Position numbers and translations under genes: made by a program. From contig NC_087077.1 in NCBI RefSeq assembly GCF_026151205.1, positions 3,906,001 through 3,970,000 on the forward strand: a stretch of DNA of 64,000 bases. The letters are read 5' to 3'. Below are positions 1 through 64,000 of this stretch, piece after piece (positions within the stretch are counted from its first letter, which is position 1; each line of letters starts with the position of its first letter). A model generated the notes under the pieces. That model was not told the DNA's origin. It was given only the letters and a program-made list of their open reading frames with translations, and did not search any database. This stretch comes from Bolinopsis microptera. Its lineage: Eukaryota; Ctenophora; Tentaculata; Lobata; Bolinopsidae.

Positions 1-631
1 ACCAAAATAATCGCCTGAACTATTACATGTATGACTTCCCTCGCGGAACTGAATTCTGTCCTCTATTTCCAGAAACGTTTACAATATCATCTACTCACCT
101 TTAAATTGCAGTGTACCCCCGTTATACCTGATCCCCCCTACCTGATCCAATAACAGACTATTTATTATTTCCTTGGAACTGTATGTTAGTTGTGTGTACA
201 GCTGTGTATGATAAACTTATTGCTGTATTTCACTTGTTCCCTCAGTCTACTGACCTCTCTATGAGTTTAAAAAGAAATGCACACAAAAAAGTACGTGATA
301 AGTAAGAATAATCTCACACGTGCAGCTGGCAGCACTTACATAGTTACCATAGCGACCAGAACTCACATACCACGTACGGGTTGTGTCTGATAAACGTGGT
401 GTGGCACGTACAAATACTGCTGCGTTACTTTTATATTTTCTGATGTCTGTAATAACCAGCTCTGTATATTAAATCCCTGTTTTATTATTTGGAATTTTGT
501 TACAGATCTGATCATATAGGAGTCCTGTCTCAGTATTTGCTGTCTGATCTAACGCTGTATTGTTCTAGCGTTGTAGTTTGTACTTTGTACACTAGTTATA
601 GTACTTTGTTTTTTACCTACTTTTATTTCAG

Positions 632-709
632 CAATCGTCAGTGGCAAACCAGATGAAGAAGCTAATCTCAAAAGGAAGTCTGCTCAGTAATGACGACGGT
701 AGGGACAAG
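632..709 (+). CDS. Possible small coding exon, gene unassigned
   Basis: A pyrimidine-rich tract ending TTTCAG is followed by 26 open codons (start QSSVANQMKKLISK, end DDGRDK) and then a GTGGGT donor. Both ends are phase 0. The peptide is polar and matches no family I know. It could be an N-terminal exon of the TRPC-like gene or part of another gene that starts before the window. Splice signals are the only support. Confidence 0.28.
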
Positions 710-3146
710 GTGGGTAATTCTCATTCTGCAGTTAGTTCTACAGTTAGTTACACTGACTATAACAGTTAGTTGTACAATTAGTTAACTCTATTTCCTCCTG
801 ATTGTTCGTAGAAATGTTGCTCATCTTGCATTAACCTGCAGTAGTCTTAGTTTGTAAGAACATTGCGCGGCTCCAAGAAAATGTGGCTCCAAGTTAATTG
901 AGTCACTCCAATATGCTACGGTTTTATGTATGTTCCGTTCTTAGTCTGTACAGATTTCTGGTTCGTTAATGAACTACTATACAACTACGGGGATAGTTGA
1001 GGACACATTCTCTGCAACTTTCCACATTTTCGCACCGAAATTGCTTTGGAATAAACGTTCATTATAAATAAATGTTATAAACGTTCATTAGTAAACGTTC
1101 ATTGAAAGCGTATCAGTAATCTTTGCTCTTGTTTTGTCGCTCATGTTGGTCATTATAATGTAATTCTTCTTTAACAATATTCATTGTATGCAAATTATGG
1201 TAGGTATAGTCGTTAGTTTTCAAGGAAAATGACAATTTTTTTCCCTACTCTTGCCGAAGGCAAAAAGATCGTAGGGAATAAGTAATCGGGTTTAGATATA
1301 TGAGGTGGCCCGACGGTCCTACGTTGACGACAAAAGTCTGCTCCTTCGCAATATAGACCATTCCCCTATAATTATGTGTATTGGAAGCGTTTGTTATGCT
1401 GCGCGCGACGCTAGCCATGTGTTAATTGATTACAGTGAAGTTCCTCCTTCGCAAAGTTATTTTCCGCAATTTTCTGGATTCATTTATTGTTGATGCGCGC
1501 GGCACTACATTGGTCAAATAAATCGTCAATTTTTACCATGCGTGAATCCCACTCATTTATTAAAAACAAAGTATGTAAATATGTTGCACTTTTTCCGGTC
1601 ACACTTTTCACTCGAAATAATTAATGGTACAACTACAAGATACAAGTACATCGTAGGGAAAATTGATCGTGCGTGGTTTAACCGCGGCGAAATTCTTGTT
1701 TAAAAGGTTTCTTCTCTGAACTATAGATCGCACTTATCACAATCACCAGTGAAGTGTAAACTATACTGCCTACCCATTGTCTCTAGTATCCAGCACGTTT
1801 TGGAGCTGAATGATCGCTGAACTGATCGAGTATAATATGTTTGGTATCATTATCTAGTACTATGATACTATAATTAGTAATTAGTAATTAGATAATTAGT
1901 AAGTGATAAAGGTTGGCAAGTCCTTATTGTCCAGGTTATAGGATTTCACGTCATTAAGGTTTCGGGATTGTATTTTCTTCCACAACTGTTGTACTGTATA
2001 ATATATAATAGTACAACATACATTATGTATAATGCAACATAACATACTTTATAATGTATATACATTATACGTTTATTTTTGCCATACTTTATCCTCCCAC
2101 TATCCAACGACTGAAAATCCTGATGCCTATATTTAGAGATTATCAAAGATATAAGTCATCAAAACATGAATCATGTCTCAGCTCAGAATTCCTATGTTTT
2201 GGCTTCTCGGCTGAAGGAGGCTTTTAAGAGTCTTCCCTACCAGCCGGCTAATGGGCAGCCCACGTACATATAATTCGAAACGGCTATCAAACAAGTTTTA
2301 ATACTTTCAACACTACTATGTATAATAACAAATAATTTGAGTATTATTATGTATATGATAATTAAATACTTTAACGAGGTACGGCTAGTCCACATCCTGG
2401 CTCCATAATATGAAGGCTTTAATTCTAAATGAAAAGCTCGGAGAAGCATATCCACAAGTGTTATAGTAAGAGTAACACTTGTGTAACACTCAGTTGTTAT
2501 GTTTCAACTTTCAACTATCATCGGATCAATCCTGAAGTCCTCATTAACATAATTTCTGGCTCCTTATATCTTGACGGCTAGCTTCCAGAACCCTACTTTA
2601 AAAAGAATAAACATTTCAATCTTTAACAAATCCACCAGCAACTGACTATGTCATACCTTAACCAATGTAAAACCTGTAGTGGCTTCCTGGTAAAACAACC
2701 CGGCTCTGTTTTAGTGCGTTTTAGCAATGAGGTGACTCTGTTGTAGCACTAATGAGGTGAGGTACAGGCAATCTAATATTAGCTGTAAAGCAGCACGCTC
2801 CACACCCGGCAGTAGTTAGTAAAGTGTTAGTAAAGTGTTGGTAAAGTGCCACTAGTGTACAAGGTAAGGTATAAAGAATGCAGGCTGTTAACAGTTATCT
2901 AACTACTACCCACTGTTAACAGTCATCCTACCCCAGGCACTGAGCTTCCCATAAACAACAAGTATAACTCAGCTACATTCTCACTATTTCTCCAACATTG
3001 TTCCTCGTTTTTTGTACACTTTGTTGTAGTAGTATCCGGTTTCCCTTAGCTCTGAGCTTTCTTGTAGGGCTGCTCGGTTCGTGTGTCTGGTGAGAAAAGA
3101 AGGGTGTCAGAAACCCACGTGACACCACTGTGACACCACTGTGGAG

Positions 3147-3251
3147 GTTAAGATGACTATGAGGCTGAGTAACCTACAAAGGATGCAGACTGCAGTTATG
3201 GGGTCACTACAAAACTTGGTGACTGCAGGAGGGACGCCAGATAATAACACG
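3147..3251 (+). CDS. Possible small coding exon, gene unassigned
   Basis: After a GTGGAG acceptor-like site, 35 codons stay open until a GTAAAC donor. The peptide contains LSNLQRMQTAVMGSLQNLV and ends GGTPDNNT. It includes ATG ACT ATG near the start, so it could also be a first exon. Pattern and polarity loosely resemble the candidate exons at 632-709 and 4286-4327, which hints at one disordered N-terminal region spread over several exons. No family was recognised. Confidence 0.25.
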
Positions 3252-3551
3252 GTAAACATTAACTAGGTTTAGACTTTAGTGAGCTGATGCTGCTTTGAAG
3301 CTAATAATAACTGTAGCTAATTCTAGTAAAGAGGGACTGTTCAGCTCTCTCATCACTACATGAAGCATAGTTTGTTTTATTACGTCATTTTCTCCACTTT
3401 AATATCAAAGTGTCATCATGACAAGATCACAAAGTCTAGAATGACACTCGTTTGCAGTTATAGTATGTAATAGCACTCGCAGCTCGCTCTGTACTTGCAG
3501 CTCACTCTGCACTCGTTTGCAGTTCCTGTTAGTACTCCCTGCTCTAGTCGC

Positions 3552-3643
3552 GCTCTAGTCGCACTCGGCACTTGACAGTTGTCTGGGGCACCGCGCGGCT
3601 CTAGTCGCACTCGGCACTTGACAGTTGTCTGGGGCACTCGCGG
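3552..3643 (+). repeat. 46-bp tandem duplication
   Basis: A GC-rich unit containing GTCGCACTCGGCACTTGACA occurs twice with a 46-bp offset. Related CACTCG and CGCTCTAGTC words continue on the left. There is no sign that it is coding. Confidence 0.75.
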
Positions 3644-4285
3644 CTTTTGTTTGTCGTGTCCCGCACCGACCGGTATGTGGCTGTATCCACAAGTCAGATA
3701 AGTCTGATAAGTGTTTGTGGAGGGTTGTATACAATCTGATGTGCTCAATAGCCGTAACACATTCCTTAACTATCGATATTGTCAAACAGTTCACCTCCTC
3801 TTCTGAACACTGCAGACCTTTACAGTGTCAAGCCCCGTTAACAATACATTCGCACATATTTTGACTCAAATTATCTTTGATTAGATTGAATATACTTGAC
3901 TGCATACCGCGGTGCTAGTATACCATGATTTCTATATAGAATTCAGCGCCTCCTCGACACTCTAAATAGTATACAACTCGGAGACAGAGGCCTTTCCCCA
4001 TATCTTTTAGCACAATATCCTTTGTAGCTGATAATATATAGCGGACCTATTTTCCTTCTCCCAATTCTAGCTGCCACACTTGCCACATGCCACAAGTGAT
4101 TTCATCGCTGCATATTGCGAGACATTCCTCGTCTCTAACAGCTGCCTGTCTTGCAACACCAGTATTAATGGTGTTTTTGTGCGCTATTCATTGTTTTATT
4201 GTCTAGACTGTAGAGTGGGTGGATGGAGAAGAGTCGGATGCTATCAGGGTGGAGAAGGGTTAAAGTGGTCCTCAGCTCTATCCAG

Positions 4286-4327
4286 AACATTGCTGGCAAC
4301 AGCAAGGACAATGAGTTTCAATATTTG
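4286..4327 (+). CDS. Possible small coding exon, gene unassigned
   Basis: An open segment ends in DNEFQYL at a GTGGGT donor; a CAG at 4283-4285 gives a phase-0 start of 14 codons (NIAGNSKDNEFQYL). An alternative acceptor further upstream would lengthen it in the same frame (VVLSSIQ before NIAG). In either case the donor is in phase with the TRPC exon at 5580, so this is the best candidate for a preceding TRPC exon. Confidence 0.3.
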
Positions 4328-5579
4328 GTGGGTTTGCAGGTTCAACTGTGTTAGCCTATAATCCAAAGTTTATTTTAACACTTTACAGCCTTCTCAAAAT
4401 TAAATTTTTCCCGGAAGTATTTTTGGGCTAAAATTTACGTTAAAATTTCCCAATTAAAACTGGGAAGGAGGGGCTCAGCTTTAGTACAATCATATAGGAG
4501 TAGAGCACAGTGTGACCTTAAAAGAGAAACTAACAGTTAGACTCAGAGCACTACACAACACATTTCTCTTTATAATCCTCATACTGTAAATATCCTTTGC
4601 GTATCAAACAACTGTAATTGCCTAGCTTTGTCGCTTTCTCGCAGATATCAAAGGCACCAAACAGAGCTAGTCTTGTACGTACGTGACAACTGACAACCCT
4701 TCTTTTTATTCACTTAATTTAGATGGCACTACCCATCTTACTATACTTTACACTGCACCACTAATTAAACTTCGATTTTCTATTCTAATCCAATTATAAT
4801 AGCCCACTTCTCCGCCCACCTCCGGTTTACAATAAAAAGGGCTCCACACACCAAACGCTTACTATATCTCGTTTTGTCTGGTGGTTGAGTGCTGCATTCC
4901 TAAGATGCATATCGTGTTGGTTTCAGTAAGTGAATAAGCAAGTCATGGATAAAGTATCTCTTAATAATTTCATATTCCACTGTCGAGTGTTGACAGTATT
5001 GGCAGTGAGTTTACAGGATATTAAACGGAGCTGATTTCTACAATCCCTCTTGATAAACTGCCGGTATTATGACAGATATTATCCAGCACTTTCAGACTTG
5101 TTGTTGTAGTTCATCTTGATACCGTATACTAGTCTACCAGTCTAGATATCATGCTCTAGTCTGGTATATCTGTTATCAAGCTTATGACTAAATTTTTCTC
5201 TAAGAGCCGTGTAAGTGAACTTCTGGAGCAAGGAAGAATGCAAAATCAAATTTTTGACTTTTAAACCATCTCGAGACAGTCCGATCAGTCGAAAGTTTAA
5301 CAGTCTCCAGCCAATTGGTACGCTTTCTGTCCACAGCATTCCACAAATCATTGTCTCCATTCCTCAGCTCTTTGTCTCATTGCTCATCTTATTATTCCCA
5401 ATCATGTTGCATCACGTACCCAGAAAGTACCGTCTAGCTAGCGGTCGTGTTTCATCTAAGAAGCGGATGGAAAAGATGCCTTTACTAAGATACCCAATAA
5501 GGCATCTCATAAGTGTAGTACTAGATACTAGAAAAACAAAGAATATATCTGATACCGTCTTTAACGCACCTTACTTCAG

Positions 5580-8500
5580 TCGTCCTCCAATGCGGCCCCT
5601 ACCTCGGTGGGGGACAAGTTCCTGGTGCAGGTACGAGACGGAAACATGGAGCAGATCAGGAAGACCCTGGATCAGAATCCTGAAGTGATCAACTTCTCAA
5701 ACTCTTACGGAGTAACAGGTCAGCTGAAGCGTCGTAATATAAACGCTTTTATTAATGTTAGGTGTCCCCATATTCTGATTAGGACGCCCGGTTGTTTTTA
5801 TGGGACATGCATATTGCATACCACTGTAGAGTGTAGAAACATGCAGGAAAATATTATTTACTCATTTTCATTTGTATTAAATTGTCGTGATTTAACCTAA
5901 ATTTAGATTAAATCTGAACTAGTTTATGATCAAACGAAGCCATTCAATGTAAAGCTGAAGTCCCATTGATGATTTTAACTGTACTTGGAGTTACCGTGCC
6001 TGTCTGGTAGGATTAACAAATCAATCTTAATTGTAAGTTATCATAATATGATTATGTAATTACAAGTGTTGACGCCTTGTTACATTTTATAAGCAATAAC
6101 AGCTATAACAGTAACTGACATGTCAAACCCTCCGCACAGCTCTGATGCTCGCGGTAGAAAAGGAACACAACGACTTGGTCCGTTTCCTGATTGAACGTGA
6201 CGCGGACGTGAACGCCATCAGCAAGAACTTCCAAAAGGAAACGTCACTGTCGCGCGCGGCAAAAGCGCAGAACAAAGAACTGGTTCGGGTCCTGGTGGAG
6301 AGAGGAGCTGAGATTCAGGTGAGGATGTGTGACTGTCGGGCTGGAATATGCAGGAATATGCAGGAATATGCAGGAATACGTGGAATGCAAGGAGGACATT
6401 TGTTAAGGTGCCTGACAGACGATAGCCAGACTGGGAGTAGTAGATTTTATTGGTATTTTGTGTTTTGTCGGGTAGTCAGTTAGCCAGTATTGAAGTGATT
6501 CCTATTGTATTTATCATGAAATATCAGATTCTGTAATTTAGTGCGAATTTCGTCTATAAAATCCTGTCTATTTAGACAGCAAATAGTTATTATATGTGAC
6601 ATTTTCTTACGCGAGGGTTGGCATTGCCACGAATATAATAAATATATTAAACAGTCTTAATGCCGAAATATAGCAACACGTGATAGAATGAGTTTATAAT
6701 ATTAATTGTTATTTTATTTTTTAAGGTGTAAATATTTTCAGCAAGCTCTCAACTGTATTTGTAATCCACAAATTGGCAACGATTGGGTTAACGATGAGAA
6801 AGCTTTCTCCTTAACTGGTTTGTTAAAAATATCACATCTATAATTTTAGTGATAATTATTCTCCTTACTTTGTTGACAGTTTGATAATATCGCTGGAATC
6901 CAATTTAAAGTATTTTCCGGGCACTCCTTCGGTTTGTATTGGTCCTTGTGGTGACATTTCTCTTCTGTTGTGATTTGGGAATGTTTGGTTAGGTGAGATA
7001 ACAAAATAGAACTTGAAAATCTGTCTGAGCTGAAGTTTTCCTAACCTCCTGACTCCTGTGTATTTTCAGGGGTGAAAATGTTGGTGTCACCGCCGATTCT
7101 AGCAGCGACTAAAGAGCCGATATTGACGGCATTCAGCGTCAGCAACAAACTTTACATTCTAGCGAAACGGCGAGAGGAATACCGCGATATATACAGCTCG
7201 CTGGCACAAGAGGTACACTAAATAATACTTCAGTAGGGGGGGGGGGGGGGGGGGGGGGTTCATGAGTAATTTTGAGAATTTTTTAATCTGAGAATTTGAC
7301 CATTTTAGCCGGGAATACTCAAAAATGTCTCATAAATTATTTTTGAATCTGAGAAATTCAGGATGGATTTCTCATTTTCTCAAAATTTTCCAGTCAAAAA
7401 TCATTTTTGAATCTGAGAAATTAAGCATGGATTTCTCATTTTCTCAAAAATTGTCCACTCAAAAATAGTGATATACCAAATCATTCTTCATATCAGTGCA
7501 ATGTGGTCCAAAAATACTCAAAATCAATTTTTGAGAATGAGGTTTCGCCTCTCCTGGAAACTTTTCTCAAAAACAATTTTTGAGAATGAGAATTTGGCAT
7601 TTTCGTCGAGACTCTCAAAAATAGTCATGACCACCTCCCCCCCCCCCCCCCCCCCCCTACTTCATATTAATGATTACTAATCATAGAGTTTAAAGCACCC
7701 TTATGACTCTGACGTTATTTACTAACTATGTCTATATATATAATACATAGTTAGTAAATATATCTATATCAGGAGGTGACCGGGACATGATTTTAGGCCT
7801 GACCGGGACCGGGACCGGGACCGGGATACAAAATGTACCTGACCGGGACCGGGACCGGGACTGGGACTGAGATTATCAATTTACCGTGACCGGGACCGGG
7901 ACCGGGACCAATAATTTCTGGGATTTCTATCTTACCGGGACCGGGACCGGGACCGGGACCAACAATCCAATTTTACCGGGATGACCGGGATTTGACCGGG
8001 ATGACCGGGATGACCGGGACCAAAACTGGTATTCTCATATTGAAAGCTGCAACTTTCATTTACATTATAATTGAACAATTTGAATAAGTAATAACTAGAA
8101 TATTAAATTAGAACAAACTTTTAAAAAACCGTCAATATGGGGCATGGGCCTAATGTACTACACCAATAATGTTCATGTACTGATTACTCAAGTTCACCCT
8201 CATTCCTCATTCCTCAATCAATGATCCCTCAAATTATTCAACAGTTTCATTCTCCAATTCCAATTGACAATTGACAATTGGGCGTTGAAAACTTGATGTT
8301 AGTTTGCACTTATGAGTTATGTAACGATATTAGTTACCTAAACTTGTTTAGCAATTTTAAACATTGTTTTATTTGGCTCAGAGCGTTGTTTAAAGATGAA
8401 ATTCACAATGAATGAAAGTCAAAACTTAAAATCACAGTGAATGAAATTATGTAAAAGATCCCGGTCAAAATCCCGGCAAATTTGAGTGATTGACCGGGAC

Positions 8501-10434
8501 CGGGACCGGGACCAAGAATCCTGAATTAACCGGGACCGGGACCGGGACCGGGATCATAAATCAGCATTTGACCGGGACCGGGACCGCGACCGGGATGAAA
8601 AATGTGACTTGACCCGGTTGACCGGGACCGGGACCGGGACCGGGATAGCTCAAAATTGCCAATCCCGGTACCGGGATTCCCGGTCACCTCCTGATCTATA
8701 TAACATAGACACATTGTAACTTCTGCATTTTCAGTGCGAAACGTTTGCTTATAGTTTTCTTGATCAATGTGAGAACTTGTGGGAAGCAAGACGACTACTC
8801 TCAAGAGAGATGAAGATTATTGATAAGGCTATAAGCTCATCGTAAGTAAAACCCTAGTCTTCAAGGCACCCCTCCTCAAATTCTCTTGCCAGTTAACGTT
8901 TTCTACTCCTATGTTATATAAGGGGCATTACTTTATTTCTAGAATTGAACTTCGAGTCTTGTTTCGACAATTCTGCTATTTATTTTGAGGAACATATTGC
9001 GATTTATGACTTTATGAGCTCGATGGCACAAAAAAAATTTCGCTGTGTATGTATAATCACATTTTTGCAATTGAATATCCGTGCGTAATATGTCATGTTT
9101 TTGGGTTTCCTAACACGAAATAACGAAATTATATACTTCAGAAAGAAAGAGTTTGTGGCTCATCCCTTTGTTCAAAGTTTACTGAAAGAGCAAAACTTTG
9201 GGAGGTTCATGAACTCCTCAATCTGGAACAAGATATCTCTGTTCTTTTACTGGTGGTTCTCTGTTTTGATATTCCCATTTTACGGTGTTCAGTACTTGAT
9301 GAAGGATCCCCGCCAGAGAAAGTTGAGATATTCTGATTTAGGAGAATACATCGACTTTATGGGTACACCAGTGCTGTGCCTCATTGCAGATTCCATTAGT
9401 TTCATTCTTTGTTTCGCGTTCCTATTGGCTATTTGTTTACAAGAGGAACTCCCGACGCGGTCTACGCAGTTTGAAATGTTCTTCGAGTATATTCTGTGGT
9501 CGTGTATTGTTGGTCAAATATACACGGAATTTATTCAACTTCGGAAATTAGGCTGGAAGAACTATTTGACTCATTTCTGGAATCAAGTTGACATTTTAAT
9601 TATAGTGTTGCTTTTTGCAACAGCAGGTGTAAGAATCTACACTATAAACAAGATAGAACCAGGGAGAGAGTTAACGGAACACGATGAGTTCTACCAGAGT
9701 ATAGCGTGGATCATGTATGGAACACTAGGCTTCCTTCAGACTATTAAATTCTTGAGCTTAACAGACTCAAATAACGTTATAGGACCCCTGCAGTTGGCGA
9801 TGAAGTCGATGATTGGGGACCTTATGCAAATAATGTTGCTGTTAATAATAATTTTAGTTGCTTTCTCAGTGACTATAATGGTGTTGATGAAACAAATTCC
9901 TCACTTGTACCCGGGTGAAGAAATACCTAACAATTTTAAGAGTCTACCCAATACAATAGCTACTCTTCTGTGGGCCTTGTTTGGTTTCATTGACTTCATT
10001 GAGAAAATGAGGGATGATGAAGACAAAAAGATGGGTGTCTACGTTATCTTTTACATCATATTTACAGGTGAGATATGAATTTAAATGTTTAATAGTCTAT
10101 AATATAATAAAATCAATCGTTTATCTGGAATTTAGCTTACTCTATCGTGTTAAATCCGGATTGGACTATTATTTATGAGTCGTATAGTTGAAATGTTTTC
10201 TTGGGTAAATTTCTATTGAAAGCATTACTCTATCGTGATACAAGAATGATATTTAAGGGGGTTCACCCTGATTTTGTTGTGAAATTTGATTTCGAGATAG
10301 CAATTGACCAACAAACTAGGGCCTATGACTAAACTTTTGAGGGGGTTCCCGACTCTGGGTGCCCACCGGTGCCCGTGGGACAGCCACACCCATATTTGGT
10401 CCAAATTATGCCAAATTATGGTTGGTCAACTGCT

Positions 10435-10470
<36 letters not shown>

Positions 10471-12014
10471 TATAAAGTTAGGAGACTACTTATTTAGTTG
10501 ATGCTCCTAGTTATATTAACTAATCTTAATAATACCTCTCCTCAGCGTATCTACTGATGAGTGCCGTGCTCCTCCTCAACATGCTAATCGCCATGTTAAC
10601 CACCACGTTTGAGCGTATTCAGCACCAGTCGGATGTAGAGTGGAAGTTCGCACGAGCCCTCATGTTTAGAGGTTACATGGGAGGTCAGTCTTATCCAGCC
10701 CCCTTCAACCTCCTCTGTCACATGAGCATCATCATCTTCTCTAGGATGTTCAGGTTAGACTTCTTATATCTGTGCAATGAGCGCCAAGAAAACAAATGTT
10801 TATCTCTGATTCCACTTATTTAGGCTCCAACAATTGCGAATAATACAAAACGAAGAACGATTCCGAATTTAGCTTGAAGTTATTTTCGTTTCGTATCAAA
10901 TTGGCCTCCTATCATCATGGTGGTTAACTTCGCCTCTTAATCCAGATGTTCAAACAAGCCGCTACTCGGGGACGTGCGGTACAGTGACAAGGTCGACCAG
11001 TACCGGGAAAAGCTTATCAAGGATCTCCGGAAGAGGTAAGGTAGATTAGGGACCCAGGTTCCATCAGGGAGTTGAGTTTTTGCTGTGAAGATTCCGCTGT
11101 CTTTACATTACCCAGGGTTGCGGTGTTTCTACTCAACTACTGTTTATTTCATGAAATCAAATAGCGATCAAATCCAAATCATATAATTGATGCTGGTTTT
11201 CAATCTCACTATTTTGATTAGATATTACACTGGGAAGAGCGGGGTAGTCGGTGAAATTAACTATTCCGTTTCAACGATAAAAAAGCGACAACCAAATCCA
11301 GTAACCTATACATAACGTGAGAACCCATGGAGCAACGTTAATTAATTACTAGGCATGATTTCGTCTGGATCTCTTGTTCATCTTCTGTACCGATCTTCGT
11401 TTTAATCTTCCGTCTCTATTTCTTGATTGTGCAACCTATATAGTATATAATTGGAACACCTAAAGAAGCTGTTTTATTGTTTGCGCTGACTTTTCCGATT
11501 CTACGTTGATAAAAAATAATGTGCGTTGCATGTTAATTGCGGTTTAATCACCCCGTTGATATGAATAAAATTGTCTATTAATCATTTTTTAAATCAATAC
11601 TTTGTTGCATGAAACCCTCTTGTCAAGGTTGCATGATGCACGTTTTACTTTTAGCATTTATCTGATTAGAGGTACGCATATTCTATCAGCATCCCAGATT
11701 GGCTGCAATCAGCAAAACATGTAACATCTAACTGGAGCAATATTTAAACGGTCTAAAATATTATTTCAATGTAGTATTTCTATTCATCCCACGAAAAATT
11801 CGATTGAAAACGATGGTATTTCAGGTTCTACGTAACTAAAAACATGGCTGTCGGCAAGAAAGTCGGTGGTCTAATTAATCAGTACCAAGATAAGATATCC
11901 GGCAAATCAGGAAGTGACACAAAACCTAGTTTACCAAAGCAAGACAGAGCGCTGACCGCTCTGCAGGAGGGGGGTATCCGGGACTTGAGCAAATCCGGCA
12001 GAAATCGGATTTAA
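5580..12014 (+). CDS. TRPC-like cation channel
   Basis: A six-helix, calcium-permeable non-selective cation channel of the TRPC subfamily, acting at the plasma membrane. Exons: 5580-5718, 6140-6318, 7070-7212, 8735-8841, 9142-10067, 10546-10753, 10946-11035, 11825-12014 (TAA stop). Exons 1-2 encode ankyrin-type repeats (GVT/ALMLAVEKEHNDLVRFL). Exons 3-4 match the TRP_2 linker (EPILTAFSVSNKL, CETFAYSFLDQC). Exon 5 begins KKEFVAHP, as in TRPCs, and carries most membrane helices plus pore motif LLWALFGF. Exon 6 has the S6 end LLLNMLIAM, TRP box EWKFAR and the second box PAPFN. All joins keep frame except exon 2 to exon 3: exon 2 ends in phase 0, but exon 3 needs one preceding base, and a phase-0 join gives an immediate TGA. 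A last ankyrin exon between 6319 and 7069 is therefore probably unresolved. The N-terminus is also incomplete. Confidence 0.93.
7233..7660. mobile_element. MITE with poly-G / poly-C ends in a TRPC intron
   Basis: A 428-bp unit starts GTAGG followed by a G run of about 23 bases and ends in a C run of about 22 bases followed by CTAC, so its ends are inverted repeats. TTCA flanks it on both sides (7229-7232 and 7661-7664), a possible 4-bp target duplication. The interior is full of TTTCTCA and TGAGAA words in both orientations and could fold back. There is no coding capacity, and the superfamily is unknown. Confidence 0.65.
7770..8693. mobile_element. hAT-like non-autonomous element filled with a GGGACC minisatellite
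   Basis: Perfect 16-bp terminal inverted repeats (CAGGAGGTGACCGGGA and its complement) are bounded by a perfect 8-bp direct repeat ATCTATAT (7762-7769 and 8694-8701). The CAGG terminus and 8-bp duplication are typical of the hAT superfamily. The 924-bp interior holds two blocks of GACCGG-type short repeats (about 7800-8030 and 8480-8650) around an AT-rich core, with no transposase. It lies between exons 3 and 4 of the TRPC-like gene. Confidence 0.88.
7800..8650. repeat. GGGACC-type minisatellite blocks
   Basis: Two blocks of GACCGGGACCGGGACCGG-like iterations, at about 7800-8030 and 8480-8650, both read in the same orientation. They are the subterminal parts of the hAT-like element that contains them. 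Confidence 0.85.
10436..10470 (+). repeat. Poly-C tract in a TRPC intron
   Basis: An uninterrupted run of about 35 cytosines, 75 bases before the TRPC exon at 10546. The left part of the intron (about 10256) has AAGGGGG, so this may be one end of another poly-G/poly-C bounded element; no clear target duplication was found. Confidence 0.8.
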
Positions 12015-13882
12015 GACTTATCAAAATTTATGTTTTTGCATTTTCTTACGCTTTTAAAAACAAAACTTGACTATTTTGATTTAAGATTAATTTTTATCTT
12101 AATTTTGAGTCGATTGATTATGTAGAAACGTAGTTTTAACCGTAGTGATTTAGCATACTGTCTTTTGTTACACTTGTTATCCAGACATGATGAATAATGA
12201 ATAATGATACTGTTCTTTGATTTTATATTATCATATTCTTATTTTATAAAACTCTGTAACATGATTTTTCGATCGTTTCGATCGTAAATTCTGTTTCTTT
12301 TCTCCTTTGCAATTTAATCATGGTGTGAGTCATCGTAAATATTTACGCGGTCAGTACTGGTATAAAGTTGTTAAAACAAGTCTTCAAGATCGGTCAACAA
12401 GGCTACAATTCGCTCAGCATAGTCATACTCATAGGTGGTGCCTCGGTAAGAAGATTTTCTGAATCTCATATTTTGACTTTGAGTCCGGAAACTTCTCCCC
12501 CATTTACATATTATTATTAAAATGTGTTCTGGAATGTTCGCGAGGTAGGCTGAGCTGAAGTATTGACTCAGAATGCAAGCTGGATTACAGCTGCGCCTAA
12601 TGCTCAAATTGTACATGTTCATAAACTTAAAGATTATCGTGTAAAAGATAATAGCATACAACTTAAAGTGGAGTGTTAGAGTGCAGACGTTCCTACCTAT
12701 TGAGGTCAAAATGTGTAGAGACATTCTTTAAATCTTATCCATCCTGGAGCACAGAGAGGAGAAGTACATGCAGTAAAAGTACCTTTTATGCCAGAATATC
12801 AATGGTTACAGAGCTGAGATGTGAGAGCTGAACCAGCTAGATCAGATAACGAAAGATAACTAGACCATAGACGGTTACTGATAGTGATAAGAGAACGAAA
12901 GATGAAGTAAATACGAAACTTTGGGGATGATGATTAATCACTCTACACTCGACTGTCGGGTGACTTTCTTAACACGTCCTCTACACTCTAGCCCTAGGTG
13001 GCTCTGAATGACTATTCGAAACCCTCTAATCTGATCTCAACCCTAACCCTAACTGAATTATATTCTGAAACCCTAAGAGTAAGACTTCCTTATAGTTATA
13101 CTTATATGGTCATATGACGTGATCGAGACAGTTTTTGTCGATATCTCGCTAGAGGAGCATTTTAACCCTATGTCATGTGTGGTGATTCGGAATCACCGTT
13201 CGAAAATACATCGAACCAAGTAGATTTCAACTGTCAGGGACCCTTTTAGAAAAATCTCGAAGATCGACTGTAGAGTGATTTAGCAATAGCGTGCTCCGAC
13301 CCGGACCCTTTTATTGTTTTCTTAGTTGTTTCACTTTGAATGTCAGATATTATAGTGTATAGATAAGTAAGAGACGTCATATTTGTAAAAATAGGAAAGG
13401 TTTAAAATGATTTGTTATATTGTTATAATTTATCAAAATATCTAAATCGCCGTACGGCCGATGTCTTCTCGATTATTTTGTCTTACTCTTCTCTGTGCGT
13501 CATTTTCTCTACTTCGTTTCTACCTGAATTTGTAAAACAGTTAGTTGATGTGTCCTCAACCATCAACCTTCGTTAATGCGTAAATAAAGGAAGACAAATT
13601 CAAACATCAAAGACTTAAGACATGGCGTATTCAGAATCAGATCTGAAAATGGTAAAAAATAATTCTTTAAAAATAAAATGATAAAACTCTGAAATAATAT
13701 TCACCTTGATTGCAGTATACCAATACCAATACCATTAATCTATGAATCAGAATGTGTTCGTCTCCAAGGATCTTTTTTATTCTTGAACTGAAATGTTAGT
13801 ACCCCCTATTCCCGAAATTATTTCCAAATTTTCAAAATTTAACAGTCTGCTCTATACCCGTTTTTAAAGAAACGTGTTTCAC
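12015..13882. other. Intergenic region downstream of the TRPC-like gene
   Basis: No convincing gene. It holds a short telomere-like block near 13035-13055 and a dispersed repeat at about 13110-13310, listed separately. The 117-codon open frame at 12371-12724 on the minus strand has no recognisable feature and was not accepted. Confidence 0.5.
13036..13310 (+). repeat. Dispersed repeat: CCCTAA block plus GATTCGGAATC module
   Basis: Two CCCTAA units (near 13040) precede a module with the palindromic word GTGATTCGGAATCACC (13178-13195 region). The same order of motifs (a GTGAC-rich word, a CAGTTTTT run, a CCCTA-GTCATG word, GTGATTCGGAATCA, then a CCCTT word) occurs inverted at 53560-53830. The two copies are diverged but clearly homologous by eye. 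Confidence 0.65.
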
Positions 13883-14119
13883 GTTTACTTGAACTCAAAC
13901 GACCTCAGACCCTAAAGGGCCGTCATAAATGTTTTGTTGTCCAAGTAAACCCGCCCTCGGTCCTGCCCCTATGCCCTAGCATGCAAATTTTAAATTTTAA
14001 GCGACCCAACTCCCAAGCTCTGTCAATAAATTGTGAGTGAAACTGAAGCCTGTTTACTTGAACTCAAACGACCTCAGACCCCAAAGGGTCGTCATAAATG
14101 TTTTGTTGTCCAAGTAAAC
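13883..14119 (+). repeat. Pair of 68-bp direct repeats, each with inverted ends
   Basis: Two near-identical 68-bp units (13883-13950 and 14052-14119) in the same orientation, separated by 101 bp. Each starts GTTTACTTG and ends CAAGTAAAC, a perfect 9-bp inverted repeat, and contains the core AACTCAAACGACCTCAGACC. They could be two tiny fold-back elements or the ends of one element. Confidence 0.85.
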
Positions 14120-14167
14120 CAGCCCTACCCAATTTTAATCATAAAACAAATGTTGAGCCACGAAAAT

Positions 14168-14692
14168 TTAAACAAAGTGATCAGACTTAAAACCAAGAAA
14201 CCGTAACCATGAAAACTCTACCTGATCAGGTGGGTCACAACCATATCCTAGATGGAACCACACAGGCATCTCCTCCTCCGGGTATTCAAAAGCTATGATC
14301 AGTGGTTCAGGTTCCTCCTGATCTCCTAATTTGTCGTCGCGAGGTACTTCCACCTCTACGTCGATTATCTCCAAGCCCAACTCATCTTCAAAATCTGAGT
14401 CATCGGTATCTATAAGTGAAAAGTTTGACAAAACTTTAGTTTGGATATGGACAGCTGTTTGTATTTTTGCTAAAGAAGCACCAGAAATATGATCAAATTT
14501 GTCCGGGTTGTACTTCCTCATTCTTGGTTTGAAGCCGAGTGCTTTTAAGGTTCGTGAGAGAAAGTTGCGAGGTTTCCGGTCATCCTCCATCATGTACACC
14601 CGGTCAGGATTCCTCCTGCGGCAGAAAACTGATTTAATCCTTTTAACTGACAGCATATCGCAAGCAAATCGGAAGATTTTAATTGATAGCAA
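14168..14692 (-). CDS. Hypothetical acidic protein, single open frame of 174 codons
   Basis: An uninterrupted frame with a basic N-terminal third (many R and K, a possible alternative start MMEDD at about residue 34), a strongly acidic middle (DTDDSDFEDELG, VEVPRDDKLGDQEEPEP) and a hydrophobic tail (PVWFHLGYG). There is no signal peptide or family motif that I recognise. A GTAGAG donor-like site follows PPDQ near the 3' end, so it could be one exon of a longer gene. The composition looks more protein-like than a chance frame, but nothing else supports it. Confidence 0.4.
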   Translation of the reverse strand: MLSIKIFRFACDMLSVKRIKSVFCRRRNPDRVYMMEDDRKPRNFLSRTLKALGFKPRMRKYNPDKFDHISGASLAKIQTAVHIQTKVLSNFSLIDTDDSDFEDELGLEIIDVEVEVPRDDKLGDQEEPEPLIIAFEYPEEEMPVWFHLGYGCDPPDQVEFSWLRFLGFKSDHFV

Positions 14693-15048
14693 GTGTAAAC
14701 AGTGTGAAAAGTACTAGGGAAAGGTTGTTTTTACTTCGTGGTGGGTATTTAAAGGCTGGTGGTTGTCAGGGTAATTAGCAGAAGGTGCTCCTTTGGAATA
14801 TGAACTATGTGCTCCTTCATCAACACAGGTTCGTTTCAGTCGTTACACGTCCCCAAAATGACATTGCGCGGCGTAGTATTAGTTTTAAGTAAATTATAAT
14901 TATATATTACACCACTACAAATCAATTAAATTGATTGCGCTGTTACGCCTAACGCCAAAATTAGGCCTAACCCCGCGTTATATTAGGCTTACTACTGCAT
15001 CTTGGTGACAGTAAGTGTATAGTAACCCGTGCGCGCTTACGGCCGGGA

Positions 15049-15171
15049 TTGTAGCGCGATGCACTATTGGGTCGCGCGCGCATCCAATAATGCTTCTCGC
15101 AACCTTCGGTAGATCGGCGAGATGCACCACTGTGCCTCACCGAGCTGCGAAGGATTGACATCGTGAATCAA
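15049..15171 (+). mobile_element. Short element, family D (TTGTAGCGCG...GAATCAA)
   Basis: A 123-bp GC-rich unit starts TTGTAGCGCGATGCAC and ends GATTGACATCGTGAATCAA. GGCCGGGA flanks it on both sides (15041-15048 and 15172-15179), a perfect 8-bp target duplication. A second, 90-bp copy lies at 58050-58139. There is no coding capacity. The end sequence recurs, often inverted, at several other places in the window. Confidence 0.85.
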
Positions 15172-15232
15172 GGCCGGGACTTCACTATCGCAGTTAAAAT
15201 GTTTCTCGACGTTTCTGTTATGCATTTACAGT

Positions 15233-15652
15233 TTACAATAGACAGTTGACGATGTCAATCCTTTCGAGCTCGTATGTCGTAGCGGCCCCCTTAATAATAT
15301 AATGTGTGCCGGTCGGCGAAAAGGGAAAATTGAAAATGCAACATGTGTCAAAGCCTACGTCATTGGTCATAGAATATGATTTAGAATCAGCGCTCAAAAA
15401 TAAACTGATGGCAGTCACTTTCATACCCTCAGGATATACTGAGAAGACTATTTTGTATTTAAAATTTGGGCGAGTGATTTGAGATTTTGTGATGAGGGCC
15501 GGCGGACTATTATATCCCCGGCGGACTATTATATCTCCGGGTACAGCTCCAGACTTGATTGACTTTGTCGTGCTGCGCGTTATAAATCCGTACGTGATCA
15601 CGCTGCCAAAACTGATCATTTCACCACAATACAGACTTTGCGCAATACACAA
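15233..15652 (-). CDS. Hypothetical open frame, 139 codons
   Basis: An open frame just beyond a family D element; its 3' end runs through the repeat word TTGACGATGTCAATCC (codons IDIVN), so at least its tail is repeat-derived. The peptide is rich in beta-branched and aromatic residues (KYKIVFSVYPEG, CCIFNFPF). No family was recognised. It may be a remnant of a larger element's coding region or a chance frame. Confidence 0.2.
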   Translation of the reverse strand: MCIAQSLYCGEMISFGSVITYGFITRSTTKSIKSGAVPGDIIVRRGYNSPPALITKSQITRPNFKYKIVFSVYPEGMKVTAISLFLSADSKSYSMTNDVGFDTCCIFNFPFSPTGTHYIIKGAATTYELERIDIVNCLL

Positions 15653-16389
15653 ACGCGAAGTCTATTCAGGACTGTCCCTAATTTCGGGAACCTTGTGTAA
15701 CATTTATTCTCGTCTCTACAGTGTTGGTTTAGCGAGGGGTTGTACTTTGTCCTAATATTATGTAATAGAAATACGAGTAGCTATCTAAGAACAGAATTTA
15801 GATTCAATCGTATAACACAAATTCAATTGGGACATCTCGCTAACTAAAAATATACCGCATTCAGAAGCTATAAATCATGAACTGTTAATAGCAGAAAATA
15901 TAGTTATACAAAAAATAGTTCGTAAATTAACAATTGTCAAGCGAGTACGAGAATGGAAAGTTATCTTTGAATTTATCTCGTTGAAAATTGTACAAAATCC
16001 CTTGTATGGAAAATCAATCGGACCAACGGACTTAAATTTAAATTTAATGAAAAAGTATTACTATAAACCAATCAATTTTTAAATTCAGACAAAAAAACGT
16101 ACGAAAAAGTTTTACATTTGATAACATATTGCATGGATGATAATAAGTGTTTACTCTGGGCTTAACTTGTGAATTATAGGGACACTATAATCTAATTATT
16201 GGTGGGTTCTAATAAATATATTCTGCATGATTACCAGGTTATTTCATGCATTAGAGGGGCATTACAAGAGCATGTGGGTATTAATATTGTGGGAATTCTA
16301 AAACGGCAAACAAACTGAACCTCACTGAAAACTCATAAAAATAAAGGTATAACTTAACGTAAAAGAACTAAATGTGTGCTCCTCTCAAA

Positions 16390-19300
16390 CTACCACTTCT
16401 TCCTGCCCTGCTTAGGAGTATCCAGCTTCAAGGTCTGGTTCTCCTCGTTCAGATTAACCAGCTTATCGTTCATAGCGCACAAGTGCTCGCTCATAAGCGC
16501 TATCTGCGCTTCATACTTGTCCTTAGTGAGAGTCAGTTCCTCTTCAAGCTGCTGTCTAACCTTGTCGTTGTTACACATGTCCACCGCGAACTGGTTGTGT
16601 TGTTTCTCTGCTATGTGTAATCTCTTCTTCAATCCGATACACTCTCTTTTGTTGAGGATACACTCTCCCTCTGCCTTCTGGATCTGGGAGATTATCAAAT
16701 ATCATATTAAGAACTGAGAGGTTACCAGTAGAATTATTTTAACAGAACTGAGCTCATAATAAGGCTGAATTTAATAAATTTCTACGTCGATTATCATGTC
16801 AAGTTCAATAGTTGAGGGTCAAAGGGCCATTAAAACTACACGAAAATTCATACATGTCCAAAGATTATTTTCATTAAATGATGAAAAATAAAATACCGTT
16901 TCAATTTGTTCGTTGATCCTGTTAGTGTAGTGTAACCGTATAGCCTCCTCTCTAAGCCCTGAGTCATCCCAAGGCAGCACAGTTTTAACTGAGCTGGAAC
17001 TGTCAGTTAAATCTAGTAATGTATCCACAGGGACATTGCTGGACGGGGCGGTCATTTTGTTGTTCTCAGCTTCTTTCAGTTGCTGTGGCGGGGGAGGTAG
17101 TGTGGTTAAATAATAAGAACTATTTACACATGGTTCAGGTTAGTTGAGTCAAATACTTTATCTGACTCAAATACTTTATAAGGAAGATCCGAAATTAACA
17201 TAACATTATTTTGTGGAATGTCTGTTGGACAATACTCAATTGTATCTAAGATTTTACGAGGGCCAAATAATGTGCTTATCTACAAATTTGAAACATGAGA
17301 ACAATAAGGTAACATCATACTAAATTCTTCTTCTGTTTAAATATTATAAGAATGTAATAATTTTCTGGTGCGATAACGTAATTTGGTTAGTAGTCTTTTT
17401 GCTTCATATTTTACTGTAAAAGAATTTAAAAACAGAAGATTATTTCAGCAGTCTGTAATTTTGAGTCTTATAGTCTTAAAGTATTGTCTATAGTCTTGAT
17501 AATGTTTGAAACGTAGGGAAATTCTCATACATGAATATCAGTTAATTATTTTATCAAGCAGTTAAATATTGTAAACTACTTCGAATCTGTAAAATATTGA
17601 GATTTGGCAAATAGGATCTACAAGAATCATAATATAAGTCGCAGCTGAAATATAATAAAACAGAGTTGGTTCTGCAGAAAATAAGAACTAAGTGCTCTAA
17701 AGGAACTCATGAAACGTAAGTACACGATGACACTAAGATTGGACACTTATGAGACAGTTGATCGCAATGTTACAAAGATTACACAAAGAGAGGTATCATG
17801 TTGATATTAACCCCTTGTAAAGATCAGAAAACAGGTTATACTACACAAACTTACTGGTTTCTGTAATTTCTCAAGCAACCTCTGATGAAATCGTTTACTT
17901 CAACACTTCTTTACTTTTTAGTAAAACTTATCTTAAAATTTAAAAATATGTATAGTAAAATCAGCTTCGACAAAAACCCCAAAAAAGTGTGTGAGACGCA
18001 TACCTTCTGGGCTTTGTCGAGTTTAATAGTTAGAAGTTGTGCTTCTAGCATCCAGTGTTCTTTGCTTTGCTCTAACTTAGCAATCTTCTCTTTAGATATT
18101 TTCAACTGGGAACAGGGATTGATTTTAAGTTATATCACAGTAATTAGTAAATGTATGATTGGACAAAACGTCAACATATCCCGAAGAGTAGCAAGTCACA
18201 GAAATGGCTTAGTCGATCATACGATATAAACTGACGTACGGATAAAAATAACTACGAACAATTAATTGAATAGCTGACTAATTAACTAATTAACTAATAA
18301 CCTTGTCAGTGAGATCAGGAGAAGGAGCAGGAAGAGGAGAGGAGGGGTCAGGAGAAGAGTTCCTATCTGAAAGAGGCTGAGAGCGGTTAATAAGATACAG
18401 GAACCCCTCACAAGTTGTGGTGAGAGTGGAGTTGTAGACTGACTCTTGTTCTGCACTGAACCTGACAGTTAATTAATTAATTAGAATCTTACTAAACAGT
18501 TAACACGGAGATATAGCCAAATCTTTTTAATCAACCTACTATTCAAGAGGTTGACATGATTTTGGGGCTATAGTTTACGATTATTATTTTATCAATGTTA
18601 GTTATAAAACAATGCAATAGAAAGGGTATTCAGTTTTTGAGCACGCACGAGAGATAATCGATAAACTTTGCAACAAGGCTATTAGAAACATTATCAAATA
18701 CCTGGAGGATTTAGTTAACAAGGATAAGCTATCCTCAAGGTGTCTTGCTATCTTGGTTAATGTGTTTACGAAGGATTGTAGAGACGCAACACAGCATTCA
18801 TCAGTTGTCTTCAATCTGATAAAAGATAAAGTTTAGGGCAGTAAATTGCCGCGAATCTTGTATTTGAATTCTGACGAAGACCTCAATCTGATCATGATGG
18901 TGCTAGTAGAACTAATTGATCAACCAATTAGTCAACTAACTATCAATTAGTCAATTAACTATACTAATTACCTCTGAGACACAGAAGATAGTTTGTGAGC
19001 CAGTACAAGTTTAGGATGTATAGCAGAGAGGTGGGATCTGACGTTAGTGCACACATCCTTAACATCTCCTATAAACGCTGGTATGTACTTAGCCGCTCCT
19101 GTACTGTCCTCTGTCATAGTTAGGTTATTATAAACATGTCATATATTGATTATATAAGGTGTATAATGTATATATATAAAGTCAAATAAGTGTTCTAGTA
19201 ACTGATCCTCTTGGCTCAATATAATGATCTATCTAGTCACTCTCTCACAGGGTGTAACGTACCGACATTAGAGACGTGAGATAGAGACACAGCACTGTTT

Positions 19301-22300
19301 TGAAGAGCGAGAACTAGAGGCTGAACACTGTCACATATAACAGTGTTACATTCCTCCATTTGTAATGAACACGACATTGACATGGACTCTTCTGATAGAC
19401 TGACGGGGTTTAATTTCAGGTTTTACTGTTTTTATTTTATCAATCTTTGATTTAAGGAAAGTAAAGCTCAACAAGAATTGCGCCCGTTGTTTCGTTTTGG
19501 CGGACGCTAGATTTCCATTTCACATTTACTATAAATTTAAGTATAAGCTCCAATCAGCTCACTTCAATCTTCATGATAATAATATTGATAAATTATGCAT
19601 CAAATACGGGAAACACTTGAAATTCAGTTCAATTGCCGTATATAAGTAGAACTTAACTTGTATCTTTAATTCAAGAAATTATCAGCAAAGGTAAACTATA
19701 CTCGTGTACACATCAATACACTACGCGTGCCACGTACAAATTGGGCGTATTACCTAATAGTAATATTATACATTACATGCATCATATACATTAAAACACA
19801 GTCGCGCCGCGCATTCATAGATCACAGGCTATCTATACATCACATCTCCGCAAGCAATCCTCGCGCGCGCCCAACTTTATCGTTGCAGGGTAACGAACGG
19901 AAGGAAGGACACACGACATATTTAAACCCACCTATCTCGTTTGTTGGGGGAACAGAAATCCCCAGTCGGGAGGGTACAACCCAAGGCGATAACCTGGCAA
20001 TGTCGCTCTTTGCCATTGCAACTTTACCAGTACTACGGAAATTAGAAGATCACGAAAAAGTGGCACAAGTGTGGTTAGCAGATGACGCCACAGGGGTGGG
20101 TACTCTTCACGCACTTTTAGGCTGGTGGAAAGATATCATTGTAGAAGGACTTAAGTATGGCTACTTCGTGAACCAGGAGAAATCTTGCTTAATCCTGAAA
20201 AATCCTGAACATTTACATTCCGCTCAGGAAATATTTTCAGATTGCAATATAGATATCAGGATAGATGGTCAAAGGCATTTAGGAGCTGTGCTGGGACGCC
20301 TGAATTCAAGGATACCTACATTAACAACCTGGTAGTTGAGTGGAGTGATATGCTAAAAAAGTTAGTACATTTTGCCAAATCACAACCTCAGGCAGCCTAC
20401 GCTTGTTTCACACACGGTGTCCGCCACAAATTTACATATTTTATGAGGACACTAGATATCAGCTCTTATATGGGCCCTCTTGACAAAATTATCACCCACG
20501 AGCTAATTCCGACTATATTTGGTTGTCCAATATCTCCTATACACCGAGAGCTTATGTCATTACCATTAAAGAACGGAGGTATGGGAATGCCACAGTTGGA
20601 GTATTTGGCAAAAAGAGAGCATGCTGCATCGCTTTTGGTAACCCGGGGACTGGTAAATTCGCTTGCTACAACCTTCTCGGAATCGACAGATGAGCTTCAA
20701 GATATATTAAAACAACGTGTTTCTGAATATAAAGAACAACAAGAGAACATACTTAAAAAGGTTGATAAGAAGACTGCAAGGGTTTTGGATCAGATTAGCG
20801 AACCAGGGAGCTCAAATTGGCTCTCATGTCTACCACTAAGAAAACATGGATTCGTTCTAAATAAATCTGAATTTAGGGATTCTATCAGATTGCGGTACAA
20901 CTTAGATCTGGATCGTTTACCATCACAATGTCCATGCGGAAAAACTTTTGATGTGAACCATTCTCTGAATTGCCACCTTGGTGGCTACATCATTATCAGA
21001 CACAACGAAATTAGGGATTTTTTAGCAGGCTTGTTGAAGACGGTTTGCTCGGACGTGGAAGTTGAACCTCAGCTTCAAGAACTAGAAGGAGAGCAGTTCA
21101 CGAGGTCTTCGACACTTACGGGTGACCAGGCGAGACCGGATATAAAAGCTCGTGGTTTCTATAGGGCAGGCCAAGTGGCTTTTTTCGATGTTAAAGTAAT
21201 TAATCCTAATTCTAATTCCTACCTTCAACATTCGACAAAGAAAGTCATGGAGAATGCCGAGAAACAGAAATCCAGATGTTACAACGAAAGGATTTTAAAT
21301 GTAGAGCACGGATCATTTGCTCCATTAATCTACTCAGTGACGGGTAGCATGGGACCGCAGGCTAAGACGTTCGAGAAACTACTATGCAATAAACTTGCAT
21401 ATAAACAAAAACAGAATTATAACGATATTATTAATTATTATCGGTGTAAGTTATCTTTTTTAATTAGAAAAATGATTTTATTATGTATAAGAGGATCTAG
21501 AAAAACCTCAAATAGAACTGTAGAATTATCTAACATGGATGATTTAGAATTTAACTCTTTCGAATCGAAAGTTAATTAATTTTTTCAGTCCCATGGACTG
21601 GTTTTTATTTTTGACAATGATGATATTCATTATATATAACCTGTAATACTATTCTGTATATATCTAATTTCGTTTTCCAAAAAAAAAAACCTATCTCGTT
21701 CTCCAAAATCCGCGTTTTTCTGCAAAAACCTCCATTCGTAACCTTTCACTATTGCCTTTTTTTTTCAAAAGGGTGAAAAGGAAAAAATTTATAGAGATAG
21801 AAAAGGTTTAAAGTAATATGGACAAACTTGTACCTTTTCTTGAAGAGATTGAGTATAAGAGAAAGATAGTTGGTTATATCAGTGTACTGGTTAGCGAGCA
21901 CTTCTAGATTCCCACACGATTTCTGCTCATGGAGGGATAGGTATAATTAGTGATACATATCTGGTAAGTTTTACAAATAACAACTGCTTTAAAGTTACAA
22001 GGATCTACCAGTGCCACGTTTTCAGCCGGTACTTCACCGGGATAAAGGGGAAACTTATGAAAGTTTCACTTTTAATATACGTCTCGATATGATTAGTGCC
22101 TGATCCCCCCCCCCCCCCGGCCCCCGGATATGACAGCCTTTAAATTGATGAATCTAAGTTGCTCTATGCCCGAATGGTTTCAGCAGAACAATTTAACTTA
22201 ACTTAAGTGGTATTCAGATCTAAATACTGTGACCTCAAACAACAGGACCATATTTTGCAATAATAAAGCCATCTATGAAGCATTTAACTGTATTTATCAA

Positions 22301-25300
22301 CAATAAATACAGTTTATAGTCAAGGATTGACCAGAGCCGCGAGTGAAACTTATCACGAGCGTTCCTTGGGTAAATACCCAAATCGCTATGTACCACTACC
22401 AACAATATAAACTATGCCTTTGTTCTTGAAAATTAAGGTTAACATTCTAAAAGTGTGTGAATTTTGATGAATTTTGGGTAAGTGGTGTTGCCAAATCAAA
22501 GGATTTTGTAGCGAGGTTATCATAAACGAGGAGAAATATAGTCTCCTCGTAATAACACATGCAAATAAGTAACTAAGCTACTAATTTTACACATTCCACA
22601 CCAAATGTTGACTTACCAAACTAAACTGGTTGTCCCTGACAGTAATAACGAACAAGCTCCACAGCTCCAACATAGGTCTGATATGAGATGTGTTCTCCAA
22701 CAATAACCCACACATTTGTTGGGTATTGTGAGTGATAGGTTCCCCAAGGTCCGTGCTGTAGAGTTGGGTACGCTGTTCTAGGTAGGTACAGTAGTTCTGA
22801 AGGGAGACCACTATCTCGGTTATATACCCGCCCACTACTTCTAGCGTGTTCTCTATCAGACTCTGGTGGAAGGTAGCGTAAATATACCTTTATTTGTTAT
22901 TCTTAACTCAATTTAGAGCATTTACAAAGTTAGAAGAAGCAGATTCGTGATGGTTGAAGCACTTTCAAACACATGTTCGCCAGTCATAATGTGACTATTA
23001 CCATCATTTTGCTATAGTGCGATATAATATGACGCCGGAAGAAAATACCCTCAGCTTACTGTGCTTATAATATGATCCACTCTAAGAAATCGTTCGGGAA
23101 GCTCACTAGGCTTTCACTGTTTCTCTAATAAATACAAAAGAAGTTAAAGAGTGTTAACTTACGGCTCGTTTCTTGTCTTTGGCGTACAAATTGAGGTTCT
23201 TACACTTCACCAACTTGGTGTCACTCTTGTTACTTGGTTCTGCAGACGTTTTACTGGCTCGACTGATTGGAGATTGAGACAAACATGAAATTGCTGTTTT
23301 ATTATATAACTTATTTTCTATTGTAAAAAATGAAAGTAAATTTAAATTTGACTTCAATATTTGTAAGGGTTTGTAACTATGTTTTAAATAAACATACATT
23401 TTTGTTCATAACTTTAATTTATGAAAGTCAACTAATCACTAAAGTCAACGAATCACGAAATGAACCATAAGTTAAGTCTGCAAAACCCCGAAATGCCCAA
23501 CTTTGGTAAGATTCAATAATAACCCAACGCCTCCCTCCCTCCCATAACAAAAAGATAATTTGAAATAAAGAACCTCCTAGCAAGAGCAGCATTAGCAGCA
23601 TCTAACTTAGCCTGTAGTTTATCTAGTTGTACTTGTAAAGTTGAGCTCCTTCTCTGCTCCTTAGATAGAGATAACTCAAAATCTTCCTGTACAGGATAAC
23701 ATGGGTCAGACAGGAAACAGTATTAGGAGAGAAGTATTAAGTAACGGAGATGAATTCTAAATAACTGGAGAGATTATATTATCTTACTTTTGAGGTTTTG
23801 AGGAGGGTATCAGAATTACGTTTAGCGCTTGTAAGTGAGGCGTTCTCATCTTCTAACTTCTGGAGCTTCAGTCCATATCGCTCTTCTACTGTTTGCAACT
23901 GTGGAGTGAGTTTTTAATTAATTATAATTAAAAATATGTTTCAGAAAATTATGTAATGTAACGCAATGGAAGTTCTTTAAGTGGGCAATTCCAGTCCAAA
24001 CCCTGGATACATGACATAAAAGATTCGTTTTCACTTGTTTGCATGAAAAGCATTAATAAAGTACTGCAAGTCAATTAAATGAAATGATGTTAATTAATTA
24101 AAGATTTTAGAGAAACAAAAATTGTAGAGAAAAGAATAAGTAAAAGTAAAACTTACTTTAGTATGAAGAACTTCATTTTCCCTAATCTTTGATTCTAACT
24201 CTTCTAAATGTATACTGTCAACGTCTTTATTGGAAACATCATTCCTACCTTGCTGCTTTCCCTTTCCCTGTTGAATGGTATTCATTACATTTCATTTTCA
24301 TGAAAATAAATCAGCGCCAACCGATTGACGGTTAACGTCTACTAATATACTGCATCATTGTAATTACAGCTGCCTCCCACCTTACAGCACACACTGTAAC
24401 TTGTGGTGTGATCTTATAATATGTTATAATATGTTATACTATGTTATAATATGTTATAATATGCTATAGTATGTTATAATACGTTATAATACGTTATAAT
24501 ATGTTAAAATATGTTATAATATGTTATAATATGTTATAATATGTTATAATATGTCATAATATGTTATAATATGTTATAATATATTATACTATGTTATAAT
24601 ATGTTATAATATTACCTTCTTCTTAGCAAGCGTGTCCAGCTGCTGTTGCAAGCTGTCTATTCGGGCTGATAGTTGCTTATTTCTGAATGTAAGACTGTCT
24701 ACCTGGTAGAATATAGATTTAATCTATCGGAACCCAATCTGGCACATAGTCGTGTATCAAACACTTCTCAGTTAGATAAAAACACAAAATAAACTATAAA
24801 AGTGAACTAGTAAACTATACCAAGTATAATGTATAATGTATAATGTATAATGTATAATGTATAATGTATAATCAGGGTTGCCGGCATTTTTGAGAGTCAT
24901 TTTTAAGGTTTTTTCACGTCTTTTAAGGCCCCTTTTGACCCATTTTTAAGGTCCAAAACAGTTAAATTCAAGGTTTTTTAAGGTCCACAGTGCGAAAGTT
25001 TGGACAAACGTAATGCAATAAAGGTGCAAATTTAAGGTTTTTCAAGGTTTTCCGATACGGAAATTGCAATCATATCTAAAGGGGGAAGGTATAATTTCAG
25101 AAAACCCCAATTAGATCTACAACAAGCTAGGTATAATTTCAGAAAACCCCAATTAGATCTACAACAAGCTAGGTATAATTTCAGAAAACCCCAATTAGAT
25201 CTACAACAAGCTAGGTATAATTTCAGAAAAACCCAATTAGATCTACACCGAGCTAGGTATAATTTCAGAAAACCCCAATTAGATCTACAACAAGCTAGGT

Positions 25301-26691
25301 ATAATTTCAGAAAAACCCAATTAGATCTACAACAAGCTAGGTATAATTTCAGAAAAACCCAATTAGATCTACACCGAGCTAGGTATAATTTCAGAAAACC
25401 CCAATTAGATCTACAACAAGCTAGGTATAATTTCAGAAAAACCCAATTAGATCTACAACAAGCTAGGTATAATTTCAGAAAAACCCAATTAGATCTACAC
25501 CGAGCTAGGTATAATTTCAGAAAACCCCAATTAGATCTACAACAAGCTAGGTATAATTTCAGAAAAACCCAATTAGATCTACAACAAGCTAGGTATAATT
25601 TCAGAAAAACCCAATTAGATCTACACCGAGCTAGGTATAATTTCAGAAAAACCCAATTAGATCTACAACAAGCTAAGTATAATTTCAGAAAAACCCAATT
25701 AGATCTACACGGAGCTAGGTATAATTTCAGAAAATCTCATCAAGTCTACACAGAGCTAGGTATAACTTCAGAATATCCAATCTTATCTACATCAAGCTAG
25801 GTATAATTTCAGAAAAACCCAATTAGATCTACACCGAGCTAGGTATAATTTCAGAAAAACCCAATTAGATCTACAACAAGCTAGGTATAATTTCAGAACA
25901 TCCAATCAGATCTACACCGAGCTAGTTATAATTTTAGAAAATCTTATGAGGTCTACACAGAGCTAGGTATAATTTCAGAATATCCAATCAGATCTACACC
26001 GAGCTAGGTATAAATTCAGAAAATCTTATCAGATCTACATCAAGCTAGGTATAAATTCAAAAATTTTTACTAATCCGGAAAATCCATTTAGAACTAACAT
26101 CAAGCTAGGTATAATTTAGGTATGGAACCTTAAAAAACCTTAAAAACCCGAAAATTTGCCCGTTTTTCACGTCTTTTTTAAGGTTTTTTGCCCAAAATTG
26201 CCGTTTTTAAGGTTTTTAAGGTTTTTTAAGGTTTTTAAGGTCCCCCGGCAACCCTGTGTATAATGTATAATATATAATTATAATGTATAATGTATAAGCG
26301 GACTTACTTCTTGTTCTAGGGTGCGGATCTTCTGTCCTTTCCCCACATCGTTATCTTTAATGTAGCTGTGTTTTTCTCTTTCGTCTAACAATGCTTTCTT
26401 CAGTACCACAACTTGGGCCCGGACCTGGAAACATGCTTCTTTTTGGGATTTTTTTAGGAAACAAACTACATTGGTGAAGAAGACTAAAAATTCATGATTT
26501 AGCCTCGAGCATCTATTCAACAAATAATCGTGTGTTGAACACGTAAAAATGCGTTTTTAACTAACCTGAGCATACTGATTAGCAAGCCGCTGATACTTGC
26601 TCGCTAAATCCTCACTGTCTCTAGAACACGATGTGATACTGCTGGGAGGGGAGATACTTCTGTTATCCATCAAGCTCAACAAGTGAGTCAT
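16390..26691 (-). CDS. PPP1R21: PPP1R21 (FERRY endosomal complex subunit, KLRAQ coiled-coil protein)
   Basis: PPP1R21 (Fy-2) is a long coiled-coil protein of the FERRY complex, which links Rab5 early endosomes to mRNAs. Sixteen exons read leftwards: 26670-26566 (alternative in-frame ATG at 26691), 26424-26308, 24702-24616, 24267-24157, 23898-23788, 23686-23574, 23262-23163, 22862-22617, 21925-21834, 19399-19263, 19110-18972, 18461-18302, 18105-18004, 17881-17855 (a 9-codon micro-exon), 17082-16897, 16683-16390. All have GT-AG borders and the phases join, giving 708 codons plus stop; human is about 780. The N-terminal YAQVRAQVVVLKKAL followed by DSLTFRN fits the KLRAQ domain. The last exon has YEAQIALMSEHLCAMNDKL, like the conserved C-terminal coiled coil. 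The exon 8 left border is the least certain. Confidence 0.93.
19880..21579 (+). pseudogene. Retroelement: reverse transcriptase plus zinc-finger/nuclease C-terminus, 5' truncated, one frameshift
   Basis: Encodes part of a reverse transcriptase followed by a C-terminal domain. Visible motifs: REGTTQGD and LADDA (catalytic DD, near 20074-20088), then RHLGAVLG. The reading frame shifts by one near 20290-20310 between VLG and TPEFKDTY, after which about 425 codons stay open to the stop at 21577-21579. The C-terminal part has CPCGK...NHSLNCHLGG, a probable zinc-binding cluster, then RPDIKARGF...VAFFDVKV, resembling the PD...D core of restriction-like endonucleases in RLE-type non-LTR retrotransposons. 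It lies antisense in the intron between PPP1R21 exons 9 and 10. The N-terminal fingers are missing. Related fragments occur at 34.0, 42.2, 43.5 and 53.3 kb. The superfamily is inferred from motif order only. Confidence 0.82.
22105..22119 (+). repeat. Short poly-C tract in a PPP1R21 intron
   Basis: A run of about 14 C followed by GG and more C, in the intron between PPP1R21 exons 8 and 9. No bounding inverted repeat was seen. Confidence 0.6.
24411..24610 (+). repeat. 10-bp tandem array (ATGTTATAAT)n
   Basis: About 20 near-perfect copies of ATGTTATAAT end directly at the donor side of PPP1R21 exon 3 (24616-24702). The last units supply the intron sequence next to the GTAAT donor. Confidence 0.95.
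24824..24872 (+). repeat. TGTATAA microsatellite, target of the hAT-like insertion
   Basis: Seven-base TGTATAA iterations that continue at 26257-26297 on the other side of the inserted element, so one microsatellite was split by the insertion. Confidence 0.9.
24873..26256. mobile_element. hAT-like non-autonomous element filled with a 42-bp satellite
   Basis: A 1384-bp unit with termini CAGGGTTGCCGG and CCGGCAACCCTG, a perfect 12-bp inverted repeat, flanked on both sides by TGTATAAT (24865-24872 and 26257-26264). The 8-bp duplication and CAGGG end fit hAT elements, although the flanking microsatellite makes the duplication less decisive. The subterminal regions are rich in TTTTTAAGGTTTT; the interior is almost entirely a 42-bp tandem array. 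There is no transposase. It lies in the intron between PPP1R21 exons 2 and 3. Confidence 0.87.
25087..26115 (+). repeat. 42-bp satellite array inside the hAT-like element
   Basis: About 24 copies of a 42-bp unit beginning AGGTATAATTTCAGAAAA and containing AATTAGATCTACA. Two main variants (ACAAGCT versus CCGAGCT at the unit end) alternate in a higher-order pattern on the left; the right end is more diverged. Confidence 0.95.
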
Positions 26692-26754
26692 CTCACGACA
26701 ACACAAGTAGTGTGTCGGGGCTGATCATATCACCTCATCTCATGGGCATGTAGT

Positions 26755-28175
26755 GCACTTAGCTAGGAATATTGTTAACTTAGATAAGAATATATCACCT
26801 TATCTACTGCACTTAGCTAGGAATAATGTTAACTTAGATAAGAATACATCACCTTATCTACTGCACTTAGCTAGGAATAATGTTAACTTAGATAAGAATA
26901 TATCACCTTATCTACTGCACTTAGCTAGGAATAATGTTAACTTAGATAAGAATATATCACCTTATCTACTGCACTTAGCTAGGAATAATGTTAACTTAGA
27001 TAATAACATATCACCTTATCTACTGCACTTAGCTAGGAATAATGTTAACTTAGATAAGAATATATCACCTTATCTACTGCACTTAGCTAGGATTTAGGAA
27101 TAATGTTAACTTAGATAAGAATATATCACCTTATCTACTGCACTTAGCTAGGAATAATGTTAACTTAGATAATAACATATCACCTTATCTACTGCACTTA
27201 GCTAGGAATAATGTTAACTTAGATAAGAATATATCACCTTATCTACTGCACTTAGCTAGGAATAATGTTAACTTAGATAAGAATATATCACCTTATCAAC
27301 TGCACTTAGCTAGGAATAATGTTAACTTAGATAAGAATTTATCACCTTATCTAGTGCACTTAGCTAGGAATAATGTTAACTTAGATAAGAATATATCACC
27401 TTATCTACTGTACTTAGCTAGAGAGCTAGGAATATTGTTAACTCAGATAAGAATATATCACCTTATCTACTGTACTTAGCTAGGAATAATGTTAACTTAG
27501 ATAATAATATATCACCTTATCTACTGCACTTAGCTAGGAATAATGTTAACTTAGATAAGAATATATCACCTTATCTACTGTACTTAGCTAGGAATAATGT
27601 TAACTTAGATAAGTTCAATACATCACCTTATCTACTGCACTTAGCTAGGAATAATGTTAACTCAGATAATAATATATCACCTTATCTACTGCACTTAGCT
27701 AGGAATAATGTTAACTTAGATAATAACATATCACCTTATCTACTGCACTTAGCTAGGAATAATGTTAACTTAGATAAGAATATATCACCTTATCTAGTGC
27801 ACTTAGCTAGGAATAATGTTAACTTAGATAAGAATATATCACCTTATCTACTGTACTTAGCTAGAGAGCTAGGAATATTGTTAACTCAGATAAGAATACA
27901 TCACCTTATCTACTGCACTTAGCTAGGATTTAGGAATAATGTTAACTTAGATAATAACATATCACCTTATCTACTGCACTTAGCTAGGAATAATGTTAAC
28001 TTAGATAAGAATATATCACCTTATCTACTGCACTTAGCTAGGAATAATGTTAACTTAGATAAGAATATATCACCTTATCTACTGCACTTAGCTAGGAATA
28101 ATGTTAACTTAGATAATAATATATCACCTTATCTACTGCACTTAGCTAGAGAGCTAGGAATATTGTTAACTTAGG
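26755..28175 (+). repeat. 54-bp tandem array upstream of PPP1R21
   Basis: About 26 copies of a 54-bp unit containing CACTTAGCTAGGAATAATG and TTAACTTAGATAAGAATA. Each unit carries AGATAAG and CTTATCT, which can form a 7-bp stem around ATATATCAC. Because 54 is a multiple of three, one plus-strand frame stays open for 114 codons as 18-residue repeats; I consider this a by-product. A few units contain GAGAGCTAGG or GATTTAGG insertions. The array begins about 65 bp upstream of the PPP1R21 ATG, in its presumed 5' flank. Confidence 0.95.
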
Positions 28176-28566
28176 TTACGATAAAAGACTGATAATTGTT
28201 AAATTGGAAGATTTAATTCGAGTCAGAGTTTTGGTTTGACAATCTTATCCTCTAGATTATAATCAAGAATTTCGATAAAGATCGGACACACTTTTGGTTT
28301 TAAAAGTTATAAAATGAAAAACAATATTAAACAAATAGAATATAAATGTTCAAGCAGTTCAATTTTCGATAAATAAAAACCCAGTCATCTTCTAAGGCTG
28401 GGTACTGATACTGGTCAATGGGTGTTTTTTATTCTCCAACTATTCACAGAGGTTAAAAGATATCTGCTTGTCAACGATAACAGCATAAAGCTTACGTTTC
28501 CCAGCACAAATAAACATATTCAAGTTCAGGCACTCTGATAATCTCACATCTGAAATTGTCCCATGT
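28176..28566. other. 3' flank of DHX38
   Basis: AT-rich sequence with no gene between the 54-bp array and the DHX38 stop codon. TTTTTTATT near 28424-28432 reads AATAAAAAA on the minus strand, about 140 bases past the stop, and is the likely polyadenylation signal of DHX38. Confidence 0.5.
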
Positions 28567-33174
<4,608 letters not shown>

Positions 33175-34020
33175 TCCTTTTGGGAATTAGTAGACTGATA
33201 GGTGTTTTATTCATGTCATCATTGACCTGGAATGCAGATATTTTATTGAGATTAATATCACGTAACCATTTTTTTTACACTTGTAATTGTGGGTATATTG
33301 TATCACAAATGAGTGGATAAATCCAAAACCATAAAATTCTCTGCCAAGAAAACAACAATTTGCAGTATGTAAAACAAAGTTATCAGTGAGTATTATTAAC
33401 AAATATCATTTAATTATAGATTACGGGGACGAAATGAGAGTTTCCACTCACTGAAAAAACGAAATACATCATGTATTGTCAACGTTTCGGCTACATTCCT
33501 TTGTCATAGACGAAAATCCGGAAATTAACACACAGTTATCTGAGCCTATAAGTAATGGAGACTAAATTAAATATACTTGTAAATTAATGTAAGGAACTTT
33601 TCTTTATGAAGTCGATCTAGCTAGTTAAATTATGTGGAGAATATGTGAAACGGAATAAATTAGTTGAAATAAAGTAACGAGTTCCATCGTCAACAAAATA
33701 CTTTATACACTTAATATGTAGGGATTTTTAAATCCTATGTCAGTTAATGAATATATTAAGTAATTAAAGATGGACCAATTGAGTACAAAAATATTTGATA
33801 TGAGGAGTGTCAGATTACGACTTAAGTTTGTCATGTGTATCTAGGAGACCTTATCAATCAAGGAAAAAGAAATTAACATGGTAAGAAGGCAAATTTAAAA
33901 ACCGCAAAGTATTTAAATACACGACAAAGGCGTTTTTATGTAAAACAGCAACATTCATTAAATTCAAACGGTTCTTTCGGATCGCAAATGAAATTTGATG
34001 AAATCTACTTAAGTGCCGAC
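33175..34020. other. 5' flank of DHX38, no gene seen
   Basis: Includes about 52 bases of likely 5' UTR exon (33175-33226). The remainder is AT-rich with no recognisable element. Confidence 0.5.
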
Positions 34021-34021
34021 C

Positions 34022-34860
34022 TGCGAAGGATTGACATCATCAATTAATACATATTACAGTGACAACTCAGTAAACCACTCATTAATATGCAAAAGGGGTG
34101 GATATGTATCTCTTCGCCACAACTCATTGAGGGATGTGATAGCAGAGCTATTAGAAACTGCTGGCTGTAAAGATGTTACCACTGAACCTCTCCTCATTCC
34201 TGTCAACGGGAGAGAACTTCCTGCAGGGGCCAACAAAGCAGATGGAGCTAGATTAGATGTTAGTGCTAGGAGTGTATGGAACCCATTGGAAAGGGCATTT
34301 TTAGATGTAAGAGTATTTCATGCTCAAGCTCCTTCCAATAAGGCTCTTGGATCTCCAACCACTATGTACAATACTCACGAGAGACAGAAAAAGAATTTAT
34401 ACAATAAAAGGATTGTAGAAGTGGAACATGGGACGTTTACACCGATAGTCCTATCAACCACTGGGGGTATGGGGAGGGAAGCTAATAAGTTCTTCAAGAA
34501 ATTAGCGGATAAACTTTCTAGGAAATCAGGCCAACGGTATAGTGAGGCAATGACATTTATTAGGAAGAGAGTAAGATTTGACCTATTGAGAACAACAGTC
34601 ATAGCTCTTAGAGGAGAGAGAGGGTTAAAAAGTAGTAGTGCATTAAAATAGCAGAATTAGATATAAATTTGGTGCCAGTTCTTTAAACTGGCTTACTTAT
34701 ACTACTTAAAGGGTGTTTATAAATTTTATTTAGTGTTCTGTTGAATTTATAATGAATTTTTATATAGGGTAATTATTATATTTATTTAATTATGTTAAAC
34801 AATTCGTTAATCATTATTGGTTGTATAAATAGTTGATTCACGATTTCAATCCTTCGCAGC
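34022..34860. mobile_element. Inverted-repeat bounded unit carrying a retroelement C-terminal fragment
   Basis: The left end CTGCGAAGGATTGACATCAT is matched in inverse by the right end around 34832-34858 (TTGATTCACGATTTCAATCC followed by TTCGCAG), giving terminal inverted repeats of about 25-30 bp with few mismatches. These ends are the same sequence that terminates the family D elements. On the right, homology to family D continues to about 34893. The interior is dominated by the coding fragment at 34049-34651. No target duplication was identified. Confidence 0.7.
34049..34651 (+). pseudogene. C-terminal fragment of the RT/nuclease retroelement family
   Basis: An open frame of about 200 codons homologous to the C-terminal domain of the retroelement at 19.9-21.6 kb: NHSLICKRGGYVSLRHN (zinc-cluster side), GARLDVSARSVW...AFLDVRVF (PD...D-like nuclease core), VEHGTFTPIVLS and the terminal basic RKRVRFDLLRT block. 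The reverse-transcriptase part is absent. The frame is undamaged, unlike its noisy relatives at 42.2 and 43.5 kb. The sequence before about residue 12 is inverted-repeat derived. Confidence 0.82.
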
Positions 34861-34893
34861 TCGGCGAGGCCCAGTGCACAGTGGTGCATTTGA

Positions 34894-36189
34894 AGAAAAG
34901 TGTGTCAAACAGTATATATACATTCAATTAAATCAAGTGATGCGATTGGCAGAGCACAATCAAATTTTAAGTGTTGCAATTGGCAGAGCACAATTCATTG
35001 CATGCTACCAATAATTTGGTGCATTTTGCCGATCTAACGTTATCAGAGATGGTTGTTAAAATTCATTATTGGAAGCGCGGCGCGGCCTACCAGTAATACA
35101 TTTATCGAGCTACAGCATACAGTATAAATATCAATTAAATTTCGGTACCAATCATGCAGTTATAATTAAATGTGAACTCCGCTTAGTCAGTAGTACGACA
35201 TTAAAAATAGTAACCGCTCCAAATTGCAATACCAAATAATTTGTAAAATCTACTGCTATATTCCTTGTATCACGTGGTGACCCCACTGTCGCTTCACTAT
35301 AGTCAATAGTATGTATCGTCTTCGACGATACAGGGGGAGCCGCGCACTTCGTGCGCGGCGGGTCATACAACGTATGACAATACATTCCTTGACCAAAAAT
35401 TAACTGTTGCCTTCTAATTCAACCGGGAAAACTTTAATTGACGATGTCAACCTTTCCAGATTGTTGCTCTGCGAATTAACAAAGCAACGATCTTAGATGC
35501 GAAGTAAGAATGATAGTTTGCGCGGCGCGTCGAAGTCCTTCAAGGAAAACTCAATACAATGCTATCACCCGACATGGTAGATGTTGACATACGTTGCATG
35601 CCACTTTTCGCGCGCGAAGCGCGCGCCGCCGTAGGCGGTATTGATATTTGGATACGAAACATGTGTCAAGGTAGATGAATGCGATGCTAAATTTTGCACC
35701 GATATAGCTGCATCTTAATAAAAGCAGAAACTATGGAGCGTTTCGAATTAATACGTACAGTACATCGTACCATGCATTGATTGACGATGTCAATCCGTCG
35801 AGATCGATGCGAAGCAAGAATGCTAGTTCGCGCGGCGCAGTCCTCCAATACCATGCATTGATCGTACAATTTTGGATCCAAATCGATCAACACAAACTGC
35901 GCTTAGGTGCCGCGCGGTTGGCTACTCGAAGAGTTTTGGCGCGAACCTGTACAAGATAATACGGTATGTCGTAGGCCGCCGCTCATCCAGAAGACGTTTC
36001 CCTGAATTTTGTAGTGGATTTTGTAGTGGATTTTGCGCGCCGCACGTACTTAACAATATTTATCATTGTAGAATCTACGAGTCGTAGAGTCGTAGTACGA
36101 CGGTAGCAGTCAGAAGTCTCAATAAACTGCTCGTACTTATACTTTTAAAGACACTTATAAGATATGAAAATCTAAGTAACACATCCACC
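34894..36189. other. Mosaic of GC-rich short repeats
   Basis: Contains a family A element (35265-35380) and two more copies of the palindromic word TTGACGATGTCAA/TCC (about 35436-35452 and 35777-35795), each followed by GATGCGAAG. Also holds GC-rich hairpin words such as CGCGCGCGAAGCGCGCG near 35608. No gene is seen. Confidence 0.6.
35265..35380 (+). mobile_element. Short hairpin-rich element, family A (TTGTATCAC...TATGACAA)
   Basis: A 116-bp unit with subterminal hairpin words: TCACGTGGTGA at the left, TATCGTCTTCGACGATA and GCCGCGCACTTCGTGCGCGGC (split here by its loop TTC) in the middle, and GTCATACAACGTATGAC at the right. Flanks TATATTCC and TACATTCC match at 7 of 8 positions. Other copies lie at 54537-54645 and 56993-57220, and disrupted ones at 41.5 and 44.0 kb. 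Confidence 0.87.
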
Positions 36190-37240
36190 CCACTCAGGCC
36201 GCCCATCCCAAATAGCTTGAAATCTGTGACAAATCCCTAAAAATCCAGAATGAGAATCTTTACCCCTGGGCCCTGAAGGGGATTTGTGTTGCTGAGTATT
36301 TGAAATATGTTTGGTGGTTAAATAGGTAGTACATATCCCTAACGATCACAAAGACCAAGTTTTAAGCTCTTGAACCACTCAAGCCACTCACAGAGTTGGC
36401 CAATCCAAAAATGACTGAAATCCTGGTAAAATCCAGATCGAGAATCTTTACCCCTGTAGTGCTTTTATGTTCCGGGGTAGGTGGGACATGTTTTAGTTTT
36501 AAAATGGGTTCTACCTGTCCCAAACCATCATAAAAATCAAGTTTCGACCTCTCAACCCACTCAGGCCACTCCCAGGGGCCACGCCCATCCCAAAATTACC
36601 GAAATCCAGCTAAAATCCAGACTTTAAAATCTTTACCCCTGTAGTGCTTTTATGTTCCGGGGTAGGTGGGACATGTTTTAGTTTAAAAATGGGTTCTACC
36701 TGTCCCAAACCATCATAAAAATCAAGTTTCGACCTCTCAACCCACTCAGGCCACTCCCAGGGGCCACGCCCATCCCAAAATTACCGAAATCCAGCTAAAA
36801 TCCAGACTTTAAAATCTTTACCCCTGTAGTGCTTTTATGTTCCGGGGTAGGTGGGACATATTTTAGTTTAAAAATGGGTTCTACCTGTCCCAAACCATCA
36901 TAAAAATCAAGTTTCGACCTCTCAACCCACTCAGGCCACTCCCAGGGGCCACGCCCATCCCAAAATTACCGAAATCCTGCTAAAATCCAGACTTTAAAAT
37001 CTTTACCCCTGTAGTGCTTTTATGTTCCGGGGTAGGTGAGACATGTTTTAGTTTAAAAATGGGTTCTACCTGTCCCAAACCATCATAAAAATCAAGTTTC
37101 GACCTCTCAACCCACTCAGGCCACTCCCAGGGGCCACGCCCATCCCAAAATTACCGAAATCCAGCTAAAATCCAGACTTTAAAATCTTTACCCCTGTAGT
37201 GCTTTTATGTTCCGGGGTAGGTGGGACATATTTTAGTTTA
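36190..37240 (+). repeat. 185-bp tandem repeat array
   Basis: Five to six copies with a period of 185 bp, judged from the anchor CCCCTGTAGTGCTTTTATG at 36451, 36636, 36821, 37006 and 37191. The first unit on the left (from about 36190) is diverged; the later ones are almost identical, which suggests recent expansion. It directly abuts the 37.25-kb repeat unit. Confidence 0.95.
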
Positions 37241-37244
37241 AATG

Positions 37245-38570
37245 GTTGTTTTGAGTGTCGATCCAAACCAAAACATAGGGCCATGTTAAACGAGGCGTGG
37301 TAGCTGTGAACGTTAAATCAGGGGTTACACAAGACATGTCGGACTTATCGTGAGCGTGTAGACCGCCCTCTTATCGGTATTTTGAGGTACCGATCTAATT
37401 ACTAAACCAAATCCTGGGTACCACGAAGACGTGGAGCCTGTGGAGTGGTTAGATTGTTAAGTGTTCTAAGAGTCCTTGGGCTTACACAAGAGTGGTAGCA
37501 TGTGAGCACGTTAAATCCTAAGGGTTACACGGACTTGGTAGCCTGTGAGCGTGTAGAGCGCTCCTCTATCGTTGAGCCATTCATCCCAGGTTTGGTGAGG
37601 TGTTTGGGGGGGCATGTTATACACTTAATTATGGAAGAACTACCACTTGGTGATTAAGAATTGTACAACATTGGAATCTTTTTAAGTGTATCTGAAAAAC
37701 ATGCTAATAATATCGTATATTAAATTTTACAATCCTAGTTTTCCTAATGTTTTACTGGGGTAAATGCATTATAAAATATCGTTTATTTAGTGTTCAAGTC
37801 TAATCACCCTTATCTGGTTTAGGAATATAATTTCTGGGTTGCTTTTTCGGGTTTTAATTGTATCCTAAACTGTTTTCGTTGCCACACTTGTGCCTTTTAA
37901 GTTGTTGTGCCACTAATATAAAAGTTTAAGTTATTATTTTATTATTCCTTATCAATGATTAAAAGTTATTGTGTACGCTATTAAATATCCAAATATTTTG
38001 GAAGGGTACCATCAAAATCACGGGTAAGGTCCTTCCTCATTTTAACATTGAATCACGGATTATTTTTATAATTTGGCTGTGTAGACCTGGACACATTGCA
38101 TAATGAATCCCTACCAGGTGAAGGTAATAATGAAATTGTTTCCACAGATAATATGCACCTAGTGATTACCCTAACTTTTACCCTGGCCTGTCGACCAGCC
38201 ATTGGTTATTAGATGTAGCATGTATAAAAATATTACCATGATTATGATATTAAAGTAGGATTTGGACCCTGGAACTAACCGGTCGGCCACCTATCCTCTA
38301 AGTAACTATCTCATTAATCAGCAATCAAGTAACTAGTCCTGATTCTTCATAGGAATCTATGAAATCCACAGGGACAGATTGCAGATGTTTTTAATAGTGC
38401 CTTGACAAAGATTTCAGACTATGAACAGCTGCCTATTTGAGTTGTGTGTTGTCTTAAAGATGGACATATCCTACTATCGAGAGCACAATATGATTCAGGT
38501 ATGTTTATTAAAATATTCCTACAACTTCCGTTATGACGGCCCCAATGTGGAGAAGATTGCATTTATATAA
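37245..38570 (+). repeat. Third copy of the palindrome outer arm
   Basis: Direct-orientation copy of 45050-46625. Shared words include GTGTCGATCCAAACC, GTTTGGTGAGGTGTTT, CTTAATTATGG and AAGATGGACATATCCT. It starts with 60-80 base GTTACACGAGAC-like submodules. Copies differ mainly by single-base gaps. Confidence 0.8.
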
Positions 38571-38589
38571 TTGTATACAGAATTCATTA

Positions 38590-38950
38590 TAGTATTAGCT
38601 TTTGCGGGTAAGAGATTGGGACAGATTTTGTTCGACTACAAATATATTGGTTGCATCAGCGAATAGTATAAATTTTCCTAGGACTGATTGGAGTTAAAGA
38701 TATCGTATATGTAGATTTATAAAACAGTAGCGGTCCTAAACAATACCTTGTGGTACTCAACCAATAACAGGGAGTTTATCTGATTCCTCACCTAAAACTG
38801 AACGTACTTCTGTAATGTTAGATAGGTCAACTTCCATAAGCTCGTTTGCGTTACATCTTATACCATATTTGTCAAGTTTTATGAGAAGTTTATCGTGCCT
38901 GATAGTGTCAAATGCCTTTGATTAGTCAAATAAAGATACATAATACTGTT
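38590..38950 (-). pseudogene. LINE reverse transcriptase fragment, decayed
   Basis: On the minus strand the sequence reads FD-stop-SKAFDTIRHDKLLIKLDKYGI, followed downstream by a GVPQG-like VPQGI, both typical of non-LTR reverse transcriptase domains. It carries several stops. It sits between the third arm copy and the left arm of the palindrome. Confidence 0.7.
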
Positions 38951-40729
38951 GCTTTTCCCTTTATATGGGAGTTTAAATAGGTCAACTGGAGTAATTAAGG
39001 GCGTGTTTAGTTTGAGTGACTCTTCCTAAAAACACATACTGGTTTCTCCAAAAAATAGTTGGGCTTAATGTTTGGACGGATGACAAACTAAACTAGACAA
39101 GAGAAAAATAAACTTGATTACATAATAATTAATTCCGGCGAACCAACACATAGCAAGAGACACATTACCGTTGGGGCCGTATAGAAGGAATTGAGGGAAT
39201 ATTTAATAACACATACCTGCAATCATATTGTGCCTCTCGATAGTTGGATATGTCCATCTTGAACGACAGCACACAAATTCAATGAGAGCTGCTTCATAGT
39301 CTGAAATCTTGTCAAGCACTTAAAAAATATCTGCATCTGTCACTTGTGGGACTTCATAGTTTCATAAGATGAATCGGACTAGTTACGTGATTGCGATTAG
39401 ATGAGTTAGGTACTTTGGATAGGTGTCCGAATGGTTATGGTCAGGGTACAAATCCTAGATTTAATCATAATAATGGTATGATTTTTATAAATGCTACACA
39501 TCTTATATGCCATGGTGGTCGACAGGCCAGGGTAAACGTAGGGGTAATCACGTGCAGTTTATCTGCGTCATTTTCATTTTCCTTCACCTGGTAGGGATTC
39601 TTATGCAATGTTGTCAGTCAACTCAGCCCATCAATTATAAAAATAAACGTGATTCAAGTTAATGGAAGGCATTACCCGTATATTTGATTGTACCATTCAA
39701 ATATTTTGCTGATATTTATTAGAGTACACAATACTTTTATCAGTGATAAGTAATAATAATAATAATAACTTAAACTTTTATATTAGTGGCACAACAAATT
39801 AAAATCGCACAAGTGTCGCCACGAAAACAGTTTAGGATCACAATAAAACCTGAAAAAAGCAACCCACATTATATTCTAAACCAGATAAGTTGATTAGAAT
39901 GTTTACACTAAATAAACGATAATGTATAGCATTTTCAGTAGAACCATTAGGGAAAATAGATTGAAAATATTAATATAAGATATTATTAGCCTGTTTTTCA
40001 GATACACTTTAAAGATTCCAAATGTTGGACAATTCTTAATCTCAAGTGGTGTCTTCCATAATTAAGCTGTATAACATGCCCCACGAAACATCCTCACCAA
40101 AACCTGGGATGAATGGCTCAAACGATAGAGGAGCGCGCTACACGCTCACAAGGCTACCAAGTCTCGTGTAACCCTTGGATTTATACACGGGCACACGGCT
40201 ACCAGTCTTGTGTAACCCTAGGACTCTTAGAACACTTTAACAGACTCTAACAACGCCACAGGCTTCCCACGTCTCGTGTACCCTTGGATTTGGTTTAGGA
40301 ATTAGGATCGGACACTCAAAAATAACGATAGAGGAGCGGTCTACACGCTCACAGGGCTACCATGTTATTGTGTAACCCCAGGATTTTACACGTTCACAGG
40401 TTACCACGCCCTCGTGTAACCCTGGCACATCGGTTTTGGTTTTGGATCGGACTCAAAACAACGATAGAAGGCGGTCTACACGCTCACAGGGCTACCATGT
40501 TCGCGTAACCTAGGATTTAACATGCTCACAGGCTACGACGTCTCGTGTAACCCAGGATTTAACACGTCACAGGCTACCATGGTCTCGTGTCAGATCTAGG
40601 ACTCCAACCAACTAACAGCCTCTAGCACGCTCACAGGCTTCCACGTCTCGTGTACCCTTGGAATTTGGTTTGGATCGGACTCAAATCAACAATAGAGGGC
40701 AGTCTACATGACGTGCATGAACCATTAAT

Positions 40730-40815
40730 AATCTACGGTTGCAGTAGCTGGACTTGAACCCCCTGGAAGTCCCTGTCTCTCAGTAGTTAACCCGGCGGGG
40801 TTGCACCAGGGGCGG
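40730..40815 (-). other. Possible tRNA-derived SINE fragment
   Basis: On the minus strand GGTTCAAGTCC (40750-40760) fits a Pol III B box, with CAGCTACTGCAACC following like an acceptor stem and TGGTGCAACCCCG about 50 bases upstream as a weak A-box match. The inverse copy near 44880-44990 has lost the B box. No full cloverleaf was drawn. Confidence 0.25.
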
Positions 40816-41514
40816 TGTACACCGAACTTCATGACTATCGGAGTCTGTTGTCGTATCTTGTTTAATCTATTCATGGAATTAATTGGGAGTCTCTCTGGCA
40901 GGCAGGAGTTGGAGAATGTGGAGAGCAGTTTATAACAATTAAGCAAGAAGTTTAGTTTTGACTTTGGTAAATCGGTACCATAAGTTAAATTCGGTATCAA
41001 AGTACAAAGTGGACAGTAATACACCGGGAAGCAAGTTTTAGGTCAACATCAAAAATAATCTTTATATCGCCGCACGTTGCAAGTGTATATAAAAGGACCA
41101 ATCTGTTAATTTCACGTATCAAATACATACATAGTAATTAACAATGTCCTTGCAATGTTAATGATCGGGCACGGCGCGCGCTATCGTAGCTCTTGCCAAA
41201 CGTTTCCGAGAAGAAAGCGGCGGCCGCGCTACTTCGAAGAAATTAGACGAGTAACATCCGTCAAAAATTTCCGTCATATATTATACTTCACAACTTGGCA
41301 TAATCTTTGTACATTTTTTGTTTAAAAATCATAAACATTTTCAAGGGATCCAAGCAACGTATGCAAAAAGTTTGAAAAATAAAAAGCGCGACTCACAAGA
41401 ATATTTTTGTACCACGTTGTGACCAAACGTTGATTCTATCCAAAGCCCTTGCGCTGCAGTATAAGCGCGTGCCGGCTATGAAAACAAGCCGCGCCAGCAG
41501 CGGCGCGAATGCAC

Positions 41515-41751
41515 TTGTATCACGCAGTAGCGACCCCCACGGTCGTTTACACTATGCGTGATTGCTCTAACCAGAGCCCTATCGCTTGCAGTAGCGCGCG
41601 ACCGCCCGTAGCTGCAGTTAGCTGCGTGACGCGCCTTGTGAAACAGCGGCGGTCACGCCGTACACGTATACACATGGCTATGTGAAAATGGTGGGACGAT
41701 TACAGGGGGAGCCGCGCACTCGTGCGCGGAGGGCCATACAACATATGACAA
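41515..41751 (+). mobile_element. Interrupted family A element with a family C insert
   Basis: Begins TTGTATCACG and ends CATACAACATATGACAA like family A, but its middle is interrupted by a GC-rich piece starting TTGCTCTAACCAGAGCCCT and containing TTGCAGTAGCGCGCGACCGC. That inserted word (family C) recurs at about 41440, 41820, 43880, 44110, 44260 and 52300. No target duplication is recognisable in this low-quality stretch. A mirror copy lies at about 43985-44220. Confidence 0.6.
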
Positions 41752-42149
41752 AACACATATGCCATGTGACTACGCGTACTGCGTGTCGCGCTTTAATTAC
41801 TTGTTTAAGGCCGCGCGTACTGCAAGCGTGAGGGCTCTGGTTAGAGCATACTTTTTGCTTAATAAAATGTATCAAAATCAAAAAATAAAATCACGTATAT
41901 GCCAAAAATTTGAAAAAATATTAAACAGTGCAGCCGCGTTTAGTCATAATAGAGGAAACAAATTTTAGGGAAAATACAAAATTTAAATTCTGGTATTTAT
42001 TAATAAACAACAAAACATATCATATTCATAAAAATAAGCCGCCGCGTTGTTTGACTCCTTAGTAAGGTAAATATGTTAAGCTTGAAGGTGCCCGCGCATT
42101 ACAAAACCTATTGTGGCGATCACATGACACACGAGGTACTTGTGAGCGC

Positions 42150-42720
42150 AAATGGGGTGGATATGTATCTCTTCGCCACAACCATTGGAGGTGCGATAGA
42201 AGAGCTATTAGAAACTGCTGCTGTAAAGATGTTACACTGAACCTCTCACATTCCTGTCAACGGGAGTGAACCATTCCTGCAGGGGCACAACAAAGCAGAT
42301 GGAGCAGATTAGATGTTAGTGCTTGAGTGTATGAACTCATTGGAAAGGGCATTTTTAGATGTAAGAGTATTTCATGCTCAAGCTCCTTCCAATAAGGCTT
42401 TTGGAGCTCAACCACTATGTACAATACTCAAGAGAGACAGAAAAAGATTTATACAATAAAGGATTGTAAAAGTTGGAACATGGGACGTTTCACCGATAGT
42501 CCTATTATTTCAACCACGGGGGGAGTATGGGAAGGAGGGGTAATTAGTTCTTCAAGAATTAGACGGGATAAACTTACTAGGAAATCAGGGCCAACGGTTT
42601 ATAGTGAGGCATATGACATTTATTAGGAAACGAGAGTAAGATTTGACCTGATTGAGAACAAAAGTCTATAGTCATAGCCTTAGAGGGAGACGAGTGGGTT
42701 AAAAAGTAGTAGTGCAGTAA
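42150..42720 (+). pseudogene. Retroelement C-terminal fragment, left palindrome arm
   Basis: Nucleotide homologue of 34081-34660 (shared GGGGTGGATATGTATCTCTT and TTTCATGCTCAAGCTCCTTC) with many single-base losses that destroy the frame. It ends close to the palindrome axis. Confidence 0.85.
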
Positions 42721-42999
42721 AAATCGCAAGAATTAGAATAAATTTGGAAGCCTGTTCTTTAAATGCTTACTTATTCTACTTAAAGGGTGTTTATAAATTT
42801 TATTATTGTTCTACTGAATTATATTGATTTTTTATATTAGGGTAATTATTTAATTAGTGTAAATTGTTTCGAATAATTACCTTTATAAAAATTCAAATAT
42901 AAATTCAGTAGAACACTAAATAAATTTTAAACACATTTAATAGTATAAGTCAAGCCAGTTTTAAAGAACTGGCTTCCAAATTTATACTAATTCTGCTAT

Positions 43000-43590
43000 T
43001 TTTAACTGCACTACTACTTTTTCCAAACTCTCTCTCCTCTAAGGGCTATGATGACTGTTGTTATCAATCAGGTCAAATCGTACTCTCTTCATAATTAAAT
43101 GTCATTGCCTACACTATACCGTTGGCCAGATTTACTAGAAAGTTTATACGCTATTTCTTGAAGACTTATTAGCTTCCCTTCACCATACCCCCCGTGGTTG
43201 ATATAATAGGACTATCGGTGTGTAAAACGTCCCATGTTACACTTTTACAATCCTTATATTGTATAAATTCTTTTTCTGGTCTCTCGTGAGTATTTGTACA
43301 TAGTGGGTTAGGAGATTCCAAAGACTTATTGGAAGGAGCTTGAGCAAGATTTACTTCTTACATCTAAAAATGCCCACTTTCAATGACGTTCCATACACGC
43401 CTAGCACCGAAATTAACTTGCTCATCTGCTTTGTTGGCCCCTGCAGGCAGTTAGTTCTCCTCCCGTTGACCAGGAATGAGGAGAGGTTCAGTGGTAACAT
43501 CTTTACAGCCAGCAGTTTTAATAGCTCTGCTATCAAACAAATCCCTCAATGAGTTGTGGCGAAGAGATACATATCCACACTTTTGCGCTC
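43000..43590 (-). pseudogene. Retroelement C-terminal fragment, right palindrome arm
   Basis: Inverse copy of the fragment at 42150-42720 (minus-strand words GATGTAAGAAGTAAATCTTG and GTTACCACTGAACCTCTCC). It is also frame-broken, by different single-base changes. Confidence 0.85.
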
Positions 43591-46427
43591 ACAGTCCTCG
43601 TGCATCATGTGATCGCCACAGAGGTTTTGTAAATGCGGGGCACCTTCAAGCTTATAATATGTACCTTACTAAAGGAAGTCAACCAAACGCGCGGCTGTTA
43701 TTTTTATGATATGATATGATTTGATTGTTTTAATAAATACCAGAATTTAAATTGTTTGTTTTCTAAAATTGTTTTCCTATTATTATACTAAACGCGACTG
43801 CACTGTTAATGTTTTTTCAAATTTTTGGCATATAAGTGATTGATTTTTTGATTTTGATAAATTTTATTACAAAATTTTGCTCTAACCTAGAGCCCTCTCC
43901 CGCTTGCAGTTAGCGGCGAGGGACATGAAACAAGTAATAAAGCGCGTACGCAGTACGCGTAGGTCACATGCTATGTGTTGTCATATGTTGTATGGCCCGC
44001 CGCGCACGAGGTGCGCGGCTCCCCTGTATCGTCACCTTTTTTCACATAGCCAGTGTATACGTGACTGCAGTGACGCGCTTGTTCACAGCGCGTCACGCAG
44101 ATACTGAGCTACGGCGGGTCGCGCGCCTTCTGCAAGCGAGAGGGCTCTGGTTGAGCAAAGTCACCATAGGTGAACGACCGTGGGGTCGCAACGGTGATAC
44201 AAGTGCTTTCGCGCCGCTGCGGGGGCGCGATTGTTTCATAAGTCAGGCACGCGCTATACTGCAAGCGCAAGGGCTTTGGATAGAGCAAACTTTGGGTACA
44301 AAAGTGGTACAAAAATATTATTAGTGAGTCGCGCTTTTTATTTTTCCAAACTTTTTGCTAATTGCGTGGATCCATTTGAAAAATGTTATGAATTTTATTA
44401 AACAAAATGTAACAAAGATTTTTGCAAAGTTGTGAAGTATTATTATATTGACGGACATTGTTTTGAGGATGATAATGTCTAAGTTTCTTCGAAGCTAGGC
44501 CGCGTCGCCGCTTTCTTCTCGAAAGTTGGCAAGAGCTACGAAGTAGCGGCGCGCGGGCCCGTTTTTTTTTCCGATCATTAACAATGGTCAAGACCATGTA
44601 ATTAATTTGTATGTTTTTGATACGTGAAATTAACCATATTGGCTTTTATTACACTTGCAACGTTGCGCTAGTATTAAAGTAATTTTGATGTTGGCTAAAT
44701 CTTTTCCCGGTGGAATTTTAATGTCCACATTTTAATTGATACCGATTCTAATCTTATGTAACGATTACCAAAATCAAAGAGACTAAAACTTTAGACTTAT
44801 TTGTATTAAACTTCCTCCACCTTCTCCAAATCCTGCTGCCAGAGAGACTCCAAATTATATCCATGAAATATTAACATAGCATTCGACATCAGGGATCCGA
44901 GAGTCTTGGAGTTCGGTTACCACGCCCCTGGTGCAACCGGCGGGTTAACGAACGGATAGGACAGGGACTTCCAGGGGAGTCATGGCATGCTACGTGCAAA
45001 ACTCGTAGGAGTATGTAATGTTCATGCATCGTCATTGTGACTGCTACTCTATTGTTGTTTTGTAGTGTCCGATCCAAACCAAATCCTAGGGTACACGGAC
45101 GTGGAAGCCTGTGAGCGTGCTCGAGTCTGTTAAGTGTTGGTCTAGAGCTACACGAGACTTGGTAGCCTAGTAGAGCGTGTCTAAATCCTGGGGTTACACG
45201 AGTCGTTCGTGACTAAATGTGAGCATGTTTTAAATCCTAGGGTTACACGAGAATGGTTTAAGCCTTAGTGAGGCGTGTAGACGCTCTTATATCGTTGTTT
45301 GTGTGTCCGATCCAAAAATACCAAAACCTAGGGCCGGTTAACGAGGCGTGGAAGACTGTGCAACGTTAAAATCCTGTGGGTTACACAAGACATGGTAGCA
45401 GGTGGCGTGTAGGACCGCTCTCTATCGTTATTTTGAGTGTCCGATTCCTATTTCATAAAAACAATTCCTAGGGTACACGAGACGTGGAAAAGTCTGTGAG
45501 CGTGTTAGAGTTGTTAGAGTGTTCTAAGGATTCCTAGGGGTTACACAAGACGAGGTTGATGTGTGGCACGTTAAATCTGGGATTACGAGACTTGGTATAG
45601 CAGTGAGCGTGTGAGCGCTCCCTCTATAGTTGAGCCATCATCCCGGTTTGGTGAGGTGTTTCCGTGGGGCTTGTTATAACTTAATTATGGGAAGAACTAC
45701 CACTTGAGATTAAGAATTGTACAACCATTGGAATCTTTTATAAGTGTATTCTGAAAAACATGCTAATAATTTCTTATTAATATTTGTCAATCCTAGTTTT
45801 CCCTAATCTGGTTTACTGGAAAATGCATATAAATTATCGTTTATTTAGTGTATCAAGTATAATCTCCCTTTATTGGTTTAAGAATATAATGTGGGTTGCT
45901 TTTTCAGGTTTTATGTACCTCAAATGTTTTCGTGGCACATTGTTATTTTAAGTTGTTGTGACACTAATATAAAAGTTTAAGTTATTATTATTAATATAAC
46001 TAATCACCTGAATTAAAAGTATTGTGTAGACTAATAAATATCCCAAATATTTTGAAGGTTTCCATCCAATATGGTAGGTCCTCCTTATTTAACTTTGAAT
46101 CACGTTATTTTTATAATTTGGCTGAGTTGACTGGACAACATTGATAAGGATCCCTACTGGTGAAGGTAACAATGAAAATGTTCCATAGATAAACTGCACG
46201 TGATTACCCCTACTTGTAACCTGGCTGGCGAACAGCATGGCACATATTAAGATGTGTAGCTGACTGTATAATAATCATACCATGATTATTATATTAAATC
46301 TAGGATTTTGGACCTGGACCGATCATTCGGCCACCTATCACTAAGTAACTATTCCTAATCTAATCAGCAATCACGTAAACTAGCCTGATTCCATCATACG
46401 GAAAACCTATGAATCCCACAGTGACAG

Positions 46428-46682
46428 ATGCATATGTTTTTAAACGTGCTTGACAAGATTTCAGACTATGAACAGCTGCTCATTGATTTGTGTGCTGTCA
46501 TTCAAGATGGACATATCCTCCTATCGAGAGCACAACTGATTCAGGTATGTTTATTAAATAATCCTCAATTTCCCTTTATGTTTCACGGACCCAATGTGGA
46601 GAAGATTGCATTTCATATAATTGATAAATTTAAGTCGTGTAATTTAACAATATTCCTGCATCAAGAGTGGTCTATGAACTAG
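46428..46682 (+). other. Short open frame in the repeat arm
   Basis: Open for 84 codons with a protein-like stretch (LDKISDYEQLLIDLCAVIQ, HGPNVEKIAFHI). The corresponding segments at 38400-38560 and 39190-39340 are broken by stops and indels. It may be a remnant of a coding exon of the repeat or a captured gene exon. No family was recognised. Confidence 0.3.
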
Positions 46683-46689
46683 AACAGCT

Positions 46690-47026
46690 GTGTTATACAC
46701 AATACAGCTGTACTATTTCAATATAGGTGACTATATTGGTAATATATCCTCTCAGTCCAATACATTCATTAACGGACCTTAGGTTTAGGATTTAGAGTGC
46801 CATCTGTCCCTCTTCAACATCGCGACTCGCGAGGAGGTGCAGTTGTTCTTTATCACGCTAGAAGATTGTTCGGCGGTCAAGTTGAGCTTTACGTTTAATG
46901 AGCCAGTCTGAGTTTGAAATTCTAGACCCTTATTGAAATTCGGAGCAGTTGATTCGATATTTCATTTTTTGAGTTTGATACAAACCAATTTTGAATTTAT
47001 CACAAATAAACTTATTATCGTGATGT
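46690..47026. other. 5' flank of the GPCR gene
   Basis: No gene or repeat recognised. It is the presumed promoter side of the receptor gene. Confidence 0.4.
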
Positions 47027-48599
47027 ATGCAATTTGATTATCCAATATCCATTTCGGTGCAAACGATCGCTAGCAAATCTTTGTTCAGATACGAATTCGA
47101 AATGGCCGATTTAGGCCGATTTTATAGGACTGGCAGCAACACAACCTGTTATCCTATCTTATCCTACAACTCAGAGCTCATCCACCTGATACCCATCAGC
47201 TCCAGCTCTGAGAATGCGGAGCAGGTACAGGATATAGCGGGGGTTTGTTTCATCAGTTTGGTGGCACTCTCAACTTTAGTCAACTCTGTCATCATTATAC
47301 ACTTCCTGGTGAAGAGGAAGTACAAGAGATCACATCACATGACTTACTTGAATCTCGCTGTAGCTGACCTGTTAATTTCTGTTTACGGTACTGCCGTGAG
47401 AGGACCAGGTGATTTCTTTATCTTTCTACTTTTATGAAACTGAATATGGATTTAAGTTCGGTATTTTTTAGCTGAAATTGCTCAAAAATTACAATTTTTA
47501 AAGATATTCAGAGAAAGTGAGCTCTTATCAGTTATAGAGACCAGCTTCTGAATTTGTAACTAATTTATTTTCACTTTTCAGCCATTTACAACGGTATAAA
47601 TACAGAAACAATGTGTTTCGTGTCTCTTCTCATCAGCACATACGTCACCATGGTAAACTTTGCTTCAATCGTCCCTCTGACCTACGATAGAGTAGTTGCA
47701 GTCCTCTTCCCGTACAGGTCCAGTAATAATAAATAATAGTTAGAACCTAATTAGAATCTGTGAGGCTTTCAACTTTTACATACTTCTCGTTAACTTTAAT
47801 CTGCTCAGCTGTATTCTCAGTTCCTAGTCTTAGTTAAATGCATTGGTTAAAATGTCATTTTTTTAGTTAAATGAAGTCAAACGGTTGAATTGTAAGGTGA
47901 TTCTTTCCATTCGAAAGATGATTCGCATTAAATCATTCATTCTGATTTCTAATCTCTCTCAGATACAAAGACCAGGAACACAGGACACAACTGAAATACT
48001 TCATCGCTTTTATCTGGATCGCTCCCATTGTAGTACTACTAATCATCAACATATCTGTATACGCTCAGGGTCGAACCTTCAGCAGATTCTGCCCCGACAC
48101 CTCCACATGCAGATTTGATACTTGGGGGGATATCTTCATCTACTTTCTTGCCAGTTTCTTCTACATCCTTCCCCTCCTCTTCAACATCATATCCTACTCT
48201 GCGATCATCAGGCAGCTACGAAACAGACGACCCAGCTCCAGGAACCTCCTCATTTCTCTGAGAGCTATCCTAGTGTGTGTTGTGTTCACCATGTCGTGGG
48301 TCCCTCACTTTACTTTCCACGTGACACATCTAGCTGATCAACACTTCATGTGGGTCTGCCAAGTGTTCATGTACCTCAATGCGATCACTGACCCCTTGTT
48401 GTACGTTTTCTCCCCGAATGCTATCAAACCATGTATAAACAAGATAAGGGTGAAACGGGGGTTTACTCATAGAACCAGTGGAGATGTAGTGTCTCCTGTG
48501 AGTGTATTTTTGAGAAGAGGTCCTAATGATTCGGGGATCATAGTTAATCCAGCTTATCAATCATCTTCAAACATGTGCAGTTCATCAGTAACCTTGTAA
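47027..48599 (+). CDS. Class A (rhodopsin-like) G-protein-coupled receptor
   Basis: A seven-helix plasma-membrane receptor; the ligand cannot be inferred. Exons: 47027-47408 (or from the ATG at 47102), 47582-47717, 47963-48599, joining in frame to 384 or 359 codons. The N-terminus has an N-glycosylation site (SNTTC). TM1 contains LVNSVIII; TM2 NLAVADLL; the conserved TM3 Cys is in ETMCFVSLL; the DRY motif appears as DRV (about 47686); an ECL2 Cys is in FCPDTSTC; TM6 has a CVVFTMSWVPHF block; TM7 has DPLLY in place of NPxxY. A short C-tail ends SSSVTL, a possible PDZ-binding end. The 47102 start gives a shorter, more typical N-terminus. Confidence 0.9.
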
Positions 48600-49509
48600 A
48601 TTGCAATGTTCGTGAATAATGATACCAGAACATCATTAACTGCAAGCATAAGTGTTGTGTTTTTAGAAAGGCAATTGGTTGATCTTTTCACGCTGCCCGA
48701 CTGGGCCAAGTTTTTGTGTGAGTGGTTAATTATAGCTGTAACGTTTTTCGTTTACTAACCAAGGCAAGATTAAGTTTGTAACAGAACCAAATATCTGTGA
48801 ATGAATTACCCAACTGATTGCTTGAAATAGAAACCTGGGAGTTAGGACAGGAAAAGCTAAGGCTAATAAGGTGCGATTTGCCATATTTTATTTATTCGAG
48901 TGTGGACAGACCATGAACTCCCATAATGATCAAAGACAAAATGACACAAGAATTGTTGACAAATCTTGCTAAAATCACACCAACAGGTATAATATAATAA
49001 TTAAATATCTTATCATTCAACGAAAAAGCAAAAATGCCGTTTTTTAAAACCAGCTTTTAACAACGATTCATTTTTCACCAAAATGCTTTTAGTTTTACTG
49101 TTAGAAATTAATGATCTGCTCTGTAATAACGATTTTCAGTGAATTTGAACATGAGGATTGATATTAGTTTACAATCAACGCTAAAAGTACAAACAAAATT
49201 ATTTTCAAACATTAATCATTCAAATGTCCAAATAGGCCACTTGGTCGATGCACGTTGGACAGCCATTAATTGGGCGAATTCGTTTATTGTTTGTAAAATC
49301 GTTTCCAGATTAGGGTAATTTTTAAAATTGGTGGCCTCCTACCTGTATCACTATCAATGAGTAAACTTATCGCGTTGACTGGTACGTCAGACTCAGAATT
49401 CTCTTTGTTTTAAATTGAATGCCGTATGTCTTCGGCTTTAAAGGGTGTTTCAATCATCATTGAGAGTATTCCGTCGCGTTATCTTTCATTATATTCTCTT
49501 CTTCTTTCT
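48600..49509. other. Convergent intergenic region
   Basis: Lies between the GPCR (plus) and the unrecognised gene at 49510 (minus). AT-rich, and I see no repeat or gene. Both 3' UTRs must fall here. Confidence 0.45.
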
Positions 49510-51174
49510 TCATGGCGCCGGAAATGTGAAGCAAGCTTCTGAGTTAACGTAGGTGAGTGGGCGCTGTTTCAATCTATTTACCATGTCTTTGATCACTCCA
49601 CGTTTATCTTTTGTAGCTGCTAAAGCGAGAATATCTAGAACCTGGCTTTGTCTTATTGAGTAGATTCTCGAAAAACGGATGATTAAGCCAATTGAATCTT
49701 CGTTCAATATCTTCATCATTATTCTATACGGTATGTTAACAATAAAGAATTGTAGAAAATTTAAACAAGTATTCATTATGTGATCATCTACAAACGATAT
49801 TTGTTTTTGGCTGAGCATTCTGTTTAAGAACTGGAGAGCACTTGGAAATATGGGCAGCAAATCCACAGGTTTCACCTCTTCTTTAAACCAGTCTATTAAA
49901 AAAATGCTCGCAGACTGTATATATTTTAGGCGAAGTAAGTCGTAATCTTTGTATGAAGACAGAACTTCAGTTATAGCATCAACGATACCCTCTTTCACAA
50001 GAAAACGTTTAGCTTTCTGTACATCAGATTCATTGAGCTCCAAGTGGATTGTTTCTTTCATATATTGTATGAGAAGCAAGATGGGTAGCAATTCTTGTGA
50101 ATGTGTCTCGATTCGTTTAACATAAGTAAGGGCACTCGATACGAGTAGTAAAACGTCTTCCAACTTATTGTACTTGACTGGAAATGGTGATCCATTGTAG
50201 ATTCCTAGAATTTGGTTGAAAATATCTTCTTCATTCCTGAAACAAGCCAAAAGGGCTGTTGCCAACATCACCTTTTCATCTACTAGCCAGTGACAAATCT
50301 CCTCTGAATCAAACGATCTCTTCTCAGAAACGTGTTTTACCATCTTAAGCAGTGGTACAATCAATTGCCTATCATTCCAATATTTGACAGCTGTGCAGAC
50401 CATTCTGGGAAAGGTAGGGTCACGGTTAAGTATACTGCTCAGGACGTTTGACCGTTCAGCCCCGAAGTACCCCTCTATATATTCCATGATTTGGCCCCGG
50501 GAGAAATCAAACATGGGAAGGTCCCAAACATTACTAGACGGATTCTCTCTAGCTTCACTGATTTTTGATGCAAATTCATCCGGATCACAGCTTAGGCTGT
50601 TTCCTTTTATCGGCTCAACTAAAACTGGCTGAAACTCTTTGCTGTTTGTGCTTTCCAGTGGGTCTCTTTTCTGTCCTTTCAAGCTTGTCCGGGGCTTAAT
50701 TTCTGGGCGTGTTTTCTTTGACTTACCAGCTTTTTGTTTACCTTCCGCCTTTTTGACGCCCTGATCTGCTATAAAATCGAGAATTGGCGCCACTTTAAAT
50801 TCTTTTGCAAAAGAAGTTACAACTTTTTGCAGTTCATCATCTTTACTTAGTATCTTCCCGAGATCTGAAATAAACAGAAATTGTTTGATTTAAAGTTCAC
50901 GATGTAAGTCACCACCTGATTCATCTGCAATGTCCCGCAATAACATACTTTTGTTTCACAATAATATTTTACAAACAAGGCAATTAATGGTAATAAAATA
51001 AAATGTTTACACCTGATGCTTACCTCCTGCTGTTTCTGATGTTGAACCCACATCAAACTTTTCAAACTGATCAATCAATTCCAGAACTCTGCGTCTGTTC
51101 TTTCGCCGTCTGTTATTCTCCTTTGTTTTGATACTATTTACTATCAGGTCTACTACCGTACTTATTTCTTCCAT
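49510..51174 (-). CDS. Unrecognised helical protein, two exons, 501 residues
   Basis: Exons 51174-51024 and 50864-49510 join in phase with GT-AG borders; ATG at 51174 and TGA at 49510-49512. The N-terminus (about residues 17-30) is very basic (KENNRRRKNRRRV), a possible nuclear localisation or RNA-binding patch. A second Lys-rich linker follows near residues 90-115 (KQKAGKSKKTRPEIK). From about residue 150 on, the sequence is regularly alpha-helical and leucine-rich (LATALLACF, LLPILLLIQYM, VLDILALAATKDK), as in armadillo/HEAT-type solenoids, but I cannot assign a family. There is no signal peptide or membrane segment that I trust. Long single frame, clean splicing and no decay make a real gene likely. 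Confidence 0.85.
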
Positions 51175-51344
51175 TCTATAACTGATTTATCACACGATCA
51201 TTATAAAATTTATAACAAGTACGTGTGGAACTAGTTGAATATATATGTTTCAAATGATTAATTATAAGATGAATTATCGCTTCAGCTAACTTACTTAGTT
51301 GAACTAAACTATTTCAATTATATTCATAATGAAATATTGGCACT

Positions 51345-51640
51345 ATCCGAGCGGAGTCCGGCGGTGCTCCGCCAAAATGTATTTACACTGGACTCGAATA
51401 CATTTTGGCGGACTCCGAGCGGAGCCGAGCGGACTCCGAGCGGACTTTAAAGTCCGCCGCGGACTCCGAGCGGCTCCGCGGCGGCTCGGCGGAGTGTCCG
51501 CCGCGAACTAAGCCACTAGGCGGACTCCGGTCCGCCGCGGACTCCGGCGGAGTGCTTGGCGGACTCCGGCGGACCTCTCCGGCGGACTTGAATCCGGCGG
51601 AGTCCGGCGGAGCTTGGACTCCGCCCGGAGTCCGCCGAAC
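51345..51640 (+). repeat. CGGACTCCG minisatellite
   Basis: Iterated GGCGGACTCCGAGCGGA-like words, strongly GC-rich and partly self-complementary. Open frames across it on both strands are composition artefacts. A shorter mirror block lies at 54478-54535 and 54646-54700. Confidence 0.9.
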
Positions 51641-52403
51641 TCCAACAGAGTCCACTGACTTCCGACCTCCGACTTCCGACCCTCGGCTAAATTTGTCACG
51701 TGACATACAACATAGCATTTTGCGATATTGTGGTCAGATGAAAAGGTCGCTAGTGATAAACCTTAACCATTACCCTCACAATGTCAATAGTGTACAACTC
51801 TAGTCCTAACTTTGACCCTATAATGTATAAACGTTGACCCTAACCCTCCACCAAACCGTCAGCAGCGAAATATCAATGTCATTGACTGGTCACGTGACCA
51901 AAACAATTTTTGTCATATTATCTCATATAGGGAAGCGTTTTTAGTTTTACCCTACACGTTGCATGTGGTGTCATTTGGCCGGATCCCAGCAAGCAAAAAT
52001 ACGTCGACCAGATCACAGTACGACACCAGCACTCTCTACGCTCTTCGAGCTCCGATCGTCCTGTGACGAAGTAAGGACGAAGCCTGAGGTCCTCAGGTAA
52101 CATCGACCACCGATTGTAAATTCAGAGATTTTTTGACATAAAGGTCAAATGTAAAACTAAAATCTTAATCATAATGCAATGTTGATTGATTGACGACGTC
52201 AATTTTTGAGCACAGCGCGAGCGCATGCGGAAAAGGACCGCGTAGCTAGTAGTATAGTCAAGATGTTGATAAATATTTGGCTTGTGGCGCGATATGTTGC
52301 TCTAACTATAGCCCTCTCGGTTGCAGTAGCGCGCGACCGCCGGAGGCGGAAATGACCTAGTTAGCTAGGTAAACGCGATGTGCCTTGTAGGATGTGCCTT
52401 GTA

Positions 52404-52454
52404 GCAACGAGCTTCGTTGCTCGTCGCACGTCGACGAACAACGAAGCTCGTTGC
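52404..52454. repeat. Perfect 16-bp inverted repeat (hairpin)
   Basis: GCAACGAGCTTCGTTG at 52404-52419 is exactly mirrored at 52439-52454 around a 19-base spacer that is itself GTCGACG-rich. It sits just past a family C word (TTGCTCTAACTATAGCCCTC, near 52298). Confidence 0.9.
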
Positions 52455-53189
52455 AACGCGCCGCGCAATGAGCTGCCAGGCTAAGACATCATCCTGGTCC
52501 AACAAATTTTGGCGAGCGATTTTCTCCAAAAATTTAATGAGGGCGCCGACTTCCACTCTGGCTAGGTTTCTTCTTACCCAGCGCGCGTTCCTTAATGGAT
52601 GAGGTAAAATTAGGTAAAAAGAATCCACCGACTTGGCCAGAGTGCTTTCATGAAACTTTATTATACTAGCTTGGCGTTGTAGGATTATATACTTTAATTT
52701 CGGATCGAGTGAAGCGAGTGATACACATTACTTTGATTAAACTCATGCTGATCACAATACAGTACAGGGAAGTGGGTAACACGGCTTGCAGTCGCAGCTG
52801 CGGCTTCTCGCTGGCGGTAATATTTCAATGAACAAGAATTAAGAAAAAGAGAATTTAAGAAAAAGAGAATTTTATTTGCCACAGAATAATCAATACATAT
52901 AATATACTTCAAAAACTTCAAAATATATTGTAAGTTCATCTATCGTTCATAAGATGGGGTACTCTCAATAATCAAGTACATGATTACCCGACCCGCCGCG
53001 CCACGCAAGCACCACACTGCAATTGAAATTGGAGATGTAAGCATAATGGGCGCGGGGGCGCCGCGCACGTGGATCGAGCCGGCCCACGTACCCAAATTGC
53101 AAATGCAAATGTACATGTCACAATGTCACACTCACAGTCACATTTATTAATTTCTACACAATTTATTCATTATACTTATCTGCCCACGA

Positions 53190-53445
53190 GTGCTGGTATC
53201 AAATTGTGTCTTAAGACACTTTCTAGTGGTCTGAATAGTTCTGCTATGTTGGGAACAGTTCTTTGAAGGTATTGCCATCTGCAATTTACTCCTTTAGTGT
53301 ATGCAGCTAACGCTGCCTGTGGCTCATCGGCAGCAAATGTAGAAAGTTTTTTTATATCCTTTACCCATTTCTCTACTTTCTTTTTGACATGATATTCCTC
53401 CTTGAACCTAGGGGTTCCAATTACCGCTCCGAGGTAATAATATAT
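53190..53445 (-). pseudogene. Retroelement fragment (middle part of the RT family)
   Basis: The minus strand reads LGAVIGTPRFKEEYHVKKK, FAADEPQAALAAYTKGV and PLESVLRHNLIPALVG. This aligns with the segment after RHLGAVLG in the 19.9-kb copy (TPEFKDTY, SQPQAAYACFTHGV, ITHELIPTIFG). Only this central part is present, ending in a stop; the catalytic LADDA and nuclease parts are absent. Confidence 0.85.
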
Positions 53446-53559
53446 GTAACTACTAATATAATAAGTTAAATTTTGAAGTGAAGGAAAAAGGACGAGTTTT
53501 CGATAATCTGTGATGATGTTTATGTCATTATTTTTGATTTGATTTGATTTGATTTGAAG

Positions 53560-53836
53560 GCATTCTCAGCATCTATAAGAATACGCTCCTACTAAATCGC
53601 TCGCCCAAATTTTAAGAAAATTCTTGTGAAAAGGCCCTAAGGGCATGAAATTGATCTGGATCGGTATATTTTTGAACGCTGATTCCGAATCACCCCCATG
53701 ACGTAGGGTAAAAATGCTTACCTGAAGAGTTATGGGCAAAAAACTGTTTTGGTCACGTGACAGGCTAGTTAAACACACATTCGATTGTTTCGGACTCGGG
53801 TTAGGGTTAGGGTTGTGGTTAGGGTTATGAATAGCT
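53560..53836 (-). repeat. Dispersed repeat with TTAGGG block (inverse of 13.1 kb)
   Basis: Three TTAGGG-type units at 53797-53820 with further degenerate ones to about 53860. To the left lies the GATTCGGAATC-containing module, homologous in inverse to 13110-13310. It is not a telomere end, since it is flanked by unique and repeat DNA on both sides. Confidence 0.7.
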
Positions 53837-54208
53837 TTGGGGTTATGTAATGGTTAGGGTTAGGATCAATCAATCACCATCAAGATTTTAGTTTTACATT
53901 TGACCTTTATGTCAAAAAATCTCTGAATTTTCAATCGGTGGTCGATGTTACCTGAGGACCTTAGGCTTCGTCCTTACTTCGTCACAGGACGATCGGAGCT
54001 CGAAGAGCGTAGAGAGTGCTGGCGTCGTCCAGTGATGGTCGACGTAATTTTGCTTGCTGGGATCCGGCCGAATGACGCCACATGCAACGTGTAGGGTAAA
54101 ACTAAAAACGCTTCCCTATATGAGATAATATGACAAAAATTGTTTTGGTCACGTGACCAGTCAATGACATTGATATTTCGCTGCTGACGGTTTGGTGGAG
54201 GGTTAGGG

Positions 54209-54274
54209 TTGTAGGTTTACAACCTACCAGGACGCGCGCCATGGAACAGATATTTTACGAGTATCACCCGTTAA
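54209..54274 (+). mobile_element. Short element, family B (TTGTAGGTTTAC...CCCGTTAA), 66 bp
   Basis: Perfect 9-bp flanking repeat GGGTTAGGG (54200-54208 and 54275-54283). The mirror arm of the surrounding inverted repeat has a single CCCTAACCC and no insert at 51838-51846, which is an empty site. The left end GTAGGTTTACAACCTAC is a hairpin. The interior lacks about 30 bases found in the 57085 copy. Confidence 0.93.
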
Positions 54275-54536
54275 GGGTTAGGGTCAACGTTTATACATTA
54301 TAGGGTCAAAGTTAGGACTAGAGTTGTACACTATTGACATTGTGAGGGTAATGGTTAAGGTTTATCACTAGCGACCTTTTCATCTGACCACAATATTGCA
54401 AAATGCTATGTTGTATGTCACGTGACAAATTTAGCCGAGGGTCAAAAGTCGGAGGTCGGAAGTCAGTGGACTCTGTTGGAGTTCGGCGGACTCCGAGCGG
54501 AGTCCGCCGAGCTGGTGGACTCCGCCAAGCTCCGCC

Positions 54537-54645
54537 TTGTATCACGTGGTGACCCCCACGGTCGCTTCACTACTACTGTAGCGTCTTCGACGCTACAGGG
54601 GGAGCCGCGCACTTCGTGCGCGGCGGGTCATACAACGTATGACAA
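54537..54645 (+). mobile_element. Short hairpin-rich element, family A, 109 bp
   Basis: Perfect 8-bp target duplication GCTCCGCC (54529-54536 and 54646-54653). The mirror arm carries the single site GGCGGAGC without insert at 51606-51613. Hairpin words in order: TCACGTGGTGA, TAGCGTCTTCGACGCTA, GCGCACTTCGTGCGC, GTCATACAACGTATGAC. There is no coding capacity. Confidence 0.95.
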
Positions 54646-54706
54646 GCTCCGCCGGAGTCCGCGGCGGACCGAAGTCCGCCTAGTGGCTTAGTCCGCGGCG
54701 GATTTT

Positions 54707-55087
54707 ACTAATTCACTCGCCAGCGCGCTATCACGTGTTTTTAATGCCGTGATTTCATTGGTCACCTCCATAGCGCGCATTATTTGTGACAGCATAGTTG
54801 TTTTTACACAATTTGTCCACCGCGCGTGCAATAAACTCAATCTAAGCTCCGATTTGTGACCGAAATGGGCCATAATATGGTTTATGAAACGCATGGCAGA
54901 GAGCGAGTGAGAGAGAGTCAGGAACAAAAGTTTGTATCTGATCTCAGCTCAAGCTAGCACACGCAGGCGCGCTATATCACGCGCACGTGACTTAAACACT
55001 GCAATATCATTGGTCATCTTCATTACATATCCAATGCGAAATACAAACACGCGCTCTTTTCCTATAATCCATGGCGAGTGAATTAGT
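54707..55087. mobile_element. MITE with 16-bp inverted ends
   Basis: Perfect terminal inverted repeats ACTAATTCACTCGCCA (54707-54722) and the complement (55072-55087). The 381-bp interior has mirrored words such as GCGCGCTAT/CACGTG and CATTGGTCA. No clear target duplication, and no coding capacity. Confidence 0.75.
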
Positions 55088-55089
55088 GA

Positions 55090-55155
55090 AACCGTAAGTT
55101 TATACTTTTTGCCGATGACACCAACATATTTGTAATTAGGAAATTTTAGTTAATT
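55090..55155 (+). pseudogene. Tiny LINE reverse-transcriptase remnant
   Basis: The plus strand reads FADDTNIFV (catalytic DD region) and is then lost within a few codons. The same motif occurs in the longer LINE fragment at 55771-56710 on the other strand. Confidence 0.55.
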
Positions 55156-55770
55156 CTTTGATCACCCTTCAGTGCCGGTGGGCAGGCGCCCCGCATAGTT
55201 GGCTTTCCAAATTTACAGTCTCAAGAAAGCCGAAACGGTAATCGAGTCCCGGAGCAGAACACACATTTAGAAAATTGAAAAATTAAAATTAAAATAATAA
55301 ATTAGAAATTAAAAATTAAAAATTACATGACTACGAGAGTCCAGACAGGCAACAAACACACAAACCGGACGATGAGAGGACCCACTGCTGAATTCGACAT
55401 ATAATGAATTGTTGAAAACATAATGATTCCTACACTAATATGATCTTGAGGCATGCCCTGCATGTACTGTGCGAGTACATTGTAAATAATATCTGATAAG
55501 ATGCGGCCAAAAATAGCGGCACGGCGCGCAAAATGCGCGGCGTGACCGCCGAAATTTTATACTTTAAACATTAACATTTCAATCGGCTTTAGCGCTCAGC
55601 ATATCTTCATTGAGTAGACATTAGAATTTCAGTTCGTTGGAATCGAAGTTCAGTTCACACCAATCTATTTCGTCGTACCTGGACTGCATGCCGAGTAACT
55701 CCTTTTTTATTGTGAATTTTACAAGGTTCGTTGATGTAGAGAAGTTGGTATTGCTAGCAGTGTTTCTATA

Positions 55771-56710
55771 CTACAATCGTTCTATACTACAATCGTTCCA
55801 CATTTTTGTCGATTGATATATGAAGGAGGTGGATGGGGTTGGAGTGATGAATCGATCAGCACGTCTTGATGATCTGTGAAATAGATTTAGGAGTGGGACT
55901 GGGGATTCTAATTTATTGATTTTGAACATTTCCAATAAACATGTGTGTTTGAACAAACTGTGTATGGTTAGTAAACCCATTTTTCTTAAATAGCGGTTTT
56001 GTGTGCTGTTTTTCATAGAAGTCGCTTCCTAATTTTTGCTTGTCTTTACTTCGTGTTCTAGCACAAGTTCTAAACTTTTCTAAGTCCGCCTCTCGGTTAC
56101 CAAATAGTATTCTAACACATTTCTTCTGAGTGATAAATATTGGTTCAAGCCTGTTGTTACTAAGGCCACCCCATACTGATATCCCAAATCGCAAGTGTAA
56201 TTCAAATAGTGTGTAGTACAGTTCTTTGTAGAGTTTTTCTGGAATAATGTGCCGTATTCTACAAATTTTCCCACTTTCACATTTCAGCTTTGTGTTGAGC
56301 GACCGTATATGAGCATCCCATTTAAGCTGAACATCAATAATAACACCAAGAAACTTCACCTTTTTGACTTGCTTTATTACTACATTGTTTAGAGTAAGTA
56401 CGTGTTCTTCTTCATTATGTTCTACCTTGCTTTTTCTATTCGTTGGTTTAAAGTGAATGTAACAGCATTTCTTAATGTTAATATGTAGGAGATTACATTT
56501 CATATACAGTTGTACCAGTTTGAGAATTTGGTTTGCTCGTTCATATAATTTTATCTTACATTCATCCGCGACAAATATATTTGTATCGTCAGCAAATAGA
56601 ATGAACTTGCCTAGTTCAGTTGCCCTATATAGGTCGTTGATATAAATAATAAATAGTAACGGACAAAGACAAGATCCCTGGGGTACTCCAAAGAGAACTG
56701 GAAGCTTAAA
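55771..56710 (-). pseudogene. LINE (non-LTR) reverse transcriptase fragment
   Basis: The minus strand reads FGVPQGSCLCPLLFIIYINDL, FADDTNIFV (catalytic Asp pair), then KFLGVIIDVQLKWDAHI and an RT C-terminal tail (ISVWGG...CVRILFG). The 196-codon frame at 55913-56503 is continuous with upstream codons and is followed, after a frameshift near 56000, by 55771-56016 (KMGLLTIHSLFKHT...KMWND). The 5' part of the element is absent. It resembles jockey/CR1/RTE-type ORF2 rather than the RT/nuclease family. Confidence 0.87.
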
Positions 56711-56899
56711 AAAACAGCATTTCTTAATTGTAAAAACATCATTTCTTAATTGTAGTCAACGGGCACAAAAAAGCATTACTAGCAATTGTGTCCTTAACCC
56801 TCTTACATTATTTGAACATTTTTGTGGCTAACTCATTGAACAACATCTGAATTAATATGTACTTAGTATTAAAAGATTCAGTAAGTTATCTTTTCATGT

Positions 56900-56988
56900 T
56901 TGTAGGTTTACAACCTACCAGGACGCGCGCCGAGTTGGACTCGTCGACGGTCCTGCAGAACAAATATTTTACGAGTATCACCCGTTAA
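56900..56988 (+). mobile_element. Short element, family B, 89 bp
   Basis: Starts TTGTAGGTTTACAACC and ends ATCACCCGTTAA like the copies at 54209 and 57085. The flanks do not match (TTTTCATGT versus CAAGTTGTA), partly because a family A element has inserted at its very right end, using TTAACAAG as target. Confidence 0.85.
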
Positions 56989-56992
56989 CAAG

Positions 56993-57220
56993 TTGTATCA
57001 CGTAATGACCCCCACGGTCGTGGTGACCCCCACGGTCGCTTCACCCCTGTAGAGTTTCGAAGATACAGGGGGAGCCGCGCACTCTTGTAGGTTTACAACC
57101 TACCAGGACGCGCGCCGAGTTGGACTCGTCGACGGTCCTGGAAATATATGGAACAGATATTTTACGAGTATCACCCGTTAACGCGCACTCGTGCGCGGCG
57201 GGTCATACAACGTATGACAA
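56993..57220 (+). mobile_element. Family A element interrupted by a family B element
   Basis: Perfect 8-bp target duplication TTAACAAG (56985-56992 and 57221-57228). The left part has a duplicated GACCCCCACGGTCG module. The family B insert at 57085-57181 splits its GCGCAC-GTGCGC hairpin. Confidence 0.93.
57085..57181 (+). mobile_element. Short element, family B, 97 bp, nested in family A
   Basis: Flanked by a perfect 9-bp duplication CGCGCACTC (57076-57084 and 57182-57190) inside the family A hairpin. Hairpin words GTAGGTTTACAACCTAC and GAGTTGGACTC; ends CCCGTTAA. Confidence 0.95.
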
Positions 57221-57228
57221 TTAACAAG

Positions 57229-58040
57229 TTGAATCAAATATTTTACGAGCGAGTATCGTAATTATAAACACATCCAACATTAAAAATAGAGGTATGGCGG
57301 AACAAAAGGCTAAACACCGCTCAGCAGTGAGAAAGTTACAATAATTTTAAATTTTAAAATAGTATTTTCAATGATACACAAAACAATCAACATTTTATTC
57401 GAATTTTAGTATAATTTGAACCTAAAAAGTGTTTCGATTATTTTATTCATTAGTTGTTATCTTTAATTTATTATGACAAACAGAAGGTAATAACTCGTCA
57501 TCAAAATGTATCGCGCGAGAATGTTTTAGTAGACGCGCATGTGACGTCACAACTGAAGAGCTCGCACTCTCGCAGTGGGTCGCCCGTTAAATGTGCGGCG
57601 TCGCTTCATGTTACCATGTACTTTCGTGCCACTGCAGGCGCGCTTGTTTTATACCGCTGGGAGGCCAAGGTTGGCTCGCGCAACTGTAAGCGCAAGGGCT
57701 TTGTATTCTACAAAGCAACGGCTTCGCTCAGAATTAGTTTTAAATTTTGCTACAATTTACAATAAATGTCGCCAACAATACATATATGTGTATATAATAT
57801 GTGTATTTGTGTATTGTAAAGTTTAAAATACGCTAGCAAGAGTTCAAATAATCTAGTATCGTTTTTTGTTTAACTGTCAAAAACGGCTTTTCCGGCTGAG
57901 TCAACAGTCAAATAAAAACTATTTTATTAAGGTACTTGAAATTTGATGACAAAAGGTACAAGGTAACACAAATTTATAGTTTTGTATTCAGTATTGTAAA
58001 AATTAAAAGTTCTTATAACATGTTTAATGTTAAAACGACC
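57229..58040. other. AT-rich stretch without a gene
   Basis: Begins with a partial repetition of the family B tail (AAATATTTTACGAG). Near 57650-57700 a family C-like word (GTAAGCGCAAGGGCTTTG) occurs. I accept no gene here. Confidence 0.4.
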
Positions 58041-58049
58041 ACTGAACCT

Positions 58050-58139
58050 TTGTAGCGCGATGCACTACTGGGCCGTGCGCGCATCCAATAATTCTTCCCG
58101 CAGAGCGGCTAGATGCAAAGGATTGACATCGTGAATCAA
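58050..58139 (+). mobile_element. Short element, family D, 90 bp
   Basis: Starts TTGTAGCGCGATGCACTA and ends GATTGACATCGTGAATCAA. Perfect 9-bp target duplication ACTGAACCT (58041-58049 and 58140-58148). It lacks about 33 internal bases present in the 15049 copy. Confidence 0.93.
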
Positions 58140-58649
58140 ACTGAACCTATGTATAATAAAACAAAAGTTAATAAAACAAAAGTTAAATTTATTACCAATT
58201 ATTCAATCAATACATATCATAAATTCTAATATTGGAAACACAATGCAGAATGGATGTCTTAAACTATAATTTTGTTGTCACTTATAATCTATTTACTTTC
58301 AAAACTGTTCATATCACTTAAATTTAGGTGCATGCAAGGTTCGAAATGGTATTGAAACGAAATTAACTTCTAAATGTATCGCACTTGGGAAGTAAAAATC
58401 GTCCAGATAATGTGTTCATTGTTAATGGATTTGGGTATAGCACTTAGATGGGTTGCATTGGGCATCGCATTCAGCAGCATTCTAACAATGAATTTGTCCT
58501 TAAATATGATATTGCGAATATTTCCGCATAAATTTCTTTTTCAAGCACCCAGATAATAATTTTAATGCCATCCACGGCCCCGTTATAATTTATTTCCGTT
58601 TTCGTATAAAATAATGTGTAATGTGAAATAATGGGGATCATCGTGTGAA

Positions 58650-58825
58650 TTAACTTCAGGGTACATTGAGGTAATCTTCAAGTTAACTTCAGGGTACATT
58701 GTAGTAGTACTCTTCAAGTTAACTTAAGGGTATATTGTAGTACTCTTAAAGTTAACTTCAGGATACCTTGTAGTACTCTTCAAGTTAACTTCAGGATACC
58801 TTTTAGTACTCTTCAAGTTCACTTC
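58650..58825 (+). repeat. 33-bp tandem repeat
   Basis: About five copies of a 33-bp unit with GTTAACTTCAGG and TAGTACTCTTCAA, ending where the inverted repeat around the 5S copy begins. Confidence 0.85.
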
Positions 58826-59301
58826 AAAAATTTGAAATATTAACTTTTAGTATGTTTACATTCTTCCGTCAAATTAATGAGAAAATATAGTCATAGAGAA
58901 CAAAGCCCTTTCAGACAAAACTTTGTCGCTATTCTAAGCCATGTTATTCTGACATTTGGAAATATTTCCTTGCGTTTGAACATAAACTATATTGCTAAGG
59001 ATAAAATGCTATTCTTAATAATCACTGCAATTCTGAAAAAGCCATACACAATTTCTTCTGTTCAGTAAAATAATTCTTCGGAAATATAACAAAAGGATAA
59101 GGCACCGGCAATTCCCGGGCGGTCACCCATCCAAGAACTAACCCGGCCTGCAGTTGCTTAACTTCACAGATCGAACGAGATGGGGTGTATTCAACCGAGT
59201 ATGGCCGTATCTAACGATGAAGAATTTTGCTCCTCTATATTTTCTCATTAATTTTACGGAAGAATGTGAACATACTAAAAGCTAATATAATTAAAAATTT
59301 T
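58826..59301. mobile_element. Inverted-repeat unit containing a 5S rRNA copy
   Basis: About 65-bp inverted repeats: 58826-58890 (TTAGTATGTTTACATTCTTC, then AATTAATGAGAAAATATAG) and 59235-59301 in inverse, with only a few mismatches. The enclosed region contains a complete 5S-like gene. No transposase, and no obvious target duplication. Confidence 0.8.
59098..59212 (-). rRNA. 5S ribosomal RNA gene or close copy
   Basis: Minus strand: GATACGGCCATACTCGGTTG at the 5' end, ATCTCGTTCGATCTG, GAAGTTAAGCA (box A region), GGTTAGTTCTTGGATGGGTG and GACCGCCCGGGAAT (box C region), ending GCCGGTGCC. Length about 115, close to the usual 119-120. TTTT follows within about 10 bases of the 3' end (plus strand AAAAGG at 59091-59096), a Pol III terminator. 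It could be functional or a 5S-derived SINE head; the intact internal promoter and terminator favour a transcribable gene. Confidence 0.88.
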
Positions 59302-61533
59302 GTCCATGTTTTCGATCTCGATGGAATTTTATTTGAGTTCAGAAACACGCAACACGCATTTTATCTCCCGGAAATGATGAATCCGAGAGCACACCTCTCG
59401 GAAACATAATTTCGAAAGCACACCTCTCGGAAACGTTAAATCCTAGAGCTAGGAAATCAGATTTTTTGTTTCCTATTTAAAAATAAAATCCGAGCGCCTA
59501 GCTCTCAGGAGCGATCGGACGACGATCTGAAATGCGATTGGATCACCCTAGGACAGCGAACGTCGTCCAACTAGGAATGGCAAAATCCTATCGGATTAAA
59601 ATCCACGCTAGAACAGCCGTGGTCAGTTGAGATGGTTCCTTTATAACTTAAGCTGAAACGATAGATGATACATCTTAAACAATATGAGGCCTCAGTGGGC
59701 AAAAACTGAATTTACCTTCTTCAATAGTTCAATATACTTCTTCAAATTTAGGGAGCATTCAATAAATTCCTACTAGACGAGGTGAGATATACCTGTACAG
59801 CATGAGCAGTAAATGGATGATTCATTCAGTCCTGCCGCGTTGATCTCAGTCTTTATTTAAAACGCTCACGCTTAGCTGGAAGTATTACGTGGAAGCCAAT
59901 TTGCACCGGGATAAACAGAATAGAGAAATTATTACAGAAATGATAAAACATTCCTATCAAGCGAAATTGATCAAACTTATCTTTGAATCAGAAAAATTAA
60001 ATTTCTCTTTGTGATGAAAAAGTTTAAAGAGGCTTTACAACTTAACTCAAACTAATGCTTCTGCCTGTCTGCTGCAACTGAGTTTATTTCTAAATGATCA
60101 GCAGCTCTTGGTAGCTCCATGTTCAGCCCACCATGCCTGAAAAAATTTGGTTCACAATAACCTTGTTTCCCATTTAAAATATTATGGTTACCATAATTTT
60201 AGTCACAAATTTTCTTTTCAAATATTTTCAACAACAATATTACTCGTATTTTTGAGACCATTTTTCCATATCATTTAATTTGTTTTTATTTATTCAGCTA
60301 GCTTTTTTGACTAGAATATTCTTGATCTTGGAATTTTTCAACGACGAGCCAACATTACATACATCAATTACATAGCATAACATAAATTTACCTATAACAC
60401 GCAGTAGCGACTTGTATAAAGTTAACGATACTTAAATTCGTTAAATCATATATCATGTATATGCTGTGCTGAAATTTTAGTCTCCCTTAAAATAAGTCCT
60501 GATCCTCCCATGAAATTTGGTTTACAACAATTTTAGGCAATTGTTTGACTTAATTTATGGTATGTATAATAGATTTTTCGTTCCTGAGGTAAGGGAATTT
60601 TGGCGGATACAGTAACACCAGGAAATATTGGTTTTTGTAAATTGAGTTTACGTTGTTTATCAATGATCCGAGAGCACTGCAACGAGAATTAGAACATATA
60701 ATCAAAAATTACTGCCTGAACATTTAATAAGCAAAACATAACGAGCTTGACCTCTGTCACTCTTTTTTGGAGATTCAATATCATTTGGCACAACTTACTG
60801 GATTAACTATATGATTTTTTAAAATAGGAAAACTCAACTGGTTGTATCCTAGCAGAACTGATTATTTACGTCAAGAAAAGTGTCAGCTGGAATATTCAAG
60901 TAAGGTTCATTTGTGTGCTTGCTTTTACAACAGAAACAAGGAATTGAAATATCATTGTAAACTAAAACTGTCAAGGGTAATCATAACATTACATTGTGCT
61001 ATTATATGATTTACCTGACCCTCTCCATTTGATTCCCCTGTTACAAGCCAATAGACAGGGAACTAAAAGAAGTAAAACAAGAAATAGAGCTAACTCAAAA
61101 CACCAGATCAAGGACTATGTCCCACACAAGGTAAGATTTTTTGTGTTTAAACAGTGAGAGGTCTCGGAAAAACTTGCTCAATAGCAGTCTGAGTCAGACT
61201 GTCTGAAAAACGGAAATTTTACCAAATCAATTTCTGTACTTTACTTAGCTGTCATTAATAAATAGTGATCAGTGTCAACAAGAATTGTGACAAAGAAGAA
61301 TGAGCACTATATGATATATTTTTCCTTTGTGTATTGTGATAACTTTCAATTTCAAGTCAATATATCATAGTTATTAAATGCCTATATATACTGTAGTTAG
61401 GACTATGATTAGACTTTTTAAAGTCTGTTTGATTTGACCTGGCCATCCCCTAACGGATTTCAGAAAATTTTGGAAGTTTATATGCTCATATCGTCAAAAT
61501 AAGGTTAATTTTCGGCTATCTTGTTGAATAGTA
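59302..61533. other. Non-coding AT-rich region
   Basis: Contains short inverted words around 59380-59450 (CCGAGAGCACACCTCTCGG repeated in variants) and a CGATCGGACGACGATC hairpin near 59511. No gene or larger element recognised. Confidence 0.4.
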
Positions 61534-62154
61534 CAGGGTGGGCCAAAAGTCAGTACCCATACGTTGGCCTTTATAGCTCAGTCACTGAGTGCCCAATTTA
61601 AATACTTCTTTCTGGTATGACTTAGTACCACCACTGGTTAGTGGTTCGAGGAATTTGTCATCTCGAAAAATATTCGCGTTCATTTTTTTCAAATGGAGGT
61701 TCATTTTCACATTTATTTGATAGTTTGGATAGTCGGATCAAGCTAAATGTTATTGAATTGTGTTAAGGTGCCCCCGTTAACTACCCCGTTAAACATTATG
61801 GGAATTGTTAAGGGTGCCCAATTAAGGTGTCGTGTCACGGTGTCACATAATCACCCAGTCAATATTGTTAACTTCGTCATTTCTAATCTGTTTTGCCTCA
61901 TGTTTTCAGATCATATGCAACATTTGATAATCTACCGTCTCTGAAATAAATTAGGCGTTCAGTATGTTCAGAGAAAACAATATAGGTGTTTTAATATTGA
62001 ATGGGCGTGGTCTAAAATATTCGACTTTTCAAATTTTGACGACGGAATCCTCGAACCAGTAAGTACAGTATGCCATCTGTAGCAAGCTCTCAAATATAAA
62101 ACACGGCGGAGCTATTAAGGCCAACGTATGGGTACTGACTTTTGGCCCACCCTG
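61534..62154. mobile_element. Tc1/mariner-like MITE
   Basis: Terminal inverted repeats of about 44 bp starting CAGGGTGGGCCAAAAGTCAG, with one or two mismatches, and TA on both sides (61532-61533 and 62155-62156). The CAGGGTG...CAAAAGT end and the TA target are characteristic of mariner-type elements. The 621-bp interior has no transposase frame. Confidence 0.92.
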
Positions 62155-62156
62155 TA

Positions 62157-63431
62157 TATCCATAAGACACAAATTGAATAATGAAAGTGAATTTGTTTAG
62201 AGAATAAAATTTAGGTCTGTTATAGGTTGAATCGAGTTTTATTACATTCGATCATGATTCATCTAGAACTTCCCACCAGGACATCTGATCTCTCTGTATT
62301 TATAAGTTAAAACCATGCGTCTGTAAGAAGGACAGTTAAACGTTTGGTTTGCTATTTGTTTTGACAATGGTTTAGTATTTGTTTAGACTAGACAACAATA
62401 AGTGAGCTGGCCAAGCGTTAAGAATCTTATTTCGTATTCTACATAGTTAATTCCTAAATTGAGATTTTCACAATCGTTTGTTATATATTCAGCATGACGA
62501 ACGATTCGCTACTCTGAAAGCGGCTTCGACCTTGTGTCGATATTTATGGCATGACTTTGGATCTGAAGCTTGCTTCTGCTAGGTTATATACAATATTGGA
62601 CAATAAACAATTATAAACTTCGGACTTAAAGCGGGATAGGGATGTATTATGGAGGGGGTTGTCTGCACTGTACTCTAGATGATCTAGGATGTGAAACTTG
62701 CTTAAGCCTAGAACACACGAGTTCCCCTGATATAGTAGCAATGGCTAGATTCACTTCCTTCCCACTTGCACTGTTGTTGACTTGTAGCTACAATATTAAA
62801 TTGATTCGTGGAAATCGGTCTCGGATGTGAAGCTTCCTTAAGCGCCAAACCCTGAGAATACTGTATTACTCGAACTTCGAGAATTTTCTAAATGAATCTA
62901 GACTAAAGGAGCCAACTTGAATCCATAAAATTTTGAATGCTACATTTTAAAATACCGCTCTATATTTACACCGTTCACCAGTTAATATGGCTACCGACAG
63001 CAAAAACATTTCAATAAATCCATAACACCTGGTCTTAAAGTTACTTACAAGGCGGTCTAAGAGAGGAACCTCCTAGCCTGTCCAGCATCTGGGAGGTCTA
63101 CACAGGAAACAGTAGGTCATTTAGGTCACCAGGCTGTGACAATTGTCTTGATGTCCAACCAGTTCTGCGATTTACAGGTTACATCTAGGTTAAGAATAAG
63201 ATTAAGTTGAATGTGCTAATGATGGGATCCCGGAGGGCAAGATCAGGTTATAATAATATAACACCCTGGATTTTTAATGTACTATACTATAATATCTGAC
63301 AGAATCTCTTTAAATGTTTTTCTGTGACAAATGAATCTTGAATGTTTGAATAGAGTTGCTGGTTATTGTCTGGTGACATTACACACTCACTTAATCTTCC
63401 TCTTGGTCCAAGGGATATTTTAAGAAGGGCA
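62157..63431. other. Non-coding region, possible old repeat pieces
   Basis: Two related words (GGATGTGAAACTTGCTTAAG near 62688 and GGATGTGAAGCTTCCTTAAG near 62822) suggest a duplicated repeat. I see no gene. Confidence 0.35.
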
Positions 63432-63469
63432 TTAATAACTGCCCTTACTGACATACTCACAAGTTACAA

Positions 63470-63704
63470 CAAAACAGCTGCATTGCTTTGGACTTGTCAG
63501 TAGAATGCCTGAAGATCGGTTACCCATCTGTCTACTTGAATGAAAACCAAAACATGGGAAGAGATCAAGAGGCAGGCATAGGAAGAGTTTAAATAATGAA
63601 TTTATTAAGGATGCTGTGCAGAGATTGAACCGGAGTGGACTCAGGATTGATTGTATGAGAAGATTAGCTGCAGATCGAAGGAGATGGAGAAATGTTACCC
63701 ACTG
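63470..63704 (+). pseudogene. LINE ORF2 C-terminal remnant
   Basis: The plus strand reads HCFGLVSRMPEDRLPICLLE, stop, KPKHGKRSRGRHRKSLNNEF, then RRLAADRRRWRNVTH and a stop. This R..RMP..RLP...RSRGR...A.DR..WR arrangement is typical of the C-terminal end of non-LTR retrotransposon ORF2 proteins. One in-frame stop; the 5' part is missing. Confidence 0.75.
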
Positions 63705-64000
63705 AAGTTGTATAATCAAAAGTAATGACATGTTACCTGGTCCAATCCAATGTGATAAAAAAGAGTTTAAGATTCCAAAATAAAAATTAAACACTATAAA
63801 TATTTAATTCATTCACTGCCTTCTCTTTCAAGCACTCCCTAAAATCATGTAGGAGTATTGATAACATTGAGGTTCATATATAAGATTACCATCATAAATA
63901 TGGCATTTTATTATCGTGGTATTTGAGAGCTAAAGACTAAACCACTAAATACAATCTAATTGCCTTTCATTAAACAGTAACTGCAGTTAACTCCCTCAAG

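Follow-up and report, generated by a model that had tools for sequence, protein, structure and literature searches.

The elements in the window

The window, i.e. the whole stretch of 64,000 nucleotides of Bolinopsis microptera DNA analysed here, contains the following elements.

15049–15171, + strand: D2, a 123-bp D element with the 8-bp duplication GGCCGGGA
35265–35380, + strand: A2, a 116-bp A element with the imperfect duplication TATATTCC/TACATTCC
35434–35543, + strand: an F element of 110 bp with the 8-bp duplication GGAAAACT
35777–35848, + strand: a second F element, of 72 bp, with the 9-bp duplication TACCATGCA
41515–41751, + strand: a degenerate A element enclosing a C element
41562–41686: the C element inside the degenerate A element, no duplication visible
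54209–54274, + strand: B1, a 66-bp B element with the 9-bp duplication GGGTTAGGG
54537–54645, + strand: A1, a 109-bp A element with the 8-bp duplication GCTCCGCC
56900–56988, + strand: B2, an 89-bp B element, no target duplication visible
56993–57220, + strand: A3, an A element split by B3, with the 8-bp duplication TTAACAAG
57085–57181, + strand: B3, a 97-bp B element inside A3, with the 9-bp duplication CGCGCACTC
58050–58139, + strand: D1, a 90-bp D element with the 9-bp duplication ACTGAACCT

The initial annotation had described families A, B and D together with six flanking duplications, all of which are present in the sequence; D2 lies outside the range to which it referred (54209–58139). 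Its description of the duplications as perfect holds for the six that it quoted and does not extend to B2, which has none visible, or to the additional copy A2. The degenerate A element has a counterpart at 43978–44202 (− strand), in the opposite arm of a large palindrome. Precise empty sites within duplicated DNA are available for two insertions: that of B1 (CCCTAACCC, single copy) is located at 51838–51846 within an inverted duplicate, and an exact empty site for A1 was found in the duplicated region L108.

Mobility and architecture of the ends

The A, B and D elements are genuine mobile DNA. Allowing up to two mismatches, the ends of A, B and D have 2857, 3226 and 2918 matches genome-wide, respectively, compared with 0, 2 and 0 matches when the patterns were reversed as a control, and the elements therefore cannot be attributed to chance; four families together account for 10,787 end matches. 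We fetched 60 copies anchored at one end and kept 59 (L096 had no anchor). A flank of at least 8 bp is repeated at the opposite end in 37 of these 59 copies, AA not being demanded there, compared with 0.70% with swapped flanks (11,590 trials); it is absent in the other 22, some of which are long, nested or damaged. Precise insertion, duplications of 8 or 9 bp, empty sites, nesting and an approximately tenfold clustering are established for these elements, which are short, non-coding, present in high copy number and flanked by duplications of fixed length, as expected of MITEs. The earlier view of them as minimal mobile elements was borne out, and duplications elsewhere in the genome are, as it implied, consistently of 8–9 bp in both the anchored and the bounded copies.

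Seven families, represented by 108 bounded copies chosen for their TT..AA boundaries, behave alike. The duplication is 8 bp in 35 of 36 bounded copies of family A, and 9 bp in 9/10 copies of family C and 16/21 of family D; family B has 13 copies with an 8-bp and ten with a 9-bp duplication. The duplication of hAT elements is 8 bp, a length that fits A and not C or D. For A and B, the TT/AA position of the ends was set both by empty sites and by the test with swapped flanks; for D, it was set by that test alone.

The common signature is TT/AA with a palindrome on its inner side, in most cases one with a 7-bp stem and a 3-nt loop. Some ends read TT and others TTA, with the palindrome directly inward in most. 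In the window, the left hairpin of B1 is GTAGGTT-TAC-AACCTAC, the right hairpin of A1 is GTCATAC-AAC-GTATGAC followed by AA, the F element at 35777–35848 carries GATTGAC-GAT-GTCAATC, and D1 has GTAGCGC-GAT-GCACTAC and GATTGAC-ATC-GTGAATC, with 6/7 pairs in each. The three families first described are indeed related, in this architecture; the TTGTA start proposed to unite them was not upheld, as ends reading TTGAT, TTGAC, TTACT, TTGCT and others behave identically.

A terminal hairpin (at least 6/7 pairs, one end being sufficient) occurs in 42/101, 20/132 and 0/126 of the TT..AA intervals with 8-, 9- and 10-bp repeats, respectively, where a copy may count under both 8 and 9. The best geometry is the same at either end (offset 2, stem 7, loop 3; 36 and 34 of 167 intervals). 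Ten modal ends show a mean pairing of 5.9/7, compared with 2.5 when paired with arms of other ends, the maximum of the cross-pairing being likewise 7 (related ends); this statistic is partly circular for families E and H, because these two were noticed partly via a hairpin filter. Off-pattern ends are the left end of A (4–6/7 pairs), the right ends of E (2–5) and F (2–3), and those of H (mostly 5); the right-end palindrome of B is displaced by seven bases and the ends of C, as read by eye, are 5-4-5 hairpins.

Within one element the stem sequence differs between the two ends, and the loop is often common to both. The ends of A are loosely alike as inverted repeats (TTGTnnnACGTTG...), those of E share TTGAC and TGTT, those of D share the loop GAT with unlike stems, and the left and right ends of B do not match one another. 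A CpG-rich internal motif, CGCGCTAC, occurs in 3/7 families; it gives no firm signal as an inter-family motif, since sharing by three families was reached in 17/300 shuffles.

Long relatives and the source of the transposase

The B3 site in duplicated region L108 holds a 3,951-bp B element, and B-ended elements of 7.1–9.5 kb exist (L109–L112 and L116), with exact 8-bp duplications in all five that were read. The same B ends therefore bound elements of 66–111 bp and of 4–9.5 kb. The 19 short B copies show 16 distinct internal junctions and look like deletion derivatives of the long ones. The long B elements show signs of recent movement, as judged from these exact duplications and from the 97–100% identity of the right parts of L109–L111 in most windows. 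Longer elements sharing the ends of the short ones, which the initial annotation had recommended looking for, do exist for B; no recognizable transposase was found in those read. Open frames of at least 100 aa are absent from L109, L111 and L112, as are frames of at least 90 aa from L116, and the single 351-aa frame of L110 is reverse transcriptase-like by eye. Six-frame Pfam searches of all of L109 and of L116 4500–8000 gave no transposase (hAT included), the weak matches being below the cut-off and in the repeat-made part; two matches, both below the cut-off, were obtained with ten short frames from L108. In the internal long-B parts L117–L121, reading by eye showed LINE-like frames together with a large inverted repeat, and no long novel frame suggesting a transposase; the Pfam search, which covered L117, also returned none.

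For the other families, L113 and L114 share blocks adjoining a D end; long D elements are unproven, because a stretch of 7 kb yielded no opposite end, and six-frame Pfam searches of about 4.5 kb of each gave no transposase and one match below the cut-off. A candidate long A element in L115 (945 bp, near-duplication AATATAAC/GATATAAC) is a single case. Two patterns of other interiors behind conserved A ends occur at 17 and 84 places, many of the 84 being counted twice owing to a gap in the pattern; a few interiors recur, e.g. GACCCCGGCC in the 84-place pattern, and several places resemble nested insertions in the printed letters. None was traced to a long interior, and no autonomous partner emerged from them.

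We consider it highly probable that the elements belong to at least seven related families of non-autonomous cut-and-paste DNA transposons, with palindromic ends and mobilized in trans. A DDE-type transposase supplied in trans would bind each terminal palindrome, probably in dimeric form, cut at TT/AA and make a staggered cut of 8–9 bp in the target. Repeated internal deletion of long non-coding copies would give the short ones, with only about 30 bp at each end probably having to be retained. Deleted P and Ds elements arise much likewise, by internal deletion. Mobilization in trans, already proposed in the initial annotation, presumably holds; a recognizable transposase with such ends was not found.

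One tentative candidate for this transposase is that of a MULE, the elements being its ordinary MITEs, their palindromic ends its terminal repeats and the coding copy lying elsewhere. Mutator duplications are of 8–11 bp, mostly 9, and the 8 or 9 bp found here suit them, as the initial annotation had noted; MULE domains also have 88 matches in the genome. However, we read 15 of these loci (13 groups by eye, several without discernible ends), and the Mutator link is unproven since none has TT-palindrome ends on both sides together with an exact duplication. Where inverted repeats are present at MULE loci they differ (e.g. GGCAGTATC in L023, GCGACATCTGTCCG in L021 and L033), and by eye none of the 88 matches falls in the long-B intervals that were read. 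In the part of the report on Tm1 drawn on here (PMC3169594), this Mutator/Foldback family of root-knot nematodes resembles our elements in its duplications of 8–10 bp, mostly 9, and in having short, non-coding, MITE-like members beside longer ones. It differs, in the same part of that report, in its composite inverted repeats of tandem 13–15 bp units, compared with a single short TT-palindrome here, and in the one copy that encodes a transposase, a coding copy not being known for the present elements.

It is also possible, if doubtful, that the palindromic ends are read by a transposase from a superfamily not yet described, whose gene would be either a spliced one within the long elements or a domesticated one of the host. 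The lack of a Pfam transposase in the long B elements despite their signs of recent movement points in this direction, as does the central block of L109 (element positions ∼3900–5670), which differs from L112 less than its surroundings do; the models PF21787 (P) and PF18758 (KDZ) gave no match, although their controls were silent too. Against this, substitutions across the whole long B copies show no codon periodicity, which short spliced exons could escape, and L116 lacks even a 90-aa frame.

We regard as rather unlikely the more specific proposal of a new superfamily of DNA transposons, seen so far in a ctenophore, in which each end is read as a palindrome or extruded triloop hairpin and need not match the other as an inverted repeat. 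Within an element, both ends would then be free to diverge in sequence while each keeps its hairpin and loop, and the 17-nt hairpin may correspond to the single strand left by a staggered cut, the situation in P elements. P elements have an 8-bp duplication, frequent internally deleted copies and a 17-nt staggered end cut, equal in length to the 7+3+7 palindrome; they differ in their terminal bases, and the P-type RNase H domain had no match here, a weak negative as the controls were silent. IS200/IS605 elements and Helitrons likewise have hairpins adjoining the element end; to our knowledge they make no target duplications, and the 8–9 bp duplications rule against them. Coral CMITEs, in the portion of their description available to us (PMC2872659), are also MITEs of about 100 bp that occur in tandem or nested in one another, likewise in an animal of an early-branching lineage; they are distinguished by TTAA duplications and piggyBac-type CCYT ends.

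Movement by a Merlin/IS1595-type transposase is very unlikely. This type occurs in the genome (58 matches, several with open frames of 295–337 aa) and, in the consulted section of PMC8101967, its duplications are of 8 or 9 bp, as here; according to that section its ends carry a conserved 5′-GG, in contrast to TT/AA here. Both Merlin copies with visible ends (L036 and L038) begin with GGCA and none of 12 Merlin loci lies inside TT-palindrome ends, so that the 27 MULE and Merlin loci together yield no case with such ends and an exact duplication. Finally, SINE-like retroposition of structured RNAs, to which the strong predicted folding might point, is hardly credible given sharp ends on both sides, duplications fixed at 8 or 9 bp, no poly-A tail at the sequence ends, no Rfam match at the gathering threshold in six copy-rich loci, and both ends being common to relatives of 7–10 kb. 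In the window, Rfam returned two chance-level matches, outside the elements.

Implications for ctenophore genomes

The host is a comb jelly whose genome contains thousands of these tiny elements, and the ctenophore lineage has been proposed as sister to other animals, according to the part of PMC10232365 used here. In Mnemiopsis, more than 90% of loop promoters carry a DNA-transposon insertion, as stated in the excerpt of PMC12221973 that we cite; a bolder extension of the new-superfamily proposal is that, of the GC-rich sites that transposons bring to chromatin-loop promoters in ctenophores, some may come from these CpG-rich insertions. The elements are abundant and partly recent, and the families, which include several types of loop and vary naturally in their hairpin arms, constitute a ready-made test set. 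If true, the replacement of a shared inverted repeat by independent hairpins at both ends would represent a different rule of end recognition.

Abundance, insertion sites and clustering

The genome searched comprises 264,652,675 bases on 232 contigs (C1, 26,206,493 bases; C11, 20,825,282 bases); the window lies at C6:3906001-3970000 and its G+C content is 38.3%. With at most two mismatches, the right end of A has 2857 genome matches (reversed pattern 0), the left end of B has 3226 (reversed pattern 2) and the right end of D has 2918 (reversed pattern 0); family E, added later, has 1786 end matches across the genome (reversed control 0). All six target duplications quoted in the initial annotation were found at their positions, and such duplications also occur in copies elsewhere in the genome. 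For this we sampled 60 exact-end copies (25 B, 15 D and 20 A) from the first part of the listed C1 matches, selected by position with their sequences still unread and without regard to duplications, skipping places within cluster loci and about nine others (eight A and one D). Each copy was anchored at one end and recurrence of its flank was looked for at the other; one locus (L096) had no anchor and was removed. At least 8 bp of flank recur in 37 of the 59 anchored copies (A 13/19, B 15/25, D 9/15), compared with 0.70% of 11,590 trials in which flanks were exchanged between loci.

Empty sites could also be read. A large inverted duplication holds B1 in one arm only; in the opposite arm the surrounding sequence is the same, the element is missing and the 9 bp occur once, as CCCTAACCC (51838-51846). 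A1 is absent from L108, a duplicate of the window region at C6:3766600-3776400 that is 95-100% identical to the window in the longer matched segments, where the empty site reads ...CTCCGCCAAGCTCCGCCGGAGTCC... with a single GCTCCGCC. B1 and A1 are precise insertions. This is genuine mobile DNA; the elements are numerous, and at least some of them are recent.

They are also clustered. Of 100 A copies among the exact A, B and D positions listed for C1 as far as 10.4 Mb, 42 lie less than 2 kb from a second A, where random placement would give 3.8, and 28 lie as close to a D, where it would give 2.6. Several cases of nesting are seen, the example in the window being B3 (57085..57181) inside A3 (56993..57220).

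End architecture and duplication length

A TTGTA start had been proposed as the common feature of the families. This was not borne out; what they have in common is TT (or TTA) followed by a palindrome. The right end of A is GTCATAC-AAC-GTATGAC-AA, the left end of B is TT-GTAGGTT-TAC-AACCTAC, and the ends of D are TT-GTAGCGC-GAT-GCACTAC and GATTGAC-ATC-GTGAATC-AA.

The window and loci L001-L020 were scanned for TT..AA intervals of 40-400 bp with exact 8-, 9- or 10-bp repeats at their borders, a hairpin being counted when at least one end had at least 6 of 7 pairs. Hairpins are borne by 42/101 intervals with 8-bp repeats, 20/132 with 9-bp repeats and 0/126 with 10-bp repeats, where one copy may score under both 8 and 9 bp; many intervals without a hairpin derive from tandem repeats. 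When stem offset and loop size were varied over 167 of these repeat-bounded intervals, the best geometry at both ends was offset 2, stem 7 and loop 3 (36 and 34 of the 167), the runner-up geometries being centred identically. A search for end pairs yielded 108 bounded copies in seven families; a few of the copies are not independent, since L010 and L011 are duplicated DNA.

Bounded copies and their duplications, by family
A: 36 copies; 8 bp in 35/36
B: 23 copies; 8 bp in 13, 9 bp in 10
C: 10 copies; 9 bp in 9/10
D: 21 copies; 9 bp in 16/21
E: 4 copies; 9 bp in 3/4
F: 5 copies; 8 bp in 4/5
H: 9 copies; 8 bp in 5, 9 bp in 4

The targets of A have a weak, partly symmetric bias; for example, position -5 favours A (0.53) and position +5 favours T (0.44), and within the duplication the first base tends to be G (0.50) and the last C (0.38).

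Ten modal ends have a mean of 5.9 of 7 pairs, versus 2.5 (highest 7) with an arm from another end; the B right end, the F right end and both C ends, of different geometry, are omitted from this comparison, and the pairing of E and H, first noticed via the hairpin filter, is partly circular, while that of A, B and D, recognized in the initial annotation, is not affected. The loop is often common to both ends within a family (A GTT, D GAT, E GTT) and the stems differ. The palindrome fits incompletely at the A left end (4-6/7), the E right end (2-5) and the F right end (2-3), and H ends mostly have 5 pairs of 7. In B the right-end palindrome lies seven bases further inward, and C ends have a 5 bp stem and a 4 nt loop.

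Long relatives and the search for a transposase

In L108, the insertion site of the 97-bp copy B3 is occupied by a 3,951-bp element that shares both ends with B3, and the flanking repeat is nearly as at B3 (CGCGCACTC and CGCGCGCTC). A search with this element gave nine further places with both B ends 7-12 kb apart (coordinates read by eye), five of which were read completely.

Long B elements read completely, each with an exact 8-bp duplication
L109: 7,101 bp; GTTCTAAC
L110: 8,241 bp; AGATTAGG
L111: 7,855 bp; GACATAAG
L112: 8,505 bp; ACATAACA
L116: 9,490 bp; CTCAAACT

The first three are 97-100% identical in most right-part windows. Because the L108 interior is also found in other long B copies, it is a normal long-B part, and it has no duplication of its own; on this comparison of sequences, the window copy B3 has most likely lost the interior kept in L108. 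Short B copies (<150 bp) have 16 distinct middles in 19 copies, with conserved outer parts, some middles differing from each other by single bases only. Repeated internal deletion would leave junctions as varied as these; the inferred course is from long forms to short. B1 (66 bp) and one D copy (59 bp) indicate how small a remnant suffices. An A-ended element of 945 bp (L115, 59-1003) with a near-perfect 8-bp duplication contains part of an open frame, possibly a captured gene piece. At L113 and L114, a D end is followed by longer interior blocks common to both (~81% identity in the first), which suggests that long D elements may exist too.

Longer elements with the same ends, which the initial annotation had proposed to seek as transposase carriers, thus exist for B (7,101-9,490 bp), and no transposase was found inside them. 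There is no open frame of at least 100 aa in L109, L111 and L112, or of at least 90 aa in L116, and six-frame Pfam searches covering the whole of L109 and positions 4500-8000 of L116 gave no credible domain. Substitutions by codon position show no codon pattern (L109 versus L112, 157/166/142; versus L116, 70/76/57), a test that short spliced exons could evade. A central block of L109 (element positions ~3900-5670) has fewer differences to L112 than its surroundings; exon-like pieces following CAG acceptors were seen there by eye.

In the genome, there are 88 matches to Mutator-like (MULE) domains and 58 to Merlin-type domains. Five places have equally scoring Merlin-type matches together with a 318-aa open frame; among them are L042 and L043, whose 99% identity over 1.7 kb suggests recent Merlin activity. 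Where visible, the ends or inverted repeats of MULE and Merlin loci differ from those described here (e.g. GGCAGT or GGCATT; L023, L036, L038), and at several loci the ends could not be discerned. Mutator is compatible in duplication length, and Tm1 is a comparable Mutator/Foldback case (PMC3169594); none of the 15 MULE loci examined lies within TT-palindrome ends with an exact duplication. Merlin is disfavoured as the mover because its ends carry, by definition, a terminal GG (PMC8101967) that differs from the TT here, and 0/12 Merlin loci examined have TT-palindrome ends with an exact duplication. Models for P and for KDZ had no match in the genome, a weak negative. Helitrons and IS200/IS605 elements have hairpins too and are not known to make target duplications, unlike the elements described here.

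Mechanism and genomic context

Precise insertion, duplication of fixed length, nesting, and long and short forms with common ends are all directly observed. The elements are best read as non-autonomous transposons whose end architecture is unusual; the enzyme moving them was not found. As is general for cut-and-paste elements, a DDE transposase, here supplied in trans, would move them, and the palindrome at each end would be its binding site. Most simply, a dimer would bind the palindrome on double-stranded DNA; recognition of a folded single-strand hairpin is possible, and nothing in the data demands it. Among the best-ranked openly licensed PubMed Central papers, none was found that describes elements of this kind from ctenophores; a database-only or unnamed entry is possible.

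Other features of the window
30973-33186 (-): open frame of 737 aa, matching DEAD/AAA-type ATPases
34000-44400: one repeat in several direct and inverted copies
34013-34651: 212-aa open frame without Pfam match
~42000-43700: multi-kb palindrome
51497-54702: large inverted repeat rich in GGCGGACTCC words, arms ~0.7-0.8 kb, matched pieces 96-98% complementary
52082-52100 and 53948-53966: H-type right ends (TTACCTGAGGACC...), one per arm of the large inverted repeat, with no partner there at up to 3 mismatches

Inverted DNA that looks like the large inverted repeat occurs within long B copies (L117, L121).

In Mnemiopsis, one study describes the binding of CTEP1 and CTEP2 to a GC-rich motif containing two CpGs at loop anchors, as well as a DNA-transposon insertion in over 90% of loop promoters (PMC12221973). 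The hairpin elements are CpG-rich internally. Words common to the families are not clearly above shuffles, and a link with the Mnemiopsis loop-anchor motif is therefore only a suggestion. Endo-siRNA clusters in Mnemiopsis are numerous and structured, according to another study (PMC6211395); such clusters would suit the hairpin elements.
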